This document shows, piece by piece, positions 1-64,000 of a DNA stretch of 64,000 bases (the first letter of the stretch is position 1; the number at the start of each line of letters is the position of its first letter). Origin of the DNA: Microbacterium sp. BK668 (GTDB taxonomy: Bacteria > Actinomycetota > Actinomycetes > Actinomycetales > Microbacteriaceae); contig NZ_SNWG01000001.1 in NCBI RefSeq assembly GCF_004362195.1, positions 1,550,001 through 1,614,000 of the forward strand, in the 5' to 3' direction. A model generated the notes under the pieces. That model worked only from the letters and a program-made list of their open reading frames with translations, was not told where the DNA came from and ran no database searches. The position numbers and the translations under genes were made by a program.

Positions 1-1
1 G

Positions 2-3000
2 GGCGGAATCGACATCGGTGTCGCCTCCATCACCGTCAACGCCTACCTCGCGACGCAGACCGACGTGTGGGCCAAGGGCGACGTGCGGGTGAACGCGCTC
101 GCGATCAAGCACGTCCAGTCGTACGCCGTCTCGATCGGCGGCGGATTCGTCGGTGTCGCGGGTGCCGTGTCGGTGTGGTCGATCGGCACCGCCCCCACCG
201 CGTCGTACTCGAGCGACGCCAACGGTCCGCACCGTGGTGCCTGGAGCGCCGCCACGTCGTACACGACGGGCGACGTCGTGACGTTCGGCGGGAACACCTG
301 GGTGGCCAAGGGCAACAGCCAGGGCGTGCAGCCCGGCACCGACGCCTCGAAGTGGCAGCAGGACACCCCGAAGAGCGCGACCGACGGGGAAGGCGCGAAC
401 GGTCAGCACCAGGCCGACCAGGTGGCCTCGGGCAACGGCAGCGACGCTCCCGCCCCGGCCTGGAGCAACGCCGCCGCCTACTCGAAGGGCGACTACGTCA
501 CCTTCAACGGCACGAAGTACCAGGCGACCGACGACATCCTCGCCGGTGCGGCGAACCCCGAGAGCAACGCCGACTGGTATGCGGTCAAGGACGGCTGGAA
601 GTCGGCGCTGGACGGCGCCCCTTCGGACGGCACCGCGGCGTTCGTGCTCGGCAGCGCCTACGCGGCCGGCGCCTATGTGAGCTTCGGCGGACATCGCTAC
701 CGCGCCAAGGCGGCCATCGCGAACGCGAACCTCACCCCGGACGTCGACACGGTCCGCTGGGCGAACGCCGACGACGACTACCGGTTCCGCGTCACGGGCG
801 GTGCCGCCGCATCCGATTCGAGCGTCAACGGATCGTACAGCCAGACCAGCCCGACATCCGACCAGTTCACGCAGCCCGCTCCGCCCTCGGGCGTGTCGGC
901 CGGCATCTACGGCGCCGTCCACTCGATGCTCGCCGACGTCGAGGTCGAGGCGCGCGAGCGGCTCGAGGTGTTCGTCCTCGCCGGTGCGGTCGCCGGGGGC
1001 GCGGGGGCGATCGGCGCCGGCATCGCCATCACGACCATCGCGGGCAGCGTCGACGCAGGGATCTTCGGCGGAGCGGTCGTCTCGGCAGGCGGCGCTGTGC
1101 GTGTCACCGCCGATCTCGAGGAGGACATCACGATCATCGCCGTGACCGGCGCCGTGGGCGCCGTCGCGATCGCCGGTCAGATCCTCGTCCTCACGGACTC
1201 CTCGTCGACCACGGCCCACATCGACGCCACCGCCGCGGTCGGCAAGGCCGTCGGCGGGATCTTCGTCACCGCCGACTCCGCCAAGACGGTCGCGGGCTTC
1301 GCGGTGGGCATCACGATCGCCCTCGGCGCGGTGGGCGCGGCCGTCTCGGTGATCGAGGTGTCCGGCGACACGCAGGCTCTCATCGGCCAGGGCGGCGTCG
1401 TCGCGATCGGCGCGGACGGCGCGATCGGCGGCATCAGCGTGAGCGCGACCGACCACTTCGATCCCACGTCCTGGGCCGTCGGCGTCGTCGCGGGCGCCGG
1501 AATCGCGCTCGGCGGCATCGTGTCGGTCATCGAGTACTCAGGGAAGACGCGCGCGGCCTCGTTCACGACCGGCGGCGTCGTGGTGTCCGGCCCTGTCAGC
1601 GTCGTCGCCACCGGTGACCGCAAGCGCATCTCGGGCAGCACCTTCAACGTGACGGTCGGCGCCTTCTCGTTCGGCTTCACGGTCGTCATCGCGACGAGCG
1701 ACCGCGACACCGAGGCCGAGCTGGGCGGCTCGGTCAACACCTCAGCCGCGGTGCTCGTGAAGGCGGATGCCTCCAACATCGTCCGCGCCTACGCCCCCGG
1801 CATCGTCGGCGGCGTGGCGGGGGTCGCGGCGATGATCCCCGTCGCGACGGTGTCGGGGCACACCACTGCGACGGTGAGCGGCACGGTCGCAGGGTCCTCG
1901 AACGCGACGGTTCAGGCGCTCGCCGAGAACCGCGCCGAGGCCGAAGTCATCATCGCCGGCATCTCGGCAGCCTTCGCCCTCAGCGTCGCGTACGCCAGCG
2001 CCCGGATCACCGACGACGCCGACGTCGTCGCTCAGGTCACCTCCGGCGGATCGATTTCCTCGTCGGGAAGCGTCGCGGTCACCGCGGCGCTGAAGGGCGC
2101 GAATCTCCGCAACGAAGCGCTCGCCATCGGACGGATCGTCTCGATCGCCGCCGGCGCCTCGATCGGTCTCTTCTTCGCCGAGGCGTACATCGGCGGTGCC
2201 GTACGGGCGATCCTCGACGGGAACGTGACGAGCTCGGCATCCGTCTCGGTCAGCGCGACCGGCAAGAACCTCGCGAAGGCCGACGGCATCGTGGTCGCCG
2301 TCTCCGCGGCAGCGGGCATCGCGGCAGCCGTCCTCTCCGCCGAGATCGGCAGCGGCGCCGACGTCGAGGCGCTCTCGCGCGACGCCGACGACAACCAGAC
2401 GATCTCCAGCAGCGGCTCGATCTCCTTCACGGCGTCCAGCGGCAACGAGGCGCGCGTCGCGACGGGCATGGGCGCCGGGGGCGGGCTGTTCGGCGTCGCG
2501 GTCTCGGTTCCGACGGCGACGGTCAAGGCCGGTACGACGGCATCGGTGGCCGGCAACCTCACTGCCGGGGCGGCCGGGGTCACGGTCTCGGCGACGAGCG
2601 CGAACCTGGCCGTCGCCGAGGTGATCCTCGTCACCATCGGCGGCATCGGCGCCGTGGCGGTCAACGTCGCCGACGCCCGCATCACCGCCGAGGCCGTGAC
2701 GTACGCGCTCGTCCTCGCCACCTCCGCCGTAAGCGCCCCCGCCGGCGCCGTCCTGGTGAGCGCCACCTCCGCCAACAAGGTCTCGGCGACGACGACGGCC
2801 GTCGGCGCCGGGGTGGGTGTGAGCCTCAGCGTGCAGAAGAGCATCGCCTACACCGACGCCCCGACGAAGGCGTCGTTCGACGGCGACATCCCCAGCACGG
2901 CGACCAAGACCGCGAGCCTCATGGTGCAGGTCCGGGCGCGGAACCAGGCCGTCTCGGATGTCAACGTCCTCACCGTCTCGCTCGGCCTCGCCGGCACCGG

Positions 3001-6000
3001 TGTCTTCGCCGACGCGCGCGCCGCGGGCGACACGGATGCCGTCATCGACGCGAACGCGAACGTCGACGTGTCGGGTGCCGTCTCGGTCGACGCGCAGCTC
3101 ACCACGGGCGACGGCCAGCAGCACTACGCCCGCACGTGGGTGCGCGGCGGCTCGGCGGGCGGCATCAGCGCCGGCCTGGTCACGGCGAACGCGACGGTGA
3201 GCGGCTCGGTCCGCGCCAAGCTGAACGGCGCGGTGAGCGGCTCGGGATCCATCACGCTCAACGCCGACGCGACGATGGTCGCCGACGCCGACAGCCTCTT
3301 CGTCGGCATCGGAGCGCTCAGCCTCTCGGCGACCGAGACGGTCGCGCTCATCTCGGCCGACACGATCGCCGGCGGCGACGGCGGGACCGCCCACACCAGC
3401 GGCGCCTTCACGGTGACGAGCGACTCGACCTACACGGCGACCTCGAACTCCGATGGACCGACGGTGGGCCTGCTGACCGTCGACGTCAAGCTGCCCGTCG
3501 CACGCGTGAGCGGCGCGACCCGCGCGAGCTACCTCGGCCAGGTGACGAACGGCACGTCGGCGTCCGCGACGTCCGTGTCGCACAACACGGCCACCGCCGA
3601 CGCCTCCGAGATCATCGCCGTCGGCATCGTCGCGGTCGCCGTCGCGTACGCGCTCGCCGAGGTGACCGCCCTCACCGAGGCGGCGATCGGCGGCGCCAAC
3701 GTCGGGTCGGGCGCGGTCACGGTGTCGGCGACGTCCGACGACGACGCGACCGCGGCCGCAGGCGGGGGCACGGGCGGCGGGCTGACCGTCTCGCTGCTCC
3801 AGCCGGACGCGAAGGTGACCGGCATCACGCGGGCCTTCGTGGGCACGGACAAGACGGTTCAGGCAGGCTCGCTCACCATCACCGCAGTCGCGACTCCGGA
3901 TGCCTCGGCGGAGGCGAAGATGGTCGGCATCTCGCCGCTGGCCGACGTGCTGGTGTCGGGACCGCGCGCCACCGTCGGCGGCACGACGGAGGCCTACATC
4001 GGCTACAACGAGACGGTGACCCTCGGCTCGGGCGCTGCGAGCATCTCCGCCACGCGCACCGCGAACGCCACGGCGACCGCGACGAACGTCTCGCTCTCGC
4101 CGATCAGCATCTCGTTCGTCGACCTCGAGGCGACGACCGGCGGCGCGATCAACGCGTTCGTCGACGACCGCGCGAACGTCACGGCCGGATCCGTGAGCCT
4201 GTCTGCCGGCGGCACGAGCACGCCCAGCGCGGCAAGCGCTGCGGTCCAGGTGACGATCATCGGCGTCTCGGGGGCGCAGGTGCGGGCAACCGACTCCACG
4301 TCCGTCGCGACGTGGATCGGACCCGCGGAGGGCGACACCGCCGACAATCCCGCCGACCCCGCCACCGTGACGACCTCGGGAGCCGGCGGAGTCACCGCGA
4401 CCGCGAGCCTCACCTCCCAGCCGCTCGCGACCTCTCGCGCCGGCGGATTCTCGCTGGGCGTCGCGGCCGCCGTGGTCAAGGCCACGACCACCTCGACACC
4501 CGTCATCCGCTCGTACCTCGGCGACCGCGCCGAAGTGCGGGCCAATGGCGGCACAGCCGCGTTCACCGCCTCGACCACGGCGACCGCCATCGTCGACGCG
4601 CAGGGCTTCGGTGCGGCTCTCGGTGTGGCAGCCGGTGTCACCTCCACGAAGGCCGACCTGCGGCCGACCGTCCGCGCGTTCACGGTCGGCGGCGGGGTGC
4701 TGCTCGGCGCGAACGTCCGCCTCACCGCCCGCTCGAACATGCAGGACGACGGCACGCCGATCTCGCCCACCTACACGTACAACACGCTCGTCGGGAACAA
4801 CGTGCCCACCGTGGTCGCTCCCGCCTTCGCCCGCGTCTCGCTGGGCGCCGTGGCACTGGCGGCCGGCGTCGCCGGGGCATCCGCCGAAGCGATCAACTCG
4901 CCGATCGTCGGCGCCGTGGTCGGCGCCGGCACGACGGTCACCGCGACCTCGCTCACCGTCACCGCCCGATCCTTCGGCGACTCGCAGGTGGACGGGTTCT
5001 CGCTCGCCGCCGGCATCGGCGCGGGCGTCGGCATCGTCAGCGGCACGGCGACCTCGGGCGGAACGGTCGACGCGGGCTTCCACGGGGCATCCGGCACGAT
5101 CGGCTCGGCGTCCGTCCAGGCCATCGTCAGGGCGCGCGCCTACACGGCCGGTCGCGGGTTCAGCGGCGCGCTCGGCGCTGCTGTCAACGTCGGCAGCCAG
5201 CAGGCGAAGGTCTCGGTCGTCGTACGCACGCTCGTCGGCGGGACGCTCGTGGCGACCGGCGCCGTTCTGGTCCGGTCCGACGTCCGCACCTCGGTGTCGG
5301 CGGAGTACCGCGCACTGCAGCTCGCCGCGCTCGCCGCGGTCGGCACCGCCGACGTCGACGCGACGGACGAGTCGAGCATCCGCACCGCCGTCACGGGCAC
5401 CGGCACCGCGCGGTCCACGACCGGCAGCGTCACGATCTCGGCCTGGCACAACTTCGACGGCACCGAGTTCATCGACACGAACATCGTCGAGGCGTCCTCG
5501 AAGATGGCGAGCGCGTCGCTGCTCCTGGCCATCGGGACGGCGAGCCTGGATGCCGTCGCCAAGGCGACCACGAAGGCCGAGGTCGAGGGCGGCGCGACGC
5601 TGGCCGCGCCGTCGGGCACCGTGACGCTCGAGTCGCTCTCCGGCAACTACGCCCTCGCCCGCTTCGACCGTACTCAGGGCGGGCTCGTCAGCATCGCCCC
5701 GTCGGCGAATCCGACCGCCGAGGCGAGCGGAACGACGGAGGCCAACCTGCTCGGTTCCGTGCGCATCGTCTCGGGCGGCACCTCGAGCGGTGCCTCCATC
5801 CTGGTGGTGCTGGCCAAGGCCGAAGACCTCGCCCGGGCGGGCATGGACAACGCCGGCGGGGGGCTGCTCGAGATCTCGAGCTCGAGCTCCACCGCGAAGG
5901 GCACGCCGAAGGTCAAGACCACTCTCGGCGGCGGCTCGAGCGTCATCCTCACGACCGGGGCGATCTCGGCGAAGGCGCAGAGCCTCAACGACGCGGATGC

Positions 6001-9000
6001 CTCGACCTCGAGCGTCTCAGGCGGGCTTCTGCGCATCTCGACCTATTCCGCGACGGCGACGATGGACCCGACGGTCACGGTGGTCGTCACCGGCGGCGCG
6101 TCGATCACCAGCACGAGCGGCGACGTCACGATCGATGCGACGGCCAATGAGCCGCCCACTCCGAGCTCCGACGGCACCTTCAACGCCGGCACGAACGTGT
6201 CGGGCAACACGATCTCGTTCGCGCTCAAGCACGATGCGTACACCGGCCAGCTCGTGATCTACGACACGCTGGGTGCCGGGGCCCCGATCGCGACCGGACT
6301 GAACGGGCGCAGCATCAACGTCATCGTCACGGGAGCGAACACCCTGCAACTCGGGCTCGAGTTCACGTTCGACAACCCCGGCACGCTCGATGTGGTGGAG
6401 GGCGCGACGATCGACCCCGACACCGACATCATCGACTTCGGCTTCCAGTCGCACCGGTTCGAGACGGGCGACCTCGTCGTCTACCAGCCCGTCGGGGGCG
6501 CCATCGGCGGCCTGTCGGCGGGCGTATACAAGGTCTACAAGATCGACGCATTCCGCCTGAAGCTGCAGCTCACGTCGGTCGACGTCCTGGCGCCCCCTCA
6601 GGCCGTCGCGCTGCCGGCCGACGTCGATCTCGGCACGGACCGGATCAACGGCAGCCTCAGCAACGGCCAGTACGTCACCTACCACGCCGCCCCCGCATCG
6701 AACTTCTTCTCGTCCGCCGGCGTCAGCGGCAACGTGATCACCGTCGGGGTCGCCGACTCGGTGCCCCTCAGCGGCACGCCCATGCAGTACCAGGCGAACG
6801 GCGCTGCGATCGGCGGGCTGACCAGCGGCACGACCTACTTCGTCATCCGGGTGAGCGGCAACCAGCTGCGGCTCGCCACCACCTACTGCAACGCCCGGGG
6901 AATCGCGCTCGGCGCGAACGGCGTGTGCAACAGCACCTTCTCGGGCGGCATCGGCGGTGACGACGGCGGGTTCGGCAGCGCGAGCGTCGTCGCGATCGCC
7001 CTCAACCCGGGGGCGAGCCCGTCGACGGTGCGGCACCAGCTGAACGCCACCACGACGAGGGCGCTCGGCCCGCTCCAGGATCTGCGCGGCTACTGGGTCG
7101 TCGGCGCGAACGGCTCGAGCTTCCAGCTCTCGCAGACGTTCAACGGCGGCGCGATCAACCTCACCGGCGGGGGCGCCTACCCGCACGTGTTCCGGGTGGA
7201 GGGCGTCGACCTCACCGGCTCGGGCAGCGGCACCCAGCGCCTGATCCTCCAGCTCACGCCGACCAGCGGCATCCAGAAGCTCAACGGCATCGGCGGCCCC
7301 TCGGGCGCGACGAGCTCGACCGACGGCATCATCTCGGCGTCGGCGGCGGGCGGCGGCGGCGGGGCGATCAACGTCTCCAAGGCGTCGTCGAGCGCGAGCA
7401 CGACCGTGACGGTCGGCGTGACGATCGGCGGAAACGCCAGGATCACCGGCACGGACGTGTCGATCACGACCCACGGCACCGCGCAGGCCAAGGGCGTCGC
7501 CGGCAACGCCGGAGGCGGGGCGATATCGATCGGCGACTCCGACGCGCGCGCGACGACCTTCATCACCAACACGATCACCGTCGAAGCGGCCGCCCAGCTC
7601 ACGGCCCGCGACGACCTCACGATCGCGGCCTTCAGCGACCTGCGACCCAAGGTCCTCGCCTCGACCCAGCAGGGCGGTCTCGTGGGCGGCTCGTTCGGAT
7701 CGACCGACGCCCGCGGCGGCTACACCACCAAGACCGTCTCCAGCGGCACGCTCGTCGCCGCAGACCGCCTGGCCGTCGAGTCCCACACGTCCTTCGACGG
7801 GTTCTCCGACTCGGTCGCCGACGTCGGGGGCCTCGGGGCATCGGCCGAGACCGAGGCGAACGTCCTGATCGGCGTCGGCGCGGACGCTGCCGACACCCTC
7901 ACGGAGGTGGGCGGATCCATCACGGGCCGACACGTGCGCATCGCCGCCCTCGTCGACTCCGCGAAGGCCTACGCGCACACCTACACCTACGCGATCGCCC
8001 TGGGCGCCGACTCCGACGCCGACTCCGAGATCAGCGTCGAAGGTTACACGCGCACGACGCTCCTCGCCGGCCTCGCGATCGTCGGACAGGTCGACACCCA
8101 CATCGTCGCGGAGTGGCTGAAGGTCGACTTCAACTCCGACGCGTTCGCCGAGTGCGACTGCGGCGGTGGCGCGACCGACTCCTACGCCCGCATCAACCCG
8201 ACCCTCGAGGCGAAGGTCGTCGGCCGCAACCTCGCCGTCATCACGACCTCCGACCTGACCGTGCAGGTCAACGACCAGATCGACCGGATGCGGCGGCACG
8301 CCGACACCTCGGGCGGCCTCCTCGACTTCGGCAACGGCGGCGACAACGTCGGCAGCAACTCGTCGCTCCGCCGCGAGATCTTCTGGGAGGTCCGGGTGAT
8401 CATGCTCGGCGAGCCCAACCCGGTGCTCGAGGTCGACGCGAGCGGCACCGTCACCAAGATCGTCAACGTGCGCGTCTGCAACAACGTCGGCACGTGCTAC
8501 GAGGACAACCCCTTCACCGACGTCCACACCGAGGGCTCGCTCGCCGGCGCCGGGGCGACGACCATCACCGTGGACGACATCGTGTACGACCGGGGCGCAC
8601 GGGCGCGTTTCCTCGCCAACGACCTGTCTCTCCTCGGCGGGCCCGATGGCGACATCTGGGGCGGCGTTGGACGCTTCGAGTTCCAGCAGACGTGGGACTT
8701 CGTGCGGATCATCAACGCCTCGAACCTCAACCTCGTGACGAACATCATCGACGTCGTCAACTCGCTGAACCCGCCGCGCATCGACATCCGCGTCGACGAG
8801 ATCTGGAACAACGGGGCAGCGGCGAACGCCTCGCTCTCGGAGAACGACCCGAACACGACGTTCGACTTCGACATCGAGTACACCTTCCCGCCGAGCTATG
8901 TGCAGCTGCACAACACCTGCGCCTTCACGTGCCCGGTCCGGCAGCCGTTCATCCGCCTCGACGACTACATCGAGAACCCGCTCGGCGAGACGGAGATCTT

Positions 9001-12000
9001 CAACGCCTCTGGCGACGTCCTCTCGGGGAGCGGCCGCGAGCTCATCCGCACCAACGTCATCGACATCGACGCGCCGAACGGGAACATCGGCTTCCAGAGC
9101 CCCACCCACCAGAACCCCGACCCGGTGCGCAACCCGATCGAGATCGAGCTGGTCCACTACATCCACCCCGACCCGGACTTCTGCTCGGGGCCCGCGCCCT
9201 GCAACAAGGCGCCCATCGTGACGCTGGATGCCGGCAAGGACGTCGTGGTCGACCTCACCTACTTCCGGCGCACGGACGCCGCGCTCGGGACGCCCGCGAC
9301 GATCGTCATCGACCGCATCCGCGCAGGCGACGATGTGGACGTCGTCCTCAACGACTCCAAGAACGGCGACGGCCAGAGCTCGCTCGTGCTCGTCGTGGTC
9401 GATCTGTACGAGCCCGCATCGAGCTCGACGTACTACGACTTCACCTTCCCGTCGACGTACACCCCGGCCATCAACGACGGCAACTCGATCGAGCGGGGCG
9501 GGTGCGCGGGACCGTACCCGGGCGACTGCGGCACGGGCTCCGGCTCCTACGAGACGCACTTCCGTCCCGATGTCTCGAACGTGAACCTCGCGCACATCCT
9601 CCGCGCCCTCGGCACCGACGACGACGGCGAGATCGACTCGACGTACGACTTCACCGAGGTGCGCGCCGGCGACGACATCGACATCTGCCACGTGACGACC
9701 GGCGGCGAGGAGCCCAAGACCTGCTTCACGACGTCGATCGACAGCGCGACGCACACGGTCACGGCCGACGCCACGCCCGACACGACGATCGACATCGTCA
9801 TCAACACCGACGTCGCCTGGACGGGAGGCGCGGGTCACACCGGGCCGGTCGACGACCCCGGCATGGCCGTCAACGTCGCGCAGATCTTCCTGCGCACGAA
9901 CGGCGACATCACGGCGACCGAGCTCGTGGGCGACATGCTCGTCGGTCACATCCACTCGACCGACGGCGACGTCGTGCTCCACTCGCCGAGGCGGATCCTG
10001 GATGCCGACGGCCGGCCGACGATCGACGTGACCGGTGTCAACATCACGATGCACGCCGGCGAAGCGGGCGGGCTCGGCGGCATCGGCCTGGCGACCGACT
10101 GGCTCGAGATCAACACCGCCGTGCTCATCGGGACGAACCCGTGGACGGGCGTGAGCAACGGCGTGCTCAAGGCGTACGACCTCGACTCGGACGACGCGCA
10201 GACGGCCGGCATCTACCTCGACGAGCTCACCGGCGACATGCCGCTGTGGGAGGTCTACACCGCCGGCAGCACGAGCATCGCGACCGGCAACGTGGGTCTG
10301 CGGACCGTCGGCGGGTCGATCCTCAACGCCAAGCCGAACACCACCGAAGAGAACGTCCGCGGCGACTCGGTCGACATGGACGCCAACGGGGGCTCGATCG
10401 GCCTTCAGTCGAAGGACGTCGTCGTCGACTCCGGCCGCGCGCCCCCGTTCGGGTGCACCTACGTCAACTGCGGCAACACCCCCCTCACCGGGGCATCCGA
10501 TCCCGCGCTCGCGATGAACGGCGACGATGTCGGCCTCGAGGCGACGGGCAGCATCTACTACACCGAGTCGACGTCCTACCTGCGTCTGGTGTTCGCGCAT
10601 GCGCTCACCGGCGACATCCGCCTCACGGTCCGCGAGACGGCGGCGCTGGACGAGGACCTCTACCTGATCGCGTCCGGCACCGCACGATTCGCCGAGTCGA
10701 ACACCCGCGGTCCGCAGAGCGATGCCGACGCTCCCCGCAGCATCCCGAACGGCACGATCTTCGCCGAGGTCGGGAGCGTCGAGCTCCGCGTCGGCGACGA
10801 CGTGACGCTGCACCAGAACAGCCAGATCCTCGCGAACCTGTCGATCGACATCCGCGGGGACTACGGCAACGCCGACACCGGTGGCACCCTGGCGACGCCG
10901 GATCCCGAGCACGGCACGTCGATGATCCTCCGCGGCCGCATCGTCGCCGACTGCAACGTCACCGCCGGCGGCCCCGGCGACGACCCGATGGGCATCTGCA
11001 GCCCCTCGGCGGCGAACCCCGTGCCGGGCCGCCAGACGAACGTCTGGGGCGGCAGCGACGTCGACGTCATCCAGCTCGGCGACCCGTCGGGTCTCGACGT
11101 CAGCCAGCCCGGCGCGAAGACGACCTGGGGGAGCGCCGGCTACATCTTCCTCGGCTCGAAGACGACCGTGCACGGCAATGCGACGCTCGCCTCGACGACG
11201 GCCGACGGCGAGGACGAGATGACGGTCTGGTTCCTCCAGTCGATGAACGTCGTGACGAGCCCGACGGGCCTGCAGTCCGGCGTCGGCGCCGGCCACACGC
11301 TGAACCTCGACGGCCAGGGCGAGAGCGACCGCTACGCCGTCTACACCAGCGGCAGCCACGGAAGCGTCCGCAACTACGTGATCAACGTCCTCGACACGGG
11401 CGCTGCGAACCAGGGCGTGGACGTCCTCAACGTCTTCGGATACGACAACGCCTCATCCCTCTACAACGGCGCCAACGGCCGCACCGACGACATCTGGCTC
11501 CTGCGCGCACTCACCTGCATCGACAACGAGTCGCCGTTCGCCCTCAATGCGGGCGTTCCGGCGACGTGCGCGACCCCGACGGAGACGGCCGATCACCCCG
11601 CCTTCATCGCGCTGCTGGCCGGCAACAGCAGCGCCGACGGCGGCATCGGCCTGTACCGCGACCGGGTGGCCGGCAACGAGCCCAGCGCGTCCGTGCAGCG
11701 CATCAACTACGACCGCGCACTCAACGGCCGCATCACGGTCTTCGGCCTCGGCGGCAACGACGCGTTCTACGTCGACGACACGCAGGCGACCGTCACCCTC
11801 GACGGCGGCGCCGGCAATGACACATTCCAGATCGGGCAGATCTTCGGCACGCAGCGCGACAGCCAGCCGGCCCCCGAGGGCGGGGCGCTCCTGGCGGCCG
11901 ACACGTTCCCGGCGCTCGTCCCGACGACACGCGGCTGGCTGAGCCCGGGCGCGCACGCGCCGCTCCTCGCCACGGGAGGCACGGGCAACGACCGCTTCAT

Positions 12001-15000
12001 CGTCTACTCCAACCAGGCCGAGATCCAGCTCAACGGCGATGACGACAACGACCTCTTCATCGTGCGGGCGTTCGCGATCGCGGCGGTGTGCGACACCAAC
12101 GCCGACGAGACCGCCGGCTGCGGCCTGGGCGACGTGGACTTCCGCCCGGCGGGCGGCGTCTTCCCGACCGTGAACGGCTCCCGCACCAACACCATCGCGG
12201 GCGTGGCCCAGCTCGTCGGCACGTGCGAGCTCGGCGGCGGCAGGTACCGCTTCGACAACAACGGCGACGGCGTCTGCAACAACGCCGACGCGCACATCAC
12301 GTACAACCACGCCGCGGGCAGCAACGTCGACCTCGACAACACGATGTGGCTCGACGACGTCATCCCGCTCGACGCGAACGGCGTCGCGGTCCCCGTCATC
12401 GGTCTCGGCTTCTCGACGTCGCGCCCCCTGGACATCCGCGCCGGTGGCGGTGAGGACGAGGTCCAGTACAACGTCAACGCTCCGGTGAACATCGACGGCG
12501 GCACCGGCTTCGACAAGCTCGTCGTGCTCGGCACCGAGTTCGCCGACGACTTCGTGATCACCGACAAGGCGATCTACGGTGCCGGCCTGAGCGTGAAGTA
12601 CGCCACGATCGAGATCCTCGAGATCGACGGCCTCGAGGGCGACGACCAGTTCTTCGTGCTCTCGACCGCCTTCGGCGTGGCCTATCGCGTGATCGGCGGT
12701 CTCGGCTCCGATCAGATCTCGGTGGCCGGCGACGTCACGGCCGATATCGTCACCCGCGAGCTGGAGGGCGTCTCGGGCGCCGTCGACCACATCGTCCTCT
12801 CCGACGACCCTCGCTACAACGGCTCGGTCGTCGACGGGGTGCCGTACAACCTCGCGACGCCCGAGCAGGGCCTCGTCGTCATCACGGAGCAGGGCGCGAC
12901 GACGAGCGTGCGCGAGGGCACCACGAGCGGGCCGATCCGCGAGACGAACTTCTACACCGTGCAGCTGAGCCGCGCTCCGACCGCGAACGTCTACGTCACC
13001 GTCTCGGCTGCGCTGTCGCCGGACGAGGAGGCTCGCGGCACCTTCGACAACCCGTCCGGATTCGGGCTCACCAACGGCCTCGCCGACACGATCTGGCTGT
13101 GCGTGGACAAGGGCCCCGTGTACGGCGATCAGTGCAACTCGATCGGTGACTTCCAGCGTCACTACGTGCGCAACGGCCTCGTCATCGACGAGGCGGGCCG
13201 CGCCGTCGTCCTGACCTTCACACCCGGCGACTGGAACGCGGCTCAGCGCGTCTATGTCCGCGCCTACGACGACCTCCGGTCCGAAGGCGACCGCACGGTC
13301 GTCGTGCAGCACTCGGTGATCTCGACGGATGCCGCGTTCCACGGCGCCGCCGTGCGCCAGGTGAACGTCCGGGTCTACGACAACGACACCCCGGGCGTCT
13401 ACGTCACGCACGTCGAGCCGTCCGCAGCCTGCACGGCGAACGCCGCCAACTGCGTGCTGGACGACCGCGGCGTCGTCATCGAGGGCAGTGCCACGACGCA
13501 GCGCACCGACCAGGTGCTCGTCCAGCTCGCGAAGGACCCGGGCGCCCTCACGATCTGGGTGAAGATCTCGATGGATGCCGATTCCCAGCGCATCCTGCAG
13601 ATCCTCGACCCGGGGCTGGCAGCGCGGTGGCAGAAGATCGTCGACCCGGTGCTCGGCACCTACTACCTGCTGAGCTTCGACGGCACCAACTGGAACACCC
13701 CCGTACGCCTGACGCTTCAGGCTCGCAACAACCCCGAGCCGGGCGACCCGACGACGGCCGTCATCACGTGGGGTCAGGCGTCCGCCACCTCGGCGTACCG
13801 GTTCCCCAACCTCCGTTCCGGCCAGCAGCGCACCGACGTCCTCGTCTACGACGACGAGACCGCGAACGTCGTCACCATCCCGACCGGCCCCGACACGGTC
13901 ATCGTGAAGTGCGGGAACACCGCGTGCACGGTGCCCGGACTCACGGACGGGTACGTCATCCGCCTCACTACCGCGCCGACCGGTGACGTCCGCGTCATCA
14001 TCACCCCCGACGGGCTGGTCGATGTCGTGTCGGTCGGCGGGGTCGCCCTCACGCCGGCGGACTACGTCCTCATCGGCGGCGACATCCCGTCCCGCGTCTT
14101 CCTGGGCAACCTCGCCTTCTCGGGCTCCACCGTCACGCGGGCCAACGGCAGCGACACGGGCAGCTTCCGCGACGAGGGCCTCGCACCGGGGATGCGCGTC
14201 ACCTTCGCCGCGTGCACGGGCACGTACGTCGTGCAGAGCGTCGCGGCCGACGGCAGGTCGTTCACGGTGACGACGGCGCTCGTCGGATGCTCCGGCACCC
14301 TCACGGGCACTTCCATCAACGTCCTCACACGGCGCGGGATCTACAGCGGCTCCGGAGCCCTGACGACGGCGACGGGAGACGACGGTGTCAGCCACTATCG
14401 CCTGACCCGTGCGGGCGGCGGCTGGCTCGCCGACGGCTTCCTCGAGGGACAGTGGGTCCAGATCTGCGACGGCTTCGGTCACTGCGTGCGGGCGAAGATC
14501 CAGAACATCCGGGGCACCAACCCGGCCCGCGACGAGCAGCTCGAGTTCCGCCCCGTCTCGTACGACGACTTCGCGACTCTTGTCGGCACGGCGTTCACCG
14601 TCACGCGGATCGCGGCGCAGGCGACCTTCACGACCCTCGACTGGGCGAGCGACCGGTTCGTCGAGCTCCGCGCCGATCTCGGGTACTACCAGCCGGTCGT
14701 CCGCACGGGCGTCAAGACCTTCCCCGCCTCTCAGCACCTCCTGACGCGCCTGCGCGGACCGCTCGCGGTCGAAGGCGGCCCGTCGGGCGCCGATCGCTCG
14801 CTCGAGCTCGGACTCAAGCTCCCCGGCGAGCAGGACGGCCCGCTGTTCGGCATCGCCGCCCAGGCGCCGGAGTCGAAGCAGATCGACGTCCTGAACATCT
14901 ACGGCGACGGAAGCGTGGCCCACAACTGGGGCGTCATGACGTCGACGACGCTCCGCGGCCTCGGAATGGCCAAGGACCTCGACTTCGGCGCCGCCTATGG

Positions 15001-18000
15001 CGGGTCCCAGAACGAGACCTTCGGCGAGCCGCAGATCTTCCCCGGGGGCATCAGCTTCGGCTCCGTCTCGATCGTCGACGGCGCATACCAGACCGACGGC
15101 GGCAAGAGCACGATCGAGATCCTCAACCTCTTCCTCGGCTCGGGCAACGACCGCCTCGACATCCAGGGCACTCTGCAGCCGGACGTGCCGGTCAAGCTCG
15201 TCGGCACGGTGACGCTCACCGCTGTCGCGGGGCCTTTCGCCTCGACTCACCGCCTCACCCGCTCGGCGCCGTTCGACTGGAAGGCACAGGGCTTCCTGGT
15301 CGGCCAGACCATCACGATGACCGGCGGTGCGACCTTCAGGATCGTGGGCTTCGGCGATGACGACCCGTCCGACACGACCGACAACACCGTGGTCTACCTC
15401 GTGCTCGTGTCGGGGACGCCGGTGACCGGCTCGGCGCTGCGCACGGTCACGGCTGCCGACATCGTGGTCAAGGGCGGCGTGGCGGTGGGGAACGCGACCG
15501 GCACGATCACGATCACGCCCGCGGGAGCGGACGGCGGAACGGTCACCCGTTCGACCGGAAGCTGGGCGACCGACGGCTTCGTCGTCGGTCAGCTCGTGAT
15601 GATCGAGGGCCTGACCGGCGCCTGGCGCCTCATGGCGATCTCCGCAGACGGCAGGACGCTGACGCTGCAGCGCGGCGGCGCGATCGCGGCGCCCGCGACG
15701 GGAACGCCGGCCGTCTTCGTCCCGGGTCCGCACGGCGGACTGACGACGGTTCACGGCGGCGGCAACTCGCCGATCCGGACCCTCTTCGAGATGGATCGTG
15801 CCGCGACCGCGGGCGGCGGAATCACGCTGACCCGGCGCGACGGACTCAACTGGGCGTTCAACGGCCGCCTGCCCGGCAGCGGCTACTACGCCGGCGACCC
15901 CTACCTGCACGCATACCAGCACATCCAGCTCGTCGGCGAGAACTTCACCCGTACGATCCTCGGCTTCGCCGACGCATCGTGCCCGTACTCCGATCCGTTC
16001 CCCGGGTGCGGCATCGGCTCGGTCATGATCCTGAGCGGGCCCGATCTGCAGTGGACACCCGCGCCCGTCGCCCTTCCCGCCGGCGCGAACCTCCTCACCG
16101 ACGTGCGCGTCGCGCAGCCGGTCAAGATCCAGGTGACCACGCCCGTCCACGTGAAGACGTCGAGCCTCACCCGCACCGACGGCGTCAGCTGGTCGACGGC
16201 CGGCTTCAAGGTCGGCATGCAGGTGCGCATCAGCGGCTTCGCGGGACCCTTCACGATCTCGGGGCTCAACGGGAACGTGATGACGTTCGCCAACACCGCG
16301 TGGGCCCCGAGCATGCACCTGGGCGCCGGTGGCGTGGTCGTGTGGGATGCCGTGACCCTGTCCCTCACCGCGTGGGACGAGTTCCGTCAGTCCAGCGGCA
16401 TCATGATCGGCGGCGACACGATCACCGTGTGCAACCGCGCCGATTCGAGCCTCCTGTTCAAGATCGCCGCCCAGTCCGACGGCATCGAGAACGACGCGGT
16501 GACCTGCAGCGCCGGGGCCACAGCCGGCCCGAACTCGCCGCTCGTGGTCTACGGTGACACGTCGCAGGACGGCACGTGGTACTCCGGCAGCCCCGGCGAC
16601 AACCTCGGGATGGAGTTCGGCCCGAAGCCGTTCGACCCGTTCACGCACATCCCGGATGCCGAGAACGAGGACGACGAGTGGATCTTCGGCCTCGCCAACC
16701 TCTACGACCACAGCGGCAACGACATCATCGACGCGTCCGGGCTGTACGCGGACCTCGCGCCCGGCGCATTGCCGACGGTGGGCTTCACGGCCTACGGCGG
16801 CCTCGGCGATGACCTCCTGATCGGCAGCCAGGCCGGCGACCACCTCGCCGGCGGCTCGGGCGACGACCAGATCCGCGGGGGCCGCGGCGTCGACCACATC
16901 TACGGCGACTCGGGCGTCAACGTCGACATCCTGACCCGTGCGCTCGAGATCGCCACGACCAACCGCAGCCCCCTGCCGTCGGTGACCGGCGCGGGCTCCA
17001 TCGCCGACGGGACGACGCTCGCGCCCGTCGTGGGCGGGGTCGTCGGCATCGTGGACGACCTGCTGGTGGCGGGCTCCGATCTCATCCACGGCGACGGCGC
17101 CGCCGGCCCCGGCCTCGGCTCCTTCGTCGTCAACGCCGGTGCCACCCCCGACAGCACCTACGACGACATCGTCTTCGGCGACCACGGAGCGATCGACCAG
17201 AACGTCGCCGACCCGAACGAGCCCGACGCGCGGCCGCAGAAGATCCAGACGACGGCGCTGTCGACGATCATCCGCATCCGCAGCGTCAACCTCGACCGGG
17301 GCGCCGACGACGTCGTCTTCGGCGGGCTCGGCCGGGACGTCCTCGTCGGCGGTGCGGGCAACGACATGATCGACGGCGACGCGGGCGACGACATCCTCTT
17401 CGGTGACGCCGTGTGGTTCGACCGCACTCCGGGAGACTGGACGAGCGGCCGCTTCCAGACGCTCTGCGGCACCCTGATGTACAGCCGCAGCGACATCCTC
17501 GACCCGGCGAACCTCTGCAACGGCGCCCCGACGCCCACCGAGAACACCTCGGGAGTCCTCCTCGTCGACGGCCTGCCGCGTCCGTACCGCGACCCCGACG
17601 GCGCGCCGTGGTGGGCCGAGTACGACGTGACGAACCTCTTCCACGACGTCGCATCCGACGCGGGCACGAAGTGGGCCGGTACGTGGGGCAACGACTACCT
17701 GGCGGGCGGAGCGGCGCACGACCTGCTGTTCGGACAGCTGGGCGACGACGTCATGCAGGGCGACGGCGACGTCGACCGCGCATACCGCCGCTGGATCGAT
17801 GATCATTCCGATTCGACTCACGTCGGTGCGTCGCGCACGCCGCTCGGCTGCATGGGCCCGGCGGGAGCGATGGTCTGCGACTACACGGGTGTCCTCGTCG
17901 TGGTGCGGTCCGTCGAGTCGGCGACCGACGGGCAGGACTACCTCGAAGGCAACGCCGGCAACGACGTCATGTTCGGCGGCCTCGGCCAGGACGACCTCAT

Positions 18001-21000
18001 CGGCGGCTCGAGCGACTTCTTCAGCCTCACGACGCCCGACAAGCGCCCGGACGGCCTGCCGTTCCCGACTCTCCCGTACCAGCCCGGCCACGACCGCGGC
18101 GCCGACATCATCTTCGGCGGCGCCGGCACGCAGATCGGCATCAACAACCAGGTCAACGGCGCCGATTCCACGCTGGCGACCCCGGGCGGGAAGCTCGCCG
18201 ACAACACCCTGCCGGCCGACATGGATGCCCGCGACGCCGACTCGATCGTCGGCGACAACGGCCGCATCATCCGGATCGTCGGCGTAAGCAAGACCGACGT
18301 CAACCCCGCACCGAGTCCGGTGCCCGGCGTGACGCCTCCGACCGGCCCGAACTACGTGACGTTCGTGTACGACACCTACGGCGGTGCGGCGGCGGGCGCG
18401 GAGCGGATCGTCGTCCGTGGCGTGCACCTGCTCGACTACACGGTGGGCGGCCCCGACTACCGGCCCGAGAACTTCGGTCTCGGCGGACCGGGGGCGGACT
18501 GCAACGGCTCGCCGACGCAGCCGATCTGCTCGTTCGTCCTCGACACGTCGTCCGGGGCGTGGAAGCTCAGCCAGATCGGCGGTCGCGACGAGGTCCACGG
18601 CGAGACGGGCGACGACACGGTGTACGGCGGGGCCGACCACGACGTGATCTACGGTGACGCCCAGAACGACGACCTCATCGGCGGCTGGGGCAACGACTGG
18701 ATCTCCGGCGGTACGGGCGACGACGGCATCCTGGGCGACGACGGCCGCATCTTCACCAGCCGCAACAGCTCGACCGGCCTCACCAGCGCGGGTGCCGCCT
18801 GCACCGGAAGCGCGAACGCGGCGACGCGGTGCTACAGCGAGCGGCTCTTCGGGATCCTCGCCCTCCTTCCGACCGACCCCGACACCAAGACCAGCCAGGG
18901 CAATGTCCTGAACGAGTTCATCTACACCCCCGGCCAGGTGCAGACGGCCACGATCAACGTGGCGGGCGCCCTCCTCAAGTCCGTCGACCTGACCGTCTAC
19001 AACCTGGGCCCCGACGTGAACGCGGGCCTCAACAAGGTGGTCAACCAGCCGCTCTACGATGCCAACAACTCCGACGACATCATCTTCGGCGGCTGGGGCA
19101 GCGACTGGATCCATGGCGGCGCCGGGGACGACGCGATCAGCGGCTCCGAGGCGATCGGCGCCGGCCAGCTCGACTTCACGAAGGGCGGCTTCGCGCAGCA
19201 CTTCGACGCGGCGGGCAACCCGATCGGCCTGGAGTACATCGACTTCGCCCACCCGTGGAACCCGGGCGACGTGCTCCACTTCGGCGCCGACACCAACCCG
19301 TGGCACGCCAACAACCACAACGAGACGCGGCTGGGCGAGTTCCTCCTCTACGACGAGTACGACCCGCGCCGCGCGATCCGCTTCGATGCGGCGGGCAGCA
19401 CGTGGGGCTGCACCTCCTGGTCGCCGAGCGGTCGCACGTGCACGGGGAGCGCGGACCTCGCCCTGTTCCCGAACCAGTTCTTCCTGAACAACGAGGATCT
19501 GACCGGCAACCTCGTCGTGGCCTGCATCGCCGTCGACAACCAGGGCAACTGCACCGCGACGACCGTCCTCTCCGGCTCCGGCAAGACGCAGGCGTCCGAC
19601 GGCGACGACGTCATCTTCGGCGACCTCGGCAACGACTGGCTCGTGGGCGGCACCGGACGGGACACGCTGTGGGGCGGCTGGGGCAACGACCTCCACAACG
19701 CCGACGACGATCTGCACTCGGGATGCGCCGTGGCGCAGCCGAACGGGACCTGCACCACCCCGGGCGAGACCTGGCTCAACGACGTGCCCGACGGCGTGAA
19801 CTCGAGCTTCCAGGACCGCGTGTACGGCGGCGCCGGCCTCGACATCCTGATCGGCAACACCGGCGGCGATCGCCTCATCGACTGGGTCGGCGAGTTCAAC
19901 AGCTACATCGTGCCGTTCGCACCCTTCGGCATCGCGACGGTGAGCCGGCAGAACGAGCCGCAGCTGCCCGAGTTCCTCTACGCGCTCAGCCGCAGCCAAG
20001 GGGTCGACCTCACCCGGGCCACCGACGAGGGCAGCGATCCCGCCCGCAACGGCGAGCCGTTCGGCGAGCTCGGCCTCATCCGCCAGTCCGACCACGGCTA
20101 CTGGCAGACGCAGACGGGCGGGCCGACCGACCCGCAGGCCGGGAACATCCCGGGCGGTCGTCGCGACACCCTCCGCGGCGCCGACTTCAACGACGGCACG
20201 CTGCAGGGCTTCGCGACAGCATCCGGCGTCTTCACCGTCCAGCAGGGCGTTCTCAAGGTCGCCGCCGCCGACAGCACGGGCGACGCGATGGCGGTGTGGT
20301 ACTCCGACGCGTACAAGAGCGTGTACTACGAGCTCGCCGCGAAGATCTCGATGGACAAGCCGACCGCCGGCTGGAAGGCCAACGCGTACGTCATCTTCGA
20401 CTACTTCGACCCGATGGACTTCAAGTTCGCCGGTCTCGACCAGTCGACGAACAAGTACGTCATCGGCCAGCGGGCGAGCTGGGGCTGGGCGCAGCTCGCG
20501 CAGGCGTCTGTGCCCGGCGGCGTCAAGGCCGGCACCTTCTACAACCTCAACGTGATCGTGAACGGGCTGGTCGTGACGGTGGTCGTCGACGGCAAGAACG
20601 TCCTGACGTACACCTTCGCGCCGCGCATGCTCGACGGGGGTCAGGTCGCGCTCAACCGCGGGCTCGTCGGCTTCGGCTCCGATCAGGCGAAGGGGCTCTT
20701 CGACAACATCGCGCTCACCGTGATCTCGCCCGCCATCACCGTAGACCGCACCGACTACTTCGAGGGAAGCGGGACCGCCATCACGGCAGACCAGTCCGGG
20801 ACCTCGACCGTCACCCGTGCGGGCCGCCTGGACGTGACCGCCGCGGGGGGCTTCGGCGCCACCCTCATCGGGTTCGGCTCGGCGGAGGCCACGCCGGCCG
20901 GGTCGGTGCCGAAGTTCGACCCGATGGCGTACGTGGAGCTCGAGGCGAGGTTCCGCGCGGTCGGGACGACGGGCTTCGTGTTCGACTGGTACTCGGTGAC

Positions 21001-21679
21001 GGACCACAAGTTCGTGGCCCTCGACGTCGCCGGTCAGCGAGTCGTCGTCGGGCACGTCTCGGGTGGCCGTCGCGTGATCGATCAGGCCATCACCCGCACG
21101 CTCGTCGCCGGCACCGACCACCTGCTCAACATCGTCCTGAAGGCGACGGTGGTCACCGTGACGCTCAACGGGCAGGTGCTGGCATCGGTCATCTTCAACT
21201 CGCAGCTGGCGGACGGCAGACAGGGCGTCTTCGGGCTGGGCGCCGGCACGGTCGTCTCCATCGCCGACTACCGCCTGAGAACCGACGAGGCGAAGTACGC
21301 GGGAGCGCCGGCAGCAGCCCAGACACTGTCGATCTCGGACGCCTCCGTCACCGAGGGCGCGGCGGGCACGACGAAGACGGTGACGCTCACGGTGACGCGC
21401 TCGTCGTCCGAGGGCTCACTCTCGGTGAACTGGATGCTGGAACCCGCGCTGAGCGGCGCCACGGCGACGGCGGGATCCGACTTCACCGGCGCGCTGGACG
21501 GCGCGGTCTACACGATCACCTTCGCGCCCGGCCAGACCACGGCCACCATCACTCTGACGATCCGGGGGGACAGCCTCCTCGAGCCGGACGAGTCGTTCGT
21601 CGTCAGGCTCCAGCCGACGCCGGCGGCCAACCTCCAGCGATCCGGGGGTGTCGTGACGATCGTCAACGACGACCGCTGA
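2..21679 (+). CDS. Giant multidomain RTX/Calx-beta/beta-repeat surface or secreted protein (5' partial)
   Basis: The reading frame is open from base 2 to the TGA at 21677-21679, so 7,225 residues are visible and the true start lies upstream. Modules in order, by nucleotide: three CBM5/12-like carbohydrate-binding motifs (about 235-370, 455-590, 594-770); Ala/Gly/Val-rich beta repeats resembling large filamentous adhesins (about 880-6100); a GGL..G..Y repeat block (6190-7270); beta-helix-like sequence (7300-11700); Calx-beta-like segments (about 12880-14090); a six-copy LTR..W..GF..GQ repeat (14130-16290); RTX-like GGxGxDxx nonapeptide blocks (16718-19893); two related lectin-like beta-sandwich domains (20170-21280); and a C-terminal Calx-beta domain ending VVTIVNDDR. 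No LPXTG motif, terminal membrane helix or SLH domain is seen at the C-terminus. A role in adhesion, biofilm or polysaccharide binding is inferred; the modules are read from motifs. The Ca2+-binding and carbohydrate-binding assignments are family knowledge. Confidence 0.9.
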   Translation, partial: GGIDIGVASITVNAYLATQTDVWAKGDVRVNALAIKHVQSYAVSIGGGFVGVAGAVSVWSIGTAPTASYSSDANGPHRGAWSAATSYTTGDVVTFGGNTWVAKGNSQGVQPGTDASKWQQDTPKSATDGEGANGQHQADQVASGNGSDAPAPAWSNAAAYSKGDYVTFNGTKYQATDDILAGAANPESNADWYAVKDGWKSALDGAPSDGTAAFVLGSAYAAGAYVSFGGHRYRAKAAIANANLTPDVDTVRWANADDDYRFRVTGGAAASDSSVNGSYSQTSPTSDQFTQPAPPSGVSAGIYGAVHSMLADVEVEARERLEVFVLAGAVAGGAGAIGAGIAITTIAGSVDAGIFGGAVVSAGGAVRVTADLEEDITIIAVTGAVGAVAIAGQILVLTDSSSTTAHIDATAAVGKAVGGIFVTADSAKTVAGFAVGITIALGAVGAAVSVIEVSGDTQALIGQGGVVAIGADGAIGGISVSATDHFDPTSWAVGVVAGAGIALGGIVSVIEYSGKTRAASFTTGGVVVSGPVSVVATGDRKRISGSTFNVTVGAFSFGFTVVIATSDRDTEAELGGSVNTSAAVLVKADASNIVRAYAPGIVGGVAGVAAMIPVATVSGHTTATVSGTVAGSSNATVQALAENRAEAEVIIAGISAAFALSVAYASARITDDADVVAQVTSGGSISSSGSVAVTAALKGANLRNEALAIGRIVSIAAGASIGLFFAEAYIGGAVRAILDGNVTSSASVSVSATGKNLAKADGIVVAVSAAAGIAAAVLSAEIGSGADVEALSRDADDNQTISSSGSISFTASSGNEARVATGMGAGGGLFGVAVSVPTATVKAGTTASVAGNLTAGAAGVTVSATSANLAVAEVILVTIGGIGAVAVNVADARITAEAVTYALVLATSAVSAPAGAVLVSATSANKVSATTTAVGAGVGVSLSVQKSIAYTDAPTKASFDGDIPSTATKTASLMVQVRARNQAVSDVNVLTVSLGLAGTGVFADARAAGDTDAVIDANANVDVSGAVSVDAQLTTGDGQQHYARTWVRGGSAGGISAGLVTANATVSGSVRAKLNGAVSGSGSITLNADATMVADADSLFVGIGALSLSATETVALISADTIAGGDGGTAHTSGAFTVTSDSTYTATSNSDGPTVGLLTVDVKLPVARVSGATRASYLGQVTNGTSASATSVSHNTATADASEIIAVGIVAVAVAYALAEVTALTEAAIGGANVGSGAVTVSATSDDDATAAAGGGTGGGLTVSLLQPDAKVTGITRAFVGTDKTVQAGSLTITAVATPDASAEAKMVGISPLADVLVSGPRATVGGTTEAYIGYNETVTLGSGAASISATRTANATATATNVSLSPISISFVDLEATTGGAINAFVDDRANVTAGSVSLSAGGTSTPSAASAAVQVTIIGVSGAQVRATDSTSVATWIGPAEGDTADNPADPATVTTSGAGGVTATASLTSQPLATSRAGGFSLGVAAAVVKATTTSTPVIRSYLGDRAEVRANGGTAAFTASTTATAIVDAQGFGAALGVAAGVTSTKADLRPTVRAFTVGGGVLLGANVRLTARSNMQDDGTPISPTYTYNTLVGNNVPTVVAPAFARVSLGAVALAAGVAGASAEAINSPIVGAVVGAGTTVTATSLTVTARSFGDSQVDGFSLAAGIGAGVGIVSGTATSGGTVDAGFHGASGTIGSASVQAIVRARAYTAGRGFSGALGAAVNVGSQQAKVSVVVRTLVGGTLVATGAVLVRSDVRTSVSAEYRALQLAALAAVGTADVDATDESSIRTAVTGTGTARSTTGSVTISAWHNFDGTEFIDTNIVEASSKMASASLLLAIGTASLDAVAKATTKAEVEGGATLAAPSGTVTLESLSGNYALARFDRTQGGLVSIAPSANPTAEASGTTEANLLGSVRIVSGGTSSGASILVVLAKAEDLARAGMDNAGGGLLEISSSSSTAKGTPKVKTTLGGGSSVILTTGAISAKAQSLNDADASTSSVSGGLLRISTYSATATMDPTVTVVVTGGASITSTSGDVTIDATANEPPTPSSDGTFNAGTNVSGNTISFALKHDAYTGQLVIYDTLGAGAPIATGLNGRSINVIVTGANTLQLGLEFTFDNPGTLDVVEGATIDPDTDIIDFGFQSHRFETGDLVVYQPVGGAIGGLSAGVYKVYKIDAFRLKLQLTSVDVLAPPQAVALPADVDLGTDRINGSLSNGQYVTYHAAPASNFFSSAGVSGNVITVGVADSVPLSGTPMQYQANGAAIGGLTSGTTYFVIRVSGNQLRLATTYCNARGIALGANGVCNSTFSGGIGGDDGGFGSASVVAIALNPGASPSTVRHQLNATTTRALGPLQDLRGYWVVGANGSSFQLSQTFNGGAINLTGGGAYPHVFRVEGVDLTGSGSGTQRLILQLTPTSGIQKLNGIGGPSGATSSTDGIISASAAGGGGGAINVSKASSSASTTVTVGVTIGGNARITGTDVSITTHGTAQAKGVAGNAGGGAISIGDSDARATTFITNTITVEAAAQLTARDDLTIAAFSDLRPKVLASTQQGGLVGGSFGSTDARGGYTTKTVSSGTLVAADRLAVESHTSFDGFSDSVADVGGLGASAETEANVLIGVGADAADTLTEVGGSITGRHVRIAALVDSAKAYAHTYTYAIALGADSDADSEISVEGYTRTTLLAGLAIVGQVDTHIVAEWLKVDFNSDAFAECDCGGGATDSYARINPTLEAKVVGRNLAVITTSDLTVQVNDQIDRMRRHADTSGGLLDFGNGGDNVGSNSSLRREIFWEVRVIMLGEPNPVLEVDASGTVTKIVNVRVCNNVGTCYEDNPFTDVHTEGSLAGAGATTITVDDIVYDRGARARFLANDLSLLGGPDGDIWGGVGRFEFQQTWDFVRIINASNLNLVTNIIDVVNSLNPPRIDIRVDEIWNNGAAANASLSENDPNTTFDFDIEYTFPPSYVQLHNTCAFTCPVRQPFIRLDDYIENPLGETEIFNASGDVLSGSGRELIRTNVIDIDAPNGNIGFQSPTHQNPDPVRNPIEIELVHYIHPDPDFCSGPAPCNKAPIVTLDAGKDVVVDLTYFRRTDAALGTPATIVIDRIRAGDDVDVVLNDSKNGDGQSSLVLVVVDLYEPASSSTYYDFTFPSTYTPAINDGNSIERGGCAGPYPGDCGTGSGSYETHFRPDVSNVNLAHILRALGTDDDGEIDSTYDFTEVRAGDDIDICHVTTGGEEPKTCFTTSIDSATHTVTADATPDTTIDIVINTDVAWTGGAGHTGPVDDPGMAVNVAQIFLRTNGDITATELVGDMLVGHIHSTDGDVVLHSPRRILDADGRPTIDVTGVNITMHAGEAGGLGGIGLATDWLEINTAVLIGTNPWTGVSNGVLKAYDLDSDDAQTAGIYLDELTGDMPLWEVYTAGSTSIATGNVGLRTVGGSILNAKPNTTEENVRGDSVDMDANGGSIGLQSKDVVVDSGRAPPFGCTYVNCGNTPLTGASDPALAMNGDDVGLEATGSIYYTESTSYLRLVFAHALTGDIRLTVRETAALDEDLYLIASGTARFAESNTRGPQSDADAPRSIPNGTIFAEVGSVELRVGDDVTLHQNSQILANLSIDIRGDYGNADTGGTLATPDPEHGTSMILRGRIVADCNVTAGGPGDDPMGICSPSAANPVPGRQTNVWGGSDVDVIQLGDPSGLDVSQPGAKTTWGSAGYIFLGSKTTVHGNATLASTTADGEDEMTVWFLQSMNVVTSPTGLQSGVGAGHTLNLDGQGESDRYAVYTSGSHGSVRNYVINVLDTGAANQGVDVLNVFGYDNASSLYNGANGRTDDIWLLRALTCIDNESPFALNAGVPATCATPTETADHPAFIALLAGNSSADGGIGLYRDRVAGNEPSASVQRINYDRALNGRITVFGLGGNDAFYVDDTQATVTLDGGAGNDTFQIGQIFGTQRDSQPAPEGGALLAADTFPALVPTTRGWLSPGAHAPLLATGGTGNDRFIVYSNQAEIQLNGDDDNDLFIVRAFAIAAVCDTNADETAGCGLGDVDFRPAGGVFPTVNGSRTNTIAGVAQLVGTCELGGGRYRFDNNGDGVCNNADAHITYNHAAGSNVDLDNTMWLDDVIPLDANGVAVPVIGLGFSTSRPLDIRAGGGEDEVQYNVNAPVNIDGGTGFDKLVVLGTEFADDFVITDKAIYGAGLSVKYATIEILEIDGLEGDDQFFVLSTAFGVAYRVIGGLGSDQISVAGDVTADIVTRELEGVSGAVDHIVLSDDPRYNGSVVDGVPYNLATPEQGLVVITEQGATTSVREGTTSGPIRETNFYTVQLSRAPTANVYVTVSAALSPDEEARGTFDNPSGFGLTNGLADTIWLCVDKGPVYGDQCNSIGDFQRHYVRNGLVIDEAGRAVVLTFTPGDWNAAQRVYVRAYDDLRSEGDRTVVVQHSVISTDAAFHGAAVRQVNVRVYDNDTPGVYVTHVEPSAACTANAANCVLDDRGVVIEGSATTQRTDQVLVQLAKDPGALTIWVKISMDADSQRILQILDPGLAARWQKIVDPVLGTYYLLSFDGTNWNTPVRLTLQARNNPEPGDPTTAVITWGQASATSAYRFPNLRSGQQRTDVLVYDDETANVVTIPTGPDTVIVKCGNTACTVPGLTDGYVIRLTTAPTGDVRVIITPDGLVDVVSVGGVALTPADYVLIGGDIPSRVFLGNLAFSGSTVTRANGSDTGSFRDEGLAPGMRVTFAACTGTYVVQSVAADGRSFTVTTALVGCSGTLTGTSINVLTRRGIYSGSGALTTATGDDGVSHYRLTRAGGGWLADGFLEGQWVQICDGFGHCVRAKIQNIRGTNPARDEQLEFRPVSYDDFATLVGTAFTVTRIAAQATFTTLDWASDRFVELRADLGYYQPVVRTGVKTFPASQHLLTRLRGPLAVEGGPSGADRSLELGLKLPGEQDGPLFGIAAQAPESKQIDVLNIYGDGSVAHNWGVMTSTTLRGLGMAKDLDFGAAYGGSQNETFGEPQIFPGGISFGSVSIVDGAYQTDGGKSTIEILNLFLGSGNDRLDIQGTLQPDVPVKLVGTVTLTAVAGPFASTHRLTRSAPFDWKAQGFLVGQTITMTGGATFRIVGFGDDDPSDTTDNTVVYLVLVSGTPVTGSALRTVTAADIVVKGGVAVGNATGTITITPAGADGGTVTRSTGSWATDGFVVGQLVMIEGLTGAWRLMAISADGRTLTLQRGGAIAAPATGTPAVFVPGPHGGLTTVHGGGNSPIRTLFEMDRAATAGGGITLTRRDGLNWAFNGRLPGSGYYAGDPYLHAYQHIQLVGENFTRTILGFADASCPYSDPFPGCGIGSVMILSGPDLQWTPAPVALPAGANLLTDVRVAQPVKIQVTTPVHVKTSSLTRTDGVSWSTAGFKVGMQVRISGFAGPFTISGLNGNVMTFANTAWAPSMHLGAGGVVVWDAVTLSLTAWDEFRQSSGIMIGGDTITVCNRADSSLLFKIAAQSDGIENDAVTCSAGATAGPNSPLVVYGDTSQDGTWYSGSPGDNLGMEFGPKPFDPFTHIPDAENEDDEWIFGLANLYDHSGNDIIDASGLYADLAPGALPTVGFTAYGGLGDDLLIGSQAGDHLAGGSGDDQIRGGRGVDHIYGDSGVNVDILTRALEIATTNRSPLPSVTGAGSIADGTTLAPVVGGVVGIVDDLLVAGSDLIHGDGAAGPGLGSFVVNAGATPDSTYDDIVFGDHGAIDQNVADPNEPDARPQKIQTTALSTIIRIRSVNLDRGADDVVFGGLGRDVLVGGAGNDMIDGDAGDDILFGDAVWFDRTPGDWTSGRFQTLCGTLMYSRSDILDPANLCNGAPTPTENTSGVLLVDGLPRPYRDPDGAPWWAEYDVTNLFHDVASDAGTKWAGTWGNDYLAGGAAHDLLFGQLGDDVMQGDGDVDRAYRRWIDDHSDSTHVGASRTPLGCMGPAGAMVCDYTGVLVVVRSVESATDGQDYLEGNAGNDVMFGGLGQDDLIGGSSDFFSLTTPDKRPDGLPFPTLPYQPGHDRGADIIFGGAGTQIGINNQVNGADSTLATPGGKLADNTLPADMDARDADSIVGDNGRIIRIVGVSKTDVNPAPSPVPGVTPPTGPNYVTFVYDTYGGAAAGAERIVVRGVHLLDYTVGGPDYRPENFGLGGPGADCNGSPTQPICSFVLDTSSGAWKLSQIGGRDEVHGETGDDTVYGGADHDVIYGDAQNDDLIGGWGNDWISGGTGDDGILGDDGRIFTSRNSSTGLTSAGAACTGSANAATRCYSERLFGILALLPTDPDTKTSQGNVLNEFIYTPGQVQTATINVAGALLKSVDLTVYNLGPDVNAGLNKVVNQPLYDANNSDDIIFGGWGSDWIHGGAGDDAISGSEAIGAGQLDFTKGGFAQHFDAAGNPIGLEYIDFAHPWNPGDVLHFGADTNPWHANNHNETRLGEFLLYDEYDPRRAIRFDAAGSTWGCTSWSPSGRTCTGSADLALFPNQFFLNNEDLTGNLVVACIAVDNQGNCTATTVLSGSGKTQASDGDDVIFGDLGNDWLVGGTGRDTLWGGWGNDLHNADDDLHSGCAVAQPNGTCTTPGETWLNDVPDGVNSSFQDRVYGGAGLDILIGNTGGDRLIDWVGEFNSYIVPFAPFGIATVSRQNEPQLPEFLYALSRSQGVDLTRATDEGSDPARNGEPFGELGLIRQSDHGYWQTQTGGPTDPQAGNIPGGRRDTLRGADFNDGTLQGFATASGVFTVQQGVLKVAAADSTGDAMAVWYSDAYKSVYYELAAKISMDKPTAGWKANAYVIFDYFDPMDFKFAGLDQSTNKYVIGQRASWGWAQLAQASVPGGVKAGTFYNLNVIVNGLVVTVVVDGKNVLTYTFAPRMLDGGQVALNRGLVGFGSDQAKGLFDNIALTVISPAITVDRTDYFEGSGTAITADQSGTSTVTRAGRLDVTAAGGFGATLIGFGSAEATPAGSVPKFDPMAYVELEARFRAVGTTGFVFDWYSVTDHKFVALDVAGQRVVVGHVSGGRRVIDQAITRTLVAGTDHLLNIVLKATVVTVTLNGQVLASVIFNSQLADGRQGVFGLGAGTVVSIADYRLRTDEAKYAGAPAAAQTLSISDASVTEGAAGTTKTVTLTVTRSSSEGSLSVNWMLEPALSGATATAGSDFTGALDGAVYTITFAPGQTTATITLTIRGDSLLEPDESFVVRLQPTPAANLQRSGGVVTIVNDDR
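233..770 (+). repeat. Three tandem CBM5/12-like carbohydrate-binding modules within the giant protein
   Basis: Three related segments share the layout W-x-x-x-x-x-Y-x-x-G-D-x-V-x-F-x-G-x-x-Y/W-x-A followed by an aromatic W about 20 residues later. They begin near the Trp codons at 242 and 461 and in the stretch from about 594. This is the aromatic spacing of chitin/cellulose-binding type 5/12 modules. The third copy is the most diverged. A polysaccharide-binding role is inferred. Confidence 0.6.
14130..16290 (+). repeat. Six-copy internal protein repeat (LTR..W..GF..GQ.V.I.G module)
   Basis: Six segments of about 45-55 residues share the pattern (L/V)TR-x-x-G-x-W-x-x-x-G(F/L)-x-x-G-(Q/M)-x-(V/I)-x-(I/F)-x-G, followed by a short beta-rich stretch often containing DGR. 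They lie near 14131-14275, 14396-14550, 15246-15412, 15536-15670, 15818-15966 and 16153-16290. I do not recognise this as a named domain. Copies are separated by 100-700 nt of other sequence. Confidence 0.7.
16718..19893 (+). repeat. RTX-like (hemolysin-type) Ca2+-binding repeat blocks
   Basis: About eight clusters of GGxGxDxLxG-type nonapeptides lie near 16718-16915, 17302-17420, 17689-17770, 17930-18015, 18583-18750, 19072-19150, 19603-19710 and 19813-19893. They are separated by 80-300 residue inserts. Such repeats fold as Ca2+-binding parallel beta-rolls in known families. The long inserts make this an interrupted array, unlike a classic compact RTX tail. Confidence 0.8.
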
Positions 21680-21729
21680 CCGCAGTGGGACCTGGCCGAC
21701 CCGACGGCCCGGCCGCGACGGGCGGCCCG

Positions 21730-21785
21730 CCCGCTCATCCGTCGCCGGCGCGACGCATCGCCCTGGGAGACGGCGGATGAGCGGG
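21730..21785. terminator. Inverted repeat between convergent genes, possible bidirectional terminator
   Basis: Perfect 12-bp arms at 21730-21741 and 21774-21785 are separated by 32 nt in the short gap between the giant gene and the convergent YhgE gene. There is no T tract on either side, so it is a weak intrinsic terminator candidate. Confidence 0.4.
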
Positions 21786-21795
21786 TCCGGCTCGA

Positions 21796-23817
21796 TCAGG
21801 CCGTGGCGACGGATGCCTCGATCAGCGACCGCGCCGAGACGGTGCGGCGCCTGGTGACCGCGACGACGGTAGCGAGGAACGCCAGGAGCGCCCAGACGAG
21901 GAGGCCGACCAGGCCGGCCGCGACGCCCCCGCTCGAGGTGAGCGCCGCGACCATCGCGTTGTACGCGGGGGCGGTCGGAAGGAGCGATGCGACCGAGGCG
22001 AGAACCGGAGGCACGGTAGAGACGATGCCGGTCGCGACGGCGAGCGCCCCGATGAGGGCCGCGATCCAGCGACCGGCCCCCCCGAACACCGCCACCAGCG
22101 CCTGGTTGACCGCTGCGAAGGCGACACCGGCAGCGACGCACAGGCCCGCGAAGACCGACCATTCGCCCCAGTCGTACGACGCCGCGAGCTGAACGACGCC
22201 CGCGACGAGCAGACCCTGCAGCGCGCCGATCGCCGCCGCGGGAAGGAAGGCTCGCAGCGCCAGCACGGCGGACGGTGCCCGCGAGGCGAGCGAGCGTCGC
22301 GTGACCGCCTGCAGTGCGACGAAGGTCGCGAGTCCGCCGAACCACAGTGCGGCCGTCGCGAGCAGCGGCACGGCGGATGCGCCGAACAGGCTCGTCCCGG
22401 TGCCCTCCGCGGCGACCGGATCGGCGACGACGTCGGCCAGGCTGGATGCCTCGTCCTCGGTGTAGGTCGGGATCTGGTCGACGGCTGTTCCGAGGCCATC
22501 GGCGAGCGAGTCGGTGCCCGATGCGAGCTGGGCGACGCCGTCGGCGAGGCTCTGGGAGCCGGTCGCGAGCTGGTCGCCGCCGTCGGACAGCTGCGAAGCG
22601 CCCGAGGCGAGCTGACCGGCGCCCGTCGCCGACTGGGCGGTGCCCGCCTGGAGCTTGTCCAGACCCGCCGCCAGTCCGCGGGCGCCGTCGGCGGCGGTCG
22701 AGATGCCCGCGCTCGTCTGGTCCATGAGGCTCGCGATGCCCGTCGCCGTGGGTGCGGCGTAGCCGTTGGCGTATCCGGCGCTCGTGGCCGCGTCTCCCGC
22801 GCTCTTGGCCGCGTCCCCCAGCTGTGCCGCGACGCCGCCGAGCTGCTGGCAGTAGAGGGGGTCGGCGCCGGAGGCGATGCACTGCTGCGCGAGGGCGCCG
22901 AGCTGCTGGGCCAGCCCGATCGGCCCGTTCTCCGGCTTGTCATTGCCGAGCTGGAGGGCGAGTGCGAGGGTCTGATCGGCCGCGGTGTCGGCGTACGCGG
23001 CCGAGGCGTTCGCGGCATCCTTCAGCTGCTGGTTCTGCACTCCCGCCGCCGCCCCGTCGAGGCCGTCCGCCAGGTCGCGGGCGCCGCCGGCCGCGCCTCC
23101 GATGCCCGCAGCGATCTGGTTCAGGGCGCCCGCAAGCGAGGTCGCACCCGTGGCGAGCTGTCCCGCGCCGTCGGCGAGCTGTGTGGCTCCGCTGGGAAGC
23201 TGCGCGGCACCCTCGGCTGCCTGCTGCGCGCCGTCGGCCAGCTGCTGAGCGCCGGTCGCGGCCTCGCCGAGCTGATCGCCCAGCGTCGTGAAGCCGAGGA
23301 AGACGTTCTCGAGGTAGACCTGGGAGAGCTGCTGACCCAGGAGGCTCGCGGCCGCCTGCGTCACCTGCGCCGTGATGGCGTCGTCGACGACGAGTGAGTC
23401 CGGCGGGGTCTGCACCTGGATCGTCGCCTGCTCGGGCGTCTCGCCCGGCTGCGTCGACGTGGCGGCCGCCGAGAAGTTCGCGGGGATCGTCACGATCGCG
23501 TCGTACGTCCCGTCCGCGAGACCGTCGGCCGCATCGTCGGCGTTGGAGATCGTCCAGGTGAGGTTGCTGTCGAGGTCGTCCGAGCCCTCGACGAGCCCGG
23601 CGGTGAGCTGGCGGCCGAGCGGCACGGTCTGCTCGCCGATCGTCACGGGTTCGTCCTCGTTCACGATCGCGGCGTTGATCTCGTCGAGCCGCTCGGCGGG
23701 GTTGTACAGCGACGCGACGAGGATGCCGCCGATGACGACGGGAAGCAGCAGCACCCCCAACAGCGTGAGCCATGTGACGGGCCGGCGCGAGCGCGCGCGT
23801 TCGATGGGGAGGGTCAT
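21796..23817 (-). CDS. YhgE/Pip family membrane protein
   Basis: 673 residues. One N-terminal membrane helix (about residues 15-37) is followed by the extracytoplasmic domain typical of YhgE/Pip and related ABC-2-type membrane proteins. Next come a long series of LA.GA..LADG repeats (about residues 190-440), which may form an extended helical or coiled region, and about six C-terminal membrane helices from residue 470. The start overlaps the stop of the upstream MMPL gene in an ATGA, so the two are translationally coupled. YhgE/Pip proteins are linked to export and to ESX or phage-receptor roles in Gram-positive bacteria; pairing with an MMPL/RND transporter suggests a shared export function. 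The substrate is unknown. Confidence 0.85.
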   Translation of the reverse strand: MTLPIERARSRRPVTWLTLLGVLLLPVVIGGILVASLYNPAERLDEINAAIVNEDEPVTIGEQTVPLGRQLTAGLVEGSDDLDSNLTWTISNADDAADGLADGTYDAIVTIPANFSAAATSTQPGETPEQATIQVQTPPDSLVVDDAITAQVTQAAASLLGQQLSQVYLENVFLGFTTLGDQLGEAATGAQQLADGAQQAAEGAAQLPSGATQLADGAGQLATGATSLAGALNQIAAGIGGAAGGARDLADGLDGAAAGVQNQQLKDAANASAAYADTAADQTLALALQLGNDKPENGPIGLAQQLGALAQQCIASGADPLYCQQLGGVAAQLGDAAKSAGDAATSAGYANGYAAPTATGIASLMDQTSAGISTAADGARGLAAGLDKLQAGTAQSATGAGQLASGASQLSDGGDQLATGSQSLADGVAQLASGTDSLADGLGTAVDQIPTYTEDEASSLADVVADPVAAEGTGTSLFGASAVPLLATAALWFGGLATFVALQAVTRRSLASRAPSAVLALRAFLPAAAIGALQGLLVAGVVQLAASYDWGEWSVFAGLCVAAGVAFAAVNQALVAVFGGAGRWIAALIGALAVATGIVSTVPPVLASVASLLPTAPAYNAMVAALTSSGGVAAGLVGLLVWALLAFLATVVAVTRRRTVSARSLIEASVATA

Positions 23818-26645
23818 GCCATCACCTCTGCAGACGAGAGAGCGGACGTTCGTGGGGAGTTCAGGTCGAGGACCGGGACCGGGCCCCGGCCGGCGGCCGT
23901 GAGCAGCGACTCGGCGCCCGCTGCGTCGGCGGCAGACACGATGACGGCGACGCCCGGGGCGTCACGCAGCATCCGTGCCGCCTCCCGGCGCTGCGGCTCG
24001 GCGAGGGCGTCGACGCCGTCGATCACGACGAGCGATGTGCGCCCGCGCAGCGCGTGCCGCAGCTCGTCGAGAGGGTCGGCGGAGCCGTGGAGCAGGGCGA
24101 CGCCCACATGCGCGCGCACCCACGCCGCGCGCTCGGGGAGCAGGTGTCCCGCGACGCGGAGGCGTCCGCCCGTCGGCGCGAGACGGCCCGAGAGCGCCAG
24201 CAGGACAGCGGTCGCCGCGACGGGGTCTCCCGTGACGACGACGGCCTCGCCGGGCTCGACGTCCAGCGAGACTCCGCGGAGGAGCGCGCGTCCCTCGTCG
24301 GCGACCTCGACGTCCTCCCCGACCACGACCGCGGTCGAGTCCGGTCCGGGCCACTCCGCCAGCGCGAGCTCGCGCTCGACGGCCTCGCCCTCGATGTCGA
24401 AGTGGGGGAGCACGCGCTCGAGCGTGCGGGGCATCCACCAGGCCTTCTCGCCCAGCAGGGCCATGACAGCCGGCACGAGGGTCATGCGCACGAGGAAGGC
24501 GTCGATCGCTATGCCGACGGCGAGGCCGAGGGCGATGGGCTTGATCGCCGTGTCGCCCTCGGGGATGAAGGCGGCGAACACCGCGAACATGATGACGGCG
24601 GCGGCCGTGACCACGCGCGCCGATGCCGTGAATCCCGAACGCACGGCCCCGACGGCGGTTGCGCGGTCGTCGGCGCCGCCGTTCGCGCGGCGCTTGTGCA
24701 CGTAGTCCTCGCGCATGCGCGAGACGAGGAAGACCTCGTAGTCCATCGCGAGTCCGAACAGCACGCCCATGAGGATGATCGGCATGAAGCTGATCACCGG
24801 CCCCGTCTTGGCGACGTGGAGGAGGTCGGCGCCGACGCCGTGCTCGAAGACGAGTGCCACGACGCCGAACGCGGCGAGCACCGACAGAAGGTAGCCGAGC
24901 GCCGCCTTGATCGGCACCCAGATGGAGCGGAAGACGATCATGAGGAGCACGAGCGACAGGCCGACGACGAAGATGCCGAACGGGAGGAGCGCGGAGCCGA
25001 GGCGGTCCGAGATGTCGATCGCGACGGCGGTGAAGCCGGTGACCTTGAGGTCGACGCCGTACTCCTTGAGCCACTCGTCGTGGTGGGCGCGCAGCTCGCG
25101 TACGAGCTCGGCCGTCGCCGGGTCGTCGGGGGCCGTCGTCGGCACGAGCTGCACGATGCCGGTGTCGGCGGTCTGATTGGGGGTGGCCAGCGCGACGGTC
25201 GCGACGCCGGGGATCTTCTCGACGGCCTCGCCGAGGTCTCCCATCAGGCCCAGGGGGTCGGTCGACGTGACGATCGTGCCGGTGAGGATCAAGGGGCCGT
25301 TGAAGCCGGGGCCGAAGTGCTCCGACGTGAGGTCGTAGGCCTGGCGCGCCTCGCTCGACTCCGGCTGCATGCCGGCGTTGGGAAGGGCCAGGGTGAGGCT
25401 CGCGGCGGGGATCGCGAGCGCGCCGAGGCCGACGACCACTGCGATGGTCGTGACCCAGGGATGCCGCGTCACGCCGGTGACCCACCGGTCGGCGAAGCCC
25501 CGCTTCGGCCGCCCGCCGGTCGTCGGGCGAGCGGAGCGAGGCGAATCGCTCCCGGACTCCGAGGGGGCGCCGGCGGAGGCATCCGTCGTCGCTCCCGCCG
25601 CCGCACGACGCGACGCACGCTTCCAGCCGATGACACGGCCCTTCGCGAAGCCGAGCAGCGCGGGGGTCAGGGTGACCGCGACGAGGACGGCGATGGCGAC
25701 GGCGACGGATGCCGCGATGCCCATCGTCGTGAGGAACGGGATGCCCGCGAACGACAGGCCGATGAGCGCGATCAGCACCGTGACGCCGGCGAACACGACG
25801 GCCGACCCGGCGGTTCCCGTCGCGCGTGCGGCGGACTCCTCTGGCTCGACCCCGTCGCGCACCTGGTCCTGATGTCGGGCGACGATGAAGAGCGCGTAGT
25901 CGATGCCGACGGCCAGCCCCAGCATGATCGCCAGCAGAGGGGTGGTCGAGGAGATCGTCGCGAACGCGGTCGCGACGAGGATGAGAGCGATCGCGAGGCC
26001 CACTCCGATGAGGGCGCTGATCAGCGGAAACCACGCCACCGCGAACGAGCGGAAGGTCACGATGAGGACGAAGAGGGCGACGAGCACGCCCACGGCCTCG
26101 ATGATCGAGATCGTCGGGATCGACTGCGAGAAGAGGTCGCCGCCGATCGCGACCTGAGATTCCTCGGGCAGGGTCTGCTCGAGGTCGGCACTGATCTCGT
26201 GCAGCTGATCCTTCGTCTCGGGGGTGACGTCGGTCGCCTGCCCGTCGAACTGGAGGCGGATGATCGCCGCGGTGTCGTCGTCGGACACGAGTCCCGAGAC
26301 CATCTCGTCGAAGGGGTCGGTGACCGCGAGGATCCCGTCGAGATCATCGAGCTCGCCGATCGTGTCGGCGATCTCGGCGGCATAGGGATCCTGATCGATT
26401 CTGTCGCCGTCTGCTGCCACGATGACGAGCTGGGCGCTCGTCCCGCTCGCCTGCGGGAACGAGCGGCTGAGCTGCTCGAGCCCCGCCTGCGCCTCGGTAC
26501 CGGGGATGGTGAATGCGTTGTCGGTGCCCTGCATGAACAGGCCGGCGCTTCCTCCGGCGATCCCCAGCAGCAGCAGCCACGTGACCAGGACGCGCCACGG
26601 GTGGCGGTACGACCAGCGCCCGAGCGCGTAGAGAAGTGTGGACAC
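23814..26645 (-). CDS. MMPL/RND family transporter with C-terminal degenerate ABC-ATPase-like domain
   Basis: 943 residues from a GTG start preceded by GGAGGA. It has the two-fold MMPL architecture: an N-terminal helix, an outer loop, and membrane bundles containing the proton-relay-like motifs GIDYALFIV (about residue 248) and MDYEVFLVSR (about residue 635), joined by a low-complexity basic linker near residues 345-380. After the last membrane helix, from about residue 768 to the end, the protein resembles an ABC nucleotide-binding domain (LLRGVSLDVEPGEAVVVTGD). The Walker A lysine is absent (GDPVAATAV), no LSGGQ is seen, and the Walker B-like VVIDG ends in Gly instead of Glu. The domain therefore probably does not hydrolyse ATP. 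It is the first gene of an operon with YhgE, divergent from the TetR gene. Likely exports a lipid or drug; the substrate is not visible. Confidence 0.88.
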   Translation of the reverse strand: MSTLLYALGRWSYRHPWRVLVTWLLLLGIAGGSAGLFMQGTDNAFTIPGTEAQAGLEQLSRSFPQASGTSAQLVIVAADGDRIDQDPYAAEIADTIGELDDLDGILAVTDPFDEMVSGLVSDDDTAAIIRLQFDGQATDVTPETKDQLHEISADLEQTLPEESQVAIGGDLFSQSIPTISIIEAVGVLVALFVLIVTFRSFAVAWFPLISALIGVGLAIALILVATAFATISSTTPLLAIMLGLAVGIDYALFIVARHQDQVRDGVEPEESAARATGTAGSAVVFAGVTVLIALIGLSFAGIPFLTTMGIAASVAVAIAVLVAVTLTPALLGFAKGRVIGWKRASRRAAAGATTDASAGAPSESGSDSPRSARPTTGGRPKRGFADRWVTGVTRHPWVTTIAVVVGLGALAIPAASLTLALPNAGMQPESSEARQAYDLTSEHFGPGFNGPLILTGTIVTSTDPLGLMGDLGEAVEKIPGVATVALATPNQTADTGIVQLVPTTAPDDPATAELVRELRAHHDEWLKEYGVDLKVTGFTAVAIDISDRLGSALLPFGIFVVGLSLVLLMIVFRSIWVPIKAALGYLLSVLAAFGVVALVFEHGVGADLLHVAKTGPVISFMPIILMGVLFGLAMDYEVFLVSRMREDYVHKRRANGGADDRATAVGAVRSGFTASARVVTAAAVIMFAVFAAFIPEGDTAIKPIALGLAVGIAIDAFLVRMTLVPAVMALLGEKAWWMPRTLERVLPHFDIEGEAVERELALAEWPGPDSTAVVVGEDVEVADEGRALLRGVSLDVEPGEAVVVTGDPVAATAVLLALSGRLAPTGGRLRVAGHLLPERAAWVRAHVGVALLHGSADPLDELRHALRGRTSLVVIDGVDALAEPQRREAARMLRDAPGVAVIVSAADAAGAESLLTAAGRGPVPVLDLNSPRTSALSSAEVMA

Positions 26646-26707
26646 TGATCCTCCGGGTGGATTTCGCTTGTCCGCGGAAGCTCAGGAGAGGCGACGCGCG
26701 GCTTGTC

Positions 26708-26742
26708 CGATACGTCGCTGTATCCGATACATAGATGTATCG
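26708..26742. promoter_or_regulatory. Two overlapping 18-bp TetR-type operators
   Basis: Site 2 (26725-26742) is a perfect palindrome, cgatacat-ag-atgtatcg. Site 1 (26708-26725) has the same layout, cgatacgt-cg-ctgtatcc, with two arm mismatches. The sites begin exactly 17 bp apart and share one base. They sit between the divergent MMPL and TetR genes, so the TetR protein probably represses both by binding here. Confidence 0.75.
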
Positions 26743-26805
26743 TAAAGTCGCGGGCGGTCGCAAGGCTGAACGGCAGGTGTGAAAATCGAGGCGAGGAGGA
26801 TGGAC

Positions 26806-27438
26806 GTGAGCGATGCTGTGACCACGCGTCGTCGCGACGCGACGCGACAGCGTCTCCTGGATGCCGCCGCCGAGGTCTTCGCCGAGGTCGGGCTGGATGC
26901 GGCATCCGTCGAAGCGGTGTGCGAGCGGGCCGGCTTCACGCGTGGCGCGTTCTACTCGAACTTCGAATCGAAGGACGAGCTGTTCCTCGAGCTCGCGCGA
27001 CGCGTCACCCAGGAGCGTCTCGCCGCGGTGCAGGAGCGCGTCGCGGAACTCGAGAGCGAGGGCACGCTCGAGGTCAGTGCGGACAGCGCCCTCGACATCG
27101 TGCAGCGCGTGCTCGACGTCACCGGCGACGACCGCCTCGGGGTGCTGCTGCTGAGCGAGATCCGCATCCGGGCGCTCCGCGATCCTCAGCTGGCGACGGC
27201 CTACCTCGCGTGGGACGACGAGCTGCACCGCAGCGTCACGCAGATCGTCGCCGACATCGAGCGATCGAAGGGGCTTCGTCTGCGGGTCCCCGCCGCCGAG
27301 GCCGCTCACGTGCTCCTGACGATCTGGGACAGCTCGACCGTCCACGGGACGATGGCGGGCCTGGACTACGACGAGCTGTGCCGTCGCACGAACGCCGACA
27401 TCGCCCGCGCCGCGACGCTCGTCCTCGACCTGCCCTGA
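26806..27438 (+). CDS. TetR/AcrR family transcriptional regulator
   Basis: 210 residues from the chosen GTG. GAGGAGG at 26793-26799 lies 6 nt before GTG 26806, better placed than for the in-frame GTG at 26779 or ATG at 26800. Residues about 8-60 form the TetR helix-turn-helix (RQRLLDAAAEVFAEVG, then GFTRGAFYSNFESKDELF). The C-terminal part is a ligand-binding/dimerisation domain with no assignable ligand. It lies divergent to the MMPL-YhgE operon across two palindromic operators, which points to local autorepression and control of the exporter. It ends 6 bp from the convergent menC stop. Confidence 0.88.
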   Translation: MSDAVTTRRRDATRQRLLDAAAEVFAEVGLDAASVEAVCERAGFTRGAFYSNFESKDELFLELARRVTQERLAAVQERVAELESEGTLEVSADSALDIVQRVLDVTGDDRLGVLLLSEIRIRALRDPQLATAYLAWDDELHRSVTQIVADIERSKGLRLRVPAAEAAHVLLTIWDSSTVHGTMAGLDYDELCRRTNADIARAATLVLDLP

Positions 27439-27444
27439 GGGGCG

Positions 27445-28449
27445 TCACTCCGCGAGCACGGCGTGGCAGCGCGACAGCCGCTGGAGCCACCAGTCCTGCC
27501 GGTCCACGGATGCCTCGTGCTCGCGCAGCAGCGCGACATCGGGTGCGACCCGGCCCACCGGGAGAACACCGGCCACCGGCCTCAGCCCGGGGGCGGCGAC
27601 GTCCGCCGCGAACAGAGCCGCGGTGCCCAGGCCGCAGTCGTAGTCGAGGTCGGGCAGCGCTGCCGCAAGCGCGGCCCCCATCGACAGGCCGACGGATGTG
27701 TCGAGCGCGCTCGAGACGACGGCGGGAAGACCGGCGGCCGCCACGATCTCCAGCGCCCGGCGCACCCCGCCGAGCGGCTGCGCCTTCACGACGAGCAGAT
27801 CGGCCGCGCCCGCGCGGGCGACCGCGAGCGGGTCCGCGGCCTTGCGAACGCTCTCGTCGGCGGCGATCGGCACGCCCATGTAGGTCACCCGGCGGCGCAG
27901 CTCGGCGAGCTCCTCGACGGTGCCGCACGGCTGCTCGACGTACTCGAGGTCGAACTCGGCGAGGGCGTGGACGGCGTGCTCGGCCTCGTCGAGATTCCAC
28001 GCGCCGTTGGCATCGAGCCGCAGTCGGCCCTCGGGGCCCATCGCCGCACGGACGGCGCGCACCCGCGCGACGTCGTCGGCGAGCCTCTGGCCCTGTTCGG
28101 CGACCTTGACCTTCGCCGTCCGGCAGCCGTCGTATCGGGCGAGGACGGCGGGGACGGATGCCGCGTCCACGGCGGGCACCGTGGCGTTGACGCGCACCTC
28201 GCTCCGCACGGGCGCGGGCTGCGGCATCCATCCGAAGTCGATCGCGGCTGCCAGCCAGGTCGCGGCCTCGCGGTCGTCGTACTCGGCGAAGGGCGAGAAC
28301 TCCGTCCATCCCTCCGGGCCCTCGAACAGGACAGCCTCCCGCACGTCCACGCCCCGGAAGCGCGTCGCGAGCGGCAGGGCCACGACCCGGGCCGACGCGA
28401 GAATCTCGGCGAGCGGGGGAAGGGGGGCGTCCTCGGTCACGCGCCCCAT
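27445..28449 (-). CDS. menC: o-Succinylbenzoate synthase
   Basis: 334 residues, enolase superfamily. Dehydrates SHCHC to o-succinylbenzoate in menaquinone biosynthesis. Catalytic features are visible: KVK with Lys113/Lys115, metal ligands Asp146 (LDANG), Glu172 (EQP) and Asp198 (ADES), and the second-strand Lys222 (VKAQ). The length matches actinobacterial MenC. The ATG is preceded by AGGAG with 7 nt spacing. It opens the menaquinone region but is transcribed opposite to menB-menE, so it has its own promoter. No key residue is missing. Confidence 0.93.
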   Translation of the reverse strand: MGRVTEDAPLPPLAEILASARVVALPLATRFRGVDVREAVLFEGPEGWTEFSPFAEYDDREAATWLAAAIDFGWMPQPAPVRSEVRVNATVPAVDAASVPAVLARYDGCRTAKVKVAEQGQRLADDVARVRAVRAAMGPEGRLRLDANGAWNLDEAEHAVHALAEFDLEYVEQPCGTVEELAELRRRVTYMGVPIAADESVRKAADPLAVARAGAADLLVVKAQPLGGVRRALEIVAAAGLPAVVSSALDTSVGLSMGAALAAALPDLDYDCGLGTAALFAADVAAPGLRPVAGVLPVGRVAPDVALLREHEASVDRQDWWLQRLSRCHAVLAE

Positions 28450-28480
28450 CCTCGCACTCCTGTCTCGCGCCCCTCACCCC

Positions 28481-28563
28481 CCGGTCGTTGAGCGGGCTCG
28501 CGCCCCCCGGTCGTTGAGCGGGCTCGCGCCCCGGTCGTTGAGCGAGCGAAGCGAGACGAAACG
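28481..28563. repeat. Three tandem units of a dispersed ggtcgttgagcg repeat
   Basis: Units starting ccggtcgttgagcg begin at 28481, 28507 and 28531. The first two continue as ggctcgcg; the third continues agcgaagcgagacgaa. A related element, with ccccgagcg in place of cgttgagcg, lies at 34347-34493. It is non-coding and sits between divergent genes. It looks like a REP-like dispersed repeat. Confidence 0.6.
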
Positions 28564-28597
28564 CGCCCCAAGATCGCACATCACTGTGCGCTTGCCA

Positions 28598-28621
28598 TTA
28601 CTGTGCATCACACAGTAAAGT
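28598..28621 (+). promoter_or_regulatory. PadR operator overlapping a leaderless -10 element
   Basis: A perfect 8-bp inverted repeat, ttactgtg-catca-cacagtaa (28598-28618), overlaps the -10-like hexamer TAAAGT (28616-28621). The hexamer lies 7 nt before the PadR ATG. A bound PadR dimer would block its own promoter. Confidence 0.65.
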
Positions 28622-28628
28622 GTGAAGC

Positions 28629-28964
28629 ATGAGCGAGACCGAAGCACTCGAGACCCACCTACAGGAGCTGCGGCGCGGAACCGTCGTCCTCGCGTGCCTG
28701 CGTCTGCTGGCGAGCCCCGGGTACGGCTACGGCCTCCTCGAAGACCTCGCCGCGCGCGGCTTCGACACCGACGCAAACACCCTCTATCCCCTGCTCCGCC
28801 GCCTCGAGAAGCAGGGCCATCTCGTGAGCGAGTGGAACACCGACGAGGCGCGGCCGCGCAAGTTCTATCGCACCAGCCCCGCGGGCGGCCGCCTGGCCGC
28901 GGCTCTCACCGCCGACTTCCACGCCATCTCCGCCGCCGTCGCGGCCCTCCCCGAGAAGGACTGA
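28629..28964 (+). CDS. PadR family transcriptional regulator
   Basis: 111 residues. This is a short PadR-type winged helix: RGTVVLACLRLLASPGYGYGLLEDL, then the recognition/wing region TLYPLLRRLEKQGHLVSEW and a compact C-terminal helix. PadR proteins of this size repress adjacent membrane or stress genes and respond to small ligands or envelope stress. It has an upstream palindrome overlapping the -10 and a downstream membrane-protein gene only 2 bp away, consistent with a repressor-target pair. Confidence 0.92.
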   Translation: MSETEALETHLQELRRGTVVLACLRLLASPGYGYGLLEDLAARGFDTDANTLYPLLRRLEKQGHLVSEWNTDEARPRKFYRTSPAGGRLAAALTADFHAISAAVAALPEKD

Positions 28965-28966
28965 CC

Positions 28967-29914
28967 ATGCACGCCACACTCATCGACCGCTACATCGACG
29001 CCGCGATGCGCAGCGTCCCCGAGAAGCAGCGGAGCGACCTCTCGACCGAGCTGCGCGCGTCGATCGACGACCAGGTCGACGCACGGGCCGAGGCCGGCGA
29101 GTCGCGCGCCGCCGCGGAACGTGCCGTCCTCACCGAGCTCGGCGATCCCGACAAGCTCGCCGCGGGATATCTCGAGCGCCCGCTCTGGCTCGTCGGCCCC
29201 CGGTACTACCTCGACTGGTGGCGGCTGCTCAAGCTGCTGTGGGCGATCGTGCCCGCGTGCGCCGCGTTCGGGGTCGCGCTCGGGCAGACGCTCGCCGGCG
29301 CCTCCTTCGGCGAGATCGTGGGCTCGGTGGTGAGCGTCGTGATCTCGGTGATCGTCCACGTCGCGTTCTGGGTGACCCTCGTCTTCGTCATCCTCGAGCG
29401 CACGGGCCACGAGACCACCGACCCGAGCCCCTGGACCCCGGACAAGCTCCCCGAGCCGCGCGCCTCGGGCGCGGGATTCGGCGACATGGTCGCGACTCTC
29501 GTCTTCCTCGCGATCGGCGCCGGCGTGATCCTGTGGGATCACTTCGTCGGCTGGCCCGTCGGCGACGGCCTGACCCTGCCCTTCCTCGACCCGGGCCTGT
29601 GGCCGTGGTGGATCGCGGGCCTGTTCGTGCTGATGGCGGCCGAGGCGGCGCTCGCCGTCGCGGTGTACGCCCGCGGGCGCTGGACGACCGGCCTCGCCTA
29701 CCTCAACCTCGTGCTCAACGTCGCCATCGCGCTGCCGGCGCTGTGGCTGCTGTCGCAGGGGAGGCTCCTCAACCCGGACTTCTTCCCGACGGTCATCCCC
29801 GACGACGGGGCTCAGGTCGGCGGCATCGTCAGCGTCGTCTTCGGGTTCGTGTTCGCGGGCATCGCCGTGTGGGACTCCGTCGACGCCTTCCTCAAGGCGC
29901 ATCGGGCGCGCTGA
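28967..29914 (+). CDS. Permease-prefix/HAAS-type membrane protein, partner of PadR
   Basis: 315 residues. The ATG at 28967 lies 2 bp after the PadR stop; longer in-frame extensions overlap PadR and are rejected. The N-terminal 65 residues (IDRYIDAAMRSVPEKQRSDLSTELRASIDDQVDAR...ELGDP..LA..YLERP) match the permease-prefix/HAAS signalling helix pair often encoded beside PadR genes. Then come about six membrane helices from residue 85 on. No transport or enzymatic motif is recognisable. Probably a membrane sensor or stress component controlled by the upstream PadR. Confidence 0.85.
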   Translation: MHATLIDRYIDAAMRSVPEKQRSDLSTELRASIDDQVDARAEAGESRAAAERAVLTELGDPDKLAAGYLERPLWLVGPRYYLDWWRLLKLLWAIVPACAAFGVALGQTLAGASFGEIVGSVVSVVISVIVHVAFWVTLVFVILERTGHETTDPSPWTPDKLPEPRASGAGFGDMVATLVFLAIGAGVILWDHFVGWPVGDGLTLPFLDPGLWPWWIAGLFVLMAAEAALAVAVYARGRWTTGLAYLNLVLNVAIALPALWLLSQGRLLNPDFFPTVIPDDGAQVGGIVSVVFGFVFAGIAVWDSVDAFLKAHRAR

Positions 29915-29921
29915 CCGGATC

Positions 29922-29950
29922 GGATGCCGCGGCCCCGGGTCGCGGCATCC
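29922..29950 (+). terminator. Hairpin after the PadR operon
   Basis: Perfect 10-bp arms, ggatgccgcg and cgcggcatcc, with a 9-nt loop begin 8 bp after the stop of the membrane protein gene. No U tract follows, as is usual for actinobacterial terminators. Confidence 0.6.
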
Positions 29951-29960
29951 TCCGGCGCTC

Positions 29961-29966
29961 TAGGCT
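29961..29966 (+). promoter_or_regulatory. -10 element TAGGCT, leaderless start of the LLM-menB-menE operon
   Basis: TAGGCT ends 6 nt before the ATG at 29973, so transcription would begin at or beside the start codon. No Shine-Dalgarno sequence is present. Confidence 0.6.
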
Positions 29967-29972
29967 TGCGAC

Positions 29973-30776
29973 ATGCTCCTCGACACGCCCGTCCGGCTCG
30001 GCGTGCAGCTTCAGCCCCAGCATGTCTCGTACGCGCAGCTGCGCGACGCCGTGCTGCGACTGGAGGACGCCGGCGTCGACATCCTCTTCAACTGGGACCA
30101 CTTCTTCCCCCTGTCGGGCGATCCCGACGGTCTGCACTTCGAGTCGTGGACGATGCTGGGCGCGTGGGCCGAGCAGACCGAGCGCGTGGAGTTCGGCGCG
30201 CTGGTCAACTGCAACAGCTACCGCAACGCCGACCTGCAGGCCGACATGGCCCGGACGATCGACCACATCTCGGCGAAGGGCGGTAGTGCCGGCCGCTTCA
30301 TCTTCGGCACGGGCTCCGGCTGGTTCCAGCGCGACTACGACGAGTACGGCTACGAGTTCGGCACGGCGGGGACGCGGCTGAACGACCTGGCAGAGGGCCT
30401 CGAGCGCATCACCCGGCGCTGGGACAGGCTCAATCCGCCCCCCACCCGGCGCATCCCCGTGCTCATCGGCGGGGCGGGGGAGCAGAAGACCCTGCGCCTC
30501 GTCGCGCGCCATGCGGACATCTGGCACAGCTTCGTCGCGCCCGAGAAGCTCGCGGACAAGGTCTCGATCATCGAGCGCTGGGGTGACCGGGACGGCTCCG
30601 ACACGACCGCGATCGTGATCTCGAACGAGCTGCACCGCAACGACACCGAGCACGCGGACGCCCTCTTCGACGCCGGCGTGCGGCTGTTCACGATGGGGTT
30701 CCGCGGGCCGGACTACGACTACGAGCGCGTCTCGCGGTGGCTCGCCTGGCGCGACGCCAAGAACGGCGGGGCATGA
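29973..30776 (+). CDS. LLM class (F420/FMN-dependent) oxidoreductase
   Basis: 267 residues of luciferase-like monooxygenase fold: RLGVQLQPQHVSYAQLRDAVLRLEDAG.. at the N-terminus, FGTGSGWFQRDYDEYGYEFG in the centre, then IPVLIGGAGEQKTLRLVARHAD, the usual cofactor-side motif. The family includes F420-dependent dehydrogenases and reductases; the substrate is not deducible. Its stop overlaps the menB start (ATGA at 30773-30776), so it is co-translated with menB. A direct part in menaquinone synthesis is unproven. Cofactor choice, F420 or FMN, cannot be settled from sequence alone. Confidence 0.85.
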   Translation: MLLDTPVRLGVQLQPQHVSYAQLRDAVLRLEDAGVDILFNWDHFFPLSGDPDGLHFESWTMLGAWAEQTERVEFGALVNCNSYRNADLQADMARTIDHISAKGGSAGRFIFGTGSGWFQRDYDEYGYEFGTAGTRLNDLAEGLERITRRWDRLNPPPTRRIPVLIGGAGEQKTLRLVARHADIWHSFVAPEKLADKVSIIERWGDRDGSDTTAIVISNELHRNDTEHADALFDAGVRLFTMGFRGPDYDYERVSRWLAWRDAKNGGA

Positions 30777-31669
30777 GCGTCTCGGAGCTCTTCGACGAGA
30801 GCGCGTGGACCGCTGCGCCCGGTGCCGACGCCTACACCGACATCACGGCGCACGTGTCCACCGACGGCCGCATCGCCCGCATCGCGTTCGACCGGCCGGA
30901 GGTGCGCAACGCCTTCCGTCCGCACACCGTCGACGAGCTGTACCGCGCCCTCGACACGGCTCGGCAGGATCCGAGGATCGGCGTCGTCCTCCTCACCGGG
31001 AACGGCCCGAGCCCGAAGGACGGCGGCTGGGCGTTCTGCTCGGGGGGCGACCAGCGCATCCGCGGTCGCGACGGCTATCGGTACGCCGACGGGGACGAGA
31101 TGGATGCAGCGCGCACCGGACGCCTGCACATCCTCGAGGTGCAGCGGCTCATCCGGTTCATGCCCAAGGTGGTGATCGCCGTGGTGCCCGGCTGGGCGGC
31201 CGGGGGAGGGCACTCCCTTCACGTCGTGTGCGACCTCACGATCGCCAGCTCGGAGCACGGGCGCTTCAAGCAGACCGATGCCGATGTCGGCAGCTTCGAC
31301 GCGGGCTACGGGTCCGCGTACTTCGCGCGACAGATCGGTCAGAAGTTCGCGCGCGAGGTCTTCTTCCTCGCCGAGGAGTACTCCGCGCAGCGCGCCTACG
31401 AGATGGGCGCGGTCAACCGCGTCGTGCCCCACGCCGAGCTCGAGACCGAGGCCGTCGCGCTGGCACGGACGATCCTGACGAAGTCGCCGACGGCGATCCG
31501 CATGCTCAAGTTCGCCTTCAACGCCGTCGACGACGGACTCGTGGGTCAGCAGGTGTTCGCGGGCGAGGCGACCCGCCTCGCCTACGGCACGGACGAGGCC
31601 GTCGAGGGCCGCGACGCGTTCCTGGAGAAGCGCGAGCCCGACTGGGCGCCCTACCCCTGGCAGTACTGA
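30773..31669 (+). CDS. menB: 1,4-Dihydroxy-2-naphthoyl-CoA synthase
   Basis: 298 residues from the ATG at 30773, which overlaps the stop of the LLM gene. A longer frame from 30737 would run inside that gene. Crotonase fold closing o-succinylbenzoyl-CoA to DHNA-CoA. Motifs: CSGGDQR (residues 89-95), the oxyanion-hole stretch GWAAGGGHSL (140-149), DVGSFDAGYGS (171-181), and the MenB-specific C-terminus ending DWAPYPWQY. The length is normal for actinobacterial MenB. menE follows after 7 bp. Confidence 0.95.
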   Translation: MSVSELFDESAWTAAPGADAYTDITAHVSTDGRIARIAFDRPEVRNAFRPHTVDELYRALDTARQDPRIGVVLLTGNGPSPKDGGWAFCSGGDQRIRGRDGYRYADGDEMDAARTGRLHILEVQRLIRFMPKVVIAVVPGWAAGGGHSLHVVCDLTIASSEHGRFKQTDADVGSFDAGYGSAYFARQIGQKFAREVFFLAEEYSAQRAYEMGAVNRVVPHAELETEAVALARTILTKSPTAIRMLKFAFNAVDDGLVGQQVFAGEATRLAYGTDEAVEGRDAFLEKREPDWAPYPWQY

Positions 31670-31676
31670 GCACGGC

Positions 31677-32831
31677 ATGAAGCTCCAGCCCGTCGTCGGA
31701 GACGACCCGCGCGAGATCCTGCGCGGCCTGCGCTCGGCCATCCACGGCGCCGGTCCCGCCCTCGGCCTCGGGATGGTGCGGGCGATGCCCGAGACCGTCC
31801 GCGCGGGGACGGCCGTCGTGGTCACGACCTCGGGCTCGACCGGAGTGCCGAAGAGCGTGGTGCTGAGCCGCGACGCGCTGACCGCGAGCGCGCTGGCGAC
31901 CGCCGGGCGGATCGGCGAGGGCGCGTGGCTCCTGGCGCTCCCCGCGAGCTATGTCGCGGGGCTTCAGGTGCTCGTGCGGGCCATCGTCGCCGATCGCGAG
32001 CCGGCGCTCCTCAGCGGCTCGTTCCGGCCGCGGTCCTTCGCCGCCGCGGCGCTCACGATGACCTCGAGCCGCGGCGGGATCCGGGTGCCGACCTACACGT
32101 CGCTGGTTCCGGCGCAGCTGTCCCGACTGCTCGACGCCGCCGACGAGGACGCCACCGTCGCGGCCGCCCTCCGCTCGTTCGAGACGATCCTCGTAGGCGG
32201 GCAGGCCCTGCCGCCCGCCGTGCTGGAGCGCGCGCACGCGCTCGGCGCCCGTGTGGTGCGCACGTACGGCTCCACGGAGACGAGCGGCGGGTGCGTCTAC
32301 GACGGCCGCCCGCTCGACGGTGTCGGCGTGAGGATCATCGACGGCGAGGTGCAGCTGTCGGGCCCGACCCTCGCGGACGGGTACCTGGGCGACTCCGAGA
32401 GGACGGATGCCGCGTTCCTTCGCGATGCGGACGGCCGGCGCTGGTACCGCACCGGCGACGCGGGTCTTCTCGAGGACGGGGTTCTGCGGGTGCGGGGCCG
32501 CATCGACAACGTCATCGTCTCGGGCGGCATCAACGTCTCGCTCGACCGTGTCGAGCGCATCGTCCGCTCCGTACCGGGTCTGTCGGGCGCTGTCGTCGTC
32601 GGGGTGCCCGACGAGACGTGGGGCGAGGCATCCGTGGTCGTCGCCTCCCGCGGCGAAGCGCTCCGTCGCAGCGAGTCCGTGCAGCTCGAAGAGGCCCGGG
32701 CGGCCGTCGCCGACGAGATCGGACCGCATGCGCGGCCCGCGCGACTCGTGCTCGTGGACGAGCTCGCCACGCTGCCGTCCGGAAAGCCCGACCGGGAGGC
32801 GATCCGCCGCGCCGTCCTCGCGCTGCGCTGA
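31677..32831 (+). CDS. menE: o-Succinylbenzoate-CoA ligase
   Basis: 384 residues, a compact ANL-family adenylating enzyme as usual for actinobacterial MenE. Visible core motifs: the P-loop TTSGSTGVPKS (about residues 50-60), YGSTETSGG, the RTGDAG hinge region, GRIDNVIVSGGINV, and the catalytic C-terminal lysine in LPSGKPDREAIR. It makes the OSB-CoA used by MenB encoded immediately upstream. There is no clear RBS, so translation is probably coupled to menB. The stop lies 6 bp from the convergent VOC gene. Confidence 0.94.
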   Translation: MKLQPVVGDDPREILRGLRSAIHGAGPALGLGMVRAMPETVRAGTAVVVTTSGSTGVPKSVVLSRDALTASALATAGRIGEGAWLLALPASYVAGLQVLVRAIVADREPALLSGSFRPRSFAAAALTMTSSRGGIRVPTYTSLVPAQLSRLLDAADEDATVAAALRSFETILVGGQALPPAVLERAHALGARVVRTYGSTETSGGCVYDGRPLDGVGVRIIDGEVQLSGPTLADGYLGDSERTDAAFLRDADGRRWYRTGDAGLLEDGVLRVRGRIDNVIVSGGINVSLDRVERIVRSVPGLSGAVVVGVPDETWGEASVVVASRGEALRRSESVQLEEARAAVADEIGPHARPARLVLVDELATLPSGKPDREAIRRAVLALR

Positions 32832-32837
32832 GCCCGG

Positions 32838-33236
32838 TCAGTCGTCGCGATCCGGATCGCTCGGACGATCGCTCGTGTCGACGACGCAGAAGCGGTTGCC
32901 CTCCGTGTCCTCCAGGACGATCCAGTCCGCGTCCTCCGGGTAGTCGTGCCAGCCCACCTCGCGCGCCCCGAGGCCGAGCAGGCGCGCGACCTCTGCGGCC
33001 TGGTCGTCGGCGTAGAGGTCGAGGTGGATGCGCGGGGGATAGTGCTGCGGGTACCCCGTCACCGAGAGGGCGATGCTCGCGCCCGGTGCGTCCCAGCTCC
33101 GCTTGTAGGGCGGATCGAGCACGACCCAGTCGCTCGACGGCTCGCGGCGGTCGACGTACCCGAGGGCCGCGCGCCAGAAGGCGCCCGCCCGGTCGATGTC
33201 CTCCACGGTCAGCACGACGGTGCCCACGCTCAACAT
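32838..33236 (-). CDS. VOC family (glyoxalase/bleomycin-resistance fold) protein
   Basis: 132 residues from the ATG at 33234-33236 (MLSVGTVVLTVEDIDRAGAFW). A frame extension to 33461 adds only low-complexity sequence and is rejected. It shows the two-fold beta-alpha-beta-beta-beta pattern. Possible metal or active-site residues include IHLDLYADD and the closing DWIVLEDTEGNRFCVVD, typical of VOC superfamily proteins. The reaction is not assignable. It is convergent with menE and divergent from menA. Confidence 0.82.
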   Translation of the reverse strand: MLSVGTVVLTVEDIDRAGAFWRAALGYVDRREPSSDWVVLDPPYKRSWDAPGASIALSVTGYPQHYPPRIHLDLYADDQAAEVARLLGLGAREVGWHDYPEDADWIVLEDTEGNRFCVVDTSDRPSDPDRDD

Positions 33237-33326
33237 GAGGCCAGTGTCGCGCCCCGTGGATGCCGCGGCCACCCCCTTGCGGATCGCTCGCGGCCGAGGC
33301 ATCCGTCGGCGCAGCGGCGCGGGCTC

Positions 33327-33332
33327 TATGAT
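33327..33332 (+). promoter_or_regulatory. -10 element TATGAT upstream of menA
   Basis: TATGAT ends 8 nt before the GTG at 33341 and no Shine-Dalgarno sequence intervenes, suggesting a leaderless or near-leaderless menA transcript. Confidence 0.5.
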
Positions 33333-33340
33333 GTCCCCTC

Positions 33341-34321
33341 GTGGCAGGCACCCCCAGCAGGAACCGCAAGCGTCCGGGCCCGAAGAAGCAGGCCCCGCGC
33401 GGAAACCCCCAGAAGTCGAACGCGCCCCGCGATCCGCGTCGTGTCGAGAAGGCGACGGCACGCGACTGGATCGGAGGGGCGAGGCTTCGCACGCTTCCCC
33501 TCGCCGTCACGCCCGTGCTCATCGGCACGGGTGCCGCGCATCTGGTCGACGGGCAGCTCCACTGGGTGATGGCCCTCTTCTGCCTGATCGTCTCGGTGAG
33601 CCTCCAGATCGGCGTCAACTACGCCAACGACTACAGCGACGGCATCCGGGGCACCGACGACCACCGCGTCGGACCCGCCCGCCTGACGGCGTCGGGGAAG
33701 GCGAGGCCGCGCACGGTGCTGACCGTGGCGCTGGCCTTCTTCGCGATCGCCGGCCTCGCGGGACTGGCTCTCGTCGTGCGCTCCGGGCAGTACTGGCTCC
33801 TCGCGGTGGGCGCCGTCGCGATCCTCGCCGCCTGGTTCTACACCGGCGGCAAGCGCCCGTACGGCTACTACGGGCTCGGCGAGCTCTTCGTCTTCGTCTT
33901 CTTCGGGCTGGTGGCCACGGCCGGCACGGCGTACGTCCAGGTGCTCTCGGTGCCGCAGGAGGCCTGGTTCGGCGGCGTCGCGGCGGGTCTCCTCGCGTGC
34001 GCGGTGCTCCTGGCCAACAATCTCCGCGACATCGACCAGGACCGCGCCGCGCGCAAACGCACCCTCACGGTGCTCATCGGTCGCCGCGCGACGCAGTGGC
34101 TGTTCACGCTGTTCGTGCTCGTGCCGTTCGGGATCGCGGCGTTCCTGGCGCTGTTCTATCCGATCGCATGGCTGACGCTGCTCGCCCTCCTCGCCGCGCT
34201 GCCGGCGATCCTCATCGTCTGGACCTACCGGGTGCCGAAGGAGCTCCTCGTCGCGCTCGCCCTGACGTCTCTGACGTCGATCGCCTACGGCGCGATCCTC
34301 TTCTGGGCCTTCCTCGGCTGA
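33341..34321 (+). CDS. menA: 1,4-Dihydroxy-2-naphthoate polyprenyltransferase
   Basis: 326 residues, UbiA superfamily. A basic N-terminal extension (residues 1-40) precedes about eight or nine membrane helices. The two Asp-rich motifs bind prenyl diphosphate through Mg2+: NDYSDGIRGTD (about residues 94-104) and NNLRDIDQDRAARKRT (about 226-241). It joins DHNA to the polyprenyl chain to give demethylmenaquinone in the membrane. The GTG start is set by a -10 hexamer just upstream. An inverted-repeat-rich gap separates it from the DUF4229 gene. Confidence 0.95.
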   Translation: MAGTPSRNRKRPGPKKQAPRGNPQKSNAPRDPRRVEKATARDWIGGARLRTLPLAVTPVLIGTGAAHLVDGQLHWVMALFCLIVSVSLQIGVNYANDYSDGIRGTDDHRVGPARLTASGKARPRTVLTVALAFFAIAGLAGLALVVRSGQYWLLAVGAVAILAAWFYTGGKRPYGYYGLGELFVFVFFGLVATAGTAYVQVLSVPQEAWFGGVAAGLLACAVLLANNLRDIDQDRAARKRTLTVLIGRRATQWLFTLFVLVPFGIAAFLALFYPIAWLTLLALLAALPAILIVWTYRVPKELLVALALTSLTSIAYGAILFWAFLG

Positions 34322-34346
34322 TCTCTACGCTCCTCGTGGGCTCGGG

Positions 34347-34493
34347 GTCGTCCCCTCCTCTCGTCGCTTCGCTCCTCGCTCGGGGACCGGAGCGGGGTGT
34401 TCACCCTCCCCGTCGCGCGGGCGGGCCCACCCCCGGTCCCCGAGCGGAGCCCATCCCGGTCCCCGAGCGAGCGGAGCGAGACGAGGGGACGAC
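34347..34493. repeat. Inverted pair of dispersed REP-like elements
   Basis: The arm at 34347-34390 is an imperfect reverse complement of the arm at 34456-34493. The shared core, on the plus strand of the second arm, is ccggtccccgagcgagcg followed by gagcgagacgagg. A partial third copy lies at 34431-34454. It fills most of the 222-bp gap between menA and the convergent DUF4229 gene, resembles the units at 28481-28563, and could form a large stem-loop. No gene is seen here. Confidence 0.6.
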
Positions 34494-34543
34494 GCCTGAC
34501 CGCGCGCCACTCGTTCCCGAACCACGAGCCGCGCGTGGACCCG

Positions 34544-34840
34544 TCAGGCGTCGTCGGCGCTCGCCGGGCGGGCCGCGTCGGCGGCGGCATCCTCGACGTC
34601 CTCGTCCTTGACCGCGTCCGCGCGGCGCACGCGCTGCCGGCGCTCGGCGAGGCCCGAGCTGACGTCGTCGAGGGGACGACGGAGGAAGAGGAGCGACAGG
34701 CTCAGGCCGATGAGCGCGGCGAAGATGGCGGCCAGCCAGTACAGCTCGCGGAAGACCGGGAAGAGCATCAGGATGCCGAACGGCACCAGGAACGCCAGGA
34801 GCCGCAGCACCGTGTACAGGATCGCGGACCGGGCTTTCAC
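34544..34840 (-). CDS. DUF4229 domain membrane protein
   Basis: 98 residues. Two GTG codons are adjacent at 34843 and 34840. The second is preferred because a TACGAT hexamer lies exactly 6 nt upstream, as at other leaderless genes here. Two membrane helices (about residues 8-27 and 33-53) are followed by RRPLDDVSSGLAERRQRVRR and an acidic/Ala-rich tail, the pattern of DUF4229 proteins. Function unknown. The position beside menaquinone genes suggests, but does not prove, a link. Confidence 0.8.
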   Translation of the reverse strand: MKARSAILYTVLRLLAFLVPFGILMLFPVFRELYWLAAIFAALIGLSLSLLFLRRPLDDVSSGLAERRQRVRRADAVKDEDVEDAAADAARPASADDA

Positions 34841-34846
34841 CACCTC

Positions 34847-34852
34847 ATCGTA
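34847..34852 (-). promoter_or_regulatory. -10 element TACGAT for the DUF4229 gene
   Basis: Read on the minus strand, TACGAT is followed by 6 nt (gaggtg) and then GTG at 34840. This decides between two adjacent GTG starts. Confidence 0.5.
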
Positions 34853-34916
34853 ATTCGGCAGCGACGAGGGCTGGTCACCGTTCGGTTACTCCCACGCCAT
34901 GTCCAGCCCGCGCGCC

Positions 34917-34922
34917 TAGGAT
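34917..34922 (+). promoter_or_regulatory. -10 element TAGGAT for the PLDc_N-menD operon
   Basis: TAGGAT is followed by exactly 6 nt and the GTG at 34929, with no Shine-Dalgarno sequence. Leaderless start predicted. Confidence 0.55.
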
Positions 34923-34928
34923 GGAGAC

Positions 34929-35393
34929 GTGGTGCGCGGACTGCTGATTCTGGCTCTGGTGGCGACCGCGTTCTGGGTCTTCACCATCGTCGACTGCGCC
35001 GTGCAGCCGGCGAACCGGCACCGCGGCGTGAGCAAGCCCGTCTGGGTGCTCATCGTGGTGCTGCTGCCCGTGCTCGGCGGCATCCTCTGGCTCATCGTGG
35101 GGCGCGTGCGGGCGAGCTCGATCGCCGCGCGCCGGGCCCCCGACGACGACCCCGAGTTCCTCGGCCGCATCGGCACGATCAGCGATCAGGACGAGCGCAT
35201 CCGTCGCCTCGAGGAGGAGCTGGCCCAGCTCGACGCGGAGGACGACGACCCGAAGTGGAAGCCGCCCGCCGCGCCGGCGTCCGGAGCCGCCGCCACCACG
35301 CCGGACGAGTCCGCGGCGCCGAGCGAGCCGACGGGCCTCGGAACCGGGCCGGACGACGACGACACTCGCGGACAGCGCGGGGCCGTCGGCTGA
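34929..35393 (+). CDS. PLDc N-terminal domain membrane protein
   Basis: 154 residues. Two membrane helices (about residues 3-22 and 38-58) with the signature FTIVDCAV between and PVLGGILWLIVGR after match the phospholipase D N-terminal (PLDc_N) domain found alone in small actinobacterial proteins. A short predicted coiled coil (DQDERIRRLEEELAQLDAE) and a disordered acidic, Pro/Ala-rich tail follow. No PLD HKD motif is present, so it is not a phospholipase. menD starts 1 bp after its stop. Confidence 0.85.
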   Translation: MVRGLLILALVATAFWVFTIVDCAVQPANRHRGVSKPVWVLIVVLLPVLGGILWLIVGRVRASSIAARRAPDDDPEFLGRIGTISDQDERIRRLEEELAQLDAEDDDPKWKPPAAPASGAAATTPDESAAPSEPTGLGTGPDDDDTRGQRGAVG

Positions 35394-35394
35394 C

Positions 35395-37254
35395 GTGGAT
35401 CCCGAGGCCGACGGCGAGCGCCTCGCCGAGACCGCGGGTGAGCCTGCGCACGATCCCCGGCAGCTGGCGTCACCGGCGACGGATGCCGCGGCCGCCCTCC
35501 TCGCGGCGCTGGTCGAGCGGGGAGTCGGCCACGTCGTCCTGAGCCCCGGTTCGCGCTCGCAGGCGCTGGCCCTCGTCGCCGCGGAGCTCGAGCGCCGCGG
35601 CGCGCTCTCGCTGCACGTGCGCCTCGACGAGCGGGTGGCCGGATTCACGGCTCTCGGAATAGGTCGCGAGACGCGGATGCCGGCGGTCGTCGTGTGCACG
35701 TCCGGCACCGCCGCCGCGAACCTGCTGCCCGCGGCCCTCGAGGCCCACCACGCCGGCGTGCCGCTTCTGCTCCTCACCGCCGACCGCCCGCCGGAGCTGC
35801 GCGGGGTCGGTGCGAACCAGACGACGCGCCAGCCTGGGATGTTCGCACCCAGTGCGCGTTGGGAGGCGGATCTGCCGGTCCCCGAGGAGACGGACCTCGA
35901 GGGCGGGGGGCCGCAGAGTCTTCTCCTGCGGGAAGTGGCCGCGCAGGCCGTCGCCGCCGCGCTCGGCGAGGGCACGCGCTCGTCGGGCCCGGTGCATCTC
36001 AATCTGCCCTTCCGGGAGCCGCTCGCGGGCGACCTGCCCCCGTGGCTCGCGGTGCCCGGCGCCGAGCTGACGGTCGGGACCCTCGACGATCCCGACGGTG
36101 CGCCGATCGACGCCGCGCAGGCCGACGACCCGTCCGGCGCGCTGTATCAGGGCGGCGGCGGCATCGGCGAGTCCGACCTCCCCATCGAACCCGACGGCCG
36201 GCCGCACGTCCTGCTGCGCGGGCCCCGCACGGTCGTGCTCGCGGGGGCCGATGCGGGTCCGGAGGCCGAGGAGCTGGCACACGCCGGAGGGTGGCCGCTC
36301 ATCGCCGAGGTCGTCAGCGGCGCGCGGTTCGGACGTCAGCTCGTGCACGGCTACCGCGACCTCCTGCGCGACCCGGAGCTCGGCGGTCGCATCGAGCGCG
36401 TCGTCGTGCTGGGGCACCCCACCCTCAGCCGGGAGACCGCCGGGCTGCTCGCCGACTCCGGCGTCGAGGTGTTCGCCCTCCGCGGGCCCGGCGAGCCCCT
36501 CAACCTCAACGGCGCGACGACGCCTCTCGACGCCGTCGGGGTCGAGGCCGGCGAGGTCGATCGTGAGTGGCTGGGGCGATGGCTGCGCGCTTCGCGCGAG
36601 GCATCCGTCGATCTCTCCCCCTCGGCTCCCGACGCCGACGGTCTCTCCTCGGCGGTGCCCGCGGAGCGCCTCGGTGCGATCGCCGCGGAGCTCGGCGCCA
36701 TTCGCGCGCCGATCGACCGGCCGACCCTCGTCGACGCGGTCTGGCGCGCGACCTGGCCGCACGATCGCCTGATGTTCGGGTCGTCCCGACTCGTCCGCGT
36801 CGCCGACGCGGTGGTCGGGGGCAAGAAGATCCCCGTCCACGCGAATCGGGGGCTCGCGGGCATCGACGGCACCCTCGCGACCGCGATCGGCATCGCGCTG
36901 GCGAGCCAGGCGGACGGCAGGCCCGGTGTCACGCGGGTGCTGCTGGGCGACCTCGCCTTCCTGCACGACGTGGGCGCGATGCTCCTCGCGCCGGGCGAGC
37001 CCGAGCCGCGCGTGCAGGTGATCGTCGGCAACGACGGAGGCGGCACGATCTTCGACGGGCTCGAGGTCGCGCAGGTGGCGGAGCGCGATGCGATGGACCG
37101 CGTGCTCTACACGCCGCACGCCGTATCGCTCGAGGATCTCGCGCACGCCTACGGCTGGCGGTACTCCCGCTGCACGACCCGCAGCGAGCTCGACCAGGCC
37201 CTCACCTCTCCCGTCGCCGGTCGGCAGCTCGTCGAGGTGCCGCTGCCGCGGTGA
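35395..37254 (+). CDS. menD: SEPHCHC synthase (2-succinyl-5-enolpyruvyl-6-hydroxy-3-cyclohexene-1-carboxylate synthase)
   Basis: 619 residues from a GTG 1 bp after the PLDc_N stop. ThDP-dependent enzyme adding 2-oxoglutarate to isochorismate. The N-terminal pyrimidine-binding domain has LSPGSRSQALAL and LDERVAGFTALG with the ThDP-activating Glu, then CTSGTAAANLLPA. The C-terminal pyrophosphate domain has GDLAFLHD followed by GNDGGGTIF, the Mg2+/ThDP motif. The central region has an Asp/Gly-rich insert (about residues 220-265), making it somewhat longer than typical MenD. Confidence 0.94.
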   Translation: MDPEADGERLAETAGEPAHDPRQLASPATDAAAALLAALVERGVGHVVLSPGSRSQALALVAAELERRGALSLHVRLDERVAGFTALGIGRETRMPAVVVCTSGTAAANLLPAALEAHHAGVPLLLLTADRPPELRGVGANQTTRQPGMFAPSARWEADLPVPEETDLEGGGPQSLLLREVAAQAVAAALGEGTRSSGPVHLNLPFREPLAGDLPPWLAVPGAELTVGTLDDPDGAPIDAAQADDPSGALYQGGGGIGESDLPIEPDGRPHVLLRGPRTVVLAGADAGPEAEELAHAGGWPLIAEVVSGARFGRQLVHGYRDLLRDPELGGRIERVVVLGHPTLSRETAGLLADSGVEVFALRGPGEPLNLNGATTPLDAVGVEAGEVDREWLGRWLRASREASVDLSPSAPDADGLSSAVPAERLGAIAAELGAIRAPIDRPTLVDAVWRATWPHDRLMFGSSRLVRVADAVVGGKKIPVHANRGLAGIDGTLATAIGIALASQADGRPGVTRVLLGDLAFLHDVGAMLLAPGEPEPRVQVIVGNDGGGTIFDGLEVAQVAERDAMDRVLYTPHAVSLEDLAHAYGWRYSRCTTRSELDQALTSPVAGRQLVEVPLPR

Positions 37255-37331
37255 GCCGCGGCATCCCGAGCACGGCGACGAGCACTCCGCAAACTCTCGT
37301 GCGCGCGAGCGACCTCGGCCAAGATGAACCC

Positions 37332-38195
37332 ATGACGGCGACGAGTCAGAAGAACTGGGTCGGGGAGCCCTCCGAGCTGCTTCGTGTGGGGGAGGGATTC
37401 CGGCTCGCCGACGTCGATCCGTCGTCGACGCCGGGATACGACGGCGGCAAGAAGACCGCGCAGGAGGACCTGGAGTCGGGAGCGGCGGAGCTCGACGAAC
37501 TGCAGGAGCGCCTCTTCGCCGAGAGCCGGTCGGAGGCGACGAACGCCTCGGTGCTGCTCGTGCTGCAGGCGATGGACTCGGCCGGGAAGGGCGGCATCAT
37601 CCGCCACGTCGTGGGATCGGTCGACCCGCAGGGCGTCGCACTCGCCGCCTTCAAGAAGCCCACCGCAGAAGAGCTCGCCCACGACTTCCTGTGGCGGATC
37701 GAGAAGCGGCTCCCCGAACCCGGATTCATCGGCGTGTTCGACAGGTCGCACTACGAGGACGTGCTGATCGGCCGCGTACGCAGTCTCGCCGGTGCCGATG
37801 AGATCGAGCGGCGCTACGGCGCGATCAACGAGTTCGAGAAGCGCGTGTCGGAGCGGGGGACGCGCACCATCAAGGTCATGCTGCACATCTCGCCCGACGA
37901 GCAGCGCGAGCGCCTCATGGAGCGGCTGGAACGGCCGGACAAGCACTGGAAGTACAACCCGGGCGACGTGGACGAGCGTGCCCTGTGGCCGAAGTACATG
38001 GACGCCTATCAGCTCGTCTTCGAGCGCACCTCGACGCCATGGGCGCCGTGGCACGTCGTGCCCGCGAACAGCAAGTGGTACGCACGCATCGCCGTCCAGG
38101 CGCTCCTTCTCGAGGCGCTCGAGAGGATCGACCCGCAGTGGCCCGCCGCGACGTTCGACGTCGAGGCCGAGAAGGCGCGGCTCGCCGCAAGCTGA
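37332..38195 (+). CDS. ppk2: Polyphosphate kinase 2 family nucleotide phosphotransferase
   Basis: 287 residues. PPK2 proteins transfer phosphate between polyphosphate and nucleoside mono- or diphosphates. The Walker A-like AMDSAGKGG (residues 80-88, Asp82 and Lys86) and the lid/Walker B-like region DRSHYEDVL (137-145) are intact, followed by KVMLHISPDEQRERL and the C-terminal NSKWYARIAVQ. The single-domain size fits short PPK2 enzymes; class (AMP- or ADP-using) is not certain. The ATG is chosen because CAAGAT lies 6 nt upstream and no RBS is seen; the longer frame overlaps menD. Confidence 0.9.
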   Translation: MTATSQKNWVGEPSELLRVGEGFRLADVDPSSTPGYDGGKKTAQEDLESGAAELDELQERLFAESRSEATNASVLLVLQAMDSAGKGGIIRHVVGSVDPQGVALAAFKKPTAEELAHDFLWRIEKRLPEPGFIGVFDRSHYEDVLIGRVRSLAGADEIERRYGAINEFEKRVSERGTRTIKVMLHISPDEQRERLMERLERPDKHWKYNPGDVDERALWPKYMDAYQLVFERTSTPWAPWHVVPANSKWYARIAVQALLLEALERIDPQWPAATFDVEAEKARLAAS

Positions 38196-38204
38196 GGCTG
38201 CCCG

Positions 38205-38963
38205 TCAGACCGTGCCGCGCGCGGCCCAGGCCGTCGCGCTCACGGTGAAGGGCCCGGCGCCGAGGGCTTCGAACGCGCGGGCACGCACGCGGCCGATCCC
38301 GTCGTCGTCGAGACCCTCGAGCGCGTCCGCGATCGTCCCCGTACCGTGGGTCTGCAGCCGCCACCACTCCTCGAAGTCGGCGTACTCCACCGTGACGGAT
38401 AGCGCCGTCTCGCTCACCCCCGCGCACCCGGCCTTCTCCAGCAGCGCCGCGAGGTCGCCCGCCCGTGTGCCCGCGCGTCCCGCCAGGCCCATGGACGACC
38501 CTGTCTCCGCCCGCGCGGCGCGCGCGAACAGCGAGAAGGGCGCGCGCTCGTTCTCGAGGTCCCACACGCACAATGCCACGACGCCGCCGCGCCGCGTGAC
38601 GCGCACCATCTCGCGCGCGCCGGCCGCGGCATCCGTCATGAAATGCACGACGAGCTCCGCCAGCGCCGCGACGAACACGTCGTCGTCGAAGGGGAGATCC
38701 TCCGCTGTCCCGTGTCGGATGTCGGCGTAGCGGAAGCGCTCGGCGGTCGACCGGACGAAGGAGTGCGACGGGTCGACGCCGGCGACCTCCGCGACGCCGT
38801 ACCGCCGCGCGAGAACCGCGGTCAGGGCGCCCGTTCCGCAGCCGACGTCGAGCACCCGCCCGCCCTCGGGCGGATCCACCCACCTCACGAACTCCTCCGC
38901 GAGCGGGATGGAGAAGCGTCCCATGTAGGCGTCGTACACCGCTGCCGGCACTTCGAACGACAT
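38205..38963 (-). CDS. Class I SAM-dependent methyltransferase
   Basis: 252 residues with motif I VLDVGCGTG (residues 37-45), an acidic strand-2 end (AGVDPS), a motif II-like EDLPFDDDVF, and a post-motif region VRVTRRGGVVALCVWD. It resembles Methyltransf_11/25 proteins acting on small molecules; the substrate is not deducible. A leaderless-type TACACT lies 7 nt upstream of the ATG, so it is transcribed separately although it follows menF on the same strand. Confidence 0.85.
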   Translation of the reverse strand: MSFEVPAAVYDAYMGRFSIPLAEEFVRWVDPPEGGRVLDVGCGTGALTAVLARRYGVAEVAGVDPSHSFVRSTAERFRYADIRHGTAEDLPFDDDVFVAALAELVVHFMTDAAAGAREMVRVTRRGGVVALCVWDLENERAPFSLFARAARAETGSSMGLAGRAGTRAGDLAALLEKAGCAGVSETALSVTVEYADFEEWWRLQTHGTGTIADALEGLDDDGIGRVRARAFEALGAGPFTVSATAWAARGTV

Positions 38964-38970
38964 GCGCGCG

Positions 38971-38976
38971 AGTGTA
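38971..38976 (-). promoter_or_regulatory. -10 element TACACT for the methyltransferase gene
   Basis: On the minus strand TACACT is followed by 7 nt and ATG (38963). No Shine-Dalgarno sequence is present. Confidence 0.5.
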
Positions 38977-39030
38977 GGCCCGGCCGCGCCGCGCCGAAAG
39001 GTGCATTGCCCGGCGAGGTACGGTATTCGG

Positions 39031-39061
39031 CTCCTGCAGGAGGTCCCGACGCCCGGGCGTC
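39031..39061. terminator. Two short palindromes downstream of menF
   Basis: CTCCTGCAGGAG (39031-39042) and GACGCCCGGGCGTC (39048-39061) lie in the 131-bp gap after menF. Each could form a small hairpin; a terminator role is tentative because there is no T tract. Confidence 0.3.
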
Positions 39062-39106
39062 AGCCGGGCGTCACGCCAGAGCGTCAGCCGGACGTCACGC
39101 CAGAGC
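39059..39106. repeat. 24-bp tandem duplication over the menF 3' end
   Basis: Two copies of gtcagccggrcgtcacgcca plus gagc (39059-39082 and 39083-39106) differ at one base. The second copy contains the menF stop codon, so the first is a duplicated tail lying just past the gene. Confidence 0.75.
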
Positions 39107-40357
39107 GTCGACGATCGGCCGGAACTTGACCCTCGTCTCGAGCAGCTCGGTCTCGGGATCGCTCCCGGCGACGATGCCCGCCCCGGCGTGCGCGACGACG
39201 GGGATCGTGCCGGTGCTCGTCGGCGTCCCGCCCACCTGCACGCAGCGCAGCGCGATCGCCCACTCGCCGTCGCCGTTCGCGTCGACCCACCCGACCGGAC
39301 CCGCGTAGCGACCACGGTCGAACGGCTCGAGCCGGCGGATCACCTCGATCGCGGCATCCGTCGGGGTGCCGGCGACCGCCGCCGTGGGATGCAGCGCCGC
39401 GACGAGGTCGAGCGCCGACGCGTGGTCGGCGAGATCCCCCGCGACGTCCGTGGCGAGGTGCCAGAGGTTGGGCAGCTCGAGCGCGAACGGCTCGTCGTCC
39501 GCGCGGAGGGCGGTCGTGAGCGGACTCAGCGCGTCGATCACGCTCTGCACCGCGTAGCGGTGCTCGTCGAGGTCTTTCGCGCTGTGGGCGAGGGCGACGG
39601 ATGCCTCGGCATCCCCGCCTGCGTCGGTCCCGCGCGGGAAGGTGCCCGCCAGCACCCGTGCCGTCACGGTACCCCCCGACACCGTCACGAGCGTCTCGGG
39701 GCTCGCGCCGATGAGCCCGTCGACGGCGTACGTCCAGGTGTCGGGGTAGCCCGACGCGAGGGCCCGGACGAGGCGCCGCAGGTCGGCGCCCGCCGGCACC
39801 GTGCCCACGAGGTCGCGCGCGAGCACGACCTTGTCCACGTCGTTCGCCGCGATGGCGTCCAGCGCGGCCCGGACGGCCGCCTGGTAGCCGGCCGGATCGA
39901 GGGCACCGGGGCCGAGCGTCCCCGACCAGTACGGCCCGTAGGGGACGAGCTCGAGCGGCGCCTCCTCCGTCTCGGCGCCGAGGGTGCGCACGCGGGTGAT
40001 CCACGCCCGGCCGCCGCGGCGCCCGACGACGGCCTCGGGCGCGACGAGCCGGCTCCGCGACGCCGATAGGGCGTCGAAGGCGAACGCGCCGAACGCCACG
40101 AGGCCCGTGCCGGGAAGGCGCACGGGATCATCGACGTCGGCGGCAGCGGCGATGGCGCGCCACGCCTCGGCGGCGGATGCCCCGGCTCGCCCGACCGTCT
40201 CGTAGGCCGCCGCGGCGCGCCCGACGCCCACGATGCCGTCGCCGCGGCGCAGCCACGCGAGCGGCGAATCGGGGTGCGTGAAGGCGAGCGGATCACGATC
40301 CGGGTCGATCTCCCGGGTCTCGACCACCAGGCGCGGCGGGCGGAGGGGGTCGGTCAC
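39095..40357 (-). CDS. menF: Isochorismate synthase
   Basis: 420 residues, chorismate-binding enzyme family. It isomerises chorismate to isochorismate, the first committed menaquinone step. Visible signature elements: KVVLARDLVG, GLIGASPETLVTVSGG, VLAGTFPRG, HPTAAVAGTPTDAAIEVIRRLEPFDRG and the closing GAGIVAGSDPETELLETRVKF. The length and lack of an amidotransferase partner fit MenF/EntC/DhbC rather than anthranilate or aminodeoxychorismate synthase; menaquinone context favours MenF. It starts at a GTG in a very tight divergent promoter with the DUF402 gene. Confidence 0.92.
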   Translation of the reverse strand: MTDPLRPPRLVVETREIDPDRDPLAFTHPDSPLAWLRRGDGIVGVGRAAAAYETVGRAGASAAEAWRAIAAAADVDDPVRLPGTGLVAFGAFAFDALSASRSRLVAPEAVVGRRGGRAWITRVRTLGAETEEAPLELVPYGPYWSGTLGPGALDPAGYQAAVRAALDAIAANDVDKVVLARDLVGTVPAGADLRRLVRALASGYPDTWTYAVDGLIGASPETLVTVSGGTVTARVLAGTFPRGTDAGGDAEASVALAHSAKDLDEHRYAVQSVIDALSPLTTALRADDEPFALELPNLWHLATDVAGDLADHASALDLVAALHPTAAVAGTPTDAAIEVIRRLEPFDRGRYAGPVGWVDANGDGEWAIALRCVQVGGTPTSTGTIPVVAHAGAGIVAGSDPETELLETRVKFRPIVDALA

Positions 40358-40363
40358 GACTCA

Positions 40364-40373
40364 AGCCTAGACT
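40364..40373. promoter_or_regulatory. Overlapping divergent -10 elements for menF and the DUF402 gene
   Basis: The 10-bp stretch agcctagact holds TAGACT on plus (40368-40373) and TAGGCT on minus (40364-40369), sharing two bases. Each is followed by exactly 6 nt and a GTG start (40380 on plus, 40357 on minus). Only 22 bp separate the two start codons. Confidence 0.65.
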
Positions 40374-40379
40374 CGCCTC

Positions 40380-41015
40380 GTGACCGAAGACTCCCGCCCG
40401 GACCGCCCCCAGCCCGGTACCCGGGTCACGTTCCGCTGGCGCAAGTGGGACGGCGGTCCGCACTGGATGCACGAGTGCGTCTACCTCGGTGCCGACCAGT
40501 GGGGGGACTGGTTCGGCCAGCCCAGGGGATGGCGCAGCTCGCGACCGGGGCGGGACTTCCCCGCGGAGGCGGACAACGTCACGCTCCTTCCGCCCAGCGG
40601 CGACTTCACCGCGACCTTCAACGCCCCGCCCGCGACCTACCGGATCTACATCGACATCGCGTGGGACGTGCGCTGGCAGGGGCACGAGCCCACCGGCATC
40701 GACATGGACCTCGACGTCGTCGATGCCCGCGACGGACGGGGCATCTGGATCGACGACCGCGACGAGTGGGACGATCACCGGGTCGCATACGGCTACCCCC
40801 TCGACCTCGTCGCACGGCTCGAGGCGCTCGCCGTCGACCTCGAGCAGAGGGTCATCGCCCACGATGCCCCCTTCGACGACGGGACGGCGGCGGCGTGGCA
40901 CGCGCGCCTCGACGCCCTCGGCTCGGTCGTATCCGAGGCCGCCGGGCCGACCGTATCCGGGGCCGTCGGGCCGGTCGGGCCGGACTCCCTCGGGCCGGTC
41001 GCGCCCGACGCCTAG
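40380..41015 (+). CDS. DUF402 domain-containing protein
   Basis: 211 residues. The core (about residues 10-165) fits DUF402/FomD-like proteins: FRWRKWDGGPHWMHECVYLG, IYIDIAWDV, GIDMDLDVVDARDGRGIWIDDRDEWDDH. The clustered Asp residues resemble the metal-binding set of this family, some members of which are nucleotide phosphohydrolases. A Gly/Pro/Val-rich tail follows residue 185. It starts at a leaderless GTG divergent from menF. Its TAG stop is embedded in the -10 hexamer of menG. A specific substrate is not known. Confidence 0.85.
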   Translation: MTEDSRPDRPQPGTRVTFRWRKWDGGPHWMHECVYLGADQWGDWFGQPRGWRSSRPGRDFPAEADNVTLLPPSGDFTATFNAPPATYRIYIDIAWDVRWQGHEPTGIDMDLDVVDARDGRGIWIDDRDEWDDHRVAYGYPLDLVARLEALAVDLEQRVIAHDAPFDDGTAAAWHARLDALGSVVSEAAGPTVSGAVGPVGPDSLGPVAPDA

Positions 41016-41018
41016 ACT
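41013..41018 (+). promoter_or_regulatory. -10 element TAGACT for menG, overlapping the upstream stop codon
   Basis: The first three bases of TAGACT are the stop codon of the DUF402 gene. Exactly 6 nt separate it from the menG GTG at 41025. Confidence 0.55.
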
Positions 41019-41024
41019 CGACGC

Positions 41025-41765
41025 GTGACCCCGAGCTCCGCCGACCACGAGCCCAACCGCGCCGACCTCGGCAAGGACCCGCGGCGCGTGAGCGGCATGT
41101 TCGACCAGGTCGCGAAGGGCTACGACCGCACGAACACGGTCCTGAGCCTCGGCAACGACCAGCTCTGGCGGGTCGCGACCACCCGCGCGGTCGCTCCGCG
41201 TCCGGGACAGCGCATCCTCGACCTCGCGGCGGGGACAGGCGCCTCGAGCGTGAGCCTGGCCAAGAGCGGAGCCGACGTCGTCGCGGCCGACTTCTCGCCG
41301 GGCATGATCGCGGAGGGCCGGCGGCGGCACCGAGGCATCCCGAACCTGTCTTTCGTCGAGGCCGACGCGACGGCGCTGCCGTTCTCGGACGGCGAGTTCG
41401 ACGCGGTCACGATGTCGTTCGGCCTGCGCAACGTGAACGAGCCGAGGACGGCGCTGGCCGAACTGCTCCGCGTGACCAGGCCCGGCGGTCGGCTGGTGAT
41501 CTGCGAGTTCTCCCACCCGCCGTCGCGGAGCTTCAACGGGCTCTACCGCTTCTACAACGACCGCATCCTCCCTTCGGTCGCGAAGGCCGTCAGCTCGAAC
41601 GCCGAGGCGTACGACTACCTCAACGAGTCGATCAAGGAGTGGCCCGACCAGCGCACGCTGTCGGGGTGGATCCGTCAGGCCGGATGGGCGGATGTCGCGT
41701 ACCGCAACCTGTCGTTCGGCATCGTCGCGCTGCATCGCGCGCGCAAGCCGGCTCCGTCTCGCTGA
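41025..41765 (+). CDS. menG: Demethylmenaquinone C-methyltransferase
   Basis: 246 residues of the UbiE/MenG family; the last step, methylating demethylmenaquinone with SAM. N-terminal motif [25 protein letters not shown] motif [16 protein letters not shown] (about residues 66-81), then the family signature [26 protein letters not shown] and the C-terminal [14 protein letters not shown] region. The GTG start is supported by the 6-nt -10 spacing. It lies upstream of the polyprenyl synthase gene. Confidence 0.94.
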
Positions 41766-41810
41766 CGAGAGAACCCCCGGCGCCGCGGAACGCGCGCAAC
41801 GCCCGCCCGG

Positions 41811-41816
41811 TAGGCT
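41811..41816 (+). promoter_or_regulatory. -10 element TAGGCT for the polyprenyl synthase gene
   Basis: TAGGCT is followed by exactly 6 nt and GTG at 41823. Leaderless start predicted. Confidence 0.55.
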
Positions 41817-41822
41817 GGACGC

Positions 41823-42878
41823 GTGACTCCCTCAGCGCCGGGCTCGCGTCTTGCGAGCAAGCTGGGCCTCACCGACCGCGTCTTCGCCGGCCCGAGGTCT
41901 CGCCGGCTCCTCTCGACGGTCGAGGCGGGGCTCGAGCGGGTCGACGCCACGCTGCGTGACGAGCTGCACGTCTCCGACCAGCTCGCCGACACCACGAGCC
42001 GCTACCTCTACGAGGCGGGCGGCAAGCGCGTGCGCCCGATGCTCGCCCTGCTGGCGGCGCAGCTCGGCAAGGGCACGACCGACGCGGTCATCGAGGGGGC
42101 GACGGCGCTCGAGATGACGCACCTCGGCTCGCTCTACCACGACGACGTGATGGATGCCGCCGACAAGCGCCGCGGAGTCCCCAGCGCCCACGCAGTGTGG
42201 GGCAACAGCATCGCGATCCTCACGGGCGACCTCCTCTTCTCGCGCGCGAGCCAGATCATGGCCCGCCAGGGCGACCGCGCGATCCGCCTGCAGTCCGACA
42301 CCTTCGAGCGCCTCGTGCTCGGGCAGATGCACGAGACCGTCGGCCCGCAGGAGGGCGAGGACCCGGTCGACTTCTACCTCCAGGTGCTGTCCGACAAGAC
42401 CGGCTCGCTGATCGCGGCGGCTGCGCAGTCGGGCGTCATCTTCAGCGGCGGCGCGGAGGAGTTCGAGCAGCCGATGTTCGTCTTCGGTGAGAAGGCGGGA
42501 GTCGCCTTCCAGCTGCTCGACGACGTCATCGACCTCTCCGCAGACCCCGACGAGACGGGCAAGGTGCCCGGCACCGACCTGCGCGCGGGCGTGCCGACGA
42601 TGCCGTACCTGCTGCTCAGCCGCCGCGAGGACGAGGCATCCGTCTCCCTCCGCGAGCGGATCGACGAGGGTGTCGCGCGGATCGCCGACGGCGCCGACCC
42701 GGCGCTGCTCGACGAGCCCCTCGCCCGGCTACGCGAACACGACGCGACGCGCGCGACGCTCGACCTCGCCCACGCGTGGTCACGCGAGGCCATCGACGCG
42801 CTCGCCCCGATTCCCGACGGCCCGGTGCGCGAGGCGCTCACGCGGTTCGCCCAGGCCGTCGCCGACCGCTCGAGCTGA
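41823..42878 (+). CDS. All-trans polyprenyl diphosphate synthase (menaquinone side chain)
   Basis: 351 residues, E-polyprenyl synthase fold. The two Asp-rich motifs are DDVMD (residues 107-111) and DDVID (233-237). Product length is set near the first motif; the residues preceding it (EMTHLGSLYH, no bulky pair) fit a medium- or long-chain enzyme. GGKRVRP (residues 67-73) is the usual diphosphate-binding start. Sitting between menG and fprA, it most likely makes the menaquinone polyprenyl tail used by MenA. Exact chain length cannot be read. Confidence 0.92.
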   Translation: MTPSAPGSRLASKLGLTDRVFAGPRSRRLLSTVEAGLERVDATLRDELHVSDQLADTTSRYLYEAGGKRVRPMLALLAAQLGKGTTDAVIEGATALEMTHLGSLYHDDVMDAADKRRGVPSAHAVWGNSIAILTGDLLFSRASQIMARQGDRAIRLQSDTFERLVLGQMHETVGPQEGEDPVDFYLQVLSDKTGSLIAAAAQSGVIFSGGAEEFEQPMFVFGEKAGVAFQLLDDVIDLSADPDETGKVPGTDLRAGVPTMPYLLLSRREDEASVSLRERIDEGVARIADGADPALLDEPLARLREHDATRATLDLAHAWSREAIDALAPIPDGPVREALTRFAQAVADRSS

Positions 42879-42939
42879 GCCGGACCGCTCCCGCCGTGCC
42901 CCGAAGGGCGGCCTCGGCCGAGCACCAGAAAGGATGCAC

Positions 42940-44310
42940 ATGACCAAGCTCCGACTCGCCATCGTCGGCGCGGGCCCCGCCGGCATCTACGCGGCCGACA
43001 TCCTGCTGAAGGCCGAGCGCAAGTTCGACGTGTCGATCGACCTGTTCGAGCAGCTCCCCGCCCCCTACGGCCTCGTCCGCTACGGCGTCGCGCCCGACCA
43101 CCCCCGGATCAAGGGCATCATCACGGCCCTCCGCGAAGTGCTCGATCGCGGCGACATCCGCATCTTCGGCAACGTCCGCTTCGGCGAGGACATCACCCTC
43201 GAGGATCTCAAGCGCCACTACAACGCGGTGATCTTCGCGACGGGAGCGGTCCACGACGCCGACCTCGACATCCCGGGCATCCGCGCTGAAGGGTCTTACG
43301 GCGCCGCCGACTTCGTCAGCTGGTTCGACGGGCATCCCGACGTGCCGCGCGAATGGCCTCTCGACGCGGCATCCGTCGCGGTCATCGGCAACGGCAACGT
43401 CGCGCTCGACATCTCGCGCATGCTCGCCAAGCACGCGGAGGACCTCCTGCCGACCGAGATCCCCGACAATGTCCACGCCGGCCTCGCCGCCTCCCGCGTC
43501 ACCGACGTGCACGTCTTCGGCCGCCGCGGACCGGCGCAGGTCAAGTTCACGCCGCTCGAGCTGCGGGAGCTCGGCGAGCTGCGCGACGTCGACATGGTGG
43601 TCTACGACGAGGACTTCGACTACGACGACGCCTCCCGCGCCGCGATCGCGAGCAACAAGCAGGTCATGGTCATCGACCGCGTGCTGCAGTCGTGGCGCAA
43701 GCGCGACTCGGTCAACAACGCCGGGGGCTCGGCATCCCGTCGCCTGCACCTGCACTTCTACGCCAAGCCCCTCGAGGTGGTGACGGATGCCGCGGGCCGC
43801 GTGTCGGCCTTCCGGTGGGAGCGCACGCGACCCGACGGCGAGGGCGGCGTCGCGGGCACGGGTGAGATCCGCGAGATTCCCGTGCAGGCCGTCTACCGCG
43901 CCGTCGGCTACTTCGGCTCGCCGCTGCCGGGCGTCCCGTTCGACAAGCGCCACGGCGTCATCCCGAACCACGAGGGTCAGGTGCTGCGCAAGGACTCCAA
44001 CGAGCGCGTGCCCGGCGTCTACGCGACGGGGTGGATCAAGCGCGGCCCCGTGGGCCTCATCGGCCACACCAAGTCCGACGCGATGGAGACGATCCGCCAC
44101 CTCATCAACGACCAGGGGTCGTGGTGGCAGCCCGCCGACCCGTCGGAGGAGGCGATCCCCGCCCTCCTGGCCTCGCGGGGCGTGATCTGGACCGACCTCG
44201 ACGGCTGGCACCGCCTCGACAACCACGAGGTGGAGCTCGGCCGTCCGCACGGCCGGGCCCGCATCAAGGTCGTGCCGCGCGACGAGATGGTCTCGATCTC
44301 CCGCGACTGA
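42940..44310 (+). CDS. fprA: Ferredoxin/flavodoxin-NADP+ reductase (FprA/adrenodoxin reductase type)
   Basis: 456 residues from the ATG at 42940, preceded by AAAGGA 5 nt upstream; the ATG at 42934 is too close to that RBS. FAD motif IVGAGPAGIYAAD (residues 7-19), PAPYGLVRYGVAPDHPRIK typical of adrenodoxin-reductase-like enzymes, NADP motif VIGNGNVALDISRML, RRGPAQVKFT, and VYATGWIKRGPVGLIGHTKSDA. Transfers electrons between NADPH and ferredoxin. Unlike neighbouring menaquinone genes, it uses a Shine-Dalgarno start. Confidence 0.92.
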   Translation: MTKLRLAIVGAGPAGIYAADILLKAERKFDVSIDLFEQLPAPYGLVRYGVAPDHPRIKGIITALREVLDRGDIRIFGNVRFGEDITLEDLKRHYNAVIFATGAVHDADLDIPGIRAEGSYGAADFVSWFDGHPDVPREWPLDAASVAVIGNGNVALDISRMLAKHAEDLLPTEIPDNVHAGLAASRVTDVHVFGRRGPAQVKFTPLELRELGELRDVDMVVYDEDFDYDDASRAAIASNKQVMVIDRVLQSWRKRDSVNNAGGSASRRLHLHFYAKPLEVVTDAAGRVSAFRWERTRPDGEGGVAGTGEIREIPVQAVYRAVGYFGSPLPGVPFDKRHGVIPNHEGQVLRKDSNERVPGVYATGWIKRGPVGLIGHTKSDAMETIRHLINDQGSWWQPADPSEEAIPALLASRGVIWTDLDGWHRLDNHEVELGRPHGRARIKVVPRDEMVSISRD

Positions 44311-44326
44311 GCGCTCCGCGTCGTCG

Positions 44327-44374
44327 GTCGGAGGATCCGCCCTGCGTCGGACGATTCCCGCGGATTCCTCCGAC
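44327..44374. repeat. Imperfect inverted repeat after fprA
   Basis: Arms gtcggaggatccgc (44327-44340) and gcggattcctccgac (44360-44374) are reverse complements apart from one inserted base, with a 19-nt loop. It is a candidate fprA terminator without a T tract. The rest of the 178-bp gap holds ttcgcg-rich sequence and no gene. Confidence 0.45.
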
Positions 44375-44475
44375 GTCGGCGCGAATCTCCGACGTTCGCG
44401 AGGTTCGCGGCGCTCCCGAGGTTCGCGGGGTCCCGAGCGGCCGGGGGACGGATGCCGCGCCCCGCGGCGCCCTCG

Positions 44476-44481
44476 TAGGCT
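44476..44481 (+). promoter_or_regulatory. -10 element TAGGCT for the alpha/beta hydrolase gene
   Basis: TAGGCT is followed by 7 nt and the ATG at 44489. No Shine-Dalgarno sequence is present. Confidence 0.5.
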
Positions 44482-44488
44482 GAGCCGC

Positions 44489-45469
44489 ATGACGGGGGAG
44501 TGGCGCGCAGACATCCTCGGCGACGGCTTCGAGCAGCTCGTCCTGCCCCTCGGCGAGGACGATGAGGGGCCGCTGGTCGCGACGCTGGTGCGCAGCATCC
44601 CGAATTCCCTGCGCGTGCTCACGGGACCCTTCCGCGACCTCGACGTCCTGTCGCTGCACGGCTGGTCGGACTACTTCTTCCAACCCGATGTCGCCCGCAG
44701 GTGGACGGAGCTGGGCGCGCACTTCTACGCCCTCGACCTGCGCAAGTACGGCCGGAGCCTCCGCGAGGGGCAGACCCCGGGCTACATCACCGACCTCGCC
44801 GATTACGACGCCGACATCGGGGCGGCGCTCGCGGCGATCGGCCACCGCCGCGGCCGGCGGCTCGTGCTCGTCGGGCATTCGACGGGCGGTCTCACCCTGT
44901 CGCTGTGGGCGGCGCGCAATCCCGGCCGCGCGGCCGCGCTGGTGCTCAACAGCCCCTGGCTCGAGCTGCAGCTCGGCGCGATGGGCCGGCAGGCGCTCGC
45001 ACCGCTCGTCCAGGCGCGCGCCCGCTGGGAGCCGCGCGGCCAGCAGGCGGCCGTCGATCTCGGCTTCTACACGCGCGCGCAGCGCGAAGTCGGCGCCCTT
45101 CCGGCGCCCGGGTATCGCAGCCGGTGGCGGCCGGAATTCGGATTCGCGACGCACCCCGCGTGGCTCGCGGCGATCCTCGAGGGACACCGGACGATCGCGT
45201 CCGGCATCGAGGTCGGATGCCCCGCTCTCGTGCTGCTGTCGGCGCGCTCGTCCGTGCAGCTGACGTGGCGGGACGAGATGACGTCGTCGGACTCGGTGCT
45301 CGTCGTCGACGAGATCGCCCGTGCCGCGACCCGACTCGGGCGCGACGTGACGATCGCGCGCATCGACGGAGCGCTGCACGACGTGTTCCTCTCGCGTCCC
45401 GAACCCCGCGAGGCGGCATGGCGCGCCGTGGAGCTGTGGCTCGCGCGCGGCGCCCTCGACCGGAGGTGA
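44489..45469 (+). CDS. Alpha/beta hydrolase
   Basis: 326 residues. The nucleophile elbow GHSTGG (about residues 131-136) and an oxyanion-side LHGWSDYFF are visible. DVTIARIDGALHDVF supplies a candidate catalytic His near residue 301, with an acidic residue in the stretch between. It resembles serine-aminopeptidase/lysophospholipase-like hydrolases. It directly follows the menaquinone region, where no MenH is recognised, so a MenH-like role is possible but not supported by MenH-specific motifs. Confidence 0.82.
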   Translation: MTGEWRADILGDGFEQLVLPLGEDDEGPLVATLVRSIPNSLRVLTGPFRDLDVLSLHGWSDYFFQPDVARRWTELGAHFYALDLRKYGRSLREGQTPGYITDLADYDADIGAALAAIGHRRGRRLVLVGHSTGGLTLSLWAARNPGRAAALVLNSPWLELQLGAMGRQALAPLVQARARWEPRGQQAAVDLGFYTRAQREVGALPAPGYRSRWRPEFGFATHPAWLAAILEGHRTIASGIEVGCPALVLLSARSSVQLTWRDEMTSSDSVLVVDEIARAATRLGRDVTIARIDGALHDVFLSRPEPREAAWRAVELWLARGALDRR

Positions 45470-45517
45470 CCCCGGTCGAGGGTTAGAACACACTTTCGAA
45501 TGTCGGCGCGGGCGCGG

Positions 45518-45523
45518 TAATCT
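45518..45523 (+). promoter_or_regulatory. -10-like TAATCT before the small conserved gene
   Basis: TAATCT lies 34 nt upstream of the ATG at 45558, and a GGAGGAAGGAAG ribosome-binding region (45536-45547) follows it. This promoter would make a leadered mRNA, in contrast to many neighbours. Confidence 0.4.
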
Positions 45524-45557
45524 GGACTCTCGGCCGGAGGAAGGAAGAGCCGCCCCG

Positions 45558-45851
45558 ATGGCCGATTGGCACCCGATCCTCAGCGCCGTCGAGGGGCCGA
45601 CCGGCACCTGGCGGATGGTCGACGGACAGGGGCGCGCGTACGGGCACATCGAGATCCGTCGTGTCATGAACGGCACCGGCGTGCGCTACAAGACGGTCTA
45701 CCGCGGCGAGGTCATCGGCTGGGCGACGAGCCTTCGGGTGGCGTGCGAGCGGGTTCACAGCGCCTTCATCCGGGCGCACGGGCCGGGAGGCGGACCGATC
45801 GCCGACTGGGGCTCGCGCAGCGCCGCGCACGATGATCGACGGATGCCGTGA
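45558..45851 (+). CDS. Small conserved-looking hypothetical protein
   Basis: 97 residues starting MADWHPILSAVEGPTGTWRM. A clear purine-rich RBS lies upstream. The sequence is compact and mixed alpha/beta (YGHIEIRRVMNGTGVRYKTVYRGEVIGW), with no membrane helix or signal peptide and a basic C-terminus. I do not recognise a domain. Codon composition is like the surrounding genes, so it is probably real. Confidence 0.7.
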   Translation: MADWHPILSAVEGPTGTWRMVDGQGRAYGHIEIRRVMNGTGVRYKTVYRGEVIGWATSLRVACERVHSAFIRAHGPGGGPIADWGSRSAAHDDRRMP

Positions 45852-45891
45852 CCCGACGCTGCCCCGGGAGGTCGCCGGGCGCTCCTCGCGT

Positions 45892-45972
45892 CGCGTGGAT
45901 CGCCGCGCCCCGGAGGTGCGGCGGGCGAGGCATCCATCCTGCCCGCACGCCACGCGTGGATCGCCGCGCCCC
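45892..45972 (+). repeat. 20-bp direct repeat in a non-coding gap
   Basis: Two exact copies of cgcgtggatcgccgcgcccc lie at 45892-45911 and 45953-45972, with 41 bp between them. They fall between the two small genes. A frame from GTG 45848 crosses them but reads as Pro/Arg-rich low-complexity sequence. Confidence 0.6.
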
Positions 45973-46006
45973 CGTGGGGCAGAGTAGTGCCGTGGAGGAG
46001 CGGCGC

Positions 46007-46195
46007 ATGTGGTGGTGGACCCTCATCGGGTCGGCGTTCGCCCTGCTGGCCGGCCTCCTCCTCGCGATGGCCGCGCTCCTGTCGGGGCGCATCAGCCTTC
46101 TGCTGTTCATGGCCCTGGCCATCGTCGTCGCGGCCGGGGTCGGCGTCGTCGTCGCGATCGGCGGTCTGCGGCGCACGCCCCGCGGGCGCGGCTGA
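46007..46195 (+). CDS. Small two-helix membrane protein
   Basis: 62 residues, MWWWTLIGSAFALLAGLLLA and on. Two hydrophobic helices (about residues 3-24 and 28-51) end in a basic RRTPRGRG tail, which predicts a cytoplasmic C-terminus. GGAGGAG at 45994-46000 lies 6 nt before the ATG. In-frame GTG starts at 45992 and 45848 exist, but the latter adds unlikely Pro/Arg-rich sequence. No family recognised. Confidence 0.6.
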   Translation: MWWWTLIGSAFALLAGLLLAMAALLSGRISLLLFMALAIVVAAGVGVVVAIGGLRRTPRGRG

Positions 46196-46482
46196 CATCC
46201 CGCCCGCGACATCGACCGGACGGGCGCCGCAGCCCCGCGGCGACAGGCTCCCCGGCTGCTCCGACGACATGTGGCGACATGAAGCGCGCGCCTCGTTGCC
46301 GTGGATGATCCGCCCCCGCGGTACGGCGATCGCGCTCGTCCACGGAGAAATCCCTGGCCAGACGTGTGATCACCGCACGGGCCGGGCGTCCGCCCCAGAC
46401 CCGGTGGCGGCCGACGCGGCCGGGAACGACACGGGGCGTCATATGGCGGGCGACGCGGGCAGACGGCTCTGCCGAGTGTCAA
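46196..46482. other. Non-coding gap before the sulfur operon
   Basis: No convincing gene is seen here. Overlapping frames show no RBS and read as Pro/Arg-rich shadow sequence. The end of the gap holds the promoter of the following operon. Confidence 0.5.
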
Positions 46483-46488
46483 TAGTCT
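46483..46488 (+). promoter_or_regulatory. -10-like TAGTCT upstream of the sulfur operon leader
   Basis: TAGTCT would start transcription near 46495, about 24 nt before the candidate leader ORF and about 240 nt before sseA. No convincing -35 was found. The long leader argues for post-initiation control. Confidence 0.4.
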
Positions 46489-46518
46489 GACCGGACCACC
46501 TCGACAGACAGGACTCCG

Positions 46519-46653
46519 ATGCGACCCGCACCGTTCACCGAGACCCTCCCGGGTCCCGCGTCTCGGTGCGCCGCGCACGACGTCGAAGAGACCAGCCGCT
46601 GTCGTTTGCCGGATGGCCGAATGCGCTGCCGCGCCCTCGCGGCGATGCGCTGA
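46519..46653 (+). CDS. Candidate cysteine-containing leader peptide upstream of the sulfur operon
   Basis: A 44-codon ORF from ATG 46519 to TGA 46651-46653, with a weak RBS (cagga, 46509-46513). It has three Cys codons at positions 17, 28 and 37 and an Arg-rich C-terminus ending MRCRALAAMR. It is followed by 79 nt before the sseA GTG. A 9-bp stem (46536-46544 with 46560-46568) lies inside it. Cys-containing leader peptides before sulfur genes are known in actinobacteria; the match here is by position and Cys content only, so it could be chance. Confidence 0.4.
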   Translation: MRPAPFTETLPGPASRCAAHDVEETSRCRLPDGRMRCRALAAMR

Positions 46654-46732
46654 GAGCGCGCCCCGCAGATCCCCCTCGTCACCGGCACTGGTGTGCCCGG
46701 TGCTCGACGTCCGCCCATTTCGAGAGGAAGCC

Positions 46733-47632
46733 GTGTCCCACATCCTCATCTCCGCCGAGGAGCTCGCCGATCTGATCGTCGCCGACCCCACCGTCCGCGT
46801 GCTCGACGTGCGGTGGCGGCTCGATCGACCCGACGGGCGCCCGGAGTTCCTCGCCGGCCACATCCCGGGTGCCGTCTACGTCGACCTCGACGACGAGCTC
46901 GCCGAGCACGGTGCACCGACCGACGGGCGGCATCCCCTGCCGTCGACGGCGCGGCTCCAAGCGGCGGCCCGACGGTGGGGGCTCAACGACGGCGAGACGG
47001 TCGTGGTGTACGACGACCTCAAATCGCTGTCGGCTGCACGTGCCTGGTGGCTGCTCACGGACGCGGGCGTGGAGGATGTACGCATCCTCGACGGGTCGCT
47101 GCGCGCGTGGACCGCCTCAGGCCGACCCTTGGAGACAGGCGATGTCGTCCCCGCCCCCGGCGGCGTCTCGCTCTCGCGGGGCCGGCTGGCGCAGCTCACC
47201 ATCGACGAAGCGGCAGATCTCGCGGAGACCGGCGTGCTCATCGACGTGCGTGCTGCCGAGCGCTACCGAGGGGACGTCGAACCGATCGACCCCCGGGCCG
47301 GACACGTGCCCGGCGCGCTCAACCGCTTCACCGGCGCGAACGTCGACACGGCCGGCAGGTTCCTCGACCCGGAGACCTTGCGCCAGGAGTTCGCCGCGCT
47401 CGGCGTCGTGCACGGATCCCCGGTCGGGGTGTACTGCGGCTCGGGGGTCACCGCCTCCCACGCCTTCGTCGCCCTCACGCTCGCCGGCTACCGCCCTGCG
47501 CTCTACGCCGGCTCGTGGAGCCAGTGGTCCAACCACCTCGATCGGCCTGTCGCGATCGGATCCCTTCCCGAGGGCGCTCTCGCCCCCGTGCCGTCAGCCC
47601 AGCCCGTCCACACAGAAGAGGAACTCTCATGA
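46733..47632 (+). CDS. sseA: 3-Mercaptopyruvate/thiosulfate sulfurtransferase (tandem rhodanese)
   Basis: 299 residues from GTG 46733, preceded by GAGAGGAAG. An in-frame ATG at 46613 exists but has no good RBS and overlaps the leader ORF. Two rhodanese domains (about residues 6-135 and 155-290). Only the second carries the catalytic Cys235 in the loop CGSGVTA, the 3-mercaptopyruvate sulfurtransferase type; the first domain has Asp/Leu there (VVYDDLKS) and is structural. It could mobilise sulfane sulfur released downstream. Its stop overlaps the next start (ATGA). Confidence 0.9.
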   Translation: MSHILISAEELADLIVADPTVRVLDVRWRLDRPDGRPEFLAGHIPGAVYVDLDDELAEHGAPTDGRHPLPSTARLQAAARRWGLNDGETVVVYDDLKSLSAARAWWLLTDAGVEDVRILDGSLRAWTASGRPLETGDVVPAPGGVSLSRGRLAQLTIDEAADLAETGVLIDVRAAERYRGDVEPIDPRAGHVPGALNRFTGANVDTAGRFLDPETLRQEFAALGVVHGSPVGVYCGSGVTASHAFVALTLAGYRPALYAGSWSQWSNHLDRPVAIGSLPEGALAPVPSAQPVHTEEELS

Positions 47633-48768
47633 CCGTCGAATTCATCAGCGCCGTCAACGTCCGACCGGGCGACGAGCTCAATCCGCCGTCGGGCAGAGGC
47701 CTGGACCCCGCATACCTCCGTCGATACTCCCTCGCCCTCGAGGAAGCGGGCTTCGACTACACGCTCGTGCCCTACGGCAGCGCGGGGGCGGACTCGTTCG
47801 TCGTCGCCACCGCGGTGGCGGCCGTCACCGAACGGATCAAGCCGATCGTCGCCGTCCGGCCCAACACCGTGTTCCCGACGGTGGCCGCACAGCAGCTCGC
47901 GACCCTCGACCAGTTCTCGAACGGCCGCGCTGTCGTCCACATCATCTCGGGCGGCAGCGACGCCGAGCAGGCGCGCCAAGGCGACTTCCTGAGCAAGGAC
48001 GAGCGCTACGACCGCTCGGCGGAGTGGATCGAGATTCTCCGCCGTTCGTGGACCGAGCAGACTCCCTTCAGTCACGAGGGGACCTACTACCGGTTCCGGG
48101 ACTTCGGTCCGGGCTTCGCTCCATACGGTGAGATCCCGATCTCGGTCGGTGGGTCGTCCGACGCGGCGTACCGGGTCGGCGGAGCGCTCGGCGACATCTT
48201 CGGGCTCTGGGGCGAGCCGCTCGCCGATACGCGGGATCAGATCGCGCGCGTCGCCGCGAGCGCAGCCGCCGCCGGACGCTCCGACACGCCGCGCATCTGG
48301 GTGACCTTCCGGCCGATCATCGCCGCAACCGACGAGCTGGCATGGGAGAAGGCTCACCGGCACATCGCGACGCTCGCCGAGAACTACGCCAATGCCGGCC
48401 TCGTGCCCTTCCGCGGGCAGACGGGCGCACCGCAGAATGTCGGGTCGCAGCGACTGCTGGATGCCGCGTCCCGCGGCGAAGTGCACGATCGCGCGCTGTG
48501 GACGAAGCCCGCCGCCGTGACGAACGCGCAGGGCGCGTCCACCGCCCTCGTGGGCAGTTACGATACGGTCGCGGCCGCGATCCTCGACTACGTGGACCTC
48601 GGCGCGGACCTCATCTCGATCCGCGGCTACGACAACCTCAATGACGCGATCGATTACGGTCGCCACGTCCTGCCGCTCGTGCGTCAAGAACTCGCGCATC
48701 GCGAGGCGACGGGCGTGCGCGGAGAGATCGTGCCTCAGCCCCCGATCGTCGAAGGCGTCCGCGCGTGA
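47629..48768 (+). CDS. SsuD-like FMNH2-dependent (alkanesulfonate-type) monooxygenase
   Basis: 379 residues, luciferase-like fold. Features: VAVRPNTVFPTVAAQQLATLD, the FMN-phosphate-binding-type stretch FSNGRAVVHIISGGSDAEQARQGDFL, WTEQTPFSHEGTYYRF, PISVGGSSDAAYRVGG, and the C-terminal ALVGSYDTVAAAILDYVDLGADLISIRG with QEL. This matches the SsuD/MsuD group that cleaves C-S bonds with O2 and FMNH2. The physiological substrate is unknown. ATGA/GTGA overlaps on both sides place it firmly in the operon; the FMN reductase at 58017 is the likely flavin donor. Confidence 0.88.
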   Translation: MTVEFISAVNVRPGDELNPPSGRGLDPAYLRRYSLALEEAGFDYTLVPYGSAGADSFVVATAVAAVTERIKPIVAVRPNTVFPTVAAQQLATLDQFSNGRAVVHIISGGSDAEQARQGDFLSKDERYDRSAEWIEILRRSWTEQTPFSHEGTYYRFRDFGPGFAPYGEIPISVGGSSDAAYRVGGALGDIFGLWGEPLADTRDQIARVAASAAAAGRSDTPRIWVTFRPIIAATDELAWEKAHRHIATLAENYANAGLVPFRGQTGAPQNVGSQRLLDAASRGEVHDRALWTKPAAVTNAQGASTALVGSYDTVAAAILDYVDLGADLISIRGYDNLNDAIDYGRHVLPLVRQELAHREATGVRGEIVPQPPIVEGVRA

Positions 48769-49922
48769 GCGTCGTGGCCGCCGCGGAGCTCCGGGAGGTC
48801 CGCCTCGACGCGGAGTCACTCCGGGCCGTGACGGCCACACTCGCTGCGCGGGCCCCCGCGCACGACGCGGACGGCTCGTTCCCGTGGCCCGGCATCCAGG
48901 CCGTGCACGAGGCGGGTCTGCTGACCGCTTCGGTGTCGGAGCGCGACGGCGGGCGCGGCCTCTCGGCACGGGAGACCGTCGAGATCTTCTCGGCGCTCGG
49001 TCGGGGTGATCCGTCCGTCGCCCTCATCACCGCGATGACCGTCGCCCAGCACGCGTTCCAGGCGGCGTCGCCAACCTGGCCCGCCGAGCTGTACGCGAAG
49101 GCTCTGCGCGAATCGGCGGAGCGTCCGACGCTCCTGAACGCCGTGCGGGCCGAGCCGGAGCTCGGCGCACCGGCCCGCGGCGGGCTGCCCGCCACGACCG
49201 CCCGCCGCACCGCCGACGGCTGGTCGGTCTCGGGCCGCAAAGCCTTCGCCACGGGCTCCGAGGGACTCGCCTACCACCTGGTCTGGGTCGTGACGGACGA
49301 GCCCGACCGGCGCGTCGGACATGTCATCGTGCCGGGCGACGATCCAGGGGTTCGCGTCGAGCGCACCTGGGATCACCTCGGCATGCGGGCGAGCGCGACG
49401 CACGACGTGGTCTACGGCGACGTGCGGGTCCCCTTCGAGAACTTCACCGGCGCGCCGGTCGGCACGGTGCCGAACAACGGCGTGATCCTGGGCCCGAGCG
49501 TGCTAGCGGTGCCGGCGCTGTATGTCGGCGTCGCACAGGCGGCGCTCGTGGCGTTCGCGGAGTACGCCCGCGAGCGCGTGCCGACCTCCCTCGGGCGTCC
49601 GATAGCCACGCTCGAGCGCATCCAGGTGGTCGCAGGCGAAGCGCGTGCGCAGATCACGCAGGCTGAGCTCGTGCTCAGCGCGGCGGCCGGCCGCATCGAC
49701 GAGGGAGCGCCGGATGCCGCATCCCTCGGTGTCCTGAAACTGCTCACGTCTCGCGGCGCGATCTCCGCCGTGCAGGGGCTCGTCGCCGCGATCGGCAATC
49801 CGGGCCTCACCCGCGGCCTGCCCTTCGAGAGGCATCTGCGCGATGTGCTGTGCGCTCGCCCGCATCCGCCACAGGACGATGCCGCGCTCCTGGCCGCCGG
49901 GCAGGCGCTCCTCCTTTCCTGA
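48765..49922 (+). CDS. Acyl-CoA-dehydrogenase-fold flavin monooxygenase (SfnB/DszC-like)
   Basis: 385 residues from a GTG overlapping the previous stop. It follows acyl-CoA dehydrogenase architecture: N-terminal helices, the middle beta domain (GWSVSGRKAFATGSEGLAYHLVWVV, then DHLGMRASATHDVVYGDVRVPFEN), and the C-terminal helical bundle. No evident fatty-acid degradation neighbours, and the place next to an SsuD-like enzyme fits the flavin-dependent sulfone/sulfide monooxygenases of this fold. A CoA dehydrogenase role remains possible. The substrate is undetermined. Confidence 0.82.
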   Translation: MSVVAAAELREVRLDAESLRAVTATLAARAPAHDADGSFPWPGIQAVHEAGLLTASVSERDGGRGLSARETVEIFSALGRGDPSVALITAMTVAQHAFQAASPTWPAELYAKALRESAERPTLLNAVRAEPELGAPARGGLPATTARRTADGWSVSGRKAFATGSEGLAYHLVWVVTDEPDRRVGHVIVPGDDPGVRVERTWDHLGMRASATHDVVYGDVRVPFENFTGAPVGTVPNNGVILGPSVLAVPALYVGVAQAALVAFAEYARERVPTSLGRPIATLERIQVVAGEARAQITQAELVLSAAAGRIDEGAPDAASLGVLKLLTSRGAISAVQGLVAAIGNPGLTRGLPFERHLRDVLCARPHPPQDDAALLAAGQALLLS

Positions 49923-49983
49923 CATCCCCTCCGTCCACCTCATCGCGAGACCCGTCCCACCACCGAGAGAGGCAAGACCCATC

Positions 49984-51651
49984 ATGAGCACGTCCCATCG
50001 ATACCGAACCCCTGCGCTGGCCGCGCTGGCCGCGGCATCCGTCCTCGTGATGGCAGGCTGCTCGGGAAGCACCGGCGGCGCGGCGAGTCCCGCAGCCCCG
50101 GGCGAGCCCGTCTCGGGAGGGGAGCTGACCGTCGAGTTCTGGCCCGACAACGCGGCCTTCTCGTGCGTCGACCCGTTCCAGACGTACTGGATCGAGCACC
50201 GTCAGGTGATCCGGAACGTCGCCGACTCGCTCACCGATCAGGATCCCCAGACCGGTGAGATCGTGCCGTGGCTCGCCACCGACTGGGAGGTCAGCGCGGA
50301 CGGGCTCACGTACCGGTTCGATCTGCGAGACGACGTCACCTTCAGCGACGGGACCGCCTTCACCGCCGACTCCGTCGTACTCGCACTGGAGAGCGCGAAG
50401 GCGACCCTCGCGGCCGTTCCCGGTGCCTACGGCGGGGTCTACATCTCGGGCTACGCATCGAGCACGGCCGTGGACGACGACACGGTGGAAGTGCGGTTCT
50501 CGACCCCCAATGCATCGTTCCTGCAGGGGACGTCGACCACCAACCTCGCGATCCTTGCCGCTTCCTCCTACGAGGCGACTCCTGAGGAGCGATGCCTCGG
50601 AGAGGTCGTGGGCTCGGGCCCCTTCGTCCTGGACGACTACACCCCCGCCGAGGGGATAGATCTTTCCAAGCGCGCCGGATACGCCTGGGCCAGTGAGCTG
50701 AACGACCACCAGGGCGAGGCGTACCTCGACGCGGTCCACATCAACTATGTGGCCGAGGACAGCGTGCGCGTCGGCAATCTCGCGAGCGGCGCCAGCGACA
50801 TCGCATGGCCACGCAACCCGTTCACACCCGAGGACCGCGCGCTGCTCGAGAGCAGCGGCGCGACCATCGAGAGTCGCTCGCTGCCGGGGCCGTCGCAGGC
50901 CTACTACCCGAACGTGAGCAACGGACACCCGCTGGCGGAGAAGGCGGTGCGAGACGCGCTGCAGATCGCGATCGATCGGGAGACGTACGCGGCGACGATC
51001 TACGGACCGGAGTACCCGGTGGTCGAGGGCGCCTTCGACACCACGACGCCGTTCTTCGTCAGCCAGGCGGACCAGCTCGCCTACGACCCGGACAGGGCCG
51101 GCGAGATCCTGGATGCGGCGGGCTGGGTGCTCGAGGACGGAGCCGAGTACCGCTCGCGCGACGGACAGACTCTCACGCTGGTCTCGCCCATCACCGCAGA
51201 GACGCCCGGCGACGTGCTGATCCAGGACCAGTTGAAGCAGGTCGGCATCGACCTGGAGCTGACGGTCTATCAACCCGCGGACCGCGCGGCGATCATCGCG
51301 AACGGCGACTACGACCTGCTGGCGACCTACTACACCAGGGCGGACCCCGGCGTGCTGGCGTGGATCCTCGACGAGCGATACGCCGGCTCCAAGGCCTTCG
51401 CGAAGAACGCGCAGACGGCAGAGACCGCGGCCGAGGTGCAGCGCCTCTTCGACGCAGGATTGCAGGAGACGGACGCCACCGTGCGGGGCGACATCTATGC
51501 CGAGCTGCAGGAGCTGCTCATCGCCGACGGGGTCTCCTTCCCGATCTTCGAGCGGGTGCAGGTGGCGGCGACGGCACCGGAGGTGAGCGGTTTCCGCTTC
51601 ACGAGCGAGTCGTTCCTGTCGTACTACGACATCTGGAAGAGCGCGGAGTAG
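49984..51651 (+). CDS. ABC transporter substrate-binding lipoprotein (Opp/Dpp, SBP family 5)
   Basis: 555 residues from ATG 49984 behind GAGAGAGG. Signal peptide with lipobox VMAGC (Cys26), then SBP_bac_5 features: VSGGELTVEFWPDNAAFSCVDPF, IVPWLATDWEVSADGLTYRFDLRDDVTFSDGTAFTADSVV, and a C-terminal lobe near AVRDALQIAIDRETYA. A 61-bp gap separates it from the previous gene, but it runs in the same operon with the permeases 4 bp downstream. Oligopeptide-type binding proteins also take up glutathione, opines and nickel chelates, so the ligand may be a sulfur-bearing small molecule. Confidence 0.9.
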   Translation: MSTSHRYRTPALAALAAASVLVMAGCSGSTGGAASPAAPGEPVSGGELTVEFWPDNAAFSCVDPFQTYWIEHRQVIRNVADSLTDQDPQTGEIVPWLATDWEVSADGLTYRFDLRDDVTFSDGTAFTADSVVLALESAKATLAAVPGAYGGVYISGYASSTAVDDDTVEVRFSTPNASFLQGTSTTNLAILAASSYEATPEERCLGEVVGSGPFVLDDYTPAEGIDLSKRAGYAWASELNDHQGEAYLDAVHINYVAEDSVRVGNLASGASDIAWPRNPFTPEDRALLESSGATIESRSLPGPSQAYYPNVSNGHPLAEKAVRDALQIAIDRETYAATIYGPEYPVVEGAFDTTTPFFVSQADQLAYDPDRAGEILDAAGWVLEDGAEYRSRDGQTLTLVSPITAETPGDVLIQDQLKQVGIDLELTVYQPADRAAIIANGDYDLLATYYTRADPGVLAWILDERYAGSKAFAKNAQTAETAAEVQRLFDAGLQETDATVRGDIYAELQELLIADGVSFPIFERVQVAATAPEVSGFRFTSESFLSYYDIWKSAE

Positions 51652-51655
51652 CACG

Positions 51656-52612
51656 ATGACGAGATACGTGCTCCAGAGGGTGGGCCAGGCTGTCCTGGTG
51701 CTGTGGGCGGCCTACACCGTGACCTTCGTGATCCTCTACCTGCTGCCGGGTGACCCTGTCGCCCTGATGCTGTCGGCCAACAACATCGAGGTCGATTCGC
51801 TCACGCCGCAGGAGAGGGAGGTGGCCGCGGCCCGGCTCGGACTCGACCGTCCTCTCTGGGAGCAGTATCTCGGCATGCTCGGGGCGGCGCTGCGCGGCGA
51901 CTTCGGGACGTCCTTCACGAAGGGCATCCCCGTGACGGAGCTGCTCGCGCAGCGCCTCCCCGGCACCTTTCTGCTCAGCGCAGTCGCGATAGCCCTGGCT
52001 CTCGCGCTCGGGCTGGCGATCGCCCTGGTCGCCGTGTGGCTGCCGCGCGGGCGGATGGCCGACCTCTTCCGCCGGGCTCCGGCGATCGGGGTCAGCGTCC
52101 CGAACTTCTGGATCGGCCTGCTCCTGATCCAGGTGTTCGCCTTCACCCTCGGGTGGTTCCCGGCGATGGGCAGCGAGGGGTGGCAGAGCCTCGTGCTGCC
52201 GGCTGTCACGATGGCGATCCCCACCGCTGCGGTCCTCGCACAGGTGCTCACCCGCAGCTTCGACGACACGCTCGGCGAGTCGTACATCGCCACCGCGCGA
52301 GCGAAAGGCCTGGATCGCTGGGCGGTGCTCATCCGCCACGCCCTCCGCAACGCGGCCCTGCCGACGCTGACGATCCTCGGACTCCTCGTCGGGGCGACGG
52401 TCACCGGCTCGATCGTCGTCGAGACCGTGTTCTCCCGCAACGGCGTGGGCCGACTCGCGCAGGAGTCTGTGCTGTCGCAGGACATCCCGGTCGTGCAGGC
52501 GATCGTCGTGCTGGCCGCGGCCGCGTTCGTGGTCGTCAATCTCGTCGTCGACCTGCTCTACCCGCTGCTGGACCCCCGTATCGCCCGAACCCCGAGAGTG
52601 AGCCGCGCATGA
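51656..52612 (+). CDS. ABC transporter permease (DppB/OppB type)
   Basis: 318 residues. MTRYVLQRVGQAVLVLWAAYTVTFVILYLLPGDP is the N-terminal helix and GDP motif of DppB/OppB permeases. About six membrane helices; the cytoplasmic EAA-type loop ESYIATARAKGLDRWAVLIRHALRNAALP contacts the ATPase. It heads the membrane part of the importer, and its stop overlaps the start of the second permease (ATGA). Confidence 0.93.
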   Translation: MTRYVLQRVGQAVLVLWAAYTVTFVILYLLPGDPVALMLSANNIEVDSLTPQEREVAAARLGLDRPLWEQYLGMLGAALRGDFGTSFTKGIPVTELLAQRLPGTFLLSAVAIALALALGLAIALVAVWLPRGRMADLFRRAPAIGVSVPNFWIGLLLIQVFAFTLGWFPAMGSEGWQSLVLPAVTMAIPTAAVLAQVLTRSFDDTLGESYIATARAKGLDRWAVLIRHALRNAALPTLTILGLLVGATVTGSIVVETVFSRNGVGRLAQESVLSQDIPVVQAIVVLAAAAFVVVNLVVDLLYPLLDPRIARTPRVSRA

Positions 52613-53517
52613 CCGACCTCCTCGAGAAGCCTGCTGCTCGGAACACCGCCGCGGTCGCCGCCCCGCTCGCGCCCGCGGCGGGCGATTCGCGTCCCCGCCG
52701 GACTCCCGGGCCGTTCGCGGGCCTCCTGCGCCGGCCAGGGGTGATCGTCGCGCTCGCGGTCGTCGCGTTCGCGATCCTCACCGCGATCGTGCCGTCGGTG
52801 TTCGCGACGTACGATCCGACGGCGACCGAGCCGGCCGTCCGGCTGCAGCCGCCCAGCCTGCAGCACTGGTTCGGCACGGATGAGCTCGGCCGCGACCTCT
52901 ACTCGCGCGTCGTCCACGGCTCGACACTCACGATCGCCGCCACGGCGCTCGCGATCGGCATCGCGCTGCTGGCCGGACTCACCCTCGGGGTGTTGGCGGG
53001 CTTCGTCGGCGGGGGAGTGGATGCCGTCATCATGCGTATCGTCGACGTCTTCCTCGCGATTCCCGGTCTGCTGCTCGCGCTCGCGATCGTGACGGCACTG
53101 GGCTTCGGCACCATCCCCGTCGCCGTCGCGGTGGGCATCGGGATCGTCCCAGGCTTCGCCCGCACGACGCGCGCCGAAGTGCTGCGCGTGAAGACCCTGC
53201 CCTACATCGAGGCCGCACGATGCGGCGGCGCCTCCTGGGGCCGCATCCTGATCACGCATGTGCTGCCGAACTCATGGGGGCCGGTCGTCGTGCTCGCGGT
53301 GCTGGATTTCGGAGCCGCGATCCTGGCCGTGGCGGCCCTCAGCTTCCTCGGCTTCGGCGCTGCACCCCCCGCGGCGGAATGGGGCACGCTCATCTCGAAC
53401 GGGCGCAACTACCTGATCACCGCGCCCTGGGTGTCACTCCTGCCGGGGCTCTTCGTGGCGCTCGTCGTGCTGAGCCTGAATCATCTCGCGAAGAGTCTCG
53501 AGGAGGTGCAGCGATGA
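52609..53517 (+). CDS. ABC transporter permease (DppC/OppC type)
   Basis: 302 residues from ATG 52609; the frame extends upstream into the first permease but that part is not used. An N-terminal cytoplasmic Ala/Pro-rich stretch of about 35 residues, then DppC features: LQHWFGTDELGRDLYSRVVHGS, the EAA-like loop YIEAARCGGASWGRILITHVLPN, and SFLGFGAAPPAAEWG. About six membrane helices. Overlapping ends (ATGA on both sides) couple it to the first permease and to the ATPase gene. Confidence 0.93.
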   Translation: MTDLLEKPAARNTAAVAAPLAPAAGDSRPRRTPGPFAGLLRRPGVIVALAVVAFAILTAIVPSVFATYDPTATEPAVRLQPPSLQHWFGTDELGRDLYSRVVHGSTLTIAATALAIGIALLAGLTLGVLAGFVGGGVDAVIMRIVDVFLAIPGLLLALAIVTALGFGTIPVAVAVGIGIVPGFARTTRAEVLRVKTLPYIEAARCGGASWGRILITHVLPNSWGPVVVLAVLDFGAAILAVAALSFLGFGAAPPAAEWGTLISNGRNYLITAPWVSLLPGLFVALVVLSLNHLAKSLEEVQR

Positions 53518-55142
53518 GCACCGGGACGACCGATGCCCTCATCGACATCCGGGGACTGTCGGTCGAGTATCGACGCGACGGCCGAGTCACCCACGCGCTG
53601 CGCGGCATCGACCTCCAGGTCGCGCGCGGGGAGCGCGTGGCGATCGTGGGCGAGTCCGGCTCGGGTAAGAGCACCGCCGCGCTGACGCTGCTCGGACTGC
53701 TGCCCCACACGGGGCATGTCGTCGCCGGTTCGGCGAAGGTCGCGGGACACGAGCTCGCTGGCGTTCCGGACCGCGTCGCCCGGCGCCTGCGCGGACGGGT
53801 GATCGGGCTCGTCCCCCAGGATCCCACCGTCTCGCTCAACCCGACCCAGCGTGTCGGGCATCAGGTCGCCGAAGCCGTGCGGCTGCGCGGCGTGACGAAG
53901 CCCGCGGTCGACGCCGCCGTCCTGGCGGCGCTGGCCCAGGCCGGCATCGACGACCCGGTCGCTCGGGCCCGGCAATACCCCCACGAACTGTCCGGGGGCC
54001 TCCGCCAGCGGGTGCTGATCGCGATCGCTCTGGCAGGCGACCCGCAGGTGATCGTCGCGGACGAGCCGACCAGCGCCCTCGACGTCACGGTCCAGCGCAG
54101 GATCCTCGATCATCTCGACGCGCTCGTGACCGAGCGGGACATCGCCCTGCTGATCATCACGCATGATCTCGGCGTCGCCGCCGACCGCGCCGATCGGGTC
54201 GTGGTGCTGCAGAACGGTCTCGTGGTGGAGCAGGGAGCCGCGATCGACGTGCTGGCGGCCCCTGCCGATGCGTACACGCGCCGACTGGTCGCGGCCGCGC
54301 CCGGGCTGGTCTCCGTCGAGCCGCCGCGCGAACCCGACCCGCCGAGCCCCGTCCTGGTGCGCTGGGACGCCGTGGTCAAGGACTTCCCCATGCCGAAGGG
54401 GGCGGCGCCCGCGTACCTGCGTGCCGTGGACGGAGTGAGCCTCGAGGCTCGGGCGGGACGGACACTGGCCATCGTGGGCGAGTCGGGCTCGGGCAAGACG
54501 ACGCTGCTGCGACTCGCACTGGGTCTGGAGAGCCCGACGGAGGGACGCGTCCTGTTCGACGGAATCGACGTGGCCGCACTCAGCCGGCGCGAGTCGCGCC
54601 CGCTGCGCCGCCGGTTCCAGCTCGTGCAGCAGAACCCGTTCTCGTCGCTGGATCCGAGATTCTCGATCGGGCGGAGCGTCGCAGAGCCGCTCGTCGCTTT
54701 CGGCATCGGCACCCGGCGGTCGCGGCGTGCGCGCGTCGCGGAGCTGCTCGAGCTCGTCGCGCTGCCGGCCGATGCCGCGGCCCGAAGGCCGGCGGAGCTT
54801 TCGGGCGGACAGCGTCAGCGTGCGGCCATCGCGCGCGCACTGGCGATCGAACCCGAGCTGCTGTACCTCGACGAGCCGGTCTCGGCCCTCGACGTGTCAG
54901 TGCAGGAGCAGGTTTTGCGCCTGCTGGCGGGACTTCAGAGCGACCTCGGCGTCGGGTTCGTCCTCGTCTCGCACGATCTCGGGGTCGTGACGCAGGTGGC
55001 TCACGAGGTGGCGGTGGTACGGCGCGGCCGGGTGCTCGAGCACGGCCCCGCGTCGTCGGTGCTGGCCGACCCCGCCCACGAATACACCCGGGCGCTGCTG
55101 GATGCCGTCCCCGGCCGATCCCTTCGGGAGGCGCTCTCATGA
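53514..55142 (+). CDS. ABC transporter ATPase with two fused nucleotide-binding domains (DppD-DppF type)
   Basis: 542 residues. The N-terminal NBD (about 1-265) has Walker A GESGSGKST (46-54), signature LSGGLRQRV and Walker B VIVADEPTSALD. The C-terminal NBD (about 280-540) has GESGSGKTT, LSGGQRQRA and LLYLDEPVSALD. The first signature carries GGL instead of GGQ, still compatible with function. Many Gram-positive Opp-type importers have such a fusion. It energises the two permeases just upstream. The stop overlaps the next start. Confidence 0.92.
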   Translation: MSTGTTDALIDIRGLSVEYRRDGRVTHALRGIDLQVARGERVAIVGESGSGKSTAALTLLGLLPHTGHVVAGSAKVAGHELAGVPDRVARRLRGRVIGLVPQDPTVSLNPTQRVGHQVAEAVRLRGVTKPAVDAAVLAALAQAGIDDPVARARQYPHELSGGLRQRVLIAIALAGDPQVIVADEPTSALDVTVQRRILDHLDALVTERDIALLIITHDLGVAADRADRVVVLQNGLVVEQGAAIDVLAAPADAYTRRLVAAAPGLVSVEPPREPDPPSPVLVRWDAVVKDFPMPKGAAPAYLRAVDGVSLEARAGRTLAIVGESGSGKTTLLRLALGLESPTEGRVLFDGIDVAALSRRESRPLRRRFQLVQQNPFSSLDPRFSIGRSVAEPLVAFGIGTRRSRRARVAELLELVALPADAAARRPAELSGGQRQRAAIARALAIEPELLYLDEPVSALDVSVQEQVLRLLAGLQSDLGVGFVLVSHDLGVVTQVAHEVAVVRRGRVLEHGPASSVLADPAHEYTRALLDAVPGRSLREALS

Positions 55143-56137
55143 GCCGTTACATCGTCATCGGCGCAGGCGCGCTGGGCGCTCTGCTGGCCGCGCAATGGAC
55201 GATCGCCAAGAGCCCCGTCACGCTCGTCGCCCGCGGCGCTTCGTACGACACGATCGTTCGGAACGGCGTGCGGGTGCGCCGGCCCGAAGGCGACCAGACC
55301 GTCTCGGTCGATGTCGTCTCGTCGATCGGCTCGGCCGCCCCGCTCGCGTCTGACACGGTGGTGCTGGCAGTCAAGTCCCAGGACGGCGAGTCCGCGATCT
55401 CCGCGATCGCGTGGGTTCCGCTCGCCGACGGCTCGGGTGTGGTCGCCGACCTTCCCATCCTCACGCTGCAGAACGGCCTCGCCACCGAAGACGCGGCACT
55501 GCGCCGCTTCGACCGCGTGATCGGCGTCTCGGTCGGCATCCCCGCCAGCCACCTCGAGCCGGGCATCGTCGTCTCTCCCGCCAGGCCCGTCGTGGGCGTC
55601 GCCTGGATCGGCGGCTATCCCGCGTCGCTGCCGGCGGAGGAGGAGAGGCACAGGGTCGCATTCGCGCGAGCAGGGTTCGCCGCGCTCATCGAACCCGATA
55701 TCGCGGCGGCCAAGCGCCGCAAGCTCATCGCCAATCTCCGCAACGTCGTCGATGTCTTCGACGCGACGCCCGAGGAGCAGGAGCATGCCGAGGCGGCCCT
55801 GGCCGAAGAGGCCCGCCGCGTCTTCGCGGCGGCGCGGCTGCGAGTCGCGGCACCTCCCTGGGACGCGCCACGGATCGAGGTGGCCGATGTCCCCGGCCAC
55901 GAACGCGGCCACCTCTCGACGTGGCAGAGCTTCGCGAGGGGAGCGTCCAGTGAGGTCGACTTCCTGAGTGGAGAGATCGCGCTGATCGCGCGGCGGCACG
56001 GTGTGCACGCGCCCCTGAACGCCGCGGTGGCGCGTGAGCTCGGCAAGCTCGCCACGCAGGGCGGCCGACCGGGACAGGTTCCCCTGCCGCCCGAGTTCGC
56101 CTCCGGGTCGCTCACCCGCGAGCGGGCGCGGGCGTGA
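55139..56137 (+). CDS. Ketopantoate reductase family (PanE/ApbA-like) oxidoreductase
   Basis: 332 residues. N-terminal NADPH motif YIVIGAGALGALLAA (residues 4-18), DTVVLAVKSQD, LQNGLA, then a C-terminal helical domain with a candidate catalytic Lys in AAKRRKLIANLRNVVDVF and a closing SSEVDFLSGEIALIARRHGVHAPLN typical of PanE. No other pantothenate gene is nearby, so it may act on another 2-keto acid from the imported compound. That substrate is inference. Overlaps both neighbours. Confidence 0.85.
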   Translation: MSRYIVIGAGALGALLAAQWTIAKSPVTLVARGASYDTIVRNGVRVRRPEGDQTVSVDVVSSIGSAAPLASDTVVLAVKSQDGESAISAIAWVPLADGSGVVADLPILTLQNGLATEDAALRRFDRVIGVSVGIPASHLEPGIVVSPARPVVGVAWIGGYPASLPAEEERHRVAFARAGFAALIEPDIAAAKRRKLIANLRNVVDVFDATPEEQEHAEAALAEEARRVFAAARLRVAAPPWDAPRIEVADVPGHERGHLSTWQSFARGASSEVDFLSGEIALIARRHGVHAPLNAAVARELGKLATQGGRPGQVPLPPEFASGSLTRERARA

Positions 56138-57468
56138 CCCTGTCGCCGGCGGTCGACGCGTGGGCCGAAGAAGAGCCCGGTGCCGCGACCGACCGATCGG
56201 GGTGGCCGGGAGGCATCCCATCCCGCGTCGTCCGCCCTCGTGCGGTGATCGAGGTGCAGCAGCTGCTCGCCGAGGCCTACCGGACGCGCACCCCGGTGAT
56301 CCCGCGAGGTGCGGGATCCGGACTCGCCGCGGGCGCCGTCGGGGTCGAGGGCGCGATCCTGCTCGACCTCTCGGCGCTCGACCGGATCCTGGAGCTCGAC
56401 GCCGACGAGCAGCTGGCGCGGGTGGAACCCGGCGTCATCACCGCGGATCTGGATGCCGCGGCATCCGCTCACGGCCTGATGTACGCCCCCGACCCGGGCA
56501 GCGTCGGCATCTCGACGATCGGCGGGAACATCGCCACCAACGCGGGCGGTCTGCGCGGTGCGAAGTACGGGGTGACTCGCGACCACGTCCTCGCCCTCGA
56601 TGTCGTGCTGGCCGACGGGAGTCTCGTGCGTGTCGGCCGCGACACCATCAAGGGCGTCACCGGGTACGACCTCGTCAGCCTGTTCACGGGGTCCGAGGGC
56701 ACCCTCGGAGTGGTCGTCGGCGCCACCGTGCGGCTCATCCCGCGACCGGCGCGCACCGCGACCGCGGCGGCTTACTTCGCCGACATCGCCACGGCCGCTC
56801 GCGCTGTGACCGCGATCACGCGCTCCGGCGTGCGCCCGGCGGTGCTCGAGATCCTCGACGGTCGCACGCTCGCGGCGATCGACGACCTGGAGGGAACGGC
56901 GCTGCGCGAGCGCGGCGACGCCCTCGTAGTGATCCAGACGGACGGGTACGGCGCCGAGGAAGAGCTGGAGGTGCTGACATCGGCGATCGCCGCGCTCGCC
57001 ACCGACGTGCAGACGGCGACGGATGCCGCGGCATCCGATGCGCTGCTCTTCGCACGCCGACGCGCCCTGCCCGCCCTCGAGGCGCTCGGGCGCGTGCTGA
57101 TCGAGGACATCGCGGTCCCGCGCAAGCGGCTGGCGGAGGCCGTCGACGGGATCTCGGATATCGCCCAGGAGGAGGGCGTCGACATCTTCGTCTTCGGGCA
57201 CGCGGGCGACGGGAACCTGCACCCGATCATCGTCACCGAGCGCGGGGCGGCGGACGACCCCGTGCCCGACGCGGCCGCTTCGGCCGCCGAGCGGATCTTC
57301 GCGCTCGCTCTCGAACTCGGTGGCACGATCACGGCCGAGCACGGCGTAGGACGGCTGAAGAAGGAGTGGGCCCTCCGCGAGCTGGGGCCGGAGGTGCACG
57401 CACTGCAGTGGCGGCTCAAGGAGGCGTTCGATTCCCGCGGCATCCTGAACCCGGGCAGCAGCCTCTGA
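56134..57468 (+). CDS. FAD-linked oxidase (GlcD/D-2-hydroxy acid dehydrogenase type)
   Basis: 444 residues from a GTG overlapping the previous stop. FAD-binding PCMH domain: PVIPRGAGSGLAAGA, GSVGISTIGGNIATNAGGLRGAKYGVTRDHV, TGSEGTLGVV. C-terminal domain: the metal-site-like FGHAGDGNLHP, then GTITAEHGVGRLKKEW and RGILNPG. Such enzymes oxidise 2-hydroxy acids (glycolate, lactate and others) to keto acids. It ends the operon; 26 bp separate it from the convergent AhpD-like gene. The natural substrate is unknown. Confidence 0.88.
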   Translation: MTLSPAVDAWAEEEPGAATDRSGWPGGIPSRVVRPRAVIEVQQLLAEAYRTRTPVIPRGAGSGLAAGAVGVEGAILLDLSALDRILELDADEQLARVEPGVITADLDAAASAHGLMYAPDPGSVGISTIGGNIATNAGGLRGAKYGVTRDHVLALDVVLADGSLVRVGRDTIKGVTGYDLVSLFTGSEGTLGVVVGATVRLIPRPARTATAAAYFADIATAARAVTAITRSGVRPAVLEILDGRTLAAIDDLEGTALRERGDALVVIQTDGYGAEEELEVLTSAIAALATDVQTATDAAASDALLFARRRALPALEALGRVLIEDIAVPRKRLAEAVDGISDIAQEEGVDIFVFGHAGDGNLHPIIVTERGAADDPVPDAAASAAERIFALALELGGTITAEHGVGRLKKEWALRELGPEVHALQWRLKEAFDSRGILNPGSSL

Positions 57469-57494
57469 GAACTCCTCTGCCGACCACCGGCGGA

Positions 57495-57851
57495 TCAGTG
57501 CCGGTGTGCGGGCGCGACAGCATCCTCCGCGAACTTGAACGCGAGGCGACCGTGCGCGATCCCGCCGCCGGCGCGGATCGCGGTCGCCACCCAGGCGGTC
57601 TCGGCGAGTTCGGCTTCGGTCGCCCCGGCGCGCACCGCCTTCTGCGTGTGGCCGTCGATGCAGTAGACGCACTGGGTCGTGATGCCGACGGCCAGTGCGA
57701 TCAGCTCACGGAACTTCAGCGGGATCTCCCGTCCTTCCGAGGCGAAGACGGCGGCGTCGAAGTCGACCCAGGACCTCAGGATGTCGGGGGTCTCGCTCTT
57801 GTAGACGCGGGTGTAGGCGCGGTCGCCGTCGCGGTCGAAGAAGTCGCTCAT
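57495..57851 (-). CDS. Carboxymuconolactone decarboxylase/AhpD-like protein
   Basis: 118 residues from the ATG at 57851, preceded by AAAGGA with 6 nt spacing; a GTG at 57866 adds five residues. The family core is ELIALAVGITTQCVYCIDGHTQKAVRAGATEAELAETAWVATAIRAGGG, with the CxxC redox pair CVYC and nearby His. AhpD-type proteins act as peroxidase or disulfide reductants. The CxxC and the neighbouring sulfur genes suggest thiol redox chemistry. It is encoded opposite to the operon, so regulation is separate. Confidence 0.87.
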   Translation of the reverse strand: MSDFFDRDGDRAYTRVYKSETPDILRSWVDFDAAVFASEGREIPLKFRELIALAVGITTQCVYCIDGHTQKAVRAGATEAELAETAWVATAIRAGGGIAHGRLAFKFAEDAVAPAHRH

Positions 57852-58004
57852 CCTGGTTCCTTTCACGGTACGGGCCGGTCCGGCGTCCGCATCGGACTGT
57901 CACGGTACCGACGCCCATGGATGTCCCGAGGACGCCGTTACGCGAGATGACGCCCGTGTGACGTCCGGTTTCGGGGGCCGGGGCGGGTCCGGCTTCCCCC
58001 GCCG

Positions 58005-58010
58005 TACCGT
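58005..58010 (+). promoter_or_regulatory. -10 element TACCGT for the FMN reductase gene
   Basis: TACCGT is followed by exactly 6 nt and ATG 58017, with no Shine-Dalgarno sequence. Leaderless start predicted. Confidence 0.5.
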
Positions 58011-58016
58011 CGGCTC

Positions 58017-58640
58017 ATGACCACCATCGCCGCTTCCCTCGATGGCTCGCCGACACCGGCTCCCTTGCGCGCTCCGCTCAAGGTCGTCGGGGTCTCCGGA
58101 TCACTGCACACACCCAGCAAGACGACAGCCCTCGTCTCGGCGATCATCGGCGAGGTCGCAAGCCGGGCACGGACCGAGTCGCGGCTCATCGAACTCGCCG
58201 AGATCGGTCCGTCGCTCGCGGGCGTGCTTCATCGGGCGGACCTGCCGCCCGACGTCGCGGAAGCGCTCCGCGCCATCGAGGGAGCCGACCTGCTCGTGGT
58301 CGCCAGTCCCGTCTACCGCGCGTCCTTCACGGGCCTTTTCAAGCACCTTTTCGACTTCGTCGATCAGTACGCGCTCGTCGGTCAGCCCGTGCTGCTGGCG
58401 GCCACCGGCGGCGGCGAGCGCCACGCGCTGATCATCGAGCACCAGCTGCGGCCGCTCTTCGGCTTCTTCCAGGCGATCACGCTCCCGCTGGGCGTGTACG
58501 CGAGCACCGCCGACTTCGACGGCCACGAGCTGCGCAGCACGGGGGCGCACCAGCGTATCGAGCAGGCCGTCTCGCGCGGGCTGCCCCTCATCGAGCAGGC
58601 AGCACAGCTCTCGACGTCCGATTACGTGTCGACCTGGTGA
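58017..58640 (+). CDS. NAD(P)H-dependent FMN reductase (MsuE/SsuE-like)
   Basis: 207 residues, flavodoxin-like. FMN-phosphate loop VVGVSGSLHTPSKTTALV (residues 23-40), then LLVVASPVYRASFTGLFKHLFDFVD, the typical SPVYRAS..GLFK motif of MsuE/SsuE reductases, and LLAATGGGERHALIIEHQLRPLFGFF. It should supply FMNH2 to the SsuD-like and acyl-CoA-dehydrogenase-like monooxygenases encoded at 47629-49922. It has its own promoter, so it is a separate unit of the same pathway. Confidence 0.9.
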   Translation: MTTIAASLDGSPTPAPLRAPLKVVGVSGSLHTPSKTTALVSAIIGEVASRARTESRLIELAEIGPSLAGVLHRADLPPDVAEALRAIEGADLLVVASPVYRASFTGLFKHLFDFVDQYALVGQPVLLAATGGGERHALIIEHQLRPLFGFFQAITLPLGVYASTADFDGHELRSTGAHQRIEQAVSRGLPLIEQAAQLSTSDYVSTW

Positions 58641-58671
58641 TCCCGGCGCACGTCTGGCGAGAAGCCGGGCG

Positions 58672-58683
58672 GGCGGTACCGCC
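58672..58683. terminator. Palindrome between convergent FMN reductase and yajQ genes
   Basis: GGCGGTACCGCC is a perfect 12-bp palindrome with GC-rich flanks in the 52-bp gap between two convergent genes. It may act as a bidirectional terminator; the evidence is weak. Confidence 0.3.
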
Positions 58684-58692
58684 GGGCGCGGC

Positions 58693-59181
58693 TCAGCGGT
58701 AGTTGACGAACTGCAGGTCGACGTCGAGGTCGGCCGCCTTGAGGAGCCGCTGCACCTCCTGCAGGTCGTCGCGGGACTTCGACTGCACGCGCAGCTCGTC
58801 GCCCTGGATCTGCGACTTGACCGACTTCGGCCCCTCGTCGCGGATGATCTTGCTGATCTTCTTGGCGTTCTCGGACGAGATGCCGTCCTTGATCGTCGAG
58901 GTGATCCGGTACTCCTTGCCGCTGGCGACGGGATCGCCCGACTCGAGGCTCTTCAATGAGATGCCGCGCTTGATGAGCTTCGACTGGAAGACGTCGAGCA
59001 CCGCTTTCGCCCGCTCCTCGGAGTTCGCCTTGATGAGTACGGCCTCGCCGCTCCACTCGATCGAGGCAGCCGTGCCCTTGAAGTCGTAGCGCTGCTCGAC
59101 CTCCTTGCGGGCCTGATTGAGCGCGTTGTCGGCCTCCTGGTGATCGACCTTGGAGACGATGTCAAAACTCGAGTCAGCCAT
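58693..59181 (-). CDS. yajQ: YajQ family nucleotide-binding protein
   Basis: 162 residues covering the whole family: [20 protein letters not shown] at the N-terminus, [56 protein letters not shown] and the C-terminal LQFVNYR. YajQ proteins bind nucleotides, with cyclic di-GMP binding reported for some. Its role here is unknown. The minus-strand ATG is preceded by TAGACT at 6 nt spacing, so it is leaderless. Confidence 0.95.
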
Positions 59182-59187
59182 GCGGGG

Positions 59188-59193
59188 AGTCTA
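59188..59193 (-). promoter_or_regulatory. -10 element TAGACT for yajQ
   Basis: On the minus strand TAGACT is followed by exactly 6 nt and the yajQ ATG at 59181. Confidence 0.55.
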
Positions 59194-59230
59194 CTGGCGA
59201 CGGAAACCGGAACGCGGAGCATCGCTGTTC

Positions 59231-59244
59231 TGCAAGCGTTTGCA
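59231..59244. promoter_or_regulatory. LacI-type operator 1 upstream of malE
   Basis: TGCAAGCGTTTGCA has 5-bp inverted arms around a CpG centre, the shape of LacI/GalR-family operators. It lies 114 bp upstream of a second copy. Confidence 0.55.
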
Positions 59245-59316
59245 TGTCAGCGGCGGTGTGAGCGCTATCCACACTCCTGGAAGTCACGAACGCATATCGA
59301 ATCGCGTGATCCGGTG

Positions 59317-59358
59317 TTGCGCAGGCGTGCGCACGTGGTAACAATGTAAGCGCTTGCA
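59317..59358 (+). promoter_or_regulatory. malE promoter with LacI-type operator 2
   Basis: TTGCGC (59317-59322) and AACAAT (59340-59345) are spaced 17 nt and form a -35/-10 pair. The operator TGTAAGCGCTTGCA (59345-59358), with the perfect core AAGCGCTT, lies at the start site. A LacI-family repressor would block initiation. No repressor gene is present in the window. Confidence 0.6.
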
Positions 59359-59444
59359 ATTCGAGCGAGCAGAAGAACGGCCTTCAACGGTGCATCCACC
59401 GGTCAAGGCCGGCATCCCAATACTGCACTCAGAGAGGCACACCG

Positions 59445-60698
59445 ATGAAGGTGAACAGAAAGGGCGTGGTCGGTCTCGGCGCGCTCATCGCAGGCAGCGC
59501 CGTGCTGCTCGCCGGCTGCGCCGGCGGCGGCGGCGACACCAGCGAGACGGAAGAGGGCGGCGACGCGTCGTCGTCGATCACCGTCTGGGTCGACATCGAG
59601 CGCAAGCCCGCGCTCGAGCCGATCTCGAAGACGTTCACGGAGGAGACCGGCATCGAGGTCGAGCTCGTGACGAAGGACTTCGCCACCGTCGACCAGGACT
59701 TCATCAGCCAGGTCCCGACCGGCAAGGGCCCCGACGTCATCGTCAGCCCCCACGACAAGCTCGGCGCCTACTACGCCGCCGGCGTCGTGGCGCCGCTCGA
59801 GCTCGGCGATGTCGCCGACGGCTTCACCGAGGCGTCGCTGGCCGCCGTCACGTACGACGGCAAGGTCTACGGCGTGCCGTACTCGGTCGAGAACGTCGGC
59901 CTCGTGCGCAACACCGACCTCGCGCCGCAGCCCGCCTCGACCTACGACGAGATGATCGCCGCCGGTCAGGCCGCGGGTACGGAGTACCCCTTCCTCGTGG
60001 GCCTCTCGCCCGAGCAGGGTGACCCCTACCACCTGTACCCCTTCCAGACGTCGTTCGGCTCGCAGGTGTTCGCCCAGAACGCCGACGGCACCTACGACGG
60101 CTCGCAGCTCGTGCTCGGCGACGCGCAGGGCACGGCGTTCGCCGACTGGCTCGGCACCCAGGGCGCTGCCGGCGCGGGCGTGTTCAACGCGAACATCGAC
60201 GGCGACAAGGCGCGCGAGTTCTTCCTCGCCGGTCAGTCGCCCTACTACCTGACCGGTCCGTGGAACATCCCCGCGATCTCGGAGGCGGGCATCAACTACG
60301 CGATCGACCCGATCCCGAGCGCCGGCGGCCAGCCCGCCAGGCCGTTCATCGGCGTCAACGCGTTCTTCCTGTCGAGCAAGTCCGACAACGCGATCGCGGC
60401 GACGAACTACATCGTCAACTACCTCAGCACCGAGGAAGCCCAGCTCTCGCTCTACGAAGTGGGCGGCCGCCCGCCGGCACTCACCGCCGCCTACGAGAAG
60501 GCTGCCGCTGAGGATCCCGACGTCAAGGCCTTCGGCACGATCGGCGAGACCGGCGCTCCCATGCCCGCGATCCCCGAGATGGGCGGCGTGTGGTCCGACT
60601 GGGGCAACGCCGAGCTCTCGATCATCAAGGGTGAGGGCGGCGCTCCCGCCACCGTGTGGCAGACCGCTGCCACCAACATCCAGTCCAGCATCGGCTGA
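59445..60698 (+). CDS. malE: Maltose/maltodextrin-type ABC substrate-binding lipoprotein
   Basis: 417 residues behind GAGAGGC. Lipobox LLAGC (Cys25), then an acidic Gly-rich linker. SBP family 1 features: ITVWVDIERKPALEPISKTFTEETGIEVELV, VPTGKGPDVIVSPHDKLGAYYAAG, YGVPYSVENVGLVRN, and a C-terminal half with QSPYYLTGPWNIPAI. These match MalE-like proteins; exact sugar is inferred from the MalF/MalG permeases and GH13 enzyme that follow. A strong hairpin separates it from malF. Confidence 0.88.
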   Translation: MKVNRKGVVGLGALIAGSAVLLAGCAGGGGDTSETEEGGDASSSITVWVDIERKPALEPISKTFTEETGIEVELVTKDFATVDQDFISQVPTGKGPDVIVSPHDKLGAYYAAGVVAPLELGDVADGFTEASLAAVTYDGKVYGVPYSVENVGLVRNTDLAPQPASTYDEMIAAGQAAGTEYPFLVGLSPEQGDPYHLYPFQTSFGSQVFAQNADGTYDGSQLVLGDAQGTAFADWLGTQGAAGAGVFNANIDGDKAREFFLAGQSPYYLTGPWNIPAISEAGINYAIDPIPSAGGQPARPFIGVNAFFLSSKSDNAIAATNYIVNYLSTEEAQLSLYEVGGRPPALTAAYEKAAAEDPDVKAFGTIGETGAPMPAIPEMGGVWSDWGNAELSIIKGEGGAPATVWQTAATNIQSSIG

Positions 60699-60719
60699 TC
60701 GAGCGATTCATCGCTCAAC

Positions 60720-60750
60720 GGCGGGTGGGGCTGACACAGCCCCACCCGCC
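60720..60750 (+). promoter_or_regulatory. Strong hairpin between malE and malF
   Basis: 14-bp perfect arms with a 3-nt loop begin 22 bp after the malE stop. It has no T tract and sits within an operon, so it may limit read-through or protect the malE mRNA 3' end, giving more MalE than MalF/MalG. Confidence 0.65.
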
Positions 60751-60789
60751 CTCGTACCCTGACCTTGACACTGCGATGAGGGAGCGTCC

Positions 60790-62388
60790 ATGGCCGACGT
60801 GAAGACCGAGACGCCGACGGGCGCACCGCCCCGGCGACGAGGAGTCGAAGACCCCGGGTTCGGCCCGAAGCGCCGACTGACCAGCGGCGGAATCGTCGCC
60901 CTCGTCGTGAAGGTGGTGCTGCTCGGCATCATCGACGCCCTCGCCGTGTTCGGACTCTATGTCCTGATCGGCAAGGGCGACTGGGTCGCCGCGGCGGTGC
61001 TCCTGGCCGTCGTGGCACTGGTCAACTACATCTATCTCCGGCCGGGCATCCTGCCGGGCAAGTACCTGACGCCGGGACTGTTCTTCCTCGCGATCTTCCA
61101 GGTCTTCGTCATCTTCTATACCGGCTACATCTCGTTCACGAACTACGGCGACCAGCACAACAGCACCAAAGAGGACGCGGTCTCGCAGATCATCCGCACG
61201 TCCCAGGAGCGCGTCCCCGACTCGCCGGCCTACGCGGTCGAGATCTACCGGCAGGCCGACCAGTACGGCATGTTCGTCTCGGAGCCCGGCGGCGACACCG
61301 CCTTCGGCACGAACGAGCAGCCTCTGGAAGAGGCATCCGGCGCCCCCGACGGCTGGGAGCGGCTGAACCTCAACCAGATCCTGCGCTTCCAGGACGAGGT
61401 GCTCGCCCTCAACGTGCAGGTCACCGACGACGTCAACGACGGCACCCTCCGCACGCAGGACGGGTCCACCGCCTTCGTCTTCACCTCGACGCTCGAATAC
61501 GACGAGGCCGCCGACACGTTCACCGACACCGAGAGCGGCGTGGTCTACTCCGACGACGGCGAGGGCAATTTCCGCGCAGAGGACGGCACGACGCTCACGC
61601 CGGGCTGGCGTGTCGTCATCGGGTGGGAGAACTATGCGTACGCCTTCACGAACGAGCAGATCCGCGATCCGCTGATCCGCGTGGTCATCTGGACCTTCGC
61701 CTTCGCGTTCTTCTCGACGTTCCTCTGCTTCGCGCTCGGGCTCTTCCTCGCGATCGTCTTCAACCACCCGACGCTGCGAGGCAAGAAGTTCTACCGGATC
61801 CTCGTGATCCTGCCCTACGCGTTCCCGGTCTACCTGACCGGTCTCGTGTGGGCGGGCATGCTCAACGAGGAGTTCGGCTTCATCAACGAGGTGCTCTTCG
61901 GCGGAGCGAACATACCGTGGCTCAGCGATCCCTGGCTCGCCAGGCTCAGCGTGCTCGTGGTGAACATGTGGCTGGGCTACGCGTACATGTTCCTCGTGTG
62001 CACGGGCGCCCTCCAGTCGCTTCCCGACGACGTCATCGAGGCGGCCAAGATGGACGGGGCCGGCGCCTGGCGCATCTTCCGCTCGATCAAGCTGCCGCTG
62101 CTGTTCGTCGCGGTGGCGCCTCTGCTGATCGCGACCTTCGCCTTCAACTTCAACAACTTCCCGGTCATCTTCATGCTGACCGGCGGTAATCCCAGATTCA
62201 CGGATACGACGCTGCCGATCGGCTCGACGGACATCATGATCACGATGGTGTACAAGATCGCGTTCGGCAGCGGAGGTGGACGCGACTACGGCCTGGCCAG
62301 TGCGCTGTCGATCCTCATCTTCATCATCGTCGCCATCATCGCCGCCATCTCGTTTCGGCAGACGAAGTCCCTGGAGGATCTGCACTGA
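60790..62388 (+). CDS. malF: Maltose-type ABC transporter permease MalF
   Basis: 532 residues. Three helices in the first 115 residues, then a large extracytoplasmic loop (about residues 120-290) as in MalF proteins, and five further helices. The EAA loop is EAAKMDGAGAWRIFRSIKLPL (about residue 417 on). GAGGGAGC precedes the ATG. Its stop shares a base with the malG start (TGATG). No ATPase is encoded here, so an MsmK/MalK-like ATPase encoded elsewhere must energise it. Confidence 0.9.
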   Translation: MADVKTETPTGAPPRRRGVEDPGFGPKRRLTSGGIVALVVKVVLLGIIDALAVFGLYVLIGKGDWVAAAVLLAVVALVNYIYLRPGILPGKYLTPGLFFLAIFQVFVIFYTGYISFTNYGDQHNSTKEDAVSQIIRTSQERVPDSPAYAVEIYRQADQYGMFVSEPGGDTAFGTNEQPLEEASGAPDGWERLNLNQILRFQDEVLALNVQVTDDVNDGTLRTQDGSTAFVFTSTLEYDEAADTFTDTESGVVYSDDGEGNFRAEDGTTLTPGWRVVIGWENYAYAFTNEQIRDPLIRVVIWTFAFAFFSTFLCFALGLFLAIVFNHPTLRGKKFYRILVILPYAFPVYLTGLVWAGMLNEEFGFINEVLFGGANIPWLSDPWLARLSVLVVNMWLGYAYMFLVCTGALQSLPDDVIEAAKMDGAGAWRIFRSIKLPLLFVAVAPLLIATFAFNFNNFPVIFMLTGGNPRFTDTTLPIGSTDIMITMVYKIAFGSGGGRDYGLASALSILIFIIVAIIAAISFRQTKSLEDLH

Positions 62389-63380
62389 TGTCCGACTCGA
62401 TCGATCGTCAGATCAAAGAAGACCAGCTCCTGGAGAACCGCTACGGCGGCTCCGAGAACGCGATGGCGACGGGCCTCGCCGATGTGACGTCGAAGCCGGA
62501 GAAGCCGGTCGGGTCGCACAGGCGGCAGCCGTTCGGCAAGTGGTTCGTCGACAAGGGCTGGCGGCACCTCGTCGGGGTCGCCGCGATCGTCTTCGCGCTC
62601 CTGCCGCTCGCATACATCCTCTCGGCCTCGCTGAACCCCGCCGGCACCCTGACCGGATCGAATCAGCTGTTCCGGGCGATCTCGTTCGTCAACTACGAGA
62701 ACATCCTCACGCGCGACGGCGGGATCTACCTCACCTGGTACTGGAACGCCCTCGTCATCGCGGTCGTCTCGAGCGCCGCGACGGTGCTCCTGTGCGCGAT
62801 GGGCGCCTACGCCTTCTCGCGCATGCGGTTCCGCGGCCGTCGCACGGGTCTGCTGGCACTGCTGATCCTCCAGATGTTCCCGCAGCTGCTCATGATCGTC
62901 GCGATCTTCCTCACGATGATCTGGATCACGGACGTCTTCCCGGCGATCGGTCTCGGCACGCACGCGGGGCTGATCATGGTGTATCTCGGCGGCGCCCTCG
63001 GCGTGAACACGTTCCTCATGTACGGGTTCTTCAACACGATCCCGACAGCGATCGACGAGGCGGCCAAGATCGACGGCGCGGGTCACGCCCGCGTGTTCTT
63101 CACGATCATGCTTCCGCTCGTGACGCCCGTCCTCGCCGTCATCGGCCTCCTGAGCTTCATCGGCTTCATCGGCGAGTTCGCCATCGCCAGCGTGCTGCTG
63201 ACCGACCCGCGTGACCAGACCCTCGCGATCGGACTGTTCCAGCTCGTCTCGGGCTTCCAGTCGCAGAACTGGGGCATCTTCGCCGCCGGCGCGGTCCTGG
63301 CCGCGATCCCGGTGATGGTGCTGTTCCTTTTGCTGCAGCGCTACATCGCAGGCGGTCTGATCGCCGGCAGCGTCAAGTGA
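62388..63380 (+). CDS. malG: Maltose-type ABC transporter permease MalG
   Basis: 330 residues from the ATG overlapping the malF stop by one base. An N-terminal cytoplasmic segment of about 55 residues, then six membrane helices. The EAA motif is DEAAKIDGAGHARVFFTIMLPLVTPV (about residues 224-249). The end VLFLLLQRYIAGGLIAGSVK is the typical MalG C-terminus that inserts into the transporter path. Operon partner of malF; closed by a palindromic terminator. Confidence 0.92.
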   Translation: MSDSIDRQIKEDQLLENRYGGSENAMATGLADVTSKPEKPVGSHRRQPFGKWFVDKGWRHLVGVAAIVFALLPLAYILSASLNPAGTLTGSNQLFRAISFVNYENILTRDGGIYLTWYWNALVIAVVSSAATVLLCAMGAYAFSRMRFRGRRTGLLALLILQMFPQLLMIVAIFLTMIWITDVFPAIGLGTHAGLIMVYLGGALGVNTFLMYGFFNTIPTAIDEAAKIDGAGHARVFFTIMLPLVTPVLAVIGLLSFIGFIGEFAIASVLLTDPRDQTLAIGLFQLVSGFQSQNWGIFAAGAVLAAIPVMVLFLLLQRYIAGGLIAGSVK

Positions 63381-63384
63381 AACG

Positions 63385-63416
63385 GCGACGGATGCCTCGG
63401 CCGAGGCATCCGTCGC
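63385..63416 (+). terminator. 32-bp perfect palindrome terminating the mal operon
   Basis: Arms of 16 bp with no spacer (63385-63400 and 63401-63416) begin 5 bp after the malG stop and are followed by ttacaactg. The arms contain ggatgcc/ggcatcc. Likely an intrinsic terminator or an mRNA 3'-end stabiliser. Confidence 0.7.
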
Positions 63417-63521
63417 TTACAACTGAACAACAATCCATGGGCTCTGTCATGGCGTCCCGCCGTGCAACCACGTCGCTTCCCTCGCGGCGGACTGCCGCGC
63501 GGCCACGAAAGGGCTCCGCCT

Positions 63522-64000
63522 ATGACATCGCTCGTCCCGCACCACGACGGCTCACCGCTCTACGTCTCGAACGCTTCGCCGCACCTCGGCGATGAGGTGA
63601 CCGTTCGCCTTCGGGTGCCCGGGGGATACGGGCCCCTCGAGCGTGTGCTCGTCCGTTCCAACCCCGACCACGAGCCGCTGTGGGTCGAGGCGTCGCGCGA
63701 CGGCGACGCCGACGGCTGGGAGTGGTGGTCGGCGCGGATCGTCGTCGCGAACCCCCGGCACGGCTACCGGTGGCACATGGTGCACCGGGGCGGTCGGACG
63801 GAGATCCTGAGCCAGGGCGGGCTCACCGACATCGACGCGCTGGATGCCGTGGACTTCGCGCTCGTCGCGGGCAACCCGCCGCCCGCGTGGACGAGCGACG
63901 TGGTGATGTACCAGATCTTCCCCGACCGCTTCGCCCGCTCCGCGGCCGCCGACGAGCGCGCGGTGCCGGAATGGGCCCTGCCGGCCGAGTGGGGAGACGA
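63522..64000 (+). CDS. GH13-family glycosidase, 5' part (cut by window end)
   Basis: 159 complete codons from ATG 63522, open to the last base. The N-terminal domain (residues about 1-120; TSLVPHHDGSPLYVSNASPHLGDEVTVRLRVP ..., with HGYRWHMVHRGG) resembles the beta-sandwich of neopullulanase/maltogenic-type enzymes. It is followed by TSDVVMYQIFPDRFARS, the first beta-strand motif of the GH13 alpha-amylase barrel. GAAAGGG lies about 9 nt upstream. It is part of the maltodextrin locus. Whether it is an alpha-glucosidase or neopullulanase-type enzyme cannot be told from this fragment. Confidence 0.85.
   Translation, partial: MTSLVPHHDGSPLYVSNASPHLGDEVTVRLRVPGGYGPLERVLVRSNPDHEPLWVEASRDGDADGWEWWSARIVVANPRHGYRWHMVHRGGRTEILSQGGLTDIDALDAVDFALVAGNPPPAWTSDVVMYQIFPDRFARSAAADERAVPEWALPAEWGD

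Follow-up and report, generated by a model that had tools for sequence, protein, structure and literature searches.

Organization of the locus

The window, a 64-kb stretch of the Microbacterium sp. BK668 genome, possesses nine plus-strand genes at 46733–57468, which form one operon. The first three genes code for a mercaptopyruvate-sulfurtransferase-like protein (ST; 46733–47632) with two rhodanese domains and a CGSGVT active loop, a luciferase-like monooxygenase (LLM, Bac_luciferase; 47629–48768) in which the sulfonate-binding Arg positions of SsuD/MsuD are substituted, and a DszC/SfnB/MsuC-like flavin monooxygenase (48765–49922). These are followed by genes for an SBP_bac_5 substrate-binding lipoprotein (49984–51651; lipobox identified by eye), two Opp/Nik-type permeases (51656–52612 and 52609–53517), an ABC ATPase (53514–55142), a PanE-like (PanE/ApbA) 2-oxo/2-hydroxy-acid oxidoreductase (55139–56137), which is fused to ST in many other actinobacteria, and a GlcD-like FAD-dependent 2-hydroxy-acid dehydrogenase/oxidase (56134–57468). 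The importer ATPase is fused, since a single 542-residue protein carries two ABC ATPase domains. The preliminary description of this DNA had reported nine overlapping or nearly overlapping genes, and they were found in the same positions: seven of the eight junctions are 4-base overlaps (six) or a 4-base gap (one), while that between the DszC-like and lipoprotein genes is a 61-base gap. Our simple home-made gene caller missed some genes, and gene counts were therefore taken from tblastn.

The AhpD-like and FMN reductase genes said to flank the operon are both present. The former (57495–57851, minus strand; AhpD/CMD-like) adjoins the operon in seven of the eight loci with the same gene order described below, and the latter (58017–58640, plus strand) is found in six of the eight. 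The reductase is indeed an FMN reductase, but it was previously called SsuE-like; at 249.6 bits it exceeds the cut-off of the MsuE equivalog TIGR03566 (212.5) and is therefore of the MsuE rather than the SsuE type.

Upstream of the operon, a 44-codon leader ORF (46519–46653, plus strand) has Cys and Met codons near its end, where it reads CRLPDGRMRCRALAAMR before the stop codon. Comparable upstream ORFs with R-M-[RC] and Cys occur in seven of the eight same-order loci, and none of 1000 shuffles reached that number; the loci are related, and the motif was picked after inspection of the data. The ORF, which matched no NCBIfam family, is suggestive of a candidate sulfur-amino-acid attenuator. Farther upstream, the motif GACACGnnGCGTCAYA (46428–46443, plus strand) lies 5′ of a −10-like TAGTCT (46483–46488, identified by eye) and is possibly an operator. 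A similar motif is found in the Microbacterium loci with the same order and in those with ST-PanE-MsuE, and the strain's own genome contains the exact motif once and one-mismatch versions at two other places. An operator common to this operon and the strain's own cys operon seems unlikely, as the motif was not found in the three own-genome stretches L155–L157. Riboswitch control was dropped after an Rfam search of seven loci gave no family above the gathering score; window positions 42000–60000 gave a single chance-level match (E 0.85).

Conservation of the operon

Conservation of the gene order in other actinobacteria, proposed earlier as a check, was confirmed: the identical nine-gene order occurs in eight Microbacterium-type loci, namely the window and seven others (L047, L049, L062, L063, L064, L065, and L073). 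The genes that flank the operon in the window (DUF520, MalE, and hydrolase genes) had no match at E ≤ 1e-25 in 46 other stretches of about 12–21 kb each, and the conservation of the order with differing flanks is more than chance. Duplicates of loci in the set (L059–L061 and L066–L070) and a 32% partial match (L081) were left out.

The unit or its core is present in Microbacterium, Rathayibacter-type relatives, Frankia relatives, Streptomyces radicis, and Rhizobium plasmids. The Rathayibacter-type and Streptomyces versions have an extra alpha/beta-hydrolase-like gene, recognized by eye (best NCBIfam score of the Streptomyces one, 19.5 bits). Eleven of 17 plasmid records were retrieved, and ST was found in 2 of the 11 alphaproteobacterial loci retrieved. 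The Agrobacterium pAt cluster combines PanE, sseA, a GlcD-like gene, and an S/N-oxide reductase gene, and its sulfurtransferase, unlike the window ST, passes the 3-mercaptopyruvate sulfurtransferase (3-MST) cut-off (282.8 vs 250 bits). Ketogulonicigenium has a PanE-LLM-sulfurtransferase set, whose sulfurtransferase scores 203.3 bits against the cut-off of 250. Rhizobial versions carry an extra BisC-like S/N-oxide reductase and a DsbA/2-hydroxychromene-carboxylate-isomerase-type protein. Sulfur genes among the neighbors are sfnG, SfnB, and msuE, as well as genes for a sulfatase, a sulfonate-binding protein, and a TIGR04028 binding protein. The MsuE equivalog and the proximity of the Rhizobium relatives to sfnG/SfnB or sulfatase genes support sulfur scavenging well, and the organosulfur-acquisition role that the preliminary description had put forward is highly probable.

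Monooxygenases and related sulfur systems

The best NCBIfam models for the LLM are alkanesulfonate monooxygenase (TIGR03565, SsuD/MsuD; 189.8 bits, cut-off 518.2) and the dimethylsulfone monooxygenase SfnG (TIGR04021; 136.9 bits, cut-off 382.95), both far from their cut-offs. According to PMC8234197, the sulfonate-binding motif of MsuD comprises Trp196, Arg226, and Arg297 (E. coli numbering) and an RGGA loop. We aligned 26 LLM rows, of which 25, including the window, span these sites. Trp is retained in 25/25, the Arg226 position is Thr in 25/25, and the Arg297 position is Thr in 20 and Ala in 5; just two of the 25 rows have any Arg in the loop, where the alignment contains a 2-residue gap. 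An invariant Arg at the His228 position, two residues from the Arg226 position, may still bind an anion. The reading as an SsuD-type sulfonatase is weakened by the two substituted positions.

The claim of a second flavin monooxygenase of another fold was borne out, the product of 48765–49922 having an acyl-CoA dehydrogenase fold. It scores 80.4 bits with SfnB (TIGR04022, cut-off 430.9), 37.7 with DszC (NF043015, cut-off 850), and 90.8 with 3-sulfinopropanoyl-CoA desulfinase (cut-off 600). Acyl-CoA dehydrogenases have a catalytic glutamate in the C-terminal region; the corresponding region here reads RPHPPQDD and resembles NPPMDD of 5gj7/5z8t.

The msuEDC and sfnG systems for methanesulfonate and dimethylsulfone employ an MsuE-type reductase, an SsuD/SfnG-like LLM, and a monooxygenase of the acyl-CoA dehydrogenase fold, all of which have counterparts in the window, whereas the substituted Arg positions, the dedicated importer, and the PanE, GlcD, and ST genes set the window apart. 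The ssuEADCB system is likewise a two-component FMN monooxygenase system serving sulfur acquisition but differs in the types of importer and reductase and in the sulfonate-binding residues. The dszABC(D) 4S pathway resembles the window in its combination of DszC, LLM, and flavin reductase, and the Rathayibacter-type and Streptomyces versions in their hydrolase-like gene; however, the window has no recognized DszB, has hydroxy-acid enzymes and an importer, and is remote from the DszC model.

These comparisons bear on an msuEDC/sfn-like route for sulfones, sulfinates, or sulfonates, in which the DszC-like protein and LLM would yield sulfite for the cell to reduce, and PanE, GlcD, and ST would serve only to process the carbon backbone or to render by-products harmless. 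The MsuE equivalog, the good or best scores with SsuD/SfnG and SfnB-type models, the invariant Trp and Arg near the LLM sulfonate site, and the sfnG adjoining the rhizobial cluster are consistent with it. The strain's own genome has PAPS- and sulfite-reductase genes, the latter beside an NMT1-type importer, which also fits this route, and released sulfite would therefore be usable. Nevertheless, both sulfonate-binding arginine positions are substituted in all 25 LLM rows and the PanE–ST fusion described below is left unexplained, and we consider this route somewhat unlikely.

The importer

The lipoprotein matches the NCBIfam model TIGR04028 best (268.2 bits, cut-off 468.5) and also scores with the GsiB and NikA models; its closest solved binding proteins are NikA-like. 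The preliminary description had set known SsuD systems, with their SsuABC importer, apart from Opp/Dpp-type import; a general rule that LLM systems lack Opp-type importers was not supported, because NCBIfam already pairs the TIGR04028 binding protein with the TIGR04027 LLM. Such importer and LLM systems are already catalogued as 'hypothetical equivalogs', with no function assigned. The systems of TIGR04027/04028/04029/04030 (KPN_01854–01858 and Avi_7169/7170) share with the window a binding protein, two permeases, a double ATPase, an LLM, and CMD/AhpD-type proteins. The window differs in having a binding protein that scores under the TIGR04028 cut-off, an SsuD/SfnG-type LLM, and an operon that includes the DszC-like, GlcD-like, PanE, and ST genes. 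In Rhizobium NXC24, TIGR04027 and TIGR04028 are annotated together beside PanE. A TIGR04027 LLM and such an importer lie beside ST-PanE-MsuE in Microbacterium locus L053, which passes the TIGR04027, TIGR04029, and TIGR04030 cut-offs, and BLAST places a TIGR04027-type importer/LLM set next to ST-PanE-MsuE in L066. The PanE–ST operon offers a lead on these neighboring systems.

The NikA-like relatives would suit an ordinary peptide or metal-chelate importer with unrelated oxidoreductases alongside, but the unit and its order are conserved across genera, and in a second phylum the same partners are found next to sulfur genes, msuE among them, making this highly improbable. Salvage of S-conjugates, i.e., plant- or self-made products of the glutathione, mycothiol, or mercapturate type (e.g., S-aryl thiolactic acids), could draw on the GsiB and NikA scores and on the rhizobial isomerase-type protein and S/N-oxide reductase; it is nonetheless unlikely, as a peptidase, a deacetylase, and a beta-lyase are all absent from the window operon genes. 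If the conjugate is a thiolactate, such salvage is a sub-case of the pathway proposed below.

Sulfurtransferase and PanE-like oxidoreductase

The ST resembles SseA and human MPST in its tandem rhodanese domains and in the CG(S)GVT catalytic loop motif of 3-MST, also present in 1urh and 4jgt; CGSG[VI]T occurs in all 31 rows spanning the loop, a further row ending short of it. Human MST has the substrate arginines R188 and R197. In ST the first is retained, whereas I/V/L takes the place of the second and a conserved R/K lies three residues further on, and the EPR motif of E. coli/human MST becomes EP[IVL]DP[RK] in 31/31 relatives. Given this replacement and a score of 147 bits against the 3-MST model NF008557 (cut-off 250), the sulfur donor may not be 3-mercaptopyruvate. 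ST differs further from SseA/MPST in being either joined to a PanE-like enzyme in one protein or encoded next to one.

The PanE-like protein contains PF02558 and PF08546 and scores 102.3 bits with ketopantoate reductase (TIGR00745, cut-off 141.35); the GlcD-like protein scores 383.3 with GlcD glycolate oxidase (TIGR00387, cut-off 567.9). The PanE/ketopantoate reductase fold has a catalytic Lys and Glu, and both are intact in 47/47 rows. Among 104 class genomes with a PanE match, loci were retrieved for 29, and 21 of these encode PanE and ST in a single open frame. All 21 belong to one family (f25), and the fusions form one clade, so that they may stem from a single event. Among the matches listed for one fusion (of 750), 120/120 homologues carry both Pfam domains; those listed come from Frankia relatives, Lentzea, and Pseudonocardia. 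In thirty aligned fusions, both the catalytic Lys/Glu of PanE and the active loop of ST are retained. A structural model of a fusion has confident domains, one matching PanE/D-mandelate dehydrogenases and the other matching human MST best, and its pTM of 0.62 makes the domain arrangement unusable.

In a PanE tree of 58 rows, 10 background rows are split from 48 others with support of 100/99. The latter, covering two phyla, comprise 47 system-associated rows and one that is not (L137, which lacks system neighbors). Of the 37 actinobacterial system-side rows, 33 have ST nearby or fused, versus 0 of the 10 background rows, as tallied by hand from the tblastn table with L058 scored positive via the overlapping L070; it was not found near L048, L050, L055, or L137. 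Among the background PanE loci (L074, L075, L077–L080, L137, L145, and L147–L149), that table holds another system match in L077 alone (ATPase, 42%). Weaker LLM/ATPase similarities were seen at these loci in other comparisons. Both enzymes had been listed before as separate parts; both are present, but judging from the fusions and co-occurrence they appear to behave as one module, often a single fused protein. We found no description of this operon or of a PanE–rhodanese fusion in titles and abstract beginnings, subscription papers being largely outside the scope of that search.

Proposed function

Under sulfur starvation, the lipoprotein and Opp/Nik-type importer would bring in a small 3-mercapto-2-hydroxy acid (or 2-oxo acid) that bears a substituent on its sulfur, or a sulfoxide thereof. 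The FMNH2-dependent LLM and DszC-like protein, supplied by MsuE, would oxidize the sulfur or the adjacent carbon, and the S-substituent would be lost by C–S cleavage. The GlcD-like and PanE-like enzymes, perhaps acting on two enantiomers, would oxidize the resulting mercaptolactate-type 2-hydroxy acid to a mercaptopyruvate-type 2-oxo acid, from which the MST-like ST would remove the sulfur as cysteine persulfide and leave pyruvate. We infer the substrate, the order of steps, the direction of PanE/GlcD, and the persulfide product; the substrate class is deduced from the enzyme families, and the carboxylated thioether or sulfoxide suggested previously is plausible on this basis.

The PanE–ST fusion, the tree split, the co-occurrence of ST, the intact PanE/ST catalytic residues, the Agrobacterium and Ketogulonicigenium clusters, the sulfur-gene neighbors, the MsuE equivalog, and the substituted sulfonate-binding arginines support this pathway. 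Against it are the ST score and altered EPR motif, the possible single origin of the fusions, the scarcity of ST in the alphaproteobacterial loci and its absence near the four loci named above, the retained Trp and invariant Arg near the LLM sulfonate site, and the own genome, which has no BisC-type S-oxide reductase near the cut-off (74.5 vs 1017.6 bits) but does have PAPS/sulfite reductases. As a whole, the pathway is put forward tentatively, at somewhat less than an even chance. Larger thioether acids of C4 or more (methionine hydroxy analogue, thiodiglycolate, or 4-mercaptobutyrate), with PanE/GlcD interconverting 2-oxo and 2-hydroxy forms, would also account for the 2-hydroxy/2-oxo-acid enzymes and the weak desulfinase score of the DszC-like protein, but they do not predict an MST-type sulfurtransferase and are quite improbable.

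Organic sulfur makes up a large share of soil sulfur, and, to our knowledge, the flavin-dependent scavenging systems ssu, msu, sfn, and dsz all end in sulfite. The PanE–ST unit suggests a different end step. It is rather less likely than not that Actinomycetota and Alphaproteobacteria share an undescribed route in which flavin monooxygenases dealkylate S-substituted mercaptolactate-type acids and PanE, coupled or fused to MST, hands the mercapto-oxo-acid directly on for conversion to persulfide, giving sulfane sulfur instead of sulfite. Comparable sets of genes are found repeatedly among soil and root-nodule bacteria belonging to two phyla, and PanE–ST, as a two-domain protein, is open to direct testing.

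Organization and conservation of the operon

The 3.73-Mb genome containing the window carries, as the preliminary description had it, a tightly packed set of nine genes on the + strand (46733 to 57468), with 4-base overlaps at six of the eight junctions. By family assignment, they code in order for an MST-like sulfurtransferase (ST), a luciferase-like monooxygenase (LLM), a DszC-like monooxygenase, a family-5 binding lipoprotein (SBP), two permeases (P), a fused double ATPase (ATP), a PanE-like protein, and a GlcD-like protein. Downstream lie an AhpD-like gene, on the opposite strand, and a gene for an MsuE-type FMN reductase. The structure closest to the GlcD-like protein was glycolate oxidase, followed by lactate dehydrogenases; those closest to the DszC-like protein were 5gj7/5z8t, for which no published paper was found in the literature searched.

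PanE orthologues (55–84% identity) were detected in 12 further genomes among 149 of the same genus searched, which included the genome holding the window. The gene order, whose conservation the preliminary description had left to be checked, is kept in full in seven of the 46 other loci compared (L047, L049, L062, L063, L064, L065, and L073), giving eight same-order loci when the window is counted; seven of the eight have AhpD next to the operon, and six have MsuE. The flanking genes (DUF520, MalE, and hydrolase) had no match in the 46 other stretches, so the operon is a discrete unit.

Two further loci, L048 and L050, have PanE orthologues (77 and 71%, respectively) with the remaining operon absent nearby, L050 retaining the AhpD gene; these are possible operon remnants. 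The entire Microbacterium-type operon (77–91% identity) is present in JASDDH010000007.1, titled Planococcus sp. APC 4015, which is probably a misnaming. Elsewhere in the window, a 7204-codon open frame (65–21679, +), perhaps coding for a giant surface or secreted protein, combines RTX calcium-binding repeats with a Calx-beta domain, a CBM5/12, and a stretch resembling 3-keto-disaccharide hydrolase. In another region of the same genome (C1:720000-732000), the genes for sulfite/PAPS reductase are accompanied by CysD- and CysN-like ones, recognized by eye; this group directly adjoins, on the same strand, genes coding for an ATPase, a permease, and a binding protein of the NMT1 type.

Variants among actinobacteria

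In Microbacterium locus L053, ST-PanE-MsuE stands beside an importer and proteins above the TIGR04027, TIGR04029, and TIGR04030 cut-offs, and L051, L052, and L054 are similar in appearance. Between the TIGR04027-type genes and ST-PanE-MsuE, L053 codes for a 733-aa protein (11425-13626) in which an LLM/F420-type domain is joined to a BBE-type FAD oxidase; the other three loci have a like protein. A second set (L056–L058, L071, and L072) comprises a LysR gene, DszC-like, a different binding protein (27–29% identical), importer, LLM, PanE, AhpD-ST as a separate pair, a second LLM in some members, and GlcD in all except the truncated L057. Outside the genus, the Rathayibacter-type loci of the same family (L130–L132) have the order LysR-LLM-DszC-SBP-P-P-ATP-PanE-hydrolase-GlcD-ST (hydrolase by eye), and Streptomyces radicis has ST-LLM-SBP-P-P-ATP-NtaA/DmoA-type LLM-PanE-hydrolase-GlcD-MsuE-like. 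The S. radicis ABC ATPase (L076:6415-8739, 774 aa) has, by eye, an apparent extra C-terminal LLM-like stretch. PanE, ST, and GlcD are less variable across loci than the transporter and monooxygenases, which suggests that the three work on a common product.

PanE–ST fusion and PanE phylogeny

A class-wide PanE search (E <= 1e-40) was positive in 104 of 394 genomes, and 29 with fetched loci were examined for fusion. In 21 of these, all from one actinobacterial family (f25), PanE (N-terminal) and ST (C-terminal) form a single open frame, as in L142: LLM-DszC-SBP-P-P-ATP-[PanE-ST]-GlcD (fusion in brackets). A database search with one fusion returned 750 matches; PF02558 and PF00581 occurred in all of the 120 matches listed, whose sources included Frankia, Parafrankia, Pseudofrankia, Lentzea, and Pseudonocardia. 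In an alignment, thirty fusions all retained Lys and Glu of the PanE part and the CGSG-T loop of the ST part. When the AlphaFold model of a fusion (mean pLDDT 87.4, pTM 0.62) was used in a structure search, it matched PanE and D-mandelate dehydrogenase, and its predicted second half best matched human MST. The module is apparently undescribed: no paper on it or on the window operon was found in the literature searched.

A maximum-likelihood tree was built from 58 PanE rows, 11 of them chosen as background from loci having, apart from one weak ATPase match, no other system genes. With support of 100/99, it separated 10 of the 11 background rows from the 47 system-associated rows, which were joined by background row L137. 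The fusions formed one group (99/95), and the Alphaproteobacteria fell within the system side. ST was beside or within 33 of the 37 actinobacterial system-side rows and none of the 10 background rows (Fisher test, p about 2e-7), a figure that is indicative only because the tally was by hand and the rows are related.

Alphaproteobacterial relatives

PanE relatives occurred in seventeen plasmid records, of which 11 were fetched. A binding protein/importer like that of the window lies within the stretch in all 11 loci. An S/N-oxide-reductase homologue occurs in 10 of them, though in L165 and L167 it is split or partial, an LLM 59–62% identical to that of the window in six, and an ST in two. The Rhizobium NXC14 cluster (S/N-oxide reductase-SBP-P-P-ATP-LLM-LLM-DszC-like-PanE-msuE) forms one island with sfnG, an SfnB-family gene, and msuE, and its acyl-CoA-dehydrogenase-fold enzyme is 48% identical to the window DszC-like protein; the NXC24 cluster has as neighbours two binding proteins, one of TIGR04028 and one for sulfonate, along with an alkyl/aryl-sulfatase. 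Plasmid pAt of Agrobacterium tumefaciens Yub001 carries PanE, sseA (exceeding the 3-MST cut-off), a GlcD-like gene, an importer, and an S/N-oxide reductase whose score, 955.8, falls short of the bisC_fam cut-off (1017.6), and Ketogulonicigenium has SBP-P-P-ATP-PanE-LLM-sulfurtransferase. The sulfurtransferases of these two share just 34–35% identity with that of the window, so recruitment of an MST may have happened more than once. In five rhizobial loci (L161, L164, L165, L168, and L171), PanE is followed by a TetR regulator and a DsbA/2-hydroxychromene-carboxylate-isomerase-like protein.

Active sites and proposed function

Given MsuE, the sulfur genes nearby, and homology, the operon is very probably a sulfur scavenging system. 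Its route could begin with uptake of an S-substituted mercapto-2-hydroxy acid (or of the corresponding sulfoxide), after which a flavin-dependent step would cleave the C–S bond, the hydroxy acid would be oxidized, and an MST-type step would form a persulfide. This reading, the one that draws on all the conserved parts, is a tentative proposal, somewhat less likely than not to hold. One point against it is the altered MST site: ST keeps the MST loop, but has EP[IVL]DP[RK] where the E. coli and human enzymes have EPR. Another is an invariant Arg in the LLM. The sulfonate-binding motif of SsuD/MsuD comprises, in MsuD, Trp195, Arg225, Arg296, and the RGGA loop, and alanine variants of these three residues gave no measurable sulfite, according to PMC8234197. 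The window LLM family shares the Trp but has Thr and Thr/Ala at the two Arg positions in all 25 rows covering them, and any loop Arg in just two of the 25. The invariant Arg occupies the neighbouring His228 position, so the LLM may bind another anion, or sulfonate in a shifted place. Also against the route, most rhizobial loci are without ST, the PanE–ST fusion perhaps reflects one event, and the genome itself has PAPS- and sulfite-reductase genes.

Systems combining a binding-protein importer with LLM are already catalogued in NCBIfam without an assigned function, and KPN_01858 has one mention in PMC7194016. We regard the window system as a variant of two-component flavin-dependent organosulfur scavenging.

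Candidate upstream leader ORFs

The stretch from a conserved upstream motif to ST contains a 44-codon candidate leader ORF, which has Cys/Met codons close to its end. Comparable ORFs occur in seven of the eight same-order loci, a result equalled by none of 1000 dinucleotide shuffles, with the motif picked post hoc. An Rfam search of the operon region gave no match above threshold. In an uncontrolled comparison, short Cys-containing ORFs were also seen ahead of the operons of the Rathayibacter-type loci and S. radicis, and candidate cysteine leader peptides in front of cys operons in other actinobacteria are reported in PMC1262725.
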